Assembly (NCBI RefSeq): GCF_905475395.1
Contig: NC_058339.1
Span: 78,954,520 to 79,018,519 of the forward strand
Source: Chrysoperla carnea
Taxonomy: Eukaryota; Arthropoda; Insecta; Neuroptera; Chrysopidae
Reading direction: 5' to 3'
Length of the DNA: 64,000 bases
Shown here: positions 1 to 64,000 of the stretch, in pieces
Numbering within the stretch: position 1 is the first letter of the stretch
How the letters are laid out: every line of letters starts with the position of its first letter
The notes under the pieces: generated by a model
What the model saw: the letters and a program-made list of their open reading frames with translations, nothing else
What the model was told of the DNA's origin: nothing
Databases searched by the model: none
Translations under genes and position numbers: made by a program

Positions 1-159
1 AAAATAAACTTTAATACATTACGTGGACTATTAAATTTAATAAAGGTAGCTACTAGGTATATTAATAAACAGTGGCGGATTTACTATTATTTTATTTAAG
101 TATATAAGCTTTTCACATAAAAAATACGACCTTAAAGTTGATATGTTTCTATCACTTAT

Positions 160-582
160 GTGCTTAATTTCGGGACCAGGACTCCACATTTTTTTATTCT
201 ATTAGAGCTTGGTTAATTTTGATCACAAATTTGAAAAGTATGATCCAAATTTAGTAGGATTACATAGTTGGTTTATCAAAATTGGATAAAATTTATATGT
301 GATAGAGCAAAATTAAATTTTTTGGATTCTGATGACGTCATAAAATCAAAAAATTCGATTTTATTGATAACACAGGCAAATTTGATCCGATCTTATTGGA
401 ATTTCTTTTGAAACCCAACCCGCCGTGATGTTAGTTTTTCGCTAGATACCACTAATGTGCTGAATTCTGGGATCAGGACTCCACATTCTTGAATTCTATA
501 AGCGATAGGTTAATTTTGATCACAAATTTGAAAAGTATGATCCATCTTTAGTAGGATTACATATTTGGTTTATCAAAATTGC
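160..582. repeat. Degenerate two-copy direct repeat, period about 297 bp
   Basis: The segment around 160-285 recurs at about 456-582. Shared text includes CAGGACTCCACATT and GGTTAATTTTGATCACAAAT (at 211 and 508), followed by a matching TAGTAGGATTACATA stretch. The copies differ at scattered positions, so this is an old duplication or a tandem element fragment. Confidence 0.65.
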
Positions 583-1630
583 CAAAATGGTACTTTTAGA
601 TACATTTATAGAACAGCGAATATATCAATAATAACTACAATTTTAATCCATTTTAATGAGTTTCTTAAAAATATGTTTTGCTCGGAAACGTAGAGAGAAA
701 TCAATATTTTAATTTGATACTCTATCGTTTGAATAAATTAAAAAGTTTATCGATTAAATGGACACGATTATGGCTTCTCTCCCCAATTTTGCCTTTACTC
801 TTATATTAAATACTATCAGTATACGAATTTTCATCAAAATCGTTAGAGCCGATCCCAATATATATAAGGCGCAACCTAAATACTATCGGCGCTATGTACG
901 GTCCTGAATAGTAATATTTATAGTGTATAATCATATTAAATAATTATCTTGCTATTACAACAAATGATAAACCAATAACCAATATCAATATGCGATAAGG
1001 AGAATTTATAATTTTAATGCAAACATTTTAATTTACTCGAATAATATTTAAATTGGCACTACATGTGAATCAAAATTTCAATGATCAAAACACATTATGA
1101 GTTTATTTAGATAATTCTAGATTAATGTAAAAATTTCATCAACAATATTTAACTTGGTAACTGAAAATGTTCGAATACCTTTTAATCTTAAAATATCCGA
1201 GTCTGAGCTTCCTGTTCAAATTAGGTATTTTAATACTTATATGTTGCAGGGATAGTGTTGAAAACTGTTCTAAATTAAATTATTTATTATTCCCTCATTT
1301 CTTTTTTACTATATTTACCTACTAGTAGCAAATTGAGAGAGAATTAATATACACACAAAAATTGTAATGATCTATAATTCCTCCATGGACTAGTATAATT
1401 CTTAATTCGCGACTCGAAGAAAAATATAGTTGGCACTTTAATACTTTAATGGGAGTTGAAGAGAGTATAAACATCTATCTCCATGGTATAAACAAACAAA
1501 AAACCACAGAACATTTAATCTATATTTTATCATTCACTACTCTAGTCCGTATGTTTAAACCATAACGACCATACATTTCATATTTTAAACAGACAGTCAG
1601 CTTAGTATTTTTGAGCCACAGTTGAGTATT

Positions 1631-2237
1631 TTTATACCATGTATATATGAAATATACATAGTATATTAAGTTTCGTCCCAAGTTTGTAAAAATATTGATG
1701 CTACGAAAAAAATTTTGGTATAGGTGTTCATAGAATCAGCTAATTAATCCATTTCCGGCTGTCCGTCCGTCCGTCCGTCCGCCTGTGGACACGATAACTC
1801 AAAAACGAAAAAAGATATCGAGCTGAAATTTTTACAGCGTACTCAGGACGTAAAAAGTGAGGTCAAGTTCGTTAATGAGCATCATAGGTCAATTGGGTCT
1901 TGGGTCTGTAGGACCCATCTTGTAAACCGTTAGAGATAGAACAAAAGTTTAAATGTAAATGTTCCCTTTATAGTGTAAATGTTCCTTATAAAAAAATAAA
2001 AAACTTTTGTTTGAAACATTTTTTTGTAAACATCACTGTTTATCCACGAGGGCGTTAATTAGGTGCAAATTTTATAGTATGTATTAATATAGGAATATCA
2101 GTTGTGTGTGTGTCTATTTAAAAGTGAATATCTTTTGTTATTTACGTGACGTCAAAAAAACAAACGATTGCACATCAACACTGTCTATACATGGTATTTC
2201 AACAATTAACTCAGTCAATTGTTTGTTTTCACTTGTT
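1631..2237 (+). repeat. Dispersed repeat family, copy 1
   Basis: Runs from TTTATACCATGTATATATGA to GTTTTCACTTGTTT. It holds a (TCCG)n tract near 1760, a CGATAACTCAAAAACG block near 1792 and a near-palindrome CAATTAACTCAGTCAATTG near 2203. The same element occurs in reverse orientation at 8377-8925 and 9965-10503, and truncated at about 5411-5628. No coding capacity is seen, so it is a non-autonomous mobile element of unidentified class. Confidence 0.7.
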
Positions 2238-3221
2238 TAAATTAAAAAAAATTCCACCTGAGTATAAATTCTAGAGAAAATAAACAACTTAAATTCATGA
2301 AATTACTGAAAGTTTTGCGTCATCAATTAGATATCAGATAATTAATGTAATCGAATTTAGTCACTCATCATACGATTTTCTTGTCATTTAACCGTCAATT
2401 ATAAGCTTCGCAATCTGAATCTTCCAATTAGGTACCTATAATTATTCAAATTTTCTTGAGGGAGATAATGAATCCTAAATGTAGAGTGAATATTCATTAG
2501 TTCCCTATTGCATTTTATGCATCATTCATCGAACTTCGTAATTCGAATTAATCGTAAATATTCGTCATACGGTTGGAAATTTTTTAACTTCCATTTCCAT
2601 TGAATTTCAACCTAAAATCGATTTTCTTCCACATAAAAGTGAAATAATAAACTGTGCATAATTCAATTCAAGAAAAAATATCGCAATCGATTTAAAATTT
2701 TGAAAAATGATGGAAATTTTAGTCTTCGATTTTCAGTTAAATGGGAAAAGAGGCCATTACACAAATTTAGAATTTCTTAGTTATTAATACCAAGAATTAT
2801 ATACCAAGATGCGAATATATTATTAGTTATAAGAAATTGGAGTTGGAGGACAGTTGAAAATGGAGTAAAATCCGAAACATGTCTTTATAAAATTATAATA
2901 AGGGCCCTTCTCCCCTTCTGATTCATTGGCTAACGACGCACATACATCTAACATCCCTTTTAACTGAAAGATTAAATATTCTAAAATAACTACAAATCCG
3001 TCCCTGGTTATAATAAATTTTATATTTAAAAATAATTTTATTTAAAATATTAATTTAGGAAATTAAATGCATATAACAGATGAATTTTCAAAGAATGGTA
3101 TTAACAGATGATTTATCAATCATATAATTTTTGAACATTGAACTACCACCTAAAAAGTAAGATTAGTCATTAAGTAATTGAAGATTAAAAATTTATCAGC
3201 AAACATTTGGAAAAAAAATCA

Positions 3222-3253
3222 TATATAAATAAATTGATTTCACTAATTTCAGT
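3222..3253 (+). promoter_or_regulatory. Core promoter of FABP gene 1 (TATA + initiator)
   Basis: TATATAAATA at 3222-3231 is followed by TCAGT at 3249-3253, the arthropod initiator consensus. The spacing of about 29 nt from TATA to the initiator A is right for RNA polymerase II. This predicts a 5' UTR of about 68 nt before the ATG at 3319. A TTTCAG just before 3300 could instead be a splice acceptor, so a 5' UTR intron is not excluded. Confidence 0.5.
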
Positions 3254-3318
3254 ATTACTACAACCATTCTTATTGCTATAAACAACTTGGAATATTTCAG
3301 TAATCCTAAAACTTTAAA

Positions 3319-3911
3319 ATGGCCGGTTTAAATGGAAAATACGAACACATCAAAAATGAAAATGTTCTTGAATATTTCAAAGGTGTTGGTAAGTCAAAAT
3401 TTTCCTTTTTATTTTAGAAAAAAACCATAAACCTTCATTTATTACATTTTGTATTTTTTATAGGTGTAACTGATGAAATGATCGAAAAAATTGGAAAATT
3501 ACCAACAACCTTAGAAATTACAATAAGTGGTAATTCTGTAACTTTAAAGAGTTCCAAAGGTACTACTTTTGAACTTGGTAAAGAATTCGAGGACAAAATG
3601 CCAACTGGTCAAGTAGCCAAGGTAAGTTTTAAAAAATATTAATTTGAAATTGTAGAGCATTAATTAAATCTTTTTGTTTAGAGTGTTGCTACATTGGAAG
3701 GAAATAAACTTACCATTAACTCAACACTTGATGGCAAAAAAGGTGCCCGATCATACGAAACCACCGCTGATGGACTTTTAGTCGTAAGTTTCAAATATAA
3801 TTATCTTGAAAATACTAGTTTTATTTATTAACTTTTTTCTGCTTTTTTTTGTAGACCCTTACCGCTGAAGAAACTCCAATTGTTGGCAAAAGATACTACA
3901 AAAGAGTTTAA
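3319..3911 (+). CDS. Fatty acid-binding protein family (intracellular lipid-binding protein), gene 1
   Basis: Four exons, 3319-3388, 3464-3621, 3682-3783 and 3855-3911, all with GT-AG borders and intron phases 1, 0, 0. They encode 128 residues, the usual FABP length. The protein opens with the GKY box, continues with ENVLEYFKGVGV (helix region) and ends GKRYYKRV, where R123-x-Y125 matches the Arg-x-Tyr pair that holds the ligand carboxylate in FABP/CRABP proteins. The four-exon plan (70/158/102/57 nt) resembles the classic FABP gene structure. There is no signal peptide, so the protein should be cytosolic. Family role: binding and moving fatty acids or related hydrophobic ligands; the actual ligand cannot be read from sequence. 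The paralogue gene 2 follows 4.1 kb downstream on the same strand. Confidence 0.9.
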
Positions 3912-3973
3912 ATTTCTCATAAACTATTTTTGTAATTATTTAAAATATTTTGTTATAATTTTTATAATGTTTT

Positions 3974-3979
3974 AATAAA
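3974..3979 (+). terminator. Poly(A) signal of FABP gene 1
   Basis: AATAAA lies 63 nt after the stop codon at 3909-3911, in a T-rich context. Confidence 0.6.
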
Positions 3980-4240
3980 AATTAATTCAAAGCATTTTGA
4001 TTTTTTTTTTTACTTGAATTTGTTTGCAATTAGAAATTAGAGTTTAGCAGGTTTGAAATGTCAAATAATATTTATAAAAAAAAGTAAGATTATAAGTTTG
4101 TCTTTAAAAACTCTTTTTTAATTTATAAATCCAAATATTTATTTTGGATTTATTTCAAACCTTCCGAAGGGAGGTGGCTTTGAACAAACGTGTCGTAATA
4201 TTGATACACATTATTAGTCGCAGGAACACTTTAAACAGTC

Positions 4241-4917
4241 TGCAAAGTTCGAAAAATTAGAACAGTAAGACGGATTTGAATGCGGTTTTCTACATTCGAT
4301 TCGTTAGAGCGTCAGGAAATTTTGTGACCTAAATTGATTTATAAGAAATTCAAAATATGAAATTTGCATAAATACCTAATATGCATTTTATAATTTGCGT
4401 TTTAATTTGACCGTAAATACAAAATTCACCTGGTGCCCAAGGTAAACGTATCCACGCCGCCTCCTGGAGTTTTTGGGAAATTTGTTACATGATCTGTCCA
4501 AACTCGTTACTTACAGATTTTTTGGGTCAAGAATAGGAATATCGCAACAGCATCGGTCTCCGGGGTACTTGGTGCCTATAGTGAATGGTTGGAAAACTAC
4601 AAGAAACGACGGGGATACCGTTCACCCGGAATGCCAAATACCTCAAAGATTAATTCTGTCACGATATTTGTGTTCAGCGAGCCCAAAACCCCCGAGTAAC
4701 ACGTATAGAATCGTTTTCATCACTATTAACCGAATTGTAAATTTAGTATTTCCGGTCAATTTTAAAATGCAATAATAAAATGCATATTATTTATGCAAAT
4801 TTCATATTTTTGTTTTCTTATAAATCAGTATACGTCACAGATTTTCTTAACGCTCTAACGAATGCAGAAAATCGCATTCAAATTTGCCTTATTGTTCAAA
4901 TTTTCGAACTTCAATGC
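4241..4917. mobile_element. Foldback (long inverted repeat) element
   Basis: The left arm, about 4241-4428, is matched in reverse complement by about 4730-4917. Shared blocks include TTCGAA, CGCTCTAACGAAT, GATTTATAAGAAA, ATGAAATTTGCATAAATA and AATATGCATTTTAT. The arms are about 190 bp with a loop of about 300 bp. A 100-residue open frame in the loop (4473-4775) has no recognisable family and is probably chance. The structure fits a non-autonomous foldback/MITE element. Confidence 0.7.
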
Positions 4918-4928
4918 TTCGTTTCCGC

Positions 4929-4931
<3 letters not shown>

Positions 4932-4995
<64 letters not shown>
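4932..4995. repeat. (TA)n microsatellite
   Basis: About 64 bp of uninterrupted TA dinucleotides, directly beside the right arm of the foldback element. Confidence 0.95.
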
Positions 4996-4996
<1 letters not shown>

Positions 4997-5410
4997 CCTA
5001 TGTGTTACTCTGATGTATGAGCTATATTATTCTAAAGTTTCATTCAAATCCATGTAGTAGATTTTGCGTAACAAACAAACAAACTTATTTCGTATTTATA
5101 ATATATAAGGGAAGGGATAGGGATCATCGAGTCATTATGACGCGTGGCAGTTTGTTTCAAAAAGAAAGATTTCAATTATAGCTTTTCTTATCACTTTATA
5201 CAATTGATATATCATAATTTCGCAAGGAAGAATATTGTTCTTATCAGAAAAAAATAAAAATAAAACACTTCAGATAAAAATAGAAATTAAATACTTAGTT
5301 ACTTATATTGCACAGGTATAAGAGAGCCGTTAGTTATAACCTTACATTCTTATTCCTGATGCCACAAGGAATGATAAAATTCATGTTGCCAGGAGAAAAT
5401 CTGGTTCTAT

Positions 5411-5628
5411 TTTTATACCATGTATATATGTAATATATATCAATATGTATATATCATGTATATATGTAATATAATATATACCAGTTGTCTGTCCGTCTGT
5501 CTGTTCGACTGTCCATTTGTGTACACGATAACTCAAAAACGAAAAAAGATATCAAGCTGATATTTTTATAGCGTGCTCAGGACGCCAAAAGTGAGGTCGA
5601 GTTCGTGAATGAGTAATATAGGGCTGGT
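5411..5628 (+). repeat. Dispersed repeat family, copy 2 (truncated)
   Basis: Begins with TTTATACCATGTATATATG, carries a TGTCTGTCCGTCTGTCTG tract and the CGATAACTCAAAAACG block, then stops after GTGAGGTCGAGTTCGTGAATG. The distal half found in the other copies, including the CAATTAACTCAGTCAATTG palindrome, is missing. Confidence 0.65.
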
Positions 5629-7929
5629 TTCCATTGTTTAAAATTTAATATACTTTCAAAATAATAGTATATCAACTATAATGTCAAAAGCCCATAGTTT
5701 TTTGAATTAAACAGAAAAAACTGAAATAATTCCGAAAATTTTGCAGTATTTCACGTATTACGCAGGTAGCATAACTTTTTTTTTGCTTGCAAAACGTAGT
5801 TTCACAATCCCTTTAGAGATCCAAATAACATACCAAAAAAGCAGCTTTACTTCGCGTTTTGCGTATTTAGGTGCTTTTTTTTTGTAAGATTGTACTGATT
5901 TATGCGATTGATAACGTTTTTTTTGTGACGTATTTTATGTGATGTAAAATTGTTTTATTTGTATAACGATTATTATTACGTCTCCAGAAGTTGTCTAGAA
6001 ATGTCTCTTTTCAAATAAGATTTCAGGGCACATATCAGAAACCCGTAGCTCAATCGTTAAATGAACTCGATTTTCCTATTTTTTTTAGACAAAGATACTT
6101 AATGTAGTACTTTTATCAAATTCCAGAACAAGAAGGGGTTTTAAAATTTTTTTTAATGAAAAAAGTTTATAACAAATTTGTTGTCTTCCGATAAAATGCA
6201 GTAATTTTTACCCAAAAAATAAAAAAATCGTGTTCATTATGATGATGTATAGTTTTTCAGATGTCGTCTGAAATCCCAGGCCGTTCAAATATTACATAAG
6301 CAAATGTATTAAAATTATTTTATAAAAAAGAAATTTTTCATGATTTCTACCTATATAAAACTATATTTCTAGATATATAAAACATTAATTGATAATACTT
6401 TCAGCAAACTTTGGAATAGAGCGCGAAGTATTCGGGAAATTACTTTTCAAAAAATATAATAATTTCCATAAATATAGGTATCTACAGAATTGATTCATAA
6501 CGATTGCTCTAATATTCGTTCATACATGAAAATAAACATTGTACTTTTACCTGAACTCTTAACGGTCATTCCAACTTAGTAGTATAATTACAGTAAAATC
6601 TCTTTAAGCTTATATATAATAATTTATTACAAACCAAAGATCTGAATATGCTCGCAGGTATATTTTGTTCTTTATAAATGAAGATTTCTACAGAGAAAAT
6701 CTACCGCTATTTATGTTAAGGGCAGCTATTTATTTCGGAATAAATAAGGGAAGCTTCGATTTTTCTAGAACCTTATATAGATTACTTGTATAAAAACTTA
6801 GTTAGTTGTACAACTAAAAAAATCTATAAACATATTATTGCCTGGGAAGCTCTAGGGGGAGGAGGGTCTATCAATCCTTTCTAAGGCTATGCAATTATTA
6901 TTTTTTACATCTGGAGTCTGAAGAATCTCTATTTATCTCAATCCCACTAATTATAAAGAAATGGTTTTGAAATTGATTCGCTGTTATAGTTTATGATAAG
7001 GACTGTTTAAAATTACTGATTATTATTACAAAATCAATTAAAAAGTTACGATTGAATTGTGTAATCGATTGAATAGCAATTAAATATACATCTAGATTAA
7101 TAAAAGATATAATTAATTATAGATTAGAGATCAGATAAACCAATAAAGTACCTTCGGTAGTGAAAAATAACTTGATATGAAATTTGATAAAAATTAAAAT
7201 TTATGATATGATACCATATAGGCAAAAAAATATCATTAATAACTAATTTGTTGATGGCTTTCATAGTAATTGTAGGTTATGTTACCATCAACTGTATTTA
7301 TACATATAATAATTACATACACGACTGTTGTTTTTACCAATATTACGTCAACAAAATGCCTGACAGCGTTTTTGCGAGAATAAAAAAGATTTAAGATAAA
7401 ATACCCTATCACAAACAATTAGACTTTATAATTTTTTGCATCAGTACTAAATTTACGTCGATTAAAATTTAAGAACATGGTCCAAACTTAGTATTTCAAT
7501 TTGCTAAAGTAAAACTAATTTTTATGGTTTTTAATGACGTTAAGTTACAACAAAAAAATTCCTGGCCCCCGAAAATAAATTTTTCTGTTTATGAAATTTT
7601 TAGAGGAAAAAGTTGACACTGGAAACAGACTCTCAACTTGCCTGCTTTCTGAAATGGTTCTTATATTATGCCTGATTCTAGAACTATAATTATTATATTT
7701 TGCTTTTATTTAAATCGGATAAAATTTGAATATGCTTCAGCGAAATTAATGTTTATGGATTTTCATGATGTCGTTAAGGTGGAAAAAATGAAAATTGATC
7801 CCAATTTTACTCTATTTTAAGGAAAATTTCTTATAATCACACTAACTTAAGTTGGAATTTGATGGAACGGTCTTCATGAAATACAAGAAGTTTTACTGTA
7901 TTTATTTTGGCAAACTTTTCAAATTAAAC
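5629..7929. other. Gene-free interval between the FABP genes
   Basis: AT-rich, many homopolymer runs, no exon with credible splice sites or family similarity. The 60-aa open frame at 7236-7418 (- strand) is not supported by composition or similarity. Confidence 0.55.
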
Positions 7930-7956
7930 TATATAAATTCGGACGTAATTCAATTG
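7930..7956 (+). promoter_or_regulatory. Candidate core promoter of FABP gene 2
   Basis: TATATAAA at 7930-7937 lies 96 nt before the ATG at 8033. The best initiator-like match, TTCAATTG around 7949-7956, is only about 22 nt downstream and weak, so the transcription start is uncertain. Confidence 0.35.
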
Positions 7957-8032
7957 TTACATTTGTTAACAATCTCACTTCTGTTAAAACTTGTAACAGT
8001 TTGTTTAAAATTTATTAGATTTAATAAAAAAT

Positions 8033-11000
8033 ATGGCTGAAGCACTTGCTGGTAAATTTGAACATGAAAAAAATGAAAACGTTTTAGAATATTTTAAAGC
8101 TATTGGTAAGTGTAAAATACAATTAATTGATTAATTTTTACACATATTGAAAAAAAATGTCATTTTAAAATCTATATCTACAGGTGTACCCGATGAAGTA
8201 ATTGAAAAAGTAGGAAAATTATCACCAACAGTTGAAATTATTGTAAATGGTAATTCAATCACAATAAAAGGTTCCACAGATAGTACTTTTGAAATTGGTA
8301 AAGAATTCGACGATCAAGTACCAACTGGCGCTGTACTCAAAGTGAGTACTTTGTTGTTTATTGAAATTAGTTTAAAACAAGTGAAAACAAACAATTGACT
8401 GAGTTAATTGTTGAAATACCATGTATAAGCAGTGTTGATTACTCTTTCACATTACACATACATACATGTCTTACATATACCACTAGTTCGATTTACATCT
8501 AGGCATATAAATATCGCGAGTATGACAAAGTACATGCGGTAAGCAATGCATCTAAGTAAGAGATATTATAGATGTTATATGATAGATAATTGTAAAAAAA
8601 GACTTCGTGGCTTCGATGTCTTTTCAGCTATACAACAGTTCTTCTGTTGTGTGCCTGCATAGAGTGGGAGAGAACACATGTATATAATACTGCTCACTTA
8701 GATGCATATATAAAAATTTCAGCTTGATATGTTTTTTCGTTTTTGAGTTATCGTGATGACAGATGGACAGACGACAGACAGACAGACCGAAAATGGACTA
8801 ATTTAATGATTTTATGAACACCTATACCTAAATTTTGTTCATAGCATCAATATTTTTAAGCGCTACAAACTTGGGACAAAACTTAGTATACCTTGGTATA
8901 TTTCATATATATAAACTAAAGTACATAAACAAAAAATCGAAAAAAATTTATGCTTTCTGATTTGAATGAAACTTAGTATATAAGGTAATTTTGATTCAAA
9001 AAATTCAAAAATCGTATTCATTTGTTGATTGAAAGCATAGTTTTAAAAATATCACCCATTTTCTCATATTTTGGATCGATATCTCCGAAACTAGTTTCCT
9101 AATCGTTATATAAATACGATTTTTGTAAATTATGGGTCAAAATTACCTTATAAACAGAGTTTTATCGAAATCGGAGCCAACATTTTTTTTTCGATTTTTT
9201 CGATTTTTGTAAAGGGGTACCCCTTAAAAAAATTCCAAAAAAACGAAAAAAATTTATTGGTTCTGATTTGAATGAAACGTAGTATATAAGGTAATTTTGA
9301 CCCAAAAAATTCAAAAATCGTATTCATTTGATGGTTGAAAGCATAGTTTTAGAAATATCACCCATTCTCTCAAATTTTGGATCGATATCTCCGAAACTAG
9401 TTTCCTAATCGTTATATAAATACGATTTTTGTAAATTATGGGTCAAAATTACCTTATAAACAGAGTTTTATCGAATTCGGAGCCAACATTTTTTTTTCGA
9501 TTTTTTCGATTTTTGTAAAGGGGTACCTCTTAAAAAAATTCCAAAAAATCGAAAAAAATTTATGGTTTCTGATTTGGATAAAACTTAGTATATAAGGTAA
9601 TTTTGACCCAAAAAATCCAAAAATCGTATTCATTTGATGATTGGAAGCATAGTTTTTTAAATATCACCCATTTTCTCATATTTTGGATCGATATCTCCGA
9701 AACTAGTTTCCTAACCGTTATATTAATACGATTTTTGAATTTTTTGGGTCAAAATTACCTTATAAACAGAGTTTTATCAAAATCAGAGATAAAAAAATTT
9801 TTAAAAAATTCCAAAAAATCGAAAAAACCAATACTTGTAATTTTGGAATAATTAATAATTTTGTAGTAATAATTTTGAACGGAATACGCAAAGTAGAGCT
9901 GCCTATTCGTTTAAATAAGTTTTAGTAATTTTTTATTATTGAATAGTTTAAATATTTATGAATAAACAAGTGAAAACAAACAATTGACTGAGTTAATTGT
10001 TGAAATACCATGCAAAGTCAGTGTTGATTTCTTTATCACATTACACATACAAACATGTGACACATACATAACTGATAATCAAGTATAGTACATATTATAA
10101 AATTTCCGCCTAATTGGCGCCCTCACGGGTAAACAGTGATGTTTACGAAAAAAAGTTTTAAACAAAAGTTATTTAATTTTTGATAAGGAACATTTTTTAC
10201 ATTTAAACTTTTGTTCTATCTCTATCGGTTTACAAGATGGGTCCTACCCAAGACCCAATTGACCTATCATGCTCATTTGACCTATCATTTGACCTCACTT
10301 GTTACGTCCTGAGTACGCTGTAAAAATTTCAGCTTGATATCTTTTTTCGTTTTTGAGTTATCGTGTCCACAGAAATGGACTAATTAGGTGATTTTATGAA
10401 CACCTATGACAAATTTTTTTTCCTAGCATCATTATTTTTAAGCGTTACAAACTTGGGACTAAACTTAATATACTATGTATATTTCATATATACATGGTAT
10501 AATATTGTTTAATTTTTGAAAATTTCTGTAGCTAGGACATACTTTAGCACTTGTCCCTGCCCTTTCTTTTTAATTACTTCAAAGTTCTTTCGAAAAGCCA
10601 TTTCACATATCTTGGCACTAAAGATATTTACGTCATTTATTTCTATTTTTTATCTAATTGCAGAGGAAGGGTTTTGTTTTTTTTTTTTTTTTTTTAAATT
10701 TTTAAGTATCTACACCAAATCTATATTTTACTCCGTAACATAGCAAAAGACTCTATCAATTTTCAGTAGGTCTATTGATTTTTTCACTTTTTATTTTCCT
10801 AATTTCACTGGCTGCGTTTATCTGAACCGATTTGTTTGGTTAGTATCGGCATCTGACGTATCCTATTTAAAAAAATATCTTTTAAAAATGAAGTTTCGTT
10901 AAATTAGAGATTTAGCGATTACTTCACTTGGATGAAGCCGGCGTTTTCCATATGGAAAAAAGGTAATTTATTAATCAAATATGTTTTTAATTTTAGAGTA

Positions 11001-12556
11001 TTCCAACATTAGAAGGTGGCAAATTAGTAATCACTTCCACATCACCTGATGGTAAAAAAGGTACCCGTACTTATGAAGTCACTGCTGATGGACTGATTGT
11101 TGTATGTATTTTTTTTAAACTGAAGGTAGTATAGCATAAGGTTGTAGTATTGAGGGTCAAAGTTAAGTACTATTTTTAACCCCCGAAATAAAAAAATTGT
11201 GTTATAAGTTTGACCCCTATGTGTATGTCTGTGTCTGTCTGTCTGTCAGTGGCATCGTAGCGCCTAAACGAATGAAACGATTTTGATTTTTTTGGTTTTG
11301 TTTGAAAGGTAATTGAATGGAAAGTGTTTCAAGTGCTAGTATAGGGTTCCGTACCCTAAAAAACTAAAAAGTTGGTGATGATATTCAAAATCGATCCAGT
11401 TTTTGGAAAAGGTTTTAAAAAAAAAGATAATTTAATTAAGAGCGTTCTTAGATATGTTTCAATGTGAGCTTAGTTGATAGTTCCATCAAGTTAAATAAAA
11501 TTTACTGAAGTTTGAATTTTTAACTTTTTATCTGTAGTATAAAGATTTTCATATGCGCAGAAAAAAAGGGTGATTTCGGAGAAATCATCGGTTTTCCATG
11601 TTTTTCCATAATTGTTTGCAATTTACTCGAAAACTATGCTTTTTAGAGAAAACATATATCAGTCCAAACTTAGTGGGCGTAAAATTTCCGATCGATTTGT
11701 ATTTATAAACTTTGTCTTATCTTTTAAATTTTCTGGAAAATTTTCTACCTTGTACAATTTTCGTGTTTTTGGTGGTTTTGTGAATTTTCTTAAAAACTAT
11801 ACATTTTACGGGAAAAATACTTTGAATACACGTAGTTAAATATAAAATTTCCTACCGATCCGTATATTTTGATTGTTACCAATCTTCCGCATTTCCGGAA
11901 AAATTGATATTAAAATAAAATTTTCCACTTTTTTCCACAGTTTTTTAGAATTTATTCAAAAAATATGTCTTTTAGGGAATAAGTGAAATTTACAAAATTT
12001 AAAAAAAACGGAACTCTGTGGAACTCTAAACTGGCACTTGAAATATGTCTAAGAACACTCTCCATTAAATTACCTTTTTCCTTAGAGCCTTCTCCAAATT
12101 GAACCGATTTTGAGGATGATGGCCTATTTTTTAGTTGTTTCGGGTACAGAGCTCTAAACTCGCACTTGAAACATAGCTAAGAACACTCCATTAAATTACC
12201 TTTGAAACGAAACAAAAAATAAATAAAATCGGATCATCCGTTTAGGCGCTACGATGCCACAGACAGACAGGCAGGAAGACACACACATAGCGGTAAAATT
12301 TGTAATACCCCTTTTTATTGGTTTGGGGGTTAAAAAATACTCCAGTCCAGAAAAAAATAGTCCAGATCATTAATCTAGATTGAAAAAAAAGTTACTGCTG
12401 ATTTGAATAGAGTGGTATGACTTCGATACTGCTGTACTACCTTAATATTTTAATTTTATGTAAAAAAAAACTTTACTTACCTACGTTTATGTTTTCTAGA
12501 CACTCCAAGCTGAAGGATGCCCAATTGTTGGTAAAAGATATTACAAAAAAGTTTAA
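8033..12556 (+). CDS. Fatty acid-binding protein family, gene 2 (tandem paralogue)
   Basis: Exons 8033-8105, 8184-8341, 10997-11101 and 12500-12556 join to 130 codons plus stop, with intron phases 1, 0, 0, the same as gene 1. Exon sizes 73/158/105/57 nt almost repeat those of gene 1 (70/158/102/57). Shared text includes ENVLEYFK, GVxDE, EIGKEF/ELGKEF, PTG, DGKKG and the C-terminal VGKRYYKKV, giving R125-x-Y127, the expected ligand-carboxylate contact. Both copies look intact. What differs is the introns: intron 2 is 2.65 kb and intron 3 is 1.4 kb, both filled with repeats, against about 60-75 bp each in gene 1. The protein should be a cytosolic lipid carrier; ligand and tissue are unknown. 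Confidence 0.9.
8377..8925 (-). repeat. Dispersed repeat family, copy 3 (intron 2 of FABP gene 2)
   Basis: Opens with ACAAGTGAAAACAAACAATT, then the palindrome CAATTGACTGAGTTAATTG, and near its far end the reverse of the CGATAACTCAAAAACG block followed by a GACAGACAGAC tract. It is the reverse complement of copy 1. The middle part (about 8470-8700) is replaced by sequence not seen in copies 1 and 4. Confidence 0.7.
8928..9830. repeat. 306-bp tandem repeat, about 2.9 copies
   Basis: Marker CTGATTTG recurs at 8957, 9263 and 9569, an exact 306-bp spacing. Each unit also holds GGATCGATATCTCCGAAACT and AAATTACCTTATAAACAGAG. The copies differ by only scattered changes. The array sits in intron 2 of FABP gene 2 between two same-orientation copies of the dispersed repeat. 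Confidence 0.9.
9965..10503 (-). repeat. Dispersed repeat family, copy 4 (intron 2 of FABP gene 2)
   Basis: Close to a full-length reverse complement of copy 1: it starts ACAAGTGAAAACAAACAATT and ends with the TATATTTCATATATACATGG side. The internal order also agrees (GATGTTTACGAAAAAAAG, GGGTCCTACCCAAGACCC, TTTTTGAGTTATCG). Confidence 0.75.
11167..12342. mobile_element. Foldback/MITE-like element in intron 3 of FABP gene 2
   Basis: The left end TTTTTAACCCCCGAAATAAA is mirrored by GGTTTGGGGGTTAAAAAATA at the right end. Inside, both arms carry (in reverse complement) a GTCTGTCTGTC tract, GGCATCGTAGCGCCTAAACG, AAAGGTAATT and TAGGGTTCCGTACCC-like text. Arms are roughly 250-300 bp, and the core has no intact reading frame. 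It accounts for most of the 1.4-kb intron. Confidence 0.7.
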
Positions 12557-12605
12557 AATTAATTAATATTTTAAGTGTGTGAATTATTATTATATTTTGA
12601 TTATA

Positions 12606-12611
12606 AATAAA
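12606..12611 (+). terminator. Poly(A) signal of FABP gene 2
   Basis: AATAAA 50 nt after the stop codon at 12554-12556, the same arrangement as in gene 1. Confidence 0.6.
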
Positions 12612-14372
12612 AAACTCCAGAAAATTTATTTTCATTTTGATATTTGTTATTTTTTATTATGAAAGCAATTATCACAATTTTACATGATAGTTTTATTTTG
12701 AGTACATTAAAGAGGGATTATTAATAGGATAGTTTTTTTATTTGTATTTAATTTTTTTTTAAACAAAAAGATTAATAATTATTTAACTATAATAATCTGA
12801 TTTGAAATTATAAAACTATATGGGACAATTTTGATTAATTGGAACTAACAAATAAAAACTAAATTAACGACTATTTAAAAAAACAGAAGGTTATAATTTT
12901 AAAAATAATTGTTAGTCTTATAATTTCAACTCAGATTATTATAACATGAGATAGATGTCTCTCAGAGACTTACTTGAAAATCAAAGAATAGAAAAAAATA
13001 ATTAAATAACGGGGGGTATTATAAAATAAGATTAAAAAAATCTCAAAATCTTTCGAGATAAAATGCTCTATATAAATTATTTAGTAGAAACCAATATATA
13101 AATTGAGCACCATAATCTGTGTGATTTTATGGTACGACATATTTTAAATAAATTAAACTAATGAACACAAAAGTTTTGAGTTCGAGTTTTTTGTTTTTTA
13201 AGTATTTGGCAGTTTCAAAAAAAATGAAGGTAGGTAAAGATTAATATAAATATTTTTTTTTTGTATATCGCACCATACACAATAAATGAACTAAAATAAT
13301 ATAAAATCAAAAAAAATTTTCAATTTTTACACGCACGCACATACGATTGACTTTATACAGTTTTGATATATATTTTTATTATTTTAATATCTCTATATAT
13401 AACTTACGAAAGAAATCCTCCAAAGGCTTACAATAATATTTAACTAGTGAAGAGGTTTAAAGATAAGATGGTGAATAATTGGATTTAATTTTGTTAAGAA
13501 GAAGAGATCAAGAAAGTCCCATCACCTAATATTATCACCCGTATCAATAAAAATGTTATAGATTTAAAAAAAAAATAATTAAAGGTATGGATTCTATTCG
13601 AAAAAATGAAGCCAGCGGAGGAGATCCAATGTTATATTTAAAACCACTCTTGTATTTACGTATTATGACTATAAATTTTAGGTACCTACATAATAAAAAA
13701 AAGTGTGCGAATTCTAAGAAATATCACACGAAAAGAAATGTAACTTTTGTAGTTTCCAGTAATTCCATACACGGTTGTCATCTCTTTAGTTGGTTTTTTG
13801 CTTCGTGTTGAATAATAACTGTATTGAATTAGGGTATGATTTATCAGACTTCTTCTCGCTTGGGAATAAATTTATGGCAGTTAATAGATTTCGTGGCAGT
13901 AAAAAGAGTTCTTGGGAAATTATTTTTATTTTTAGTTGGTATGATTTTTCTTTAATGTTCCTTTGACTGAGAAGTGGCAACTGTGAATACAAAACCATTG
14001 GATATTTTTCAGGTTTTATAATCAAATAAACCATCTTATTGTTTCCATTCCATCGTTAAACTATAGAAGTTACATTCCAAATAATCAACAGAGTCTTTTA
14101 TGAGTGATCATAAATATAACAAAAATAATATTTAAAAAATTAGAATTCCTAGAACATTGTAGCACAATTTTTGTATACAATTTTGTATTTAAAAAATATA
14201 TTAACAAACCAAAAATGTGCCACTGAAACGTTTTACCTTAAAATTATATTTAAAAAAAAATTCGTTATCGATTTCGTTGTAAAAAATTTCGTCAATTAAA
14301 TATTTTTATGACTTAGAGTCAAACTTACAGGACTAATTAAAAATATATAGTATTTACACAGTTTTAAGAATA
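12612..14372. other. Intergenic interval between convergent gene 3' ends
   Basis: FABP gene 2 (+) and dpy (-) converge here. No exon, RNA gene or recognisable transposon was found. Short open frames (13587-13811 + and 13786-14034 -) overlap each other and resemble no family I recognise. Confidence 0.55.
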
Positions 14373-14513
14373 CTTTTATTAACAAATTAATAAACATGTT
14401 ACGGCTACATGTAAATATTCATATATTTATCGGAAGTAATAAAAATAAACAAATAATATTCGATAAATATCTTAAATATTTACATTAACATGTCTATAAT
14501 TTGTTAATAAAAA
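14373..14513. repeat. Strong hairpin just 3' of the dpy stop codon
   Basis: The left arm 14373-14432 (CTTTTATTAACAAATT ... ATATTTATCG) is matched in reverse complement by 14461-14513 (CGATAAATAT ... TTGTTAATAAAA), around a loop of about 28 nt. The main difference is a 7-nt insertion in the left arm. It begins 86 nt past the dpy stop (reading the - strand), so it could lie in the 3' UTR or just beyond it. A small palindromic MITE is the simplest reading. Confidence 0.7.
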
Positions 14514-14541
14514 TTTTCTTATAAAAAATAATAGACATTAA

Positions 14542-14547
14542 TTTATT
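14542..14547 (-). terminator. dpy: Candidate dpy poly(A) signal
   Basis: AATAAA on the - strand about 52 nt after the stop. Other AATAAA matches occur further on in this AT-rich stretch, so the true cleavage site is uncertain. Confidence 0.3.
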
Positions 14548-14598
14548 AAATTTCATTACTAGACTTATTTATATATATAAATGTGTTTCTTGATCATT

Positions 14599-14840
14599 TC
14601 ACGTTAGATAGTCTGGAGAAGGTTCCGCTACTGGTTCTGGTGTTGTAAATAATGGATTTGGGAATTCTGGTGGATGTGGTAATGGTCCTGTTGCTGTCGG
14701 CCTACGTCGATAAGCCATAAGCCAACAAGAAACAGCAACTGCTACAGCTACTAACGCTAATAGCGCGGTAATAATCAAAGCAATTATAAATCCAATCATA
14801 GACACACAAATATCTTGCATATCGCGTTGCAAATCAGGAG
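14599..14840 (-). CDS. dpy: dpy last exon: transmembrane anchor and cytoplasmic tail
   Basis: Begins two bases into a codon after an AG acceptor (intron 14841-15226) and ends at TGA 14599-14601. It encodes 79 residues: a short juxtamembrane stretch (PDLQRDMQDI), a long hydrophobic helix of about 26 residues (MIGFIIALIITALLAL and on to WLMAY), a stop-transfer RRR, and a proline-rich tail of about 36 residues ending SPDYLT. ZP-family proteins are typically type I membrane precursors like this. Confidence 0.9.
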
Positions 14841-17800
14841 CTGAAAAAATTTTTTCATAAAATTAATAAAATTTATCCTTAAAGATTCTATCAAAGAGTA
14901 TAGTATAGGAGAGAGAAAAAGTAGAAATATAGTCGTAAGTGACATCTGGAGACTGTGGCGATCAACTATTAAGTTTGTCGGCCTCTGCGGGGGCGCCTTA
15001 CTTGGTAGAGGTGCTGAAACTCGTATAAAACGATTTTACATTAGTTCTTATGGGCTGCTTCTTCTCTATTCTTTCCTCTTTGGATTCTACTACTAAAGTC
15101 TTATGTCGAGTTTTCGAATTATAGAAACCATGCGAAATAAAACATCCATGGATCATTTGGCATTGCGAGAATGCGACATGCTTTAATTGTATTATGACTT
15201 AAAGTTAATTTTTATGAAATATTTACCTTCTGTTGGATCTACAAATCGTTCCTCCCTACGTTCAAACGTTAAAATTGCATTTGATGATATAGTTATTTCT
15301 TCACGTAATTGACCAGTCAATCCATCTCCATCAATAGCCAAAGCAGTTTCATTTTCATCATCGACAGCTCTTCTTCTTCTACCAAACGCATTATAACCAC
15401 GACAATTTACAGGTTGACATTTACCGAAACACACTCGAATATTACATTGGAATCGTATGTTATCACTGCTAGGGAATTTGAATGCATTAAAGCTTGCTAG
15501 TAATGATTGTGTTTCGGCATTATACGTCCATTCGCCGAAAATGGTTGGATCTGTAGCACAACCATTTTCATCTGTTACTATATATTCATTCTCGACGTTA
15601 TCTTCCATTGTTTTAGCTACACAACTGCGAGCGAAACCACCGTATATCGATGCGGGTTGTACATCAACTTGTAATTTTAAGTTATCACCGATTTCAGCGG
15701 AATTAATTTCTTGGCCATTGAACGTCACAATTTTCATAAGACATGTTGGTGGTGGACCGGTGTTTGCAATGGTTCCAGCAGTTGTAAGCATTGATACATT
15801 AAATCCAAGAGTAACATTTTGTTCTCCTGTTTGATACATACATTTTATATGATATGCTTGCGCTTTATATGTAACAAGCTTGGGATGTTTTTGAATTACT
15901 AGCACAAAGCTAGCTTGCCCATTCACATGAATCAAACCACAATTTCCAAATTCTACCTTGAATATTTCCACTCGAACTTCACTAGGCATGGTAACAACAC
16001 GTCGGCATTTTTCATCCTTACTATGGCCTTTGACATAAAGTACGCCATTAAATCCAAGTTCGGTAATATGAATTTCTACTTGAACACCATCTGATAGACA
16101 ACTGACTGTCATATCGGGGCGTGGGAAATCAGTACGGAAATTGTTTGTATGATTGCATCGAATTTCAGCATTACCAGTGTAACCGTTAATACATTGACAA
16201 ACGGCTTCGTGACGTGTAGCGTTACAAAAAGCGTTAAGTCCACATTTTTTAATTAAACATGGATCATCACATGTTTTTGTTTCGGGGTTACAATATTTAT
16301 TATCTGCACAATCAGAATCTCGCTCACATTCGGGACCAATTGGAACACAAGTTCCGATTGGTGTGAGGACATAACCGTGTTCAACTGGGCAAACACAATT
16401 ACCCTTTTCGTCAATAATCATGCCGCGTTCTAAATCACATACACAATAACCCTTTTCATTGACTTTCAAACCTCTTTCGGGTAAACATGGAACACAAATA
16501 TCTTGCTCATTTAATGCAGTATTTGGTGGACATGGACCTCGAACTACGGGCTTACATTCTTCTGCTGCGTTACCTTGTAAACCAGGTGGACAAATACAGA
16601 TCATAGTTCGAATCGGTACTGTATCAATGATTTTACATTCAGCATTAATACCGCAAGGTTGTGTTGTGTTGCAAGGATTGATACATTCGGAATTAATACA
16701 TGCTGTTTGACTTGGACAATCTAAATCATTTCGACATCCAGGTTCTTCCTTGATACAAATTTCAGCATCACCTCTGAAGCCAACTGGACATGTACAAACA
16801 GCTTTATGATTATAAATTTTACATTCAGCTGATGGACCGCATGGATTGGATAATAAGCATGGACTTTCACATTTGTTGTTTATGCATGCTTTATCAGATG
16901 GACATTCTGAATCACTGCGACAACCTACTATAACACAAGCAACGTCTGGATTACCCATAAATCCTGGTGGACAATCACAAACGGCTCTGTGATTTACACC
17001 GTAACAATCAGCTCGTACACCACATTGACCAATAGAACATGCTGGTACACATTTCCGATTGATACATGTTTGTGATCCAGAACATTCGTCATTGTTTCGA
17101 CAACCAGCTCGTACACATTCAATTTCAGGATTTCCAACGAAACCTTCTAAACATGAGCAAACTGGTTTGTGATTATAAATTCGACATTGGGCATTTTCAC
17201 CACAATTGCATGGGTTTTTACATAAGTTATTAATGCAAGATTTTTCGTTTGGACAATCCGAATCGGCTGAACATTCACCGATACTGATTGCCGTTGGTGT
17301 TGGCTTACAAGTTCCACTACCACTACTAATATAACCAGTTGGGCAAGTACAAATCATTGTTCTTACTGGTGATGGAACAACTTTACATTGTGATGGCCGT
17401 TGACATGGCTCCAATATAGCACATGGATCTTGACATTTATTGTTTAAGCAGGCAAGTAAAGATGGACAATCTGTGTCCACTTTACATTCGGGTTGCTGTT
17501 CTTGTTTACAATCCACATATGGATTTCCATAATATCCAAGTGGGCATCGACATAATGACATATGATTTTGTACGCGGCATTCAGCACGTGGTGAACATGG
17601 GTTATCATATACACAAGGATTAATACAATGTGAATTAATACATTGACGATCACTTGGACAGTCGCTGTTACTTCTACAACCCACGATGGAACATTTTTCA
17701 GTTGGATTTCCACGATATCCACTTAAACAACGACATTGTGCTTGATTGCCTTGTACAAAGCATTCAGCATTCGTTCCACATGGATCATTTAGTAGACATG

Positions 17801-20800
17801 GGTTAATACAATTTCCATTCACACAAGCTTTTCCAGAATCACATTCAGAATTTGATCTGCATCCAATTGCATGACACGCAATATTTGGATTTCCATCAAA
17901 TCCTTCTAAACATGAGCAGATTGGACGATGATTTTGAATGAAACAATTGGTGTTTGTGCCACAATTACATGGGTTACGGCAAGCTCGATTTATGCATGTT
18001 TCATTTGCTGAACAATCATCGTCAACTGTACATCCGGGCGGAACAGGTACAACAATCGGACGACACTCACCATCATTATTTGGTACCCATCCATCAGGAC
18101 ATGTGCAAATCATTGTACGAACAGGTAATGAATCTAACACACTACAGTGGGCGGTCGATGCGCAAGGTGAGAGTTCTTTACATGGATTCACGCATGTATT
18201 TCGTATACAAGCCAATTTACTTGGACAATCAATATCAAATTTACATTCAGGTTCATTTTCATGGATAGGTGTACGTTCACAATATGATAATGGATTTCCA
18301 TTTGGTAAATAATCAGGACATCTACAATTTGCTGCATGGTTTTGTGGATAACAAATAGCATTTTGTGCGCATGGTGGATTCGCTTCATTTGAACATGGAT
18401 TTATACAACGTTGTTCAATACAAGTTTTATCGTTCGGACAATCACTGTTGGTTTGACATTCAATTCGTTCACATTTTACAAATGGATTTCCATCATATCC
18501 AGAAGAACATTTACATGCTGCTCTGTGATTGTGTCCGTAACATTCAGCTGTTGTTGCACATGGATCTTCTAACGAACATGGATTTAAACACTGACCGTTA
18601 AAGCATTGTAATTCGTTGCCACATTCGCTGTCAGATTGACATTCCACTGTAAAATAAAATTGCGTATTAATCTTTTATAAATCAGAATATATAATGATTC
18701 AAATTATACATGAAAAGCGGGTGAACCTTGCATTAGGTATTTAAAATCGAAGATTTTTGGCCTCGGCAATCGACCGTATCACGTCAAAAAATAAAAAAAA
18801 TCGCGAAAATTTACACCGTATTTAATTTTTAGCTGATTTTCACCCGGAAGGACTAAAATTTTCTAGATTTTTTTTCGTTCTTCCAAAATGTTTCACAAGT
18901 TTTATTTTTTATAGTTTTGGAGAAAATGGATACCAAAACGGTTTACAAGATGAAATTTTGCGTAGAATCGTGTAACATGAAAAATAGACAAATTTTGAAA
19001 AGCTGTATCTCTGAAACTATTGGTCCTATAAAAACCGATTTTATCTCAAATTTTTGAAAATTAAATCTTCTTTAAAAATTATCTAATCAATAAAAACTGA
19101 AATGAGGGCAAACTTTTCGGGGTTTTTCTTATATTTCGGAATGATTCGGTCGTTTGCCGAGTTCGTTAAATTGGACTTGAAAAACCAAAAATACCTTATT
19201 TGATGAAAAGTTCAAGGTTTAATTTGATTGACCTATAAATTAACTTACGTTTCGTGCAACCATATTGTGGATTTCCAGAATAACCCGATTTACAGAAACA
19301 TATTGGATAATGATTGTTAACTCGGCATTCTGAATTTGGCCCACAATTACATGGACTTACACACAAACCATTAACACACGCTTCTGAACCAGGACATTCT
19401 GAATTTGATTTACATCCAACGGTAGCTGTTGTGGCTGTAAATAAAATAAACGTAAATTAAATTTGTTAATATATAACAGAGCTGAAACGTAGATGGGTTT
19501 TTGAAATTTATAACTTACGTGGTATACATTCCATTGTTGGTAGTCCTAGATATCCCATGGGACATCTGCAAATTGGTTGGTGATTCTCTACGTAACAGAA
19601 AGATCCTTGGGCACAGTGATTATCTGTAGCACAAGGATTAATACATCTTTCATTGTAGCAAGTTTGATCTCCATTACAATCATCATTTTTGTAACATTCA
19701 GGTACCGCTGGAATCACTGGTATTTTTGGAACTGTAAATTTAAAATTAATGTTGTAGCATTTTAGTTCCAAAATAATTAGTTTGTAAAAAGATAAGTAGA
19801 TACATACTTGGACTACATTCAATGTGAGGATTTCCTATGTAACCCACAGCACAAGTACAATGGGCACGATGATTTTGACCATTACATTGAGCATTGATAC
19901 CACAAGGATCTAATTGACATACTTGTAGACAAGTACCATCCAAACAACGTTCCGTTGATCCACAATCAGTGTCAGTAACACATTGTGGTGAAATTTGGAC
20001 TGAAAAAATTATTTATACAGTTGATTATAAATTTCAGTCATTATTGGCTTAATTTTTAAAACAGTGAAACTTGATTAAGTGGGCTCTGGATAAGTGAGAA
20101 ACCTCCATATCTGGAACTCATACTGAGGTCTCAACACTTTAGTACTGAATTACCTCTCATAGTGGGACGAAGTAAATCTTTATATCTAGGATTCGTTCTT
20201 TCGATTTTATCGTCATAGTTACCTCTATAACTGAGACAGCGAATGAATTTTATATGCATTAACTTCTGTAACTGAGAACTGAGATAACATCGTTTTGTTT
20301 GTTTACTTACTTATTCTTACTCCACTCGCAAATTCCGCACTTAACTAGTTCTGCTTTACTTTCATACGGTTGTTTATTTCAAAAATGCCGAAACGAAGGC
20401 TCAAATCGTTATCAATACGTGCAAAACTGAAGTTAATATGCATTTATGAAAGTGAGAAGACATGCGATGAAGTCTGTGCCGAATTTAATGTGCCAAAATC
20501 TACTCGTTATTGAATAATTCAGAATGAAGATAAAATTCAATCACAATAATCTGGACAAGAAAAACTAAAACGTGTACGTTTATCAGAACATCCTGAACTT
20601 GAACAGAGTTTACTAACATGGTACGTGGACCATATTTAATAATCGCACCTCTATAACTGAAATAACCTGTATTCTGACCTCTATTAATGGAGCCACTTAA
20701 CCAGGTTTCAACTTTAATAAAAGAATACTTACCGATAGGTTTACAGTTGCCATTAGCATCGACTATAGTATCTGGAGGACATTGGCACATAACAGTTCGT

Positions 20801-23800
20801 AACGGTAACGTGTCCAAAATACGGCATTCTTGATCGACGCTACAAATATTTTGCGAACATGGATTTCGACATTCTTTATTGATACAAGCAAATTGTGGGG
20901 GACAATCTTCATCTACTCGACATTCAGCCTCTATAGGAACTTGCGTATGCGTACAGCTAATATATGGATTTCCTGATGTTCCAGATGGACATGAACATTG
21001 TGGTTGATGGTCACGACCAACACAAACAGCAGTATCTGCACATGTATCATCATCGCAAACAGGTCGACAAATACGATTTAATCGATCACATGCTTCATGG
21101 TCAGCACAATCTTCATTATATTGACAAACTCCAGTAATACATGCTAATAATGGGTTGCCTTGAGTTCCTGCTGGGCAGTGACATTGTGCTTTATGTTGTT
21201 GTACTCGACAGTCCGCCCCCCTACCACATTGACTATTCTTGTCGTGTAGGCACGGATTCAAACAATTTTCATTAATACAAGTTTTATCGTAAGGACAGTC
21301 TGAATCAACTTTACATTCAGCTAAAAAGTTCAAAGATATTTGTTATTTTATGATTTGTAAGTTTATGTTTACGTGAAAAAGGTGAATAATTCAAAATTAT
21401 ACTTACGTTTATAACATTGCAATTGTGGATTACCACCCCAACCATCAGGACAGTTACAAATAGGTATATGTTGAACTGTTCTACAAATTGCTTCTGTTCC
21501 ACATGGATTAGATATTACACATGGATCTTGGCAACGTTCATTAATACAAGCGTTGTTATTTGAGCATTCTGAATTTGTGGTGCACTCAGGTGATGGAACA
21601 GCGACTGAAAAACACCATATGTATTATTATAATACAGTTAATCCATATGAATTTAGTATCGTTAGGTAGATACGTTTTGTAATGAGGGAAAATGTTATTA
21701 TTTGAATTTAAATAAAAATCGAATTTTGATTGTTTTAAAAATAGTTTGAGTGTTGGATTTTAGCTCCACCAGATGGCAAAACATAAATTTCAAAATTTGT
21801 ATTCATATATAAGAAGCAAACAGGGCTCAATTTAGCAATTTAGCCGCTCCGGGCAAAAATAATATTTGTCGCCGTTTACACTCATACCATATACATAACC
21901 TAGAAACTCGATAAATAAATTTAATCGAGGAAAATGCTTCAATCGAAAATATTAGTTTCAAAGGGACACATCTTACACCGTCACCGAATCGAAGTTTTCA
22001 GGTTCAATTAAACCATCACTCTGATTCGTAAAACAAACAATAGAAGGACGCTTTAAATCAGAAAGTTGTTCTTTATAAACCGAATAATTTAGACAGAAAT
22101 TGATAACAAAAATCTAGCTTTTTGTGCGTTTGTTCATTCCATTTGAACAAAATTGGTCTTTATAGAAAAACAAACCCTAGACTTCGCAGAAACAATTATA
22201 CGAAATAACAATTTTGATATGAAAAAACAATTTTGGGTAAAATTTTTCAATCCATTTTTGCCTAAACTGTAGGATTTGCGGAAAAATGTTTCGATAAAAA
22301 AATGTTTATTTTTTAATCAATAACAACTTTCTGATTTAAAGTGTTCATCTATCGATTGCCAATTATGGAGTAAAGTGAGCTTGAAAATTTAAGTCACGTT
22401 TAATATATGCTTAAGATGGGCGCCTACACACCCAAAATTTTTCGCTTGAAGCATTTTTATCTATATGAGTTATTTTTCAAGTTTCAAGCGTATTAGAACT
22501 TAAAAAATACCCTATATACAGGGTATATATATTATATGTACAAATTTCAATAGTGTTTTTTTAGTGTTTTATTTAATTTATAATGAATTTTTCTATGCAA
22601 TCCCAGTTTTCGGCATAACTCTGATTTTATTGAGTCCCGATTATAAAGATTACTGTATATCATATTTTAAGGATTTGTCGCTCCACATTTTTGACGCTCC
22701 GGGCGTTTTCCCGGCTCGCTTCCCCTGAATCGGGACCTGGAAGCAAATCTAAAATTCTGTTTGACAGTCCAACTTCTTTGCGAGCAAAACATGTAAATAA
22801 GACTACATTTTGGAAGGTTTTGCACATATTTATCAGAGTTTACGTTTTTATAAAATTATCTTCTTACCTTCATAACAATTTACAAACGGATCTCCTAATA
22901 AACCAGTTGGACAATGACATATCGTTTTATGATTATTAGCTTCACATATAGCTGTTGAAGCACATGGATTTCTTGCAATACATGGATTCACGCAATTTCT
23001 ATTTAAGCATATGTTGTTTGATGGACATTCATCATCAGTTTCACAACCGCCTTTTTCAACTATAATCAGAAAATTTTCTCAGTAAATAAGAATTCAAAAT
23101 TTCGTGCAATAGTCGAATGATTATAAATTATGTACATTCAGATGTGAATTTATTTACATAAAAAATGTAAATGCTAAATTTAAGAAAAGATAGAATTAAT
23201 GTGTATATTAAAATATGTACATAACAATGACCTGAAAACAAAGTTTTAATCTGAAATAAAAATTTATGATTAAAGAAAATAATTTTGTAATTTATTAGAA
23301 CAGGCAAATAATTTGAAATGAATATACCTGGTCTACATTGAACATCAGCGTCCCCAACAAATCCAGGTAAACATTGACAAGACATTGTCCTAAGTGGTAA
23401 TGTATCGACAACTGTACATAAAGCATTCTGTGCACATGGCGAAGCCTCAGTGCATGGATTGCGACATTTTCCACTAAAGCATGCTAATTTGCTTGGACAA
23501 TCTGCATCCATTTTACATTGTGGTTGCTCTTGAATAACAGCTACTGCACAAATAACATTTGGATCACCCTGGTACCCTGGTGGACATTGACATGATGGTC
23601 TATGATTGGTGACGGTGCATAAAGCACCTGGAGCACAATGGCACGGGCTCTCACAACGTTCATTTACGCAAGCTAAATTGTATGGACATTCTTCATCTCG
23701 TAAGCATTCTGGTCGATCGCATCTTGTGAATGGATTACCCTTGTATCCTTCTAGGCAATAACATCTTGATTTATGACTGCCATCAGCTCGACACATAGCG

Positions 23801-26800
23801 TTTATTCCGCATTGTGTAAATTTGCAAGCATTTACACATTCTTTGTTAACGCACGATTCAGTTGATGGACAATCCGAATCTGAACGGCAGCCAATTTCGT
23901 AACACGCAGTCAATGCGTTTCCTGTATACGAATCTTTGCAACTACAGATTGGTCTATGGAATTGTGTATGACATTCAGCATTTGTGCCACAACTATTTGG
24001 ATATTCTACACAAGGATTTTTACATTGTTGATTAATACATGATTTATCATTTGTACATTCTGAATCTTGAGTACATTCTGGTCGAATTTCTATTGGTGGA
24101 GGTGATAATTTGCATTCGGCAAACGGTGATCCTATATATCCTTTTGGACAAGAACATACAGGATTATGATTTACTACTTGACAAATTGCGTTTATACCAC
24201 AAGCGTCAATGCACGGATCTTTACACTTTTGGTTTAAACATATTCTGGTTCGTGGACAATCTTGATTAATAACACATTCAGGATAGTGACATACTGCATT
24301 ATTATTAACGACACGACATTGTCCATTCAAGCCACATGGAGATGGTGAACAAGGATCAGTGTGTTCAATTATTTCTTTTTTGCAAAGTGTAAATGGATCA
24401 CCCACTAATCCAGATGGGCAACTGCAAACTGGGCTATGATTAATTGTTTGACAAACTGCAGCATATCCACATACACCCGGACAAGGATCTACGCATTTGT
24501 TTCTAACGCATGCTTTATCTTTTGCACAATCTGAACTGATAGTACATTCAGTGCGGCATCCGCTACTAGTTGGACTTCCTTCATATCCTGGTAAACATTC
24601 ACAGATAGCAACATTTCCTTGAGTACGGCAAATTGTATTGCGACCACAAGGTGAAGGATAGCATGGATCGGTTGGCGTTACATCTATTATCAAAAAATCA
24701 ATTTGTTAGTTCTAACATTTTAATTAATTTTTTCAGAAAATAAAAAATGCAATTTGTATGTTTACCTTTAGGTGGTGGAGCTTGTTGGCAAATAGTGAAT
24801 GCATCTCCAGTTGTTCCTTCAGGACATGTACAAATGGGTATGTGATTTCCAACAGTGCAAATTGCACCAACTCCACAAGTTCCTGGACAAGGATCTTGGC
24901 ATTTATTTCGTATACATGCTAAATTCATTGGACAATCTGAATTTGCTAAACATTCTGGACGACAATTTACATATGGATTTCCATGATATTCAGGCAAGCA
25001 TTCACAAATAGGTCTGTTGTTTTCTGTTCTACATCGTGCGTTAGATCCACATGGTGATGGATAACAAGGGTCAGACGGTGGAGTTGGTTTAACAACTAAT
25101 TAAAAAAATTTATTTTAAAATATTGTTTTAAATTGTTAAAAAATTAATCATTTATTTAAAGAAGATAACTATTTTATTTTTAGATACCTTTATATAAATG
25201 CGCTTAAATCAAATCGGTTACATTATAAAATAATTTACCTTTTTTCAATATTATTATACAAAATGTCAATAACATTATTTAGTTTATATACATAAAATTA
25301 TTTCAGTAGTAATAACGCTATTTTTATAGAGAGAACTTATACTTTAAAAAGATTATTTCATAATGTGTTTTTCTTTCAAATATCTTTTTAATTATATTCA
25401 CACGATCAGTGTTCTTTTGAGCTTAAAGCCCTTCTTTTGAGCTTAAACGGAATTGCAGTGATTTATGTTTATTCCTGCGCAAATAGTATTAAAATTATGG
25501 CAGTATAAATACGGCTTTTTCATATGTACAGCAGTGTTTGGATCAAATGTCAAATATTGCGTGCGCGATGCGCGCGCATATAGTCCGCAAGTGCTCGGAC
25601 TAGAAGGAAGTGATTCAAAGTGATTAAAATGATTTTGAAGTTTAAAATGCCTATTCGACACTCCTACCTCTTTCTACCAATTTTAATTGGAACCTTTTCA
25701 CAGGTCACTTTATAGACATAGAATGTTATACAGATGTAACGTTTGGCCATAATTATGGCTGTTAATTATGTTCTATGTATAGTGATTACTTACGATTAAA
25801 TAATTTAGGTTGGCTATATTTGGATATATGATTTTTGAGACATTTTACTTAAATTTCAAAAGCAATGGGAAATGAGTAAACCGAAAGGTCTAAATTTGGA
25901 TGGCTAAACTGGGAATTTCGGCAACAATATAATAATGATGAAGTACAAAATTAACAAAAATAACACTTATCAAAAATTACAAATACCAACAACACAAGAG
26001 AGCAATCTTTTTAAATAGCGAAAGGATAAGCTGTCAAAAGCGCGCTTTAAAAAACTAATACAAAATGAAAAAATATATCAACGCATTCTTTAATCGTTCT
26101 ATCATCTTTTTATTCAATGAAAATAATCAGCTGGATGACCTGATAAAAGTTTTATTTTTTTACTACCCGAAATGGGGTTGAAGCAATCAGCTTACACCAG
26201 TTATATCTATGGAAATTTCATATATCATATTAAATTACGCAGGTACGAGTGTATTATTTCTTTTTGACTTGGGTCACTTTTATTATCGAAGAACACGTCT
26301 CTATTAAATACTATGTCGAAACAATCATAATGTTTAAAAATAAAAATTGTATAATTCATATTTAGCACCCTATAATTACTGGACTAATCAAACAGAACAT
26401 AATTCATCCTTACTTTGTTGAGGTGCTGGAGAACATCTAGTGAAAGGATCACCGACATAATCTGAGATACATATACAATTCGGAACATGGCCTACAACAG
26501 AACATTGAGCATTGATTCCACAAGATCCAGGACAAGGATCTCTACATTTCTGATTAATGCAAGCAAGTGAATTTTGACAATCATCGTGTACCACACATTC
26601 TGGTTTACAAAGTGGTGGTTGACCAATATAATTAGCAATACAAGAACAAGATGCTTGACCATTTGATGAAACTATACAATTTGAATAGGGTCCACATGGC
26701 GATGGCACACATGGATTGAGTGGTTCTTGTGTAACAGGTGGAATAATTAGCCCTAGAAATATTTAAATAACATGATTGAATAATTTGTTGTAAAAACTGA

Positions 26801-29800
26801 TAATTTAATAACTGTAAAATACTCTTACGTTTAGAACATTGAATGAAAGGATCTCCCGTGTACCCAGCCGGGCAACTGCAAATTGCATTATGATTAACAA
26901 CATGACAAATTGCATTTAAGCCGCATGTTCCAGGACAAGGATCAATACATTTACGATTAACACAAGCTTTATTTAACAAACATTCAGAATTTGAAACACA
27001 CTCAGGTCTACACAGTGGTGGTGAACCAATAAAACCTGGCAAGCAACTACAAATAGCTTGGTTATTTAATTCCCTGCATTGACTGTTAGGACCACAGGGT
27101 GATGGGATACATTTCGAGGTTTCTTCCGCTATAATATTAAATAAGTATATTAAAGTTAACAAAAATTTAAACTCCAACATTTCCGTAATAAATTAATACA
27201 TACTAAAGAGAATTGGACGGCATTGAATAAATGGATCGCCGGTATAATTCACTGGACAGCTACAAATTGGTATATGATTAATAACAACGCATTCAGCTGT
27301 TTGTCCACAAGTTCCTGGACAAGGATCAACACATTTATTTCGAATGCAAGTTTTTTCTCTAGAACAGTCCGAACTAAGAACACATTCGGGTCTACATCCA
27401 GAATAAGGATCACCATAATACTCAGTTAAACATGAACAAACTCCATTTAAGCATTCAGCATTTGCACCACAAGGTGATGGATTGCAAGGATCTGTTTCAA
27501 TTGGTTCTGCTGTAATATAGAACAACAATGTATCATTTCATCGAAGATACGACAGATTTTTTTAAAATAAAAAAAAAAACTTACGCGGTGGTGGTGGTTT
27601 AGGATAACAATTACTAAATGGATCACCTGTATATCCTTCAGGGCATGTACAAACAGGTGTATGATTAATAACGTTACACTGCGCAAACAAACCGCAAGAT
27701 CCAGGGCAAGGATCACGGCATTTTTCATGAATACATGCTTGATTACTTGCACATTCAGGATTTATTGTGCATTCTGGACGACAATTTGGTGGACTTCCAA
27801 TATAATTGCTTAAACAAGAGCATGACGGCGTGCCACCGATATCACGACACTCAGAATATGGACCGCATGGCGATGGCAAACATGGATTTGTGTATATTGG
27901 AGTAGCCGGAGGTGGAGACGGTGCTATGTTTTAAGAAGAAAGAAAAATTGTTGATACCAGAAAAAAGTGTACATTTTTAGGAAAATTGAATATAAGTTTC
28001 TTACGTGGTATTGGGAAACATCTGCTGAATGCATCACCAGTATGGCCTGATTTACATGAGCATATTGGACTGTGATTTATAACATGACATTGTGCATTCA
28101 AACCGCAAGGGCCTGGACATGGGTCAACACATTTTTGATTCATACAAGCTTGACTTAAGGGACATTCCGCACTGACAGTACATTCAGGTCGACATCCTGG
28201 TGGTGAGCCAATAAATGTTGGTAAACATGAGCATACTGCTTGGTTATTAATTTCTCTACATTGACTATTGGGTCCACACGGCGTTGGTACACATGGATTA
28301 CCACGCTCTGGTTCAATAGCTGTTAATAATAATTGAGCAGGGTTTTAAAATTTGATTATGAGTATATTCCATTTATAATAATAATTGCCAAAAAATGACA
28401 ACTATCAGATTTAAGAAATAGTTCTTACATTGTGGTGGTTGAATATTGCAATAACGGAAAGGATCTCCCGTATATCCTTGACGACATGTACATGATGGTA
28501 AATGATTGACTACTTGGCAATCTGCATTTTGTCCACATGTTCCTGGACAAGGATCTTGGCATTTTTGTCTGATACATGCACGATTTGATGGACAATCTGA
28601 ATTAAGGACGCATTCTGGCCTACAACCCTCATACGGGTTGCCAATATGGTCTGCCATACAAGTACAAGATCCGGCGCCATTTTGTTCACGGCATATAGCA
28701 TTTGCTCCACATGGAGAAGGTACACAAGGTGTTGGTCTTTCTTGTGGCAATGATTGTATTTCTTGAACATTACAAACAGTGAATGGGTCCCCATAATAGC
28801 CAGGTAAACAAATACAATTTGGTGTATGACTAACTACACGACATTCAGCATTTGCACCACAAGAGCCGGGGCATGGGTCTCGACATTTTCGATTAATACA
28901 TGCTAATTGATTAGAGCATTCTCCGTTACTGATACATTCTGGTCTACAATTTGGTGGTGCACCAATAAATTCTGGTAAGCATGAGCAAGATGGCGAATCA
29001 CCAGAAACTTGACACTGAGCATTAGGACCACATGGTGATGGCTGGCATGGGTTTGTTGGTATTTCCACAGGTGCTTGTTCAGCTGTGATGGTGGAAAGAA
29101 GTATTCGTTAATGAAAGAAGTTTAGTTGGAGAGTTATTCATTGAATGAAAAAAATAGCTTACGTATTGGCGAGCATCGTATAAATGGATCCCCAGTATAT
29201 CTTGGTGGGCAACTACAAATTGGATTGTGATATACAACTTCGCATCTAGCACCAATGCCACATGTACCAGGACATGGATCGCGACATTTTTGATTGCTAC
29301 ATGCCTCATTAGCAGCGCATTCAGAACTAACAACGCACTCTGGTCGACATGTTGGTGGACTACCAATATATCCCGGTACACAAGAACATACAGCTTGCCC
29401 GTTTATTTCGCGACATTGACTGTTTGGTCCACATGGACTTGGATTGCAAGGATTTTTGGCTTCTTGCTCTAAAAATTTTTTTTGTTATGTTAAATTTTTA
29501 TTTGCGATTAGCTTTTAGGTTCAACTTTAAGCAGACAATACATACCAGGTACTGGTCGACATTGTACAAATGCATTTCCCGTTTGACCTGGTGGGCAACT
29601 GCACATTGGAATATGATTAACCACATCACAGAGTGCATTTTGTCCACAAGTGCCAGGGCATGGATTTGTACATTTATTTCGTATACAAGCTTTATCACGT
29701 GGGCAATCCGAACTAAGAACACATTCAGGTCTACATCCAGAATATGGATCACCTTGATATTCAGGTAAGCATGTGCAAACTCCGTTATTACATTGTGCAT

Positions 29801-32800
29801 TTGCACCACATGGAGATGGATTGCAAGGATCGACCTCAATTGCTTCTGCTGTAATATTTTCAAAATAGATGGAGTTTAAATAGCTGTATTAACTTCCTAG
29901 ATTAATGCAGAATCTTACGTGGTGGTGGTGGTTTCGGATAACAATTGCTGAATGGGTCACCTGTAAATCCATCAGGACATGTGCAAACAGGTGTGTGATT
30001 TATAACGCTACACTGCGCATTTACACCACAAGAACCCGGGCATGGATCACGGCATTTTTCACGAATACATGCTTGATTGCTGGGACACTCCGATTGAATT
30101 GTGCATTCGGGCCTACAATTTGGTGGACTTCCAATAAAGTTGCTTTGGCATGTACAAGATGGACCATTTCCGTAAGATTGGCAAATTGAATGAGGCCCAC
30201 ATGGTGATGGTATGCACGGGTTTTCAGGTACTGCTTGCACAGGTTTCTCGACAGCTAAACATACAGGAGGGATATAAAAATAGACGATTTGTAAGAAGCA
30301 TGTCTACCGTAGTAGTTCTTAAAAAATTAGTCAACGAATTCTATTGTTTATCAATTTATGACTTGTAGAGTAAAACTAATACTGGTCAATACAATCTATG
30401 TAAGATGTACTCTGTCCAACTTAATTGTGTTTAAAATCCAAATACCTTGTATTTGGCTATAATATTAAGTATAAACCATAGTACTTTTAATGAATATGAT
30501 GTATTACACTTCATACAAAACAAAATTCACCAAAATTGTCATACTTCGAACGAAATAGCAATGATACGTACAAACTTTACGCAACTAGACATTCCGAAAT
30601 CATTCTTTAAAAAACACAATCTGGGCACTAACGACGAAATAGAAACAAAAAGCCTTTATCAAAACAAAAATTTATGCAAAAATTCTTACGTGGTATTGGA
30701 AAACATCTGCTGAATGCATCACCAGTTTGGCCTGATTTACATGAGCATATTGGACTGTGATTTATAACATGGCATTGTGCATTCAAACCGCAAGGGCCTG
30801 GACATGGGTCAACACATTTTTGATTCATACAAGCTTGACTTAAGGGACATTCCGCACTGACAGTACATTCAGGTCGACATCCTGGTGGTGAGCCAATAAA
30901 TGCTGGTAAACATGAGCATACTGCTTGGTTATTAATTTCTCTACATTGACTATTGGGTCCACACGGCGATGGTACACATGGATTACCACGCTCTGGTTCA
31001 ATAGCTGTTAATAATAATTGAGCAGGGATTTAAAATTTGATTATGAGTATATTCCATTTATAATAATAATTGCCAAAAAATGACAACTATCAAATTTAAG
31101 AAATAGTTCTTACATTGTGGTGGTTGAATATTGCAATAGCGGAAAGGATCTCCCGTATATCCTTGACGACATGTACATGATGGTAAATGATTGACTACTT
31201 GGCAATCTGCATTTTGTCCACATGTTCCTGGACAAGGATCTTGACATTTTTGTCTGATACATGCACGATTTGATGGACAATCTGAATTAAGGACGCATTC
31301 TGGCCTACAACCCTCATACGGGTTGCCAATATGGTCTGCCATACAAGTACAAGATCCGGCTCCATTTTGTTCACGGCATATAGCATTTGCTCCACATGGA
31401 GAAGGTACGCAAGGTGTTGGTTTTTCAGGTGGAAGGGCTTGCATCTCGTGAATATAACAAACAGTGAATGGGTCGCCATAATAGCCAGGCAAACAAATAC
31501 AATTTGGTGTATGACTAACTACACGACATTCTGCATTTGCACCACAAGAGCCGGGACATGGGTCTCGACATTTTTGATTGATGCATGCTAATTGACTAGA
31601 ACATTCTCCGTTACTGACACATTCCGGTCTACAATTTGGTGGTGCACCAATAAATTCTGGTAGGCAGGAGCAAGATGGCGAATCACCAGAAACTTGACAC
31701 TGAGCATTAGGACCACATGGTGATGGCTGGCATGGGTTTGTTGGTATTTCCACGGGTGCTTGTTCAACTGTGATGGTGGAAAGAAGCATTCGTTAAACAA
31801 ATTGAGTTGAAAACATGTTCATTGAATGAAAAAAGTAGCTTACGTATTGGCGAGCATCGTATAAATGGATCCCCAGTATATTTCGGTGGGCAACTACAAA
31901 TTGGATTGTGATATACAACTTCGCATCTAGCACTAATTCCACATGTGCCAGGACATGGGTCTCGACATTTTTGATTGCTACAAGCCTCATTTGAGGCACA
32001 TTCAGAACTAACGACGCATTCTGGCCGACAGGTTGGTGGACTTCCTATGTATCCAGGCACACAAGAACACACAGCTTGTCCGTTTATTTCCCGACATTGA
32101 CTGTTTGGTCCACATGGGCTTGGATTACAAGGATTTTTGGGTTCTTGCGCTACAATTATAAGGATATATTAAATTATATCGAGGATTAATGTTAATGTTA
32201 ACTTTTAAACTGTGAATCCATACCAGGTATTGGTCGACATTGTACAAATGCATTGCCCGTTTGACCTGGTGGGCAACTGCACATTGGAATATGATTAACC
32301 ACATCACAGAGTGCATTTTGTCCACAAGTGCCAGGGCATGGATTTGTACATTTATTTCGTATACAAGCTTTATCACGTGGGCAATCCGAACTAAGAACAC
32401 ATTCAGGTCTACATCCAGAATATGGATCACCTTGATATTCAGGTAAGCACGTGCAAACTCCGTTATTACATTGTGCATTTGCACCACACGGGGATGGATT
32501 GCAAGGATCTTCCTCAATTGCTTCAGCTGTAATATTGAAAAATTTACAAAAATTTTTACATTATGCAAGACTAGAGGCAAAGATATTTATTATATTTCAA
32601 TCTTACGTGGAGGTGGCGGTTTCGGATAACAATTACTGAATGGATCACCAGTATATCCTTCAGGGCATGTACAAACAGGTGTATGATTAATAACACTGCA
32701 TTGAGCATTTGCACCACAAGATCCAGGGCATGGGTCACGACATTTTTCACGAATACATGCTTGATTACTTGCACATTCAGGATTTATTGTGCACTCTGGA

Positions 32801-35800
32801 CGACAATTTGGTGGACTTCCAATATAATTGCTTAAACAAGAGCATGACGGTGTGCCACCGATATCACGACACTCAGAATATGGACCGCATGGCGATGGCA
32901 AACATGGATTTGTGTATATTGGAGTAGCCGGAGGTGGAGACGGTGCTATGTTTTAAGAAGAAAGAAAAATTGTTGATACCAGAAAAAAGTGTACATTTTT
33001 AGGAAAATTGAATATAAGTTTCTTACGTGGTATTGGGAAACATCTGCTGAATGCATCACCAGTGTGGCCTGATTTACATGAGCATATTGGACTGTGATTT
33101 ATAACATGGCATTGTGCATTCAAACCGCAAGGGCCTGGACATGGGTCAACACATTTTTGATTCATACAAGCTTGACTTAAGGGACATTCCGCACTGACAG
33201 TACATTCAGGTCGACATCCTGGTGGTGAGCCAATAAATGTTGGTAAACATGAGCATACTGCTTGGTTATTAATTTCTCTACATTGACTATTGGGTCCACA
33301 CGGCGTTGGTACACATGGATTACCACGCTCTGGTTCAATAGCTGTTAATAATAATTGAGCAGGGTTTTAAAATTTGATTATGAGTATATTCCATTTATAA
33401 TAATAATTGCCAAAAAATGACAACTATCAGATTTAAGAAATAGTTCTTACATTGTGGTGGTTGAATATTGCAATAACGGAAAGGATCTCCCGTATATCCT
33501 TGACGACATGTACATGATGGTAAATGATTGACTACTTGGCAATCTGCATTTTGTCCACATGTTCCTGGACAAGGATCTTGACATTTTTGTCTGATACATG
33601 CACGATTTGATGGACAATCTGAATTAAGGACGCATTCTGGCCTACAACCCTCATACGGGTTGCCAATATGGTCTGCCATACAAGTACAAGATCCGGCGCC
33701 ATTTTGTTCACGGCATATAGCATTTGCTCCACATGGAGAAGGTACACAAGGTGTTGGTCTTTCTTGTGGCAATGATTGTATTTCTTGAACATTACAAACA
33801 GTGAATGGGTCCCCATAATAGCCAGGTAAACAAATACAATTTGGTGTATGACTAACTACACGACATTCAGCATTTGCACCACAAGAGCCGGGGCATGGGT
33901 CTCGACATTTTTGATTAATACATGCTAATTGACTAGAACATTCTCCGTTACTGACACATTCCGGTCTACAATTTGGTGGTGCACCAATAAATTCTGGTAG
34001 GCATGAGCAAGATGGCGAATCACCAGAAACTTGACACTGAGCATTAGGACCACATGGTGATGGCTGGCATGGGTTTGTTGGTATTTCCACGGGTGCTTGT
34101 TCAGCTGTGATGGTGGAAAGAAGTATTCGTTAATGAAAGAAGTTGAGTTGGAGAATTATTCATTGAATGAAAAAAATAGCTTACGTATTGGCGAGCATCG
34201 TATAAATGGATCCCCAGTATATCTTGGTGGGCAACTACAAATTGGATTGTGATATACAACTTCGCATCTAGCACCAATGCCACATGTACCAGGACATGGA
34301 TCGCGACATTTTTGATTGCTACATGCCTCATTAGCAGCACATTCAGAACTAACAACGCATTCTGGTCGACATGTTGGTGGACTACCAATATATCCTGGTA
34401 CACAAGAACATACAGCTTGTCCATTAATTTCGCGACATTGACTGTTCGGTCCACATGGACTTGGATTACAAGGATTTTTGGCTTCTTGCTCTAAAAATTT
34501 TTTTGTTATGTTAAATTTTTATTTGCGATTAGCTTTTAGGTTCAACTTTAAGCAGACAATACATACCAGGTACTGGTCGACATTGTACAAATGCATTTCC
34601 TGTTTGACCTTGTGGGCAACTGCACATTGGAATATGATTAACCACATCACAGAGTGCATTTTGTCCACAAGTGCCAGGGCATGGATTTGTACATTTATTT
34701 CGTATACAAGCTTTATCACGTGGGCAATCCGAACTAAGAACACATTCAGGTCTACATCCAGAATATGGATCACCTTGATATTCAGGTAAGCATGTGCAAA
34801 CTCCGTTATTACATTGTGCATTTGCACCACATGGAGATGGATTGCAAGGATCGACCTCAATTGCTTCTGCTGTAATATTTTTAAAAATGAACACAATTTG
34901 GAATAGTTTGCTAACATTATCAATTTATTTCAATCTTACGTGGTGGTGGTGGTTTCGTATAACAACTGCTGAATGGGTCACCTGTAAATCCTTCTGGACA
35001 GGTGCAGATAGGTGTATGGTTAATAACTGTACATTGAGCATTGACACCACATGAGCCAGGACATGGGTCACGACATTTTTCACGAAGGCATGCTTGGTTG
35101 CTCGAACACTCTGCATTTATTGTGCACTCGGGTCGACAGTTCGGTGGATTTCCAATATATGTACTTAAACAAGAACATGATGGCGCCCCACCTATATCTC
35201 GACATTCCGAATACGGGCCACAAGGCGAAGGTACACAAGGATTGATATAAGTATTTTCTATAGGTTTTTCAGGAGCTGTGAAAAAATGGTATTGGGTTAT
35301 TCTTTGAATTTTGTACCGTAGGGTTTATTCTTACGTTTTATTTGGTTACATCTTGTGAAAGGATCTCCAATATAATTTTGTTTGCAACTGCATATTGGAT
35401 TGTGATTAATAACGGTACATTTTGCATTCAAACCACATACACCGGGGCATGGGTCTACACATTTCTGGTTTATACAAGCTGTACTCTGTGAACATTCGGC
35501 GTTAGTGGTACATTCTGGTCGACATCCTGGTGGTACTCCCAAGAACGTTGGCAAACAAGAGCATACTGCCTGTTCGTTTATTATCTTACACTGGCTGTTA
35601 GGTCCACAAGGTGACGGAATGCATGGATTTGAGGGTGGTGATTCTAAAATAAAAACACAATTTGTTTTTTTGGTAACTGTTCATAGCCATTGAGAAGTGA
35701 AAGCTTTGAGGAGTTTCAATTTATGTGGGATATATTTAGTAAAAGAAATTCGACATAATATTGGGAATATCATTTTGCCGTACGACAATCGGTGGCTTAA

Positions 35801-38800
35801 ATGGAACTACTATAACAATCATAGACTGCAATCCAGCATATGTCAAATAAATAGATGGACAGTAAGATCCTATAGTAATTTACAATCAAACTGTTCAAAT
35901 TATGAATGAACAGTCTTAAAAAAAATCCACACTTTTTTATGGTAAAGTCATTCCATATACCATTTTGATGTTTTTAAAGATTTAATTCTGTTTATTTGTG
36001 ACTTTCCCAATATTAATTATAAACTTCTCAAAAGAACTAATTTTTTATGAATTTTGCAAATTATTTAAGATTGAAAATATGTCTTACGTTCAATTGCAGT
36101 GGGTGGTATAAAGGAACAGAATTTAAATGGATTTCCAGTATATCCAGAGTTGCATGTACATGAAGGCAAATGGTTCACAACTTGACAATCAGCATTAGGA
36201 CCACATGTACCAGGACAAGGGTCTTTACAGATTTGATTTATGCAAGCACGATTTGAAGGGCAATCGGAGTTCAAAATACATTCTGGTCGGCAACCTTCGT
36301 ATGGATTTCCAAAATAATTTGGAAGGCATGAACATGAGCCAATTCGATTTCTTTCACGACAAACAGCATTTGCACCACACGGAGATGGAGTACAAGGAGA
36401 CAGTTTATCGGTTTCCATGATTTCAACTAAAATTAAAATTCTTTTAACATCCATCACTCAGATAACAAATTTTCATTCACTCAGTTAGTAAAATCTAATT
36501 CGAAGCAAGCCATAAAAAAGCAAAATTATTTAGTTGCTGGTTTATTTTTAAAAAAACCCAAAATTTTATACTTAAATGATGTGAATTTTCTTAATTTTAA
36601 ACAAACCATTCATTTCTAACATCATTAATTTAAAAGCGCATTTAAACAACTGTAAAACTTATGCAGAATTAAAAATGTTTAAAATGAAAATAATTATAGA
36701 TAGATTTTAATTCAAAAGAAAAATAACTTCAACATAAGGTTCCAGATTCTTACTTTTAACAATACATTGAGAGAATGGGTCCCCATAATAGCCAGGTAAA
36801 CAAATACAATTTGGTGTATGACTAACTACACGACATTCAGCATTTGCACCACAAGAGCCGGGGCATGGGTCTCGACATTTTTGATTAATACATGCTAATT
36901 GACTAGAACATTCTCCGTTACTGACACATTCCGGTCTACAATTTGGTGGTGCACCAATAAATTCTGGTAGGCATGAGCAAGATGGCGAAACACCAGAAAC
37001 TTGACACTGAGCATTAGGACCACATGGTGATGGCTGGCATGGGTTTGTTGGTATTTCCACGGGTGCTTGTTCAGCTGTGATGGTGGAAAGAAGTATTCGT
37101 TAATGAAAGAAGTTGAGTTGGAGAATTATTCATTGAATGAAAAAAATAGCTTACGTATTGGCGAGCATCGTATAAATGGATCCCCAGTATATCTTGGTGG
37201 GCAACTACAAATTGGATTGTGATATACAACTTCGCATCTAGCACCAATGCCACATGTACCAGGACATGGATCGCGACATTTTTGATTGCTACATGCCTCA
37301 TTAGCAGCACATTCAGAACTAACAACGCACTCTGGTCGACATGTTGGTGGACTACCAATATATCCCGGTACACAAGAACAAACAGCTTGTCCATTAATTT
37401 CGCGACATTGACTGTTTGGTCCACATGGACTTGGATTACAAGGGTGTTTTATTTCGGGTGCTAAAATTATATATTTTATTATATTATTTTAAGGTTTAAG
37501 TTGTTTCATTTTATTTCGTTATTGAATTTCAATTTGCAAATTGAAAAAGTTTACTAATTTTAAAGCATAAATATTACACGTACCAGGTACTGGTCGACAT
37601 TGTACAAATGCATTGCCCGTTTGACCTGGTGGGCAACTGCACATTGGAATATGATTAACCACATCACATAGTGCATTTTGTCCACAAGTGCCAGGGCATG
37701 GATTTGTACATTTATTTCGTATACAAGCTTTATCACGTGGGCAATCCGAACTAAGAACACATTCAGGTCTACATCCAGAATATGGATCACCTTGATATTC
37801 CGGTAAGCATGTACAAACACCATTATCACATTGTGCATTTGCACCGCAAGGTGATGGATTGCAAGGGTCTACCTCAATTGCTTCAGCTGTAATATTGAAA
37901 AATTTACAAAAATTTTTACATTATGCAAGACTAGAGGCAAAGTTATTTATTATATTTCAATCTTACGTGGAGGTGGCGGTTTCGGATAACAATTACTGAA
38001 TGGATCACCAGTATATCCTTCAGGGCATGTACAAACAGGTGTATGATTAATAACACTGCATTGAGCATTTGCACCACAAGATCCAGGGCATGGGTCACGA
38101 CATTTTTCACGAATACATGCTTGATTACTTGCACATTCAGGATTTATTGTGCACTCTGGACGACAATTTGGTGGACTTCCAATATAATTGCTTAAACAAG
38201 AGCATGACGGTGTGCCACCGATATCACGACACTCAGAATATGGACCGCATGGCGATGGCAAACATGGATTTGTGTATATTGGTGCAGCCGGAGGTGGAGA
38301 CGGTGCTATGTTTTAAGAAGAAAGAAAAATTGTTGATACCAGAAAAAAGTGTACATTTTTAGGAAAATTGAATATAAGTTTCTTACGTGGTATTGGGAAA
38401 CATCTGCTGAATGCATCACCAGTATGGCCTGATTTACATGAGCATATTGGACTGTGATTTATAACATGGCATTGTGCATTCAAACCGCAAGGGCCTGGAC
38501 ATGGGTCAACACATTTTTGATTCATACAAGCTTGACTTAAGGGACATTCCGCACTGACAGTACATTCAGGTCGACATCCTGGTGGTGAGCCAATAAATGT
38601 TGGTAAACATGAGCATACTGCTTGGTTATTAATTTCTCTACATTGACTATTGGGTCCACACGGCGTTGGTACACATGGATTACCACGCTCTGGTTCAATA
38701 GCTGTTAATAATAATTGAGCAGGGTTTTAAAATTTGATTATGAGTATATTCCATTTATAATAATAATTGCCAAAAAATGACAACTATCAGATTTAAGAAA

Positions 38801-41800
38801 TAGTTCTTACATTGTGGTGGTTGAATATTGCAATAACGGAAAGGATCTCCCGTATATCCTTGACGACATGTACATGATGGTAAATGATTGACTACTTGGC
38901 AATCTGCATTTTGTCCACATGTTCCTGGACAAGGATCTTGACATTTTTGTCTGATACATGCACGATTTGATGGACAATCTGAATTAAGGACGCATTCTGG
39001 CCTACAACCCTCATACGGGTTGCCAATATGGTCTGCCATACAAGTACAAGATCCGGCGCCATTTTGTTCACGGCATATAGCATTTGCTCCACATGGAGAA
39101 GGTACACAAGGTGTTGGTCTTTCTTGTGGTAATGATTGTATTTCTTGAACATTACAAACAGTGAATGGGTCCCCATAATAGCCAGGTAAACAAATACAAT
39201 TTGGTGTATGACTAACTACACGACATTCAGCATTTGCACCACAAGAGCCGGGGCATGGGTCTCGACATTTTTGATTAATACATGCTAATTGACTAGAACA
39301 TTCTCCGTTACTGACACATTCCGGTCTACAATTTGGTGGTGCACCAATAAATTCTGGTAGGCATGAGCAAGATGGCGAATCACCAGAAACTTGACACTGA
39401 GCATTAGGACCACATGGTGATGGCTGGCATGGGTTTGTTGGTATTTCCACGGGTGCTTGTTCAGCTGTGATGGTGGAAAGAAGTATTCGTTAATGAAAGA
39501 AGTTGAGTTGGAGAATTATTCATTGAATGAAAAAAATAGCTTACGTATTGGCGAGCATCGTATAAATGGATCCCCAGTATATCTTGGTGGGCAACTACAA
39601 ATTGGATTGTGATATACAACTTCGCATCTAGCACCAATGCCACATGTACCAGGACATGGATCGCGACATTTTTGATTGCTACATGCCTCATTAGCAGCAC
39701 ATTCAGAACTAACAACGCACTCTGGTCGACATGTTGGTGGACTACCAATATATCCCGGTACACAAGAACAAACAGCTTGTCCATTAATTTCGCGACATTG
39801 ACTGTTTGGTCCACATGGACTTGGATTACAAGGGTGTTTTATTTCGGGTGCTAAAATTATATATTTTATTATATTATTTTAAGGTTTAAGTTGTTTCATT
39901 TTATTTCGTTATTGAATTTCAATTTGCAAATTGAAAAAGTTTACTAATTTTAAAGCATAAATATTACACGTACCAGGTACTGGTCGACATTGTACAAATG
40001 CATTGCCCGTTTGACCTGGTGGGCAACTGCACATTGGAATATGATTAACCACATCACATAGTGCATTTTGTCCACAAGTGCCAGGGCATGGATTTGTACA
40101 TTTATTTCGTATACAAGCTTTATCACGTGGGCAATCCGAACTAAGAACACATTCAGGTCTACATCCAGAATATGGATCACCTTGATATTCCGGTAAGCAT
40201 GTACAAACACCATTATCACATTGTGCATTTGCACCGCAAGGTGATGGATTGCAAGGGTCTACCTCAATTGCTTCAGCTGTAATATTGAAAAATTTACAAA
40301 AATTTTTACATTATGCAAGACTAGAGGCAAAGTTATTTATTATATTTCAATCTTACGTGGAGGTGGCGGTTTCGGATAACAATTACTGAATGGATCACCA
40401 GTATATCCTTCAGGGCATGTACAAACAGGTGTATGATTAATAACACTGCATTGAGCATTTGCACCACAAGATCCAGGGCATGGGTCACGACATTTTTCAC
40501 GAATACATGCTTGATTACTTGCACATTCAGGATTTATTGTGCACTCTGGACGACAATTTGGTGGACTTCCAATATAATTGCTTAAACAAGAGCATGACGG
40601 TGTGCCACCGATATCACGACACTCAGAATATGGACCGCATGGCGATGGCAAACATGGATTTGTGTATATTGGTGCAGCCGGAGGTGGAGACGGTGCTATG
40701 TTTTAAGAAGAAAGAAAAATTGTTGATACCAGAAAAAAGTGTACATTTTTAGGAAAATTGAATATAAGTTTCTTACGTGGTATTGGGAAACATCTGCTGA
40801 ATGCATCACCAGTATGGCCTGATTTACATGAGCATATTGGACTGTGATTTATAACATGGCATTGTGCATTCAAACCGCAAGGGCCTGGACATGGGTCAAC
40901 ACATTTTTGATTCATACAAGCTTGACTTAAGGGACATTCCGCACTGACAGTACATTCAGGTCGACATCCTGGTGGTGAGCCAATAAATGTTGGTAAACAT
41001 GAGCATACTGCTTGGTTATTAATTTCTCTACATTGACTATTGGGTCCACACGGCGTTGGTACACATGGATTACCACGCTCTGGTTCAATAGCTGTTAATA
41101 ATAATTGAGCAGGGTTTTAAAATTTGATTATGAGTATATTCCATTTATAATAATAATTGCCAAAAAATGACAACTATCAGATTTAAGAAATAGTTCTTAC
41201 ATTGTGGTGGTTGAATATTGCAATAACGGAAAGGATCTCCCGTATATCCTTGACGACATGTACATGATGGTAAATGATTGACTACTTGGCAATCTGCATT
41301 TTGTCCACATGTTCCTGGACAAGGATCTTGACATTTTTGTCTGATACATGCACGATTTGATGGACAATCTGAATTAAGGACGCATTCTGGCCTACAACCC
41401 TCATACGGGTTGCCAATATGGTCTGCCATACAAGTACAAGATCCGGCGCCATTTTGTTCACGGCATATAGCATTTGCTCCACATGGAGAAGGTACACAAG
41501 GTGTTGGTCTTTCTTGTGGTAATGATTGTATTTCTTGAACATTACAAACAGTGAATGGGTCCCCATAATAGCCAGGTAAACAAATACAATTTGGTGTATG
41601 ACTAACTACACGACATTCAGCATTTGCACCACAAGAGCCGGGGCATGGGTCTCGACATTTTTGATTAATACATGCTAATTGACTAGAACATTCTCCGTTA
41701 CTGACACATTCCGGTCTACAATTTGGTGGTGCACCAATAAATTCTGGTAGGCATGAGCAAGATGGCGAATCACCAGAAACTTGACACTGAGCATTAGGAC

Positions 41801-44800
41801 CACATGGTGATGGCTGGCATGGGTTTGTTGGTATTTCCACGGGTGCTTGTTCAGCTGTGATGGTGGAAAGAAGTATTCGTTAATGAAAGAAGTTGAGTTG
41901 GAGAATTATTCATTGAATGAAAAAAATAGCTTACGTATTGGCGAGCATCGTATAAATGGATCCCCAGTATATCTTGGTGGGCAACTACAAATTGGATTGT
42001 GATATACAACTTCGCATCTAGCACCAATGCCACATGTACCAGGACATGGATCGCGACATTTTTGATTGCTACATGCCTCATTAGCAGCACATTCAGAACT
42101 AACAACGCACTCTGGTCGACATGTTGGTGGACTACCAATATATCCCGGTACACAAGAACAAACAGCTTGTCCATTAATTTCGCGACATTGACTGTTTGGT
42201 CCACATGGACTTGGATTGCAAGGGTGTTTTATTTCGGGTGCTAAAATTATATATTTTATTATATTATTTTAAGGTTTAAGTTGTTTCATTTTATTTCGTT
42301 ATTGAATTTCAATTTGCAAATTGAAAAAGTTTACTAATTTTAAAGCATAAATATTACACGTACCAGGTACTGGTCGACATTGTACAAATGCATTGCCCGT
42401 TTGACCTGGTGGGCAACTGCACATTGGAATATGATTAACCACATCACATAGTGCATTTTGTCCACAAGTGCCAGGGCATGGATTTGTACATTTATTTCGT
42501 ATACAAGCTTTATCACGTGGGCAATCCGAACTAAGAACACATTCAGGTCTACATCCAGAATATGGATCACCTTGATATTCCGGTAAGCATGTACAAACAC
42601 CATTATCACATTGTGCATTTGCACCGCAAGGTGATGGATTGCAAGGGTCTACCTCAATTGCTTCAGCTGTAATATTGAAAAATTTACAAAAATTTTTACA
42701 TTATGCAAGACTAGAGGCAAAGTTATTTATTATATTTCAATCTTACGTGGAGGTGGCGGTTTCGGATAACAATTACTGAATGGATCACCAGTATATCCTT
42801 CAGGGCATGTACAAACAGGTGTATGATTAATAACACTGCATTGAGCATTTGCACCACAAGATCCAGGGCATGGGTCACGACATTTTTCACGAATACATGC
42901 TTGATTACTTGCACATTCAGGATTTATTGTGCACTCTGGACGACAATTTGGAGGACTTCCAATATAATTGCTTAAACAAGAGCATGACGGTGTGCCACCG
43001 ATATCACGACACTCAGAATATGGACCGCATGGCGATGGCAAACATGGATTTGTGTATATTGGTGCAGCCGGAGGTGGAGACGGTGCTATGTTTTAAGAAG
43101 AAAGAAAAATTGTTGATACCAGAAAAAAGTGTACATTTTTAGGAAAATTGAATATAAGTTTCTTACGTGGTATTGGGAAACATCTGCTGAATGCATCACC
43201 AGTATGGCCTGATTTACATGAGCATATTGGACTGTGATTTATAACATGGCATTGTGCATTCAAACCGCAAGGGCCTGGACATGGGTCAACACATTTTTGA
43301 TTCATACAAGCTTGACTTAAGGGACATTCCGCACTGACAGTACATTCAGGTCGACATCCTGGTGGTGAGCCAATAAATGTTGGTAAACATGAGCATACTG
43401 CTTGGTTATTAATTTCTCTACATTGACTATTGGGTCCACACGGCGTTGGTACACATGGATTACCACGCTCTGGTTCAATAGCTGTTAATAATAATTGAGC
43501 AGGGTTTTAAAATTTGATTATGAGTATATTCCATTTATAATAATAATTGCCAAAAAATGACAACTATCAGATTTAAGAAATAGTTCTTACATTGTGGTGG
43601 TTGAATATTGCAATAACGGAAAGGATCTCCCGTATATCCTTGACGACATGTACATGATGGTAAATGATTGACTACTTGGCAATCTGCATTTTGTCCACAT
43701 GTTCCTGGACAAGGATCTTGACATTTTTGTCTGATACATGCACGATTTGATGGACAATCTGAATTAAGGACGCATTCTGGCCTACAACCCTCATACGGGT
43801 TGCCAATATGGTCTGCCATACAAGTACAAGATCCGGCGCCATTTTGTTCACGGCATATAGCATTTGCTCCACATGGAGAAGGTACACAAGGTGTTGGTCT
43901 TTCTTGTGGTAATGATTGTATTTCTTGAACATTACAAACAGTGAATGGGTCCCCATAATAGCCAGGTAAACAAATACAATTTGGTGTATGACTAACTACA
44001 CGACATTCAGCATTTGCACCACAAGAGCCGGGGCATGGGTCTCGACATTTTTGATTAATACATGCTAATTGACTAGAACATTCTCCGTTACTGACACATT
44101 CCGGTCTACAATTTGGTGGTGCACCAATAAATTCTGGTAGGCATGAGCAAGATGGCGAATCACCAGAAACTTGACACTGAGCATTAGGACCACATGGTGA
44201 TGGCTGGCATGGGTTTGTTGGTATTTCCACGGGTGCTTGTTCAGCTGTGATGGTGGAAAGAAGTATTCGTTAATGAAAGAAGTTGAGTTGGAGAATTATT
44301 CATTGAATGAAAAAAATAGCTTACGTATTGGCGAGCATCGTATAAATGGATCCCCAGTATATCTTGGTGGGCAACTACAAATTGGATTGTGATATACAAC
44401 TTCGCATCTAGCACCAATGCCACATGTACCAGGACATGGATCGCGACATTTTTGATTGCTACATGCCTCATTAGCAGCACATTCAGAACTAACAACGCAC
44501 TCTGGTCGACATGTTGGTGGACTACCAATATATCCCGGTACACAAGAACAAACAGCTTGTCCATTAATTTCGCGACATTGACTGTTTGGTCCACATGGAC
44601 TTGGATTGCAAGGGTGTTTTATTTCGGGTGCTAAAATTATATATTTTATTATATTATTTTAAGGTTTAAGTTGTTTCATTTTATTTCGTTATTGAATTTC
44701 AATTTGCAAATTGAAAAAGTTTACTAATTTTAAAGCATAAATATTACACGTACCAGGTACTGGTCGACATTGTACAAATGCATTGCCCGTTTGACCTGGT

Positions 44801-47800
44801 GGGCAACTGCACATTGGAATATGATTAACCACATCACATAGTGCATTTTGTCCACAAGTGCCAGGGCATGGATTTGTACATTTATTTCGTATACAAGCTT
44901 TATCACGTGGGCAATCCGAACTAAGAACACATTCAGGTCTACATCCAGAATATGGATCACCTTGATATTCCGGTAAGCATGTACAAACACCATTATCACA
45001 TTGTGCATTTGCACCGCAAGGTGATGGATTGCAAGGGTCTACCTCAATTGCTTCAGCTGTAATATTGAAAAATTTACAAAAATTTTTACATTATGCAAGA
45101 CTAGAGGCAAAGTTATTTATTATATTTCAATCTTACGTGGAGGTGGCGGTTTCGGATAACAATTACTGAATGGATCACCAGTATATCCTTCAGGGCATGT
45201 ACAAACAGGTGTATGATTAATAACACTGCATTGAGCATTTGCACCACAAGATCCAGGGCATGGGTCACGACATTTTTCACGAATACATGCTTGATTACTT
45301 GCACATTCAGGATTTATTGTGCACTCTGGACGACAATTTGGAGGACTTCCAATATAATTGCTTAAACAAGAGCATGACGGTGTGCCACCGATATCACGAC
45401 ACTCAGAATATGGACCGCATGGCGATGGCAAACATGGATTTGTGTATATTGGTGCAGCCGGAGGTGGAGACGGTGCTATGTTTTAAGAAGAAAGAAAAAT
45501 TGTTGATACCAGAAAAAAGTGTACATTTTTAGGAAAATTGAATATAAGTTTCTTACGTGGTATTGGGAAACATCTGCTGAATGCATCACCAGTATGGCCT
45601 GATTTACATGAGCATATTGGACTGTGATTTATAACATGGCATTGTGCATTCAAACCGCAAGGGCCTGGACATGGGTCAACACATTTTTGATTCATACAAG
45701 CTTGACTTAAGGGACATTCCGCACTGACAGTACATTCAGGTCGACATCCTGGTGGTGAGCCAATAAATGTTGGTAAACATGAGCATACTGCTTGGTTATT
45801 AATTTCTCTACATTGACTATTGGGTCCACACGGCGTTGGTACACATGGATTACCACGCTCTGGTTCAATAGCTGTTAATAATAATTGAGCAGGGTTTTAA
45901 AATTTGATTATGAGTATATTCCATTTATAATAATAATTGCCAAAAAATGACAACTATCAGATTTAAGAAATAGTTCTTACATTGTGGTGGTTGAATATTG
46001 CAATAACGGAAAGGATCTCCCGTATATCCTTGACGACATGTACATGATGGTAAATGATTGACTACTTGGCAATCTGCATTTTGTCCACATGTTCCTGGAC
46101 AAGGATCTTGACATTTTTGTCTGATACATGCACGATTTGATGGACAATCTGAATTAAGGACGCATTCTGGCCTACAACCCTCATACGGGTTGCCAATATG
46201 GTCTGCCATACAAGTACAAGATCCGGCGCCATTTTGTTCACGGCATATAGCATTTGCTCCACATGGAGAAGGTACACAAGGTGTTGGTCTTTCTTGTGGC
46301 AATGATTGTATTTCTTGAACATTACAAACAGTGAATGGGTCCCCATAATAGCCAGGTAAACAAATACAATTTGGTGTATGACTAACTACACGACATTCAG
46401 CATTTGCACCACAAGAGCCGGGGCATGGGTCTCGACATTTTTGATTAATACATGCTAATTGACTAGAACATTCTCCGTTACTGACACATTCCGGTCTACA
46501 ATTTGGTGGTGCACCAATAAATTCTGGTAGGCATGAGCAAGATGGCGAATCACCAGAAACTTGACACTGAGCATTAGGACCACATGGTGATGGCTGGCAT
46601 GGGTTTGTTGGTATTTCCACGGGTGCTTGTTCAGCTGTGATGGTGGAAAGAAGTATTCGTTAATGAAAGAAGTTGAGTTGGAGAATTATTCATTGAATGA
46701 AAAAAATAGCTTACGTATTGGCGAGCATCGTATAAATGGATCCCCAGTATATCTTGGTGGGCAACTACAAATTGGATTGTGATATACAACTTCGCATCTA
46801 GCACCAATGCCACATGTACCAGGACATGGATCGCGACATTTTTGATTGCTACATGCCTCATTAGCAGCACATTCAGAACTAACAACGCACTCTGGTCGAC
46901 ATGTTGGTGGACTACCAATATATCCCGGTACACAAGAACAAACAGCTTGTCCATTAATTTCGCGACATTGACTGTTTGGTCCACATGGACTTGGATTGCA
47001 AGGGTGTTTTATTTCGGGTGCTAAAATTATATATTTTATTATATTATTTTAAGGTTTAAGTTGTTTCATTTTATTTCGTTATTGAATTTCAATTTGCAAA
47101 TTGAAAAAGTTTACTAATTTTAAAGCATAAATATTACACGTACCAGGTACTGGTCGACATTGTACAAATGCATTGCCCGTTTGACCTGGTGGGCAACTGC
47201 ACATTGGAATATGATTAACCACATCACATAGTGCATTTTGTCCACAAGTGCCAGGGCATGGATTTGTACATTTATTTCGTATACAAGCTTTATCACGTGG
47301 GCAATCCGAACTAAGAACACATTCAGGTCTACATCCAGAATATGGATCACCTTGATATTCCGGTAAGCATGTACAAACACCATTATCACATTGTGCATTT
47401 GCACCGCAAGGTGATGGATTGCAAGGGTCTACCTCAATTGCTTCAGCTGTAATATTGAAAAATTTACAAAAATTTTTACATTATGCAAGACTAGAGGCAA
47501 AGTTATTTATTATATTTCAATCTTACGTGGAGGTGGCGGTTTCGGATAACAATTACTGAATGGATCACCAGTATATCCTTCAGGGCATGTACAAACAGGT
47601 GTATGATTAATAACACTGCATTGAGCATTTGCACCACAAGATCCAGGGCATGGGTCACGACATTTTTCACGAATACATGCTTGATTACTTGCACATTCAG
47701 GATTTATTGTGCACTCTGGACGACAATTTGGTGGACTTCCAATATAATTGCTTAAACAAGAGCATGACGGTGTGCCACCGATATCACGACACTCAGAATA

Positions 47801-50800
47801 TGGACCGCATGGCGATGGCAAACATGGATTTGTGTATATTGGTGCAGCCGGAGGTGGAGACGGTGCTATGTTTTAAGAAGAAAGAAAAATTTTTGATACC
47901 AGAAAAAAGTGTACATTTTTAGGAAAATTGAATATAAGTTTCTTACGTGGTATTGGGAAACATCTGCTGAATGCATCACCAGTATGGCCTGATTTACATG
48001 AGCATATTGGACTGTGATTTATAACATGGCATTGTGCATTCAAACCGCAAGGGCCTGGACATGGGTCAACACATTTTTGATTCATACAAGCTTGACTTAA
48101 GGGACATTCCGCACTGACAGTACATTCAGGTCGACATCCTGGTGGTGAGCCAATAAATGTTGGTAAACATGAGCATACTGCTTGGTTATTAATTTCTCTA
48201 CATTGACTATTGGGTCCACACGGCGTTGGTACACATGGATTACCACGCTCTGGTTCAATAGCTGTTAATAATAATTGAGCAGGGTTTTAAAATTTGATTA
48301 TGAGTATATTCCATTTATAATAATAATTGCCAAAAAATGACAACTATCAGATTTAAGAAATAGTTCTTACATTGTGGTGGTTGAATATTGCAATAACGGA
48401 AAGGATCTCCCGTATATCCTTGACGACATGTACATGATGGTAAATGATTGACTACTTGGCAATCTGCATTTTGTCCACATGTTCCTGGACAAGGATCTTG
48501 ACATTTTTGTCTGATACATGCACGATTTGATGGACAATCTGAATTAAGGACGCATTCTGGCCTACAACCCTCATACGGGTTGCCAATATGGTCTGCCATA
48601 CAAGTACAAGATCCGGCGCCATTTTGTTCACGGCATATAGCATTTGCTCCACATGGAGAAGGTACACAAGGTGTTGGTCTTTCTTGTGGCAATGATTGTA
48701 TTTCTTGAACATTACAAACAGTGAATGGGTCCCCATAATAGCCAGGTAAACAAATACAATTTGGTGTATGACTAACTACACGACATTCAGCATTTGCACC
48801 ACAAGAGCCGGGGCATGGGTCTCGACATTTTTGATTAATACATGCTAATTGACTAGAACATTCTCCGTTACTGACACATTCCGGTCTACAATTTGGTGGT
48901 GCACCAATAAATTCTGGTAGGCATGAGCAAGATGGCGAATCACCAGAAACTTGACACTGAGCATTAGGACCACATGGTGATGGCTGGCATGGGTTTGTTG
49001 GTATTTCCACGGGTGCTTGTTCAGCTGTGATGGTGGAAAGAAGTATTCGTTAATGAAAGAAGTTGAGTTGGAGAATTATTCATTGAATGAAAAAAATAGC
49101 TTACGTATTGGCGAGCATCGTATAAATGGATCCCCAGTATATCTTGGTGGGCAACTACAAATTGGATTGTGATATACAACTTCGCATCTAGCACCAATGC
49201 CACATGTACCAGGACATGGATCGCGACATTTTTGATTGCTACATGCCTCATTAGCAGCACATTCAGAACTAACAACGCACTCTGGTCGACATGTTGGTGG
49301 ACTACCAATATATCCCGGTACACAAGAACAAACAGCTTGTCCATTAATTTCGCGACATTGACTGTTTGGTCCACATGGACTTGGATTACAAGGGTGTTTT
49401 ATTTCGGGTGCTAAAATTATATATTTTATTATATTATTTTAAGGTTTAAGTTGTTTCATTTTATTTCGTTATTGAATTTCAATTTGCAAATTGAAAAAGT
49501 TTACTAATTTTAAAGCATAAATATTACACGTACCAGGTACTGGTCGACATTGTACAAATGCATTGCCCGTTTGACCTGGTGGGCAACTGCACATTGGAAT
49601 ATGATTAACCACATCACATAGTGCATTTTGTCCACAAGTGCCAGGGCATGGATTTGTACATTTATTTCGTATACAAGCTTTATCACGTGGGCAATCCGAA
49701 CTAAGAACACATTCAGGTCTACATCCAGAATATGGATCACCTTGATATTCCGGTAAGCATGTACAAACACCATTATCACATTGTGCATTTGCACCGCAAG
49801 GTGATGGATTGCAAGGGTCTACCTCAATTGCTTCAGCTGTAATATTGAAAAATTTACAAAAATTTTTACATTATGCAAGACTAGAGGCAAAGTTATTTAT
49901 TATATTTCAATCTTACGTGGAGGTGGCGGTTTCGGATAACAATTACTGAATGGATCACCAGTATATCCTTCAGGGCATGTACAAACAGGTGTATGATTAA
50001 TAACACTGCATTGAGCATTTGCACCACAAGATCCAGGGCATGGGTCACGACATTTTTCACGAATACATGCTTGATTACTTGCACATTCAGGATTTATTGT
50101 GCACTCTGGACGACAATTTGGTGGACTTCCAATATAATTGCTTAAACAAGAGCATGACGGTGTGCCACCGATATCACGACACTCAGAATATGGACCGCAT
50201 GGCGATGGCAAACATGGATTTGTGTATATTGGTGCAGCCGGAGGTGGAGACGGTGCTATGTTTTAAGAAGAAAGAAAAATTTTTGATACCAGAAAAAAGT
50301 GTACATTTTTAGGAAAATTGAATATAAGTTTCTTACGTGGTATTGGGAAACATCTGCTGAATGCATCACCAGTATGGCCTGATTTACATGAGCATATTGG
50401 ACTGTGATTTATAACATGGCATTGTGCATTCAAACCGCAAGGGCCTGGACATGGGTCAACACATTTTTGATTCATACAAGCTTGACTTAAGGGACATTCC
50501 GCACTGACAGTACATTCAGGTCGACATCCTGGTGGTGAGCCAATAAATGTTGGTAAACATGAGCATACTGCTTGGTTATTAATTTCTCTACATTGACTAT
50601 TGGGTCCACACGGCGTTGGTACACATGGATTACCACGCTCTGGTTCAATAGCTGTTAATAATAATTGAGCAGGGTTTTAAAATTTGATTATGAGTATATT
50701 CCATTTATAATAATAATTGCCAAAAAATGACAACTATCAGATTTAAGAAATAGTTCTTACATTGTGGTGGTTGAATATTGCAATAACGGAAAGGATCTCC

Positions 50801-53800
50801 CGTATATCCTTGACGACATGTACATGATGGTAAATGATTGACTACTTGGCAATCTGCATTTTGTCCACATGTTCCTGGACAAGGATCTTGACATTTTTGT
50901 CTGATACATGCACGATTTGATGGACAATCTGAATTAAGGACGCATTCTGGCCTACAACCCTCATACGGGTTGCCAATATGGTCTGCCATACAAGTACAAG
51001 ATCCGGCGCCATTTTGTTCACGGCATATAGCATTTGCTCCACATGGAGAAGGTACACAAGGTGTTGGTCTTTCTTGTGGCAATGATTGTATTTCTTGAAC
51101 ATTACAAACAGTGAATGGGTCCCCATAATAGCCAGGTAAACAAATACAATTTGGTGTATGACTAACTACACGACATTCAGCATTTGCACCACAAGAGCCG
51201 GGGCATGGGTCTCGACATTTTTGATTAATACATGCTAATTGACTAGAACATTCTCCGTTACTGACACATTCCGGTCTACAATTTGGTGGTGCACCAATAA
51301 ATTCTGGTAGGCATGAGCAAGATGGCGAATCACCAGAAACTTGACACTGAGCATTAGGACCACATGGTGATGGCTGGCATGGGTTTGTTGGTATTTCCAC
51401 GGGTGCTTGTTCAGCTGTGATGGTGGAAAGAAGTATTCGTTAATGAAAGAAGTTGAGTTGGAGAATTATTCATTGAATGAAAAAAATAGCTTACGTATTG
51501 GCGAGCATCGTATAAATGGATCCCCAGTATATCTTGGTGGGCAACTACAAATTGGATTGTGATATACAACTTCGCATCTAGCACCAATGCCACATGTACC
51601 AGGACATGGATCGCGACATTTTTGATTGCTACATGCCTCATTAGCAGCACATTCAGAACTAACAACGCACTCTGGTCGACATGTTGGTGGACTACCAATA
51701 TATCCCGGTACACAAGAACAAACAGCTTGTCCATTAATTTCGCGACATTGACTGTTTGGTCCACATGGACTTGGATTACAAGGGTGTTTTATTTCGGGTG
51801 CTAAAATTATATATTTTATTATATTATTTTAAGGTTTAAGTTGTTTCATTTTATTTCGTTATTGAATTTCAATTTGCAAATTGAAAAAGTTTACTAATTT
51901 TAAAGCATAAATATTACACGTACCAGGTACTGGTCGACATTGTACAAATGCATTGCCCGTTTGACCTGGTGGGCAACTGCACATTGGAATATGATTAACC
52001 ACATCACATAGTGCATTTTGTCCACAAGTGCCAGGGCATGGATTTGTACATTTATTTCGTATACAAGCTTTATCACGTGGGCAATCCGAACTAAGAACAC
52101 ATTCAGGTCTACATCCAGAATATGGATCACCTTGATATTCCGGTAAGCATGTACAAACACCATTATCACATTGTGCATTTGCACCGCAAGGTGATGGATT
52201 GCAAGGGTCTACCTCAATTGCTTCGGCTGTAATATTGAAAAATTTACAAAAATTTTTACATTATGCAAGACTAGAGGCAAAGTTATTTATTATATTTCAA
52301 TCTTACGTGGAGGTGGCGGTTTCGGATAACAATTACTGAATGGATCACCAGTATATCCTTCAGGGCATGTACAAACAGGTGTATGATTAATAACACTGCA
52401 TTGAGCATTTGCACCACAAGATCCAGGGCATGGGTCACGACATTTTTCACGAATACATGCTTGATTACTTGCACATTCAGGATTTATTGTGCACTCTGGA
52501 CGACAATTTGGTGGACTTCCAATATAATTGCTTAAACAAGAGCATGACGGTGTGCCACCGATATCACGACACTCAGAATATGGACCGCATGGCGATGGCA
52601 AACATGGATTTGTGTATATTGGTGCAGCCGGAGGTGGAGACGGTGCTATGTTTTAAGAAGAAAGAAAAATTGTTGATACCAGAAAAAAGTGTACATTTTT
52701 AGGAAAATTGAATATAAGTTTCTTACGTGGTATTGGGAAACATCTGCTGAATGCATCACCAGTATGGCCTGATTTACATGAGCATATTGGACTGTGATTT
52801 ATAACATGGCATTGTGCATTCAAACCGCAAGGGCCTGGACATGGGTCAACACATTTTTGATTCATACAAGCTTGACTTAAGGGACATTCCGCACTGACAG
52901 TACATTCAGGTCGACATCCTGGTGGTGAGCCAATAAATGTTGGTAAACATGAGCATACTGCTTGGTTATTAATTTCTCTACATTGACTATTGGGTCCACA
53001 CGGCGTTGGTACACATGGATTACCACGCTCTGGTTCAATAGCTGTTAATAATAATTGAGCAGGGTTTTAAAATTTGATTATGAGTATATTCCATTTATAA
53101 TAATAATTGCCAAAAAATGACAACTATCAGATTTAAGAAATAGTTCTTACATTGTGGTGGTTGAATATTGCAATAACGGAAAGGATCTCCCGTATATCCT
53201 TGACGACATGTACATGATGGTAAATGATTGACTACTTGGCAATCTGCATTTTGTCCACATGTTCCTGGACAAGGATCTTGACATTTTTGTCTGATACATG
53301 CACGATTTGATGGACAATCTGAATTAAGGACGCATTCTGGCCTACAACCCTCATACGGGTTGCCAATATGGTCTGCCATACAAGTACAAGATCCGGCGCC
53401 ATTTTGTTCACGGCATATAGCATTTGCTCCACATGGAGAAGGTACACAAGGTGTTGGTCTTTCTTGTGGCAATGATTGTATTTCTTGAACATTACAAACA
53501 GTGAATGGGTCCCCATAATAGCCAGGTAAACAAATACAATTTGGTGTATGACTAACTACACGACATTCAGCATTTGCACCACAAGAGCCGGGGCATGGGT
53601 CTCGACATTTTTGATTAATACATGCTAATTGACTAGAACATTCTCCGTTACTGACACATTCCGGTCTACAATTTGGTGGTGCACCAATAAATTCTGGTAG
53701 GCATGAGCAAGATGGCGAATCACCAGAAACTTGACACTGAGCATTAGGACCACATGGTGATGGCTGGCATGGGTTTGTTGGTATTTCCACGGGTGCTTGT

Positions 53801-56800
53801 TCAGCTGTGATGGTGGAAAGAAGTATTCGTTAATGAAAGAAGTTGAGTTGGAGAATTATTCATTGAATGAAAAAAATAGCTTACGTATTGGCGAGCATCG
53901 TATAAATGGATCCCCAGTATATCTTGGTGGGCAACTACAAATTGGATTGTGATATACAACTTCGCATCTAGCACCAATGCCACATGTACCAGGACATGGA
54001 TCGCGACATTTTTGATTGCTACATGCCTCATTAGCAGCACATTCAGAACTAACAACGCACTCTGGTCGACATGTTGGTGGACTACCAATATATCCCGGTA
54101 CACAAGAACAAACAGCTTGTCCATTAATTTCGCGACATTGACTGTTTGGTCCACATGGACTTGGATTACAAGGGTGTTTTATTTCGGGTGCTAAAATTAT
54201 ATATTTTATTATATTATTTTAAGGTTTAAGTTGTTTCATTTTATTTCGTTATTGAATTTCAATTTGCAAATTGAAAAAGTTTACTAATTTTAAAGCATAA
54301 ATATTACACGTACCAGGTACTGGTCGACATTGTACAAATGCATTGCCCGTTTGACCTGGTGGGCAACTGCACATTGGAATATGATTAACCACATCACATA
54401 GTGCATTTTGTCCACAAGTGCCAGGGCATGGATTTGTACATTTATTTCGTATACAAGCTTTATCACGTGGGCAATCCGAACTAAGAACACATTCAGGTCT
54501 ACATCCAGAATATGGATCACCTTGATATTCCGGTAAGCATGTACAAACACCATTATCACATTGTGCATTTGCACCGCAAGGTGATGGATTGCAAGGGTCT
54601 ACCTCAATTGCTTCAGCTGTAATATTGAAAAATTTACAAAAATTTTTACATTATGCAAGACTAGAGGCAAAGTTATTTATTATATTTCAATCTTACGTGG
54701 AGGTGGCGGTTTCGGATAACAATTACTGAATGGATCACCAGTATATCCTTCAGGGCATGTACAAACAGGTGTATGATTAATAACACTGCATTGAGCATTT
54801 GCACCACAAGATCCAGGGCATGGGTCACGACATTTTTCACGAATACATGCTTGATTACTTGCACATTCAGGATTTATTGTGCACTCTGGACGACAATTTG
54901 GTGGACTTCCAATATAATTGCTTAAACAAGAGCATGACGGTGTGCCACCGATATCACGACACTCAGAATATGGACCGCATGGCGATGGCAAACATGGATT
55001 TGTGTATATTGGTGCAGCCGGAGGTGGAGACGGTGCTATGTTTTAAGAAGAAAGAAAAATTTTTGATACCAGAAAAAAGTGTACATTTTTAGGAAAATTG
55101 AATATAAGTTTCTTACGTGGTATTGGGAAACATCTGCTGAATGCATCACCAGTATGGCCTGATTTACATGAGCATATTGGACTGTGATTTATAACATGGC
55201 ATTGTGCATTCAAACCGCAAGGGCCTGGACATGGGTCAACACATTTTTGATTCATACAAGCTTGACTTAAGGGACATTCCGCACTGACAGTACATTCAGG
55301 TCGACATCCTGGTGGTGAGCCAATAAATGTTGGTAAACATGAGCATACTGCTTGGTTATTAATTTCTCTACATTGACTATTGGGTCCACACGGCGTTGGT
55401 ACACATGGATTACCACGCTCTGGTTCAATAGCTGTTAATAATAATTGAGCAGGGTTTTAAAATTTGATTATGAGTATATTCCATTTATAATAATAATTGC
55501 CAAAAAATGACAACTATCAGATTTAAGAAATAGTTCTTACATTGTGGTGGTTGAATATTGCAATAACGGAAAGGATCTCCCGTATATCCTTGACGACATG
55601 TACATGATGGTAAATGATTGACTACTTGGCAATCTGCATTTTGTCCACATGTTCCTGGACAAGGATCTTGGCATTTTTGTCTGATACATGCACGATTTGA
55701 TGGACAATCTGAATTAAGGACGCATTCTGGCCTACAACCCTCATACGGGTTGCCAATATGGTCTGCCATACAAGTACAAGATCCGGCGCCATTTTGTTCA
55801 CGGCATATAGCATTTGCTCCACATGGAGAAGGTACACAAGGCGTTGGTCTCTCTTGTATAACTGGAGAATCTGGTTAAAAACCAAAGACTTTAAAATTAG
55901 GCTAAAATTCTTTTGCAGGTGCTACTTTGAAGCTGGGATTTTATTTTTGGCGAAGCTGTTCTTTAAATAAAAAAGCGTTTGGAGTGGATTTCTGGAAGGA
56001 GTTTTTTTTGTTATTTTGTTTTCCATATTGAGATTTGATTTCTAATGCTTACGTTCCGTAATGTTTGTTTCTTCTAGGATTTTTATTTATTTTTACGTAA
56101 TCTGCAATGCTCATTATCATTTCGTAAGATAGAAGTTATTTTTATTTTTCAGGAATGCTCGTATTACTTTTGGGTTGTTATTTTATATTGAGGATTTTAT
56201 TTAGGCCCTCAAGGATTTCTTTTGTTGTTTATGTAAGCTCTTAGTTAGTACGCATTCAAACATTTTATAAGTTTGTATTATATATTTTTTCCCTAGGCTC
56301 TTATATATTTTCTTTATTCTTAAAGCTTAATTGTTAGTATGTATATAGAAATTGTTTCACTACTGTTCAATTCAAAGCTACCTCTTTGTGTTTGAACGAA
56401 ACTGAAAAGACTAGTGTTAAGTTAAACGGTTCAAATATTAAAATGAAAATTATTGTTATTTCGTAATATTTGTCGTTCCATTTGGTAAAAATTATTTTAT
56501 CTCAATTATAACTTTGTGTGAACTTTTATAGACACTCTCTGTCAATTTCGTTTCAAGCACTTAATTTTTTCCCTAGGCTCTTATAAGCTTGACTTTTAAA
56601 ATTTTATTATGAAAGTATAGTATTAATACGTGGGGTCATTTTTTGAAGGGTAACCTTTGATTTAAGCGCATTTGTTAAGGTGGTATAAGTTAAGATGTTT
56701 AGTCAGCAATTCAGCACCAACGTTGGGGAACGTGGACTTACCTTTTTCAAGCTCCCATAAGTTAGTTTATAAAATTAACATATTAAATTATGCTTCCATT

Positions 56801-59800
56801 ATTGTAAGTTGTGGAAAAAACAGTTATAAATTATTTGATACAATGCTTTTATTTTTCTAAAATCGAATTTTTTAAGAAAAATTCAGTAAGATCAATTGAA
56901 TAAAGCCAAAATTAAAATTAATTTGTTGTACGCATTTTTTTCCCAAAATTACAATAATGTGTTAAAAAAAAAAAAATTATTTAAATTTTAAATATGAACT
57001 AATATACTAATTATGTGTCACTAATATACTAATATTATACTTGATCGCTAATATTATATTATTTTAAACGACTTTTATATAAACATTTTAATACAATTTC
57101 GTTTAAATGACTTATCTGCAGAATTTTATATATATATTTTGTTAAAATATATTATTTTAAAAATTTCAAATTATTTCTATATGCATTAGGTGTTTAATTT
57201 AGGGGTTAGAGATATTATATTTAATTAAAAATGCATATAGCAATTTTTGAAATCAAAACTAATTAGATTCATATTTAAAATTTATTATAAACCTTACTAC
57301 TAACTAACATACTAATTCGGGAGGGGGGAGGTGGTATGCAAGCGAATATTTGTATTATTTTTGTAGCAAATCAAATATAACATTTATGCTAGGAAAAACT
57401 TAAAATGAATTGTTATAATAACTTGAACCAGAATTATTTTAAGTTATGAGTTGCGCTATCTTTCCTGATACTCAATTATCCTGCAGTTTTTTAACTAAAG
57501 CAAATTATTTAAATTCAAATAACTTAAAATTAATTTAAAGATTGCAAAATTGTTCAATAAGCAAATTATAATTTACTGAAGGTTAATAATTTAAATACGA
57601 ATAATAGATTAAATAATTGAATTATATAAATTCAATTAAAATAGTTTGTGCAAACTTTCCTCTTCCTTTTTCTTCTAAGCAAATTATCCGCATACAGACT
57701 TTCACAGTTAAAACAAATTGCTAAAAATATCTTTATTTAAAGTTTGTGATTCAATAAGCAAATTATAACAACGTAAGGGTTAAAATTTCAACTGAAATAC
57801 CTAGCAAAATGCATGGCTAAAAAACAGGGGCGTAGCTACTAGCTTTATGAGATATCCAGATTTCATGGAAAATCTTTATGGGAAATGAAATAAAAAAAAC
57901 TCGTATAAACAAGACATTCTATTAATGAAATGGAAACTTTCTCTTTTTCTATAAACGTTTTTTATTATAGCACCTATACTTGAAGTAGTAAAAAGTTTTT
58001 CGAGTTGCTTTTTCTATTGACAATGTTGATAAGCACATTTTAATTGAATTGAAATTCTGGTTTTAAACATTATTTTAAAACAACTAATAACTCGTTTTGC
58101 GGCCTCCATTTGCTTATCTTGTTTAAAATATAAACGAGAAGGGATTTAGTGGCCCAAAAAGTTTTAAACACATTTTCAGATTACAGAAAGTTCTGAAATC
58201 TTTATTTGGTCTGAGAAATCAACATATTCAGCAATTCTCAATGATTCTAAAGTAAAAATCAGTAATTTTCATCAAAAATCTTATTTGCTGGTAACTCATT
58301 AAAAGACTCTCCTTCATTCTTGGTTTTTTTTTTCCTAAAAGGTGTTATGCTTTGCTGATTTACCAATTCTCTGGATTATACATTCATTTATTAAGCTCAC
58401 TTATGATTGTATAATTAATACCTTTGATATGGCATTAGCTACGCCTCTATTATTTAATATTCCCTACTTAAATTCTGTGTATGCTTGCAAAAAAGTTAAT
58501 AGGCTTGCTTGTTCTCCCATTAGTGGTGCAGTTACACTGATCTCTATATAGGTGGATAGACGGGTTTAATATTGAAGCATTCCCAGCGTCCCAAAATCGA
58601 TTTAATAAGAAGTACAATGTTGTCAAATATGCGCTTGCTTCTTTTCATTTTTTTTAGTTCTATCCTCTTTTTTGGAGGCGCTAGTTTATACTTAAATTTA
58701 AAAGAATTTCAAAACATGGGATCCTCTATCCAGTTATATAGAGATTAGTGTACAATTATAAATAAAATTAAAAAAATGCAATTTCTTACCTTTAATTTCG
58801 AAACATCCACTAAATGGATCGCCAGAATAACCCACAACACAAGAACACACTGCATTATGATTCACTACAACACACTGGGCATTAGGGCCACAAGAACCTG
58901 GACATGGATCGGCACACTTTTGGTTCATACACGCGAGATTACTATTACACTCTGGATTTATAGTACACTCTGGTCTACAATTTGGTGGAACACCAATGTA
59001 ATTCGATAAACATGTACAAGCCGGACTTTCACCTCTAACTTGACATTGTGAATTTGGTCCACAAGGTGAAGGTACACAAGGATTCACATTTGTGGGTGGT
59101 GTTTGTTGTTTTGGTATTTCATAGCATCTTGTAAATGGATCACCAGTATATCCATTGGAACAACTGCAAATGGGATTGTGGTTTACAACACGACATTTTG
59201 CATTTGGTCCACAAGTTCCAGGACATGGGTCTTTGCATTTATTTCCCAAGCAAGCTAATGTCATTGGGCAATCAGCACTGACTATACATTCTGCTCTACA
59301 CGTCGGTGCGCTACCAATGAATCCAGTTTGACAAGAACAAACTGCAATTCCATTTGTAATTCGACATATACTGTTTGGTCCGCAAGGTGATGGGCTGCAT
59401 GGATCTTTCGGTGTTTCTGAAATTTTTCGTTGGTGTTATTACATACATTTGAATTTTAATTAATCTAATGAACAGTTACCTATTTTGAATGGTCTACATG
59501 CCGTGAATGGATCGCCAGATGTGCCTGGTGGGCAACTACAAGTTGGAATATGATTGTTAACATTGCATAGGGCTGCTTGGCCACAAGTTCCAATACAAGG
59601 ATCAACACACCGCAAGTTAATACAAGATTTATTTGGAGAACATTCACTATTGGTAACACATTCGGGTCTACATCCTCTATATGGATCGCCGAAATAGTTT
59701 GGTTGACAAGAACATGCACCATTATCGCATAAAGCATTTGAACCACAAGGCGACGGTGAACAAGGATCTTGATGTGTTGGTGGGCGGATTGGTTCTAAAA

Positions 59801-62800
59801 AACCACAATCAGTTTGAGAAAAACCTTGCAAATAATTAATGAAAATATATTATTTAAAAAACTATTACTTACCTTGTTTCTTAGAGCATTGCGCAAATGG
59901 ATCACCTTCAAATCCTTCTACACATGAACAAATCGGTATATGATTTTGGACTCTACATTCTGTGTTGAATCCACAAGATCCCACACATGGATCCTTACAC
60001 TTTTCATTTATACATGCTTGCGTGGGTGAACAGTCTGTGTTAACAACGCATTCTGGTCGGCAAGATGGTGGTGATCCAATATAATTGGGGCGACATGAGC
60101 AAGACGCCTGGTTTCCAATTACACGACATTCAGAATTTTGTCCACATGGTGAAGGAATACATGGATTAATAGGTTGCTGAGGTTTTGGTTTTTCTACTAC
60201 CATTTCGTAACAACGGATAAATGGATCACCCGTTGTTCCTTGAGGACAGCTACATATTGGATTGTGATTTATAACCTCACATCGTGCTTCTATTCCGCAA
60301 GTTCCAGAACATGGATTTCTACATTTAAATTTATGGCATGCTCTATTTTTAGGACATTCATCATTTATAACACATTCTGGTCTACAATTTGGAGGAGATC
60401 CTGTATATTCTCTTTGGCATGTACAAACTGCTTGATCGTTTACAGTTTGACAAATACTGTTTGGACCACAAGGCGAAGGACTGCATGGATCTGCAACTGT
60501 AGCTTCTGTTACTTGAATTGGTGGTCGAATATGACATTCAATGAATGGATTTCCTTCATATCCAGATAAACATGTGCAAGTTGGAATGTGATTAACAACT
60601 TGACACTGTGCTTGGCTACCGCATACTCCAGGACATGGGTCTTGGCATTTATTTCTTATACACGCTTGGTGTGTTGGGCAATCTGAACTTAAAACACATT
60701 CTGGTCTACAACCTTCGTAAGGATTTCCTACATACTCATCAATGCAAGAGCATGATCCGGCTCCATTTCTTTGTTTGCATTCTGCGTTAGCCCCACATGG
60801 AGATGGTTCACAAGGATTAGGTGGAATTTCTTTAAAAAAAATAAAATTTTGTAAAAATATAAACAAAAGACATTTTTAAACTTAAAAACTTACGTGGTTG
60901 TATGATACATTGTGTGAATGGATCGCCATTATAGCCTGTTGGGCACGTACATATAACTGCATGGCTAATGACCTTACATTCTGCATTTGCACCACAGGAA
61001 CCTGGACATGGGTCTCGACATTTATTGTTTATGCAAGCTTGATTACTAGGGCAGTCAGGATTAATAACACACTCAGGTCTACAATTTGGTGGTTCACCTA
61101 TGTAACTTTCCAAACATCTACAAGATGGACTATCTCCTATATTCCGGCATATCGAGTTCGGGCCACACGGGGATGGTACACATGGATCTTGAGGTTCGTG
61201 TTTCGGTGGTGGTGGCGTAATTGGTACATCGTAGCAACTTTGGAATGGATCTCCTGTTTGTCCTTCTGAGCAACTACAAATTGGACTATGATTGATTACT
61301 TCACATCTTGCTCCGAAACCACATGATCCAGCGCATGGATCAATACATTTCTTATTAACACAAGCTTGTGTAGGTAAGCACTCGCTGCTAACGATGCATT
61401 CAGGTTTGCATGAAGGTGGAACTCCCAAAAATCCATCTACACATGAACATACTGCATGATCGTCAACACTTCTACATTGACTATTTGGTCCACATGGGGA
61501 AGGATTACATGGATCACGTTTACTCTGTGGAATTTGTTCAATTACCCTACAAAGTGTAAATGGATCACCGGTATAGCCCTTTGGACAGGAGCATACTGGA
61601 ATATGATTGATGACATCACATTCTGCATTTTGACCGCATGTTCCAGGACAAGGATCTAAACATTTATTACGTAAACACGCCTTGTCACGTGAGCATTCTG
61701 GATTTACAACACATTCTGGACGACATGATTCATAAGGATTTCCATTATATTCTGGTAAGCATGTACATACTCCATTATTACAAACAGCGTTTGAGCCGCA
61801 AGGCGATGGATCACAAGGATCTGTGTATACTGGTGCCTGTGTACTTGGTGGAATAGCGCTACATTGAGTAAATGGATCTCCAGTATATCCTTCATTACAA
61901 GTACAAACTGGTATATGGTTTAATACATGACAATTTGCGTTATAACCACAAGAACCAGGACAAGGATCTCTACATTTCAATCTAATACATGCTTGTTGGC
62001 TTGAACATTCTGAACTCAATGTACATTCAGGTCTACAATTTGGAGGGGTTCCAATGTAATCGACTAGACATGTACATGCCGGATTTCCTCCAATCATTTG
62101 ACATTGAGAGTTAGGTCCACACGGTGATGGTGAGCATGATGGTGCACGTTCTGTGCTTGTGGGTATTTCAGGTATTTGTGAGCAACGTACGAAAGGATCT
62201 CCTGTATAACCTGCCATGCAAGCACATATTGGATTGTGATTTCGTACACTGCATTGAGCTCCAATTCCGCAGGTATTTGGACATGGATCGTTACATTTTT
62301 GATTTATACAAGCCTTGTTCGAGCTACACTCTGTGCTGACAACACATTCAGGTCGACATTGTGGTGGAGTACCTATATAATTTTCTTTGCATGAACAAAT
62401 TGCTTGTTCGTTTAATACTCGGCATTTGCTATTTGGTCCACACGGCGATGGATCACATGGATTAATTGGCTGCCTTGGTGGTTCTGTAATGAGGTAAATG
62501 ATATATAAGTAAATGTTGTAAATATAATTTACTTTAAATTTAAAAATGATTATATGTTGTACCTGTAACAGGTATTTCTCTACATTGAACAAATGGATCT
62601 CCAGTAAAACCTGTTGGACATGAGCATATTGGAATATGATTTTCTACACTACATAATGCATATGTTCCACATGTTCCTGCACATGGATCGATACACTTAT
62701 AGCCAATACAAGCTAATAGAGCATTGCAATCTTTATTTTCTTCGCATTCACGACGACAACCTTGATTGCTATCATAAGGATCTCCAAAGAACCCTGGAGA

Positions 62801-63303
62801 ACATACACATGCTCCAGCACCATTTCGTTCTCTGCATTCTGCGTTTGGTCCACAAGGTGATGGGACACATGGAGTAGCGGGAGACCGTTCCGTTGCTATA
62901 AAATGGTTGCTATTAGTTTGTGTCATTTTCTTATCTAATATCTAAAATTAAATAATTGTACACATAATCTTACTTGCTATAGGAGCTAGATTACATTGCG
63001 ATAAAGGATCACCAATGAATCCTTGTATGCAAGTACAAACAACATTGTGATTAATTACTACACATTGTGCATTGATTCCACATGAACCTGGGCAAGGATC
63101 AATGCACCTTTCATTTTGGCATGCTAAATTATTGGAACATTCTGCATTCAAAGTACACTCAGGTCTACAATTTGGTGGAGCACCAATATAATTTGACAAA
63201 CATGAACATGCAGGTTGAGACCCAATAGCTCGGCATTGTGAATTAGGCCCACAAGGAGTTGGTACACAAGGATCTCCAAAATCTTGAGGAGGAAGTGTTG
63301 TAA
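14599..63303 (-). CDS. dpy: dumpy: giant EGF/DPY-module, ZP-domain transmembrane matrix protein (3' part, 78 exons)
   Basis: Spliced gene on the - strand; the start lies outside the window. Most modules follow the pattern PCxPSPCGxN-x-C (EGF), then RPEC-x-DC-x-AC-x-KC-x-DPC (the DPY module, diagnostic of Dumpy), then PGxCGxNAxC-x-NHxPxCxC-x-GDPF-x-C (EGF). The C-terminus is a ZP domain, a GRRRR cleavage site and one membrane helix. Together the resolved exons code for about 11,360 residues, consistent with a giant protein. In Drosophila, Dumpy is an apical extracellular fibre that ties epidermis to cuticle at tendon cells, tracheae and wing; the same role is inferred here. All internal exons are multiples of three, with phase-1 introns. 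No PIGSFEAST-type repeats and no signal peptide were seen in this window. Exon coordinates are given in the sub-entries. Confidence 0.92.
14841..15226 (-). other. dpy: dpy last intron
   Basis: 386-bp intron, donor GTAAAT after codon phase 1, acceptor TTTTTTCAG. It contains a locally GC-richer patch near 14975-15010 that does not match anything I recognise. No coding content. Confidence 0.7.
15227..18646 (-). CDS. dpy: dpy 3.4-kb exon: EGF modules, ZP domain, furin site
   Basis: One exon of 1,140 codons. Residues are counted from 18647, in the exon frame. Residues 1 to about 700 are a chain of short Cys-rich modules of the form EC-x-DSDCP-x-CIN-x-CxNPC ... CGxNAxC-x-NHxxxCxCPxG-x-GNPxxxC. At about 700-770 is a distinctive tandem segment (LKVNEKGYCVCDLERG, IDEKGNCVCPVEHG) and a final EGF pair follows. 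The ZP domain runs from about residue 846 (MTVSCLSDGVQVEI) to about 1085 (coordinates roughly 15395-16112) with the expected conserved cysteines. RRRR at residues 1090-1093 (15369-15380) is a consensus furin-like site. The ZP domain drives polymerisation after cleavage in this family. Confidence 0.93.
18647..19248 (-). other. dpy: dpy intron, 602 bp
   Basis: AT-rich, no exon and no recognisable mobile element ends. Contains a TATCTCTGAAACTATTGG stretch weakly resembling a motif of the 306-bp repeat in the FABP intron, probably a shared low-complexity transposon remnant. Confidence 0.5.
19249..19434 (-). CDS. dpy: dpy exon, single short EGF/DPY-type module (62 codons)
   Basis: Encodes GCKSNSECPGSEACVNGLC then CNCGPNSECRVNNHYPICFC. 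Both borders are phase 1 (donor AAAC|GTAAGT, acceptor TTTACAG). The second half has a CNCGPN start instead of the more usual xxxCGxN spacing, as in two modules of the 3.4-kb exon. Confidence 0.88.
19519..19731 (-). CDS. dpy: dpy exon, single short module (71 codons)
   Basis: Starts with a proline/valine linker (VPKIPVIPAVPE), then CYKNDDCNGDQTCYNERC and CAQGSFCYVENHQPICRC. Donor CCAC|GTAAGT, acceptor TTTACAG, both phase 1. One complete DPY-EGF pair. Confidence 0.88.
19808..19999 (-). CDS. dpy: dpy exon, single short module (64 codons)
   Basis: Encodes a pair ending CGINAQCNGQNHRAHCTC and IGNPHIECSP. Donor CCAA|GTATGT, acceptor TTTTTTCAG, phase 1 at both ends. One of three consecutive one-module exons that precede the ZP exon. 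Confidence 0.88.
20062..20713 (+). mobile_element. Decayed Tigger/pogo-like DNA transposon in a dpy intron
   Basis: The ends are inverted copies: CAGTGAAACTTGATTAAGTG at the left and CACTTAACCAGGTTTCAACT at the right. Sub-terminal text (ATAAGTGAGAAACCTCCATA) is also typical of this group. The element is about 650 bp, so most of the transposase is gone. A clean TA target duplication is not visible, and the exact ends are uncertain by a few bases. Confidence 0.7.
20385..20640 (+). pseudogene. Transposase N-terminus remnant (CENP-B/pogo helix-turn-helix)
   Basis: ATG at 20385 opens MPKRRLKSLSIRAKLKLI, followed by CDEVCAEFNVPKSTRY. This matches the CENP-B N-terminal helix-turn-helix of pogo/Tigger transposases. 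In-frame stops follow directly after STRY and again about 12 codons later, then frame text resumes (RLSEHPELEQSLLTWY, the start of the second CENP-B-type domain). No catalytic DDE region remains, so it cannot be functional. Confidence 0.75.
20733..21320 (-). CDS. dpy: dpy exon, three modules (196 codons)
   Basis: Encodes AECKVDSDCPYDKTCINENC ... CGRGADCRVQQHKAQCHC, then CQYNEDCADHEACDRLNRIC ... VGRDHQPQCSC, then AECRVDEDCPPQFACINKEC ending with LPLRTVMCQCPPD in place of the usual NHxPxCxC. Donor ATCG|GTAAGT, acceptor TTTTTAG, both phase 1. Confidence 0.9.
21407..21604 (-). CDS. dpy: dpy exon, single module (66 codons)
   Basis: Encodes PECTTNSECSNNNACINERC, then a CGTEAIC ... HIPICNCPDGWGGNPQLQC EGF. 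Donor AAAC|GTAAGT, acceptor TTTTTCAG. Phase 1 at both ends. Confidence 0.88.
21605..22867 (-). other. dpy: dpy intron enlarged by a transposon
   Basis: 1,263 bp. About 920 bp of it is the hAT-like element at 21821-22739, listed separately. The rest is plain AT-rich intron. Confidence 0.7.
21821..22739. mobile_element. hAT-like non-autonomous DNA transposon
   Basis: The left end CAGGGCTCAATTTAGC and the right end (reverse complement CAGGTCCCGATTCAGG) are degenerate terminal inverted repeats, each followed by a CCGGGC-type patch and GTCGCC / GAGCGAC text. The 8-bp sequence GAAGCAAA flanks both sides (21813-21820 and 22740-22747), a perfect target duplication of hAT length. No intact transposase frame lies inside. 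It explains the odd GC-rich spot at 22690-22740. Confidence 0.75.
22868..23059 (-). CDS. dpy: dpy exon, single module (64 codons)
   Basis: Encodes GGCETDDECPSNNICLNRNC, then NPCASTAICEANNHKTICHC and LLGDPFVNCYE. Donor GAAG|GTAAGA, acceptor GATTATAG, phase 1 at both ends. Confidence 0.87.
23328..24683 (-). CDS. dpy: dpy exon, multi-module (452 codons)
   Basis: Encodes a chain starting DPCYPSPCGRNTICRTQG. Several EGF and DPY units follow (CTISSDCAKDKACVRNKC, CVINQDCPRTRICLNQKC, CTQDSECTNDKSCINQQC, CRSDSDCPSTESCVNKEC, CLRDEECPYNLACVNERC, CKMDADCPSKLACFSGKC), ending in LPLRTMSCQCLPGF. This exon bridges the two styles: PSPCG-type EGFs as upstream, and short modules as in the 3' part. Donor CCAG|GTATAT; acceptor TTGATAATAG. 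Confidence 0.92.
24766..25095 (-). CDS. dpy: dpy exon, one EGF-DPY-EGF module (110 codons)
   Basis: Linker VKPTPPSD, EGF with CYPSPCGSNARC, DPY unit CLANSDCPMNLACIRNKC, then PGTCGVGAICTVGNHIPICTC and a proline-rich end. Donor AAAG|GTAAAC; acceptor TTTAATTAG; phase 1. Confidence 0.9.
25096..26413 (-). other. dpy: dpy intron, 1.3 kb
   Basis: No module exon found in either orientation. A small CpG-bearing spot (GCGTGCGCGATGCGCGCGC, about 25559) stands out in otherwise AT-rich DNA. TTCTTTTGAGCTTAAA is repeated around 25411 and 25433. No terminal repeats that would name a transposon. Confidence 0.55.
26414..26752 (-). CDS. dpy: dpy exon, one EGF-DPY-EGF module, D-like (113 codons)
   Basis: Linker LIIPPVTQEPLNPC, then PSPCGPYSNC, CVVHDDCQNSLACINQKC and CGINAQCSVVGHVPNCIC. 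The PSPCGPYS text resembles exon type D of the repeated block. Donor CAAA|GTAAGG; acceptor ATTTCTAG. Confidence 0.9.
26829..27128 (-). CDS. dpy: dpy exon, one EGF-DPY-EGF module, B-like (100 codons)
   Basis: Encodes SKCIPSPCGPNSQC, CVSNSECLLNKACVNRKC and CGLNAICHVVNHNAICSC. Position and text fit a diverged copy of exon type B. Donor AAAC|GTAAGA; acceptor ATTATAG. Confidence 0.9.
27204..27509 (-). CDS. dpy: dpy exon, one EGF-DPY-EGF module, C-like (102 codons)
   Basis: Encodes PIETDPCNPSPCGANAEC with the short first EGF (LNGVCSCL) that marks exon type C, then CVLSSDCSREKTCIRNKC and CGQTAECVVINHIPICSC. Donor TTTA|GTATGT; acceptor TTACAG. Confidence 0.9.
27585..28319 (-). CDS. dpy: dpy exons D and E of the most 3' (diverged) block
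   Basis: Exon E 28005-28319 (105 codons) and exon D 27585-27923 (113 codons). With C-like 27204-27509, B-like 26829-27128 and D-like 26414-26752 they form the most downstream version of the repeated block. E, the E-D intron and most of D are almost identical to the array copies although the neighbouring B and C are not, a sign of patchwise homogenisation. Confidence 0.9.
28429..31004 (-). CDS. dpy: dpy older repeat block I (exons E-D'-C-B-A)
   Basis: Transcript order E 30690-31004, D' 29919-30254, C 29546-29848, B 29163-29468, A 28429-29082; lengths 105, 112, 101, 102 and 218 codons. Exon A carries two EGF-DPY-EGF modules joined by the linker NVQEIQSLPQERPTPC; the others carry one each. D' differs clearly from array exon D (PHSICQSYGNGPSCTC in place of PYSECRDIGGTPSCSC). 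The E-D' intron (30255-30689) is 435 bp, longer than the about 80 bp usual here. Related to, but more diverged than, the 36.8-55.9 kb array. Confidence 0.9.
31114..33341 (-). CDS. dpy: dpy older repeat block II (exons E-D-C-B-A)
   Basis: E 33027-33341, D 32607-32945, C 32224-32526, B 31844-32149, A 31114-31767. E and D match the array almost exactly. A is the most diverged of the two-module A exons (linker YIHEMQALPPEKPTPC), and its acceptor side reads VEQAPVE. All borders are GT-AG and phase 1, and the frame is open throughout. Confidence 0.9.
33451..35643 (-). CDS. dpy: dpy older repeat block III (exons E''-D'-C-B-A)
   Basis: E'' 35335-35643 (103 codons, clearly diverged: CTTNAECSQSTACINQKC), D' 34940-35275 (112), C 34567-34869 (101), B 34185-34490 (102), A 33451-34104 (218). 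B and A are nearly identical to both block I and the array, whereas E'' and D' are not. A segment of about 2.3 kb (about 32.6-34.9 kb) matches about 27.6-29.9 kb at an offset of about 5,022 bp. Confidence 0.9.
35644..36087 (-). other. dpy: dpy intron, 444 bp
   Basis: Unique AT-rich intron between block III and the next exon; no module exon and no recognisable element. Confidence 0.6.
36088..36426 (-). CDS. dpy: dpy exon, single module resembling the second half of exon A (113 codons)
   Basis: Encodes METDKLSPCTPSPCGANAVC, CILNSDCPSNRACINQIC and CGPNADCQVVNHLPSCTC, clearly homologous to the second module of exon A, but here as an exon of its own, separated by a 327-bp intron from the first-module exon at 36754-37074. 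Donor GAAC|GTAAGA; acceptor AATTTTAG. Confidence 0.9.
36754..38701 (-). CDS. dpy: dpy array copy 1 (most 3'; half exon A)
   Basis: E 38387-38701, D 37967-38305, C 37584-37886, B 37155-37460, and only the first module of exon A, 36754-37074 (107 codons). The half exon ends in unique sequence, QCIVKA/S, with its own donor AAAA|GTAAGA. It also has a missense change relative to the other copies (SGVSP for SGDSP, base 36990). Confidence 0.93.
38811..41091 (-). CDS. dpy: dpy array copy 2
   Basis: E 40777-41091, D 40357-40695, C 39974-40276, B 39545-39850, A 38811-39464. 639 codons, open frame, phase-1 borders. Carries T at the silent site in the A linker (39130), shared with copies 3 and 4 only. 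Confidence 0.93.
41201..43481 (-). CDS. dpy: dpy array copy 3
   Basis: E 43167-43481, D 42747-43085, C 42364-42666, B 41935-42240, A 41201-41854. Has a silent proline-codon variant in D (GGAGGACTTCC, 42951) shared only with copy 4, and the B-exon variant TTGGATTGCAAGG shared with copies 4 and 5. Confidence 0.93.
43591..45871 (-). CDS. dpy: dpy array copy 4
   Basis: E 45557-45871, D 45137-45475, C 44754-45056, B 44325-44630, A 43591-44244. Shares the D-exon silent variant (45341) with copy 3, the B variant with copies 3 and 5, and the A-linker T with copies 2 and 3. Confidence 0.93.
45981..48261 (-). CDS. dpy: dpy array copy 5
   Basis: E 47947-48261, D 47527-47865, C 47144-47446, B 46715-47020, A 45981-46634. 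Has the B variant of copies 3 and 4 but the A-linker C of copies 6-8. Its D-E intron has T for G near 47892, shared with copies 6 and 8 but not 7. It is therefore transitional between the two halves of the array. Confidence 0.93.
48371..50651 (-). CDS. dpy: dpy array copy 6
   Basis: E 50337-50651, D 49917-50255, C 49534-49836, B 49105-49410, A 48371-49024. Same intronic T variant near 50282 as copies 5 and 8. Frame open, no private coding change noticed. Confidence 0.93.
50761..53041 (-). CDS. dpy: dpy array copy 7
   Basis: E 52727-53041, D 52307-52645, C 51924-52226, B 51495-51800, A 50761-51414. Private silent change next to the C acceptor (GCTTCGGCTG, 52225). Lacks the intronic T variant that flanks it in copies 6 and 8. 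Confidence 0.93.
53151..55431 (-). CDS. dpy: dpy array copy 8
   Basis: E 55117-55431, D 54697-55035, C 54314-54616, B 53885-54190, A 53151-53804. Sizes 315/339/303/306/654 nt. Acceptor and donor examples: A acceptor CATCACAG, A donor CAAT|GTAAGA; C donor CCTG|GTACGT is the weakest donor of the set. Confidence 0.93.
55541..55870 (-). CDS. dpy: dpy exon, second half of exon A at the 5' edge of the array (110 codons)
   Basis: Contains only the second module of exon A (RPTPCVPSPCGANAIC onward). In place of the first module it has unique sequence encoding SPVIQE and its own acceptor TTTTTAACCAG. Identity to the array stops at 55857. It complements the half exon at 36754-37074 on the other edge. 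Confidence 0.92.
55871..58789 (-). other. dpy: dpy intron, 2.9 kb
   Basis: Longest dpy intron in the window. No DPY or EGF exon on either strand. TTTTTTCCCTAGGCTCTTATA-like text occurs twice (about 56287 and 56567). A candidate transposon lies at about 57825-58450. The rest is AT-rich. Confidence 0.65.
57825..58450. mobile_element. Candidate MITE with CAGGGGCGTAGCTA-type ends
   Basis: Left end CAGGGGCGTAGCTACT, right end TTAGCTACGCCTCTA in inverted orientation, about 13 matching bases. No clear target duplication and no coding remnant, so it is only a candidate. Confidence 0.35.
58790..59416 (-). CDS. dpy: dpy exon, two modules (209 codons)
   Basis: Module 1 has CSPSPCGPNSIC, CIVSADCPMTLACLGNKC and CGPNAKCRVVNHNPICSC; module 2 has CVPSPCGPNSQC, CTINPECNSNLACMNQKC and CGPNAQCVVVNHNAVCSC. 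Donor AAAG|GTAAGA, acceptor AATTTCAG. First exon upstream of the long intron, not part of the array. Confidence 0.92.
59480..59794 (-). CDS. dpy: dpy exon, one module, C-like (105 codons)
   Basis: Encodes CSPSPCGSNALC with the short first EGF (DNGACSCQPNYFGDPY), CVTNSECSPNKSCINLRC and CGQAALCNVNNHIPTCSC. The short EGF form is the one seen in exon type C. Donor ATAG|GTAACT; acceptor TTTTTTAG. Confidence 0.92.
   Translation of the reverse strand, partial: NQSAHQHIKILVHRRLVVQMLYAIMVHVLVNQTISAIHIEDVDPNVLPIVNVLQINLVLTCGVLILVLELVAKQPYAMLTIIFQLVVAHQAHLAIHSRHVDHSK
59873..60829 (-). CDS. dpy: dpy exon, three modules (319 codons)
   Basis: Three EGF-DPY-EGF modules opening CEPSPCGANAEC, CSPSPCGPNSIC and CIPSPCGQNSEC, joined by proline- and glutamine-rich linkers (KPKPQQPINPC). 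Donor CAAG|GTAAGT, acceptor TTTAAAG. The open frame extends upstream of the acceptor by chance, but the conserved module boundary and phase 1 place the exon start at 60829. Confidence 0.92.
60894..62483 (-). CDS. dpy: dpy exon, five modules (530 codons)
   Basis: Five EGF-DPY-EGF modules of about 106 residues in one exon, opening CDPSPCGPNSKC, CSPSPCGPNSQC, CDPSPCGSNAVC, CNPSPCGPNSQC and CVPSPCGPNSIC. The third has the short type-C first EGF. The module order (B-, D-, C-, B- and D-like) resembles a block of the array with its introns lost. Donor CCAC|GTAAGT, acceptor CATTACAG. Confidence 0.92.
62563..62895 (-). CDS. dpy: dpy exon, one module (111 codons)
   Basis: Encodes CVPSPCGPNAEC, an unusual DPY unit with a longer first loop (DSNQGCRRECEENKDC, CNALLACIGYKC), and CGTYALCSVENHIPICSC. 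Donor ACAG|GTACAA; acceptor TTTATAG. Confidence 0.9.
62974..63303 (-). CDS. dpy: dpy exon, one module; last exon on the minus strand (110 codons)
   Basis: Encodes CVPTPCGPNSQC, CTLNAECSNNLACQNERC and CGINAQCVVINHNVVCTC. Donor GCAA|GTAAGA, acceptor CTCTTTTAG. Just 81 bp beyond its acceptor, dpy-type coding sequence resumes on the other strand. Confidence 0.92.
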
Positions 63304-63384
63304 CTAAAAGAGTATTTATATAAAAATGTAGAAAGATAGAAAAATATACAATAAAAGTAGAAAATTGAAATATTAAAAATATAG

Positions 63385-63711
63385 CGATACAACCAGTCGA
63401 GGCACCCATTGATCCATGTTCTCCATCACCATGTGGAGCTAATGCAATCTGTAGAGAACGTAATGGAGCTGGATCATGTACTTGTATTTCTGAACATTAT
63501 GGTGATCCTTATACGGGTTGTCGCCCAGAATGCGTAGTTAATAGCGATTGTGATCGGGAAAGAGCATGTGTAAATCATAAATGTACAAATCCATGTCCTG
63601 GTACTTGTGGAATCAACGCTGAATGCAGAGTCATTAATCATGCTCCATCATGCTCCTGTTTATTAGGATATACAGGAAATCCAATTTCTGCTTGTCAACT
63701 TATACCTCCTA
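63385..63711 (+). CDS. dpy: dpy-type exon on the opposite strand, one module (109 codons)
   Basis: Read on the + strand: PVEAPIDPCSPSPCG, CVVNSDCDRERACVNHKC and CGINAECRVINHAPSCSC. Acceptor AAATATAG at 63384, donor CCTA|GTAAGC at 63712, both phase 1 and a length of 327 nt, so it behaves exactly like a normal dpy exon. Its first-EGF text RERNGAGSCTC is the A2 style. It is inverted relative to all 78 other dpy exons. Confidence 0.9.
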
Positions 63712-63812
63712 GTAAGCTCTCTCTTTTTTTCTTTACACTTTTTTTTACTTCTAAAAATTATGTTTTTTATTTTTATTTTTCTATATCTGATGCATGTTAT
63801 TTTTATTATTAG

Positions 63813-64000
63813 TTGAACAAATTCCAATAGACCCATGCCAACCATCACCATGTGGCGCAAATAGTATTTGTCGGGTTGTAAATGAGCACGGCGTTTGCTC
63901 ATGTAAAGTGGGTTATATAGGGGTACCTCCAAATTGTCGACCAGAATGTATGGTTAGCACAGATTGTGCACAAGATAAAACTTGTATTAATCAAAAATGT
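63813..64000 (+). CDS. dpy: dpy-type exon on the opposite strand, cut by the window end
   Basis: Acceptor TTATTATTAG at 63812, then EQIPIDPCQPSPCGANSIC, VGVPPNCRPEC and CMVSTDCAQDKTCINQKC up to the last base. It follows a 101-bp intron after the previous exon, showing that the flipped block has ordinary dpy exon-intron spacing and continues beyond the window. Confidence 0.9.

Follow-up and report, generated by a model that had tools for sequence, protein, structure and literature searches.

The window analysed here, a 64,000-nt stretch of the Chrysoperla carnea genome, carries a long gene on its minus strand that, judged from its predicted domains, is the orthologue of dumpy, whose product is a giant fibre tying tissue to cuticle. 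The first-pass annotation had proposed the same assignment, and it is borne out by modules matching Dumpy_DPY (Pfam PF21164), by a match of exon E (described below) to PDB 1oig, 'Dumpy, isoform Y' (E 2e-8), and by a CUT_N (cuticlin N-terminal) domain at the 3' end of the gene (E 2.2e-11). We take CUT_N to be a ZP-type domain, and through this match the gene shows another Dumpy trait, a ZP-type domain near the C-terminus.

15195..18674, minus strand: 3' end of the gene, with DPY modules and CUT_N (Pfam)

A simple splice-and-codon model of 164 kb including the window yielded 19,885 residues without a stop, with nearly all exons of phase 1-1; this model does not reach the 5' end of the gene, and an apparently spurious tail beyond position 15227 was dropped from it. 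In the 164-kb region 111 modules passed the cut, and a whole-genome search with PF21164 returned at least 122 matches (150 of 168 candidates scored), with all those listed lying on the array's contig, in the window or adjoining it. One modelled exon, at 63406-63489, was rejected as spurious, as it sits inside a 666-bp inverted copy. This inverted copy is perfect and lies about 7.5 kb away from the array described next, in the stretch 63.3-67.2 kb.

A tandem array of five-exon units

Self-comparison at a lag of 2,390 bp revealed one unbroken block of identity spanning 36773-55857 on the minus strand, equivalent to a 2,390-bp unit repeated head to tail 7.985 times. Comparison of each copy with the next gave no indels and 14 isolated mismatches, two of which fall within the final 16 bp. 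Across the eight copies only nine of the 2,390 columns are variable, any two copies differ at 1 to 6 sites with a mean of 3.18 (the eighth copy being 2,355 bp long), and the longest exact matches at this lag extend over 3,347 bp. The array is absent from the output of Tandem Repeats Finder, in which the longest period is 500. A 41-mer from the E-A intron has 10 exact matches in the 559-Mb assembly, all on one contig and all within the dumpy gene, eight of them in the array and two in older blocks. The same exact search showed no second haplotype in the single assembly from which the copy number of eight is taken.

36773..55857, minus strand: homogenised array of 8 copies, starting at 36773, 39163, 41553, 43943, 46333, 48723, 51113 and 53503
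43591..44244, minus strand: representative exon E, modules E1 and E2 fused in one exon, 654 nt
43167..43481, minus strand: representative exon A, 315 nt
42747..43085, minus strand: representative exon B, 339 nt
42364..42666, minus strand: representative exon C, 303 nt, module with a short first EGF
41935..42240, minus strand: representative exon D, 306 nt

Each unit comprises exons E, A, B, C and D (654, 315, 339, 303 and 306 nt), for a total of 1,917 nt or 639 aa, and introns of 80-123 bp that are all of phase 1 and add up to 473 bp. The exons encode six EGF-DPY-EGF modules, with six Dumpy_DPY stretches (PF21164, E 8.5e-65). The unit preserves the reading frame, as a coding VNTR does (639 codons, phase 1-1), and since its introns are all of phase 1, any gain or loss of a whole unit keeps the frame. 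Plus-strand open reading frames of 102-104 aa also occur in the units, antisense to the exons. The first-pass annotation had reported about eight 2,390-bp blocks free of indels, each of five exons, 639 residues and six modules, with introns as alike as exons; the copy count and the nine variable columns, the exon lengths and Pfam matches, and the spread of variation (1 of 473 intronic bp and 8 of 1,917 exonic bp) agree with it on all these points.

Array edges and upstream neighbours

At both ends the array stops halfway through exon E, which holds two modules. The copies flanking the array have an intron at the E1/E2 boundary, where the array copies, being fused, have none, and the module register is unbroken across both ends.

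55541..55870, minus strand: exon X at the array's 5' (gene) edge, E2 module alone, array-like to 55857 and then with its own intron
36754..37074, minus strand: exon Y at the array's 3' (gene) edge, E1 module alone, array-like down to 36773 and then with its own intron
36088..36426, minus strand: separate diverged E2 exon outside the array, 77% aa identity, keeping the module register
58790..62895, minus strand: upstream older super-repeats, with identical or almost identical cysteine spacing and DNA about 64-76% identical to that of the unit
58790-59416, 59480-59824, 59873-60829, 60894-62483 and 62563-62895, minus strand: exons of the upstream super-repeats

This arrangement suggests one of two things: an old tandem duplication had its junction in exon E, or the flanking intron limits exchange. 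The fused exon E is also present in three older blocks downstream (b1-b3) and therefore predates the present homogenised core.

Older downstream blocks are mosaics

Downstream of the array, four older blocks (b1-b4) retain the exon order A-B-C-D-E. The stretch 26414-36426, with its diverged and mosaic blocks, is missing from the first-pass annotation.

26414..35643, minus strand: older blocks b1-b4, order A-B-C-D-E, mosaic relative to the array
33065..34359, minus strand: exchange tract, 1 mismatch in 1,295 bp against the array unit, exons and introns alike
27590..29451, minus strand: exchange tract, 97.8% identical to the array unit, with mismatches at 39 of 1592 exonic and 2 of 270 intronic positions

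In comparison with the array, near-identical tracts that include introns alternate in these blocks with deeply diverged introns (about 47-67% identity). Exon E of b1 has a single mismatch in 654 nt, the E-A introns of b1-b3 are 98.2-100% identical to those of the array (three of three compared), and the B-C intron of b2 reaches 98.8%. The D-E introns are 97.5-100% identical in b1 and b3 and intermediate (88%) in b2, while the A-B introns are 100% identical in b2 and b4 and only 47% and 53% identical in b1 and b3, respectively. The C-D introns show 53-67% identity to the array in all four blocks, and those of b1 and b3 are 100% identical to each other.

Synonymous divergence from the array, computed for 13 hand-chosen exon pairs (12 between the array and older blocks, one with an upstream exon), spans dS values of 0.04, 0.10, 0.12, 0.21, 0.30, 0.53, and 1.0 and above, to over 1.5. 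A single event would leave one age, and the many ages observed thus point to repeated exchange. The corresponding dN/dS ratios of 0.04-0.17 in 12 of the 13 pairs, the thirteenth being saturated, indicate strong purifying selection on the modules.

Variation among the array copies

The nine variable sites of the array comprise one intronic, seven synonymous and one replacement change (D to V, in the copy at the low-coordinate end). If changes were random, 72-78% of them would be replacements, and the chance of observing at most one replacement in eight is then 0.0002-0.0009; two of the eight exonic variants sit at the edge of the array and may derive from the flank, and when they are left out (six sites) the chance becomes 0.003-0.009. 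Given this synonymous excess among the exonic variants, the array blocks are probably translated, and the coding status claimed in the first-pass annotation accords with every sign in the sequence.

Shared variants cluster on adjacent copies (permutation p = 0.010, from four sites, one of which, shared by copies 5, 6 and 8, is non-contiguous), and four of the five private variants are found in the two end copies. Both patterns are as expected of exchange between neighbours. The locus presents exchange tracts together with neighbour similarity, the two features by which we recognise concerted evolution.

Super-repeat number and protein length

In the passage of PMC10895422 that describes it, the Drosophila Dumpy "super repeat" consists of six EGF-DPY-EGF units, spans 639 aa and is said to occur 13 times, a count for which that paper cites Wilkin et al. 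2000. The 639-aa six-module unit of C. carnea, as predicted from the gene model, is this already known super-repeat and not a new one: the six modules, the 639 aa, the 1,917 coding nt and the cysteine-spacing signature are all the same as in that description, and the six-module super-repeat, itself a Dumpy trait, is present here. Its total is also similar to the reported 13, although the figure obtained for C. carnea is 12, 14 or up to 16 depending on the definition used. Hexamers with exact cysteine spacing in six of six modules number 12 (starts 60818, the eight core copies, 36397, 33754 and 31417). Modules with the short C spacing number 14 of the 111, and each lies inside a hexamer fitting at least five of its six modules, which adds starts 62875 and 28732. 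If a short C module is not demanded, five more, mutually overlapping upstream starts fit five of six modules, and two that do not overlap bring the total to 16.

Eight of these 12-16 super-repeats are near-identical, and it is this homogenisation of eight super-repeats, introns included, that is unusual. For Drosophila the comparison covers the published make-up, length and number of the super-repeat, and for C. carnea also the near-identity of the eight copies in DNA and introns. Among the titles and abstract openings that were listed, none concerned near-identical dumpy super-repeats, and we make no claim of their absence from print. The first-pass annotation counted about 5,100 residues as added by the array, which the total, close to the 13 reported for Drosophila, does not uphold: with such a total, the array could exist without any gain in protein length. 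On the evidence of this one genome, homogenisation without net growth fits as well as lengthening does.

A stricter proposition is that a total of about 13 super-repeats has persisted from the ancestor shared with Drosophila onward, the copies themselves being overwritten meanwhile. It seems to us quite unlikely, the more so as the total ranges from 12 to 16 with the definition. Were it true, stabilising selection would act on the length of the Dumpy fibre, counted in 639-aa units; recombination could homogenise the sequence freely but not alter the total, and a giant matrix protein would evolve in length and in sequence independently of each other.

Origin of the homogenised core

Concerted evolution, in which unequal crossing-over and conversion between tandem copies would keep the eight super-repeats near-identical, is the likely explanation for the array, with exchange deduced from one assembled haplotype and the two processes taken jointly. 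Under this mechanism, unequal exchange at meiosis would shift the number of 639-aa blocks, and selection would remove damaged blocks and perhaps also excessive or insufficient lengths. All copies, as the predicted splicing has it, would enter a rod-like part of the Dumpy fibre, which would lengthen or shorten six modules at a time. In Drosophila, messages without exons 35-50 or 35-69 were detected by RT-PCR (PMC2930355). The first-pass annotation had invoked very recent amplification by unequal crossing-over or strong gene conversion; its recent exchange stands, in that the copies appear homogenised by it, but a single recent amplification does not account for flanking tracts of many ages. Such a burst, multiplying one super-repeat about eightfold, adding some 4,500 residues and followed by little exchange, is possible but not probable. 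The eight copies do differ by 1-6 sites only, and both array ends fall at the E1/E2 boundary, as if E were the junction of the founding tandem duplication; yet the fused exon E also occurs in b1-b3, which makes the founding old, the flanking tracts are of several ages, and a total of 12-16 super-repeats is near Drosophila's 13.

An assembler could also have multiplied or miscounted a shorter array, given copies about 99.9% identical with exact lag-2390 matches of up to 3,347 bp, a 666-bp perfect inverted copy some 7.5 kb off, and an array length (19 kb) about that of typical accurate long reads. We regard this as very unlikely, because copy-specific variants in several patterns would not come from copying one block, older copies in the same order lie at 26-36 kb and 59-63 kb, and the array sits on a 94-Mb contig with all 10 exact intron 41-mer matches inside dumpy. 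That the copies are old and have stayed alike through protein-preserving selection alone is scarcely conceivable. Purifying selection on the modules is strong, but array introns and synonymous sites are also nearly invariant, several introns of the older blocks are just 47-67% identical to the array, and selection as the sole cause of copy identity is rejected by the identity of the introns.

Relation to known repeat systems

The best reading of the homogenised five-exon super-repeats is as a new form of concerted evolution akin to that of the Drosophila dumpy PIGSFEAST (PF) repeats. As outlined in PMC2930355, PF likewise consists of tandem near-identical coding repeats undergoing concerted evolution in the same gene, but its repeat is 102 aa long and present in about 40 copies in one large exon, in contrast to the 2,390-bp five-exon EGF/DPY block found here. 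No 102-aa PIGSFEAST array was seen in the S/T-rich region of the C. carnea model (residues about 3900-5600), where lag 102 ranks ninth and degenerate short repeats give best lags of 46, 44, 109 and 65; we treat this array as a trait described for Drosophila and not as one defining the Dumpy family. Concerted exchange, if it truly operates in C. carnea, suggests that its focus within one gene can differ among insects, falling on the PF exon in Drosophila and on the EGF-DPY super-repeats here.

Outside insects, the human LPA kringle IV type 2 VNTR, as summarised in PMC11201333 and PMC11462820, is also a multi-exon coding tandem repeat with its introns included, and has similar domains on either side of a conserved core, with identical exons common to those domains, as here. 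It differs in its unit of about 5.6 kb, with two exons and mostly intron, and in that its copy-number polymorphism has been measured, the present count being from one assembly. The nebulin triplicate region, in the account given by PMC9109913, is likewise a tandem multi-exon block (eight exons, 10 kb) in a giant structural gene, but has three copies, with the number measured in people, and encodes an unrelated protein. If the dumpy copies truly exchange, the 2,390-bp unit would be a natural ruler of six modules of load-bearing fibre, fibre length could alter in whole-block steps, and length alleles would be countable from DNA and relatable to wing and cuticle mechanics.

A hierarchy of periods

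Identity among 36 upstream modules rises at every third one, a pattern whose period-3 statistic is reached by 0 of 5,000 shuffles. Identity is 0.627, 0.609 and 0.588 at lags 3, 9 and 15, and 0.625, 0.606 and 0.572 at lags 6, 12 and 18, against about 0.51-0.53 at other lags. A gene-wide six-module period was not found by sequence identity, lag 6 being no better than lag 3 in these 36 modules, and, judged by the spacing of cysteines, the short C module diagnostic of the hexamer occurs only from 61.8 kb downward. The predicted super-repeat is in these terms two triplets, the chief difference between them being that module C has a short first EGF. The array is a third and youngest level above the three-module period and the six-module super-repeat, which suggests that a coding gene can bear a satellite-like hierarchy, from a three-module period through a six-module super-repeat to an eightfold homogenised core.

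Possible inverted and direct duplications within dumpy

A 666-bp segment of the dumpy orthologue, which lies on the minus strand, recurs in inverted orientation at 100% identity within the same gene, the two copies being separated by about 2.5 kb. The segment comprises one complete dumpy exon, the intervening intron and part of the next exon, and in the gene model the inverted copy sits within a predicted dumpy intron, accounting for two DPY modules found on the plus strand. The pair represents either a very recent inverted duplication, whose RNA could fold into a long hairpin, or an assembly error. This and the other features are listed below (L-numbers denote flanking DNA pieces).

Repeat features in and around dumpy
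Window 63370-64000 into L013:1-35: 666-bp inverted copy; counterpart, L013:2540-3205
Window 27590-29860 and 32612-34881: similar stretches within the older blocks
Window 58790-64000 into L014:81: three-module-period region (module starts up to 74081, window numbering)
About 78.3-88.1 kb, window numbering (L014-L015): S/T-rich stretch, about 1,700 residues
Window 8930-9788: 306-bp tandem repeat, 2.8 copies, 93% matches
Window 1627-2192 and L018:2109-2660: inverted pair, about 570 bp

The similar stretches within the older blocks share 98.1% identity at a lag of 5,022 bp, a sequence pattern that suggests a two-block duplication. A clear period of three is also apparent among dumpy EGF-DPY-EGF modules (36 modules outside the array).

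S/T-rich stretch and other repeats

The S/T-rich stretch, mostly S/T-rich and cysteine-poor with a cysteine-bearing middle part, is built from degenerate short repeats. Its position is roughly one at which a region resembling PIGSFEAST, the 102-aa tandem repeat of Drosophila dumpy, might lie; a lag test over the approximately 1,700 residues revealed no 102-aa array, although lag 102 ranked ninth.

The 306-bp tandem repeat lies downstream of the predicted 3' end of dumpy. The copies of the approximately 570-bp inverted pair, 91% identical and 114 kb apart, are perhaps a mobile element.
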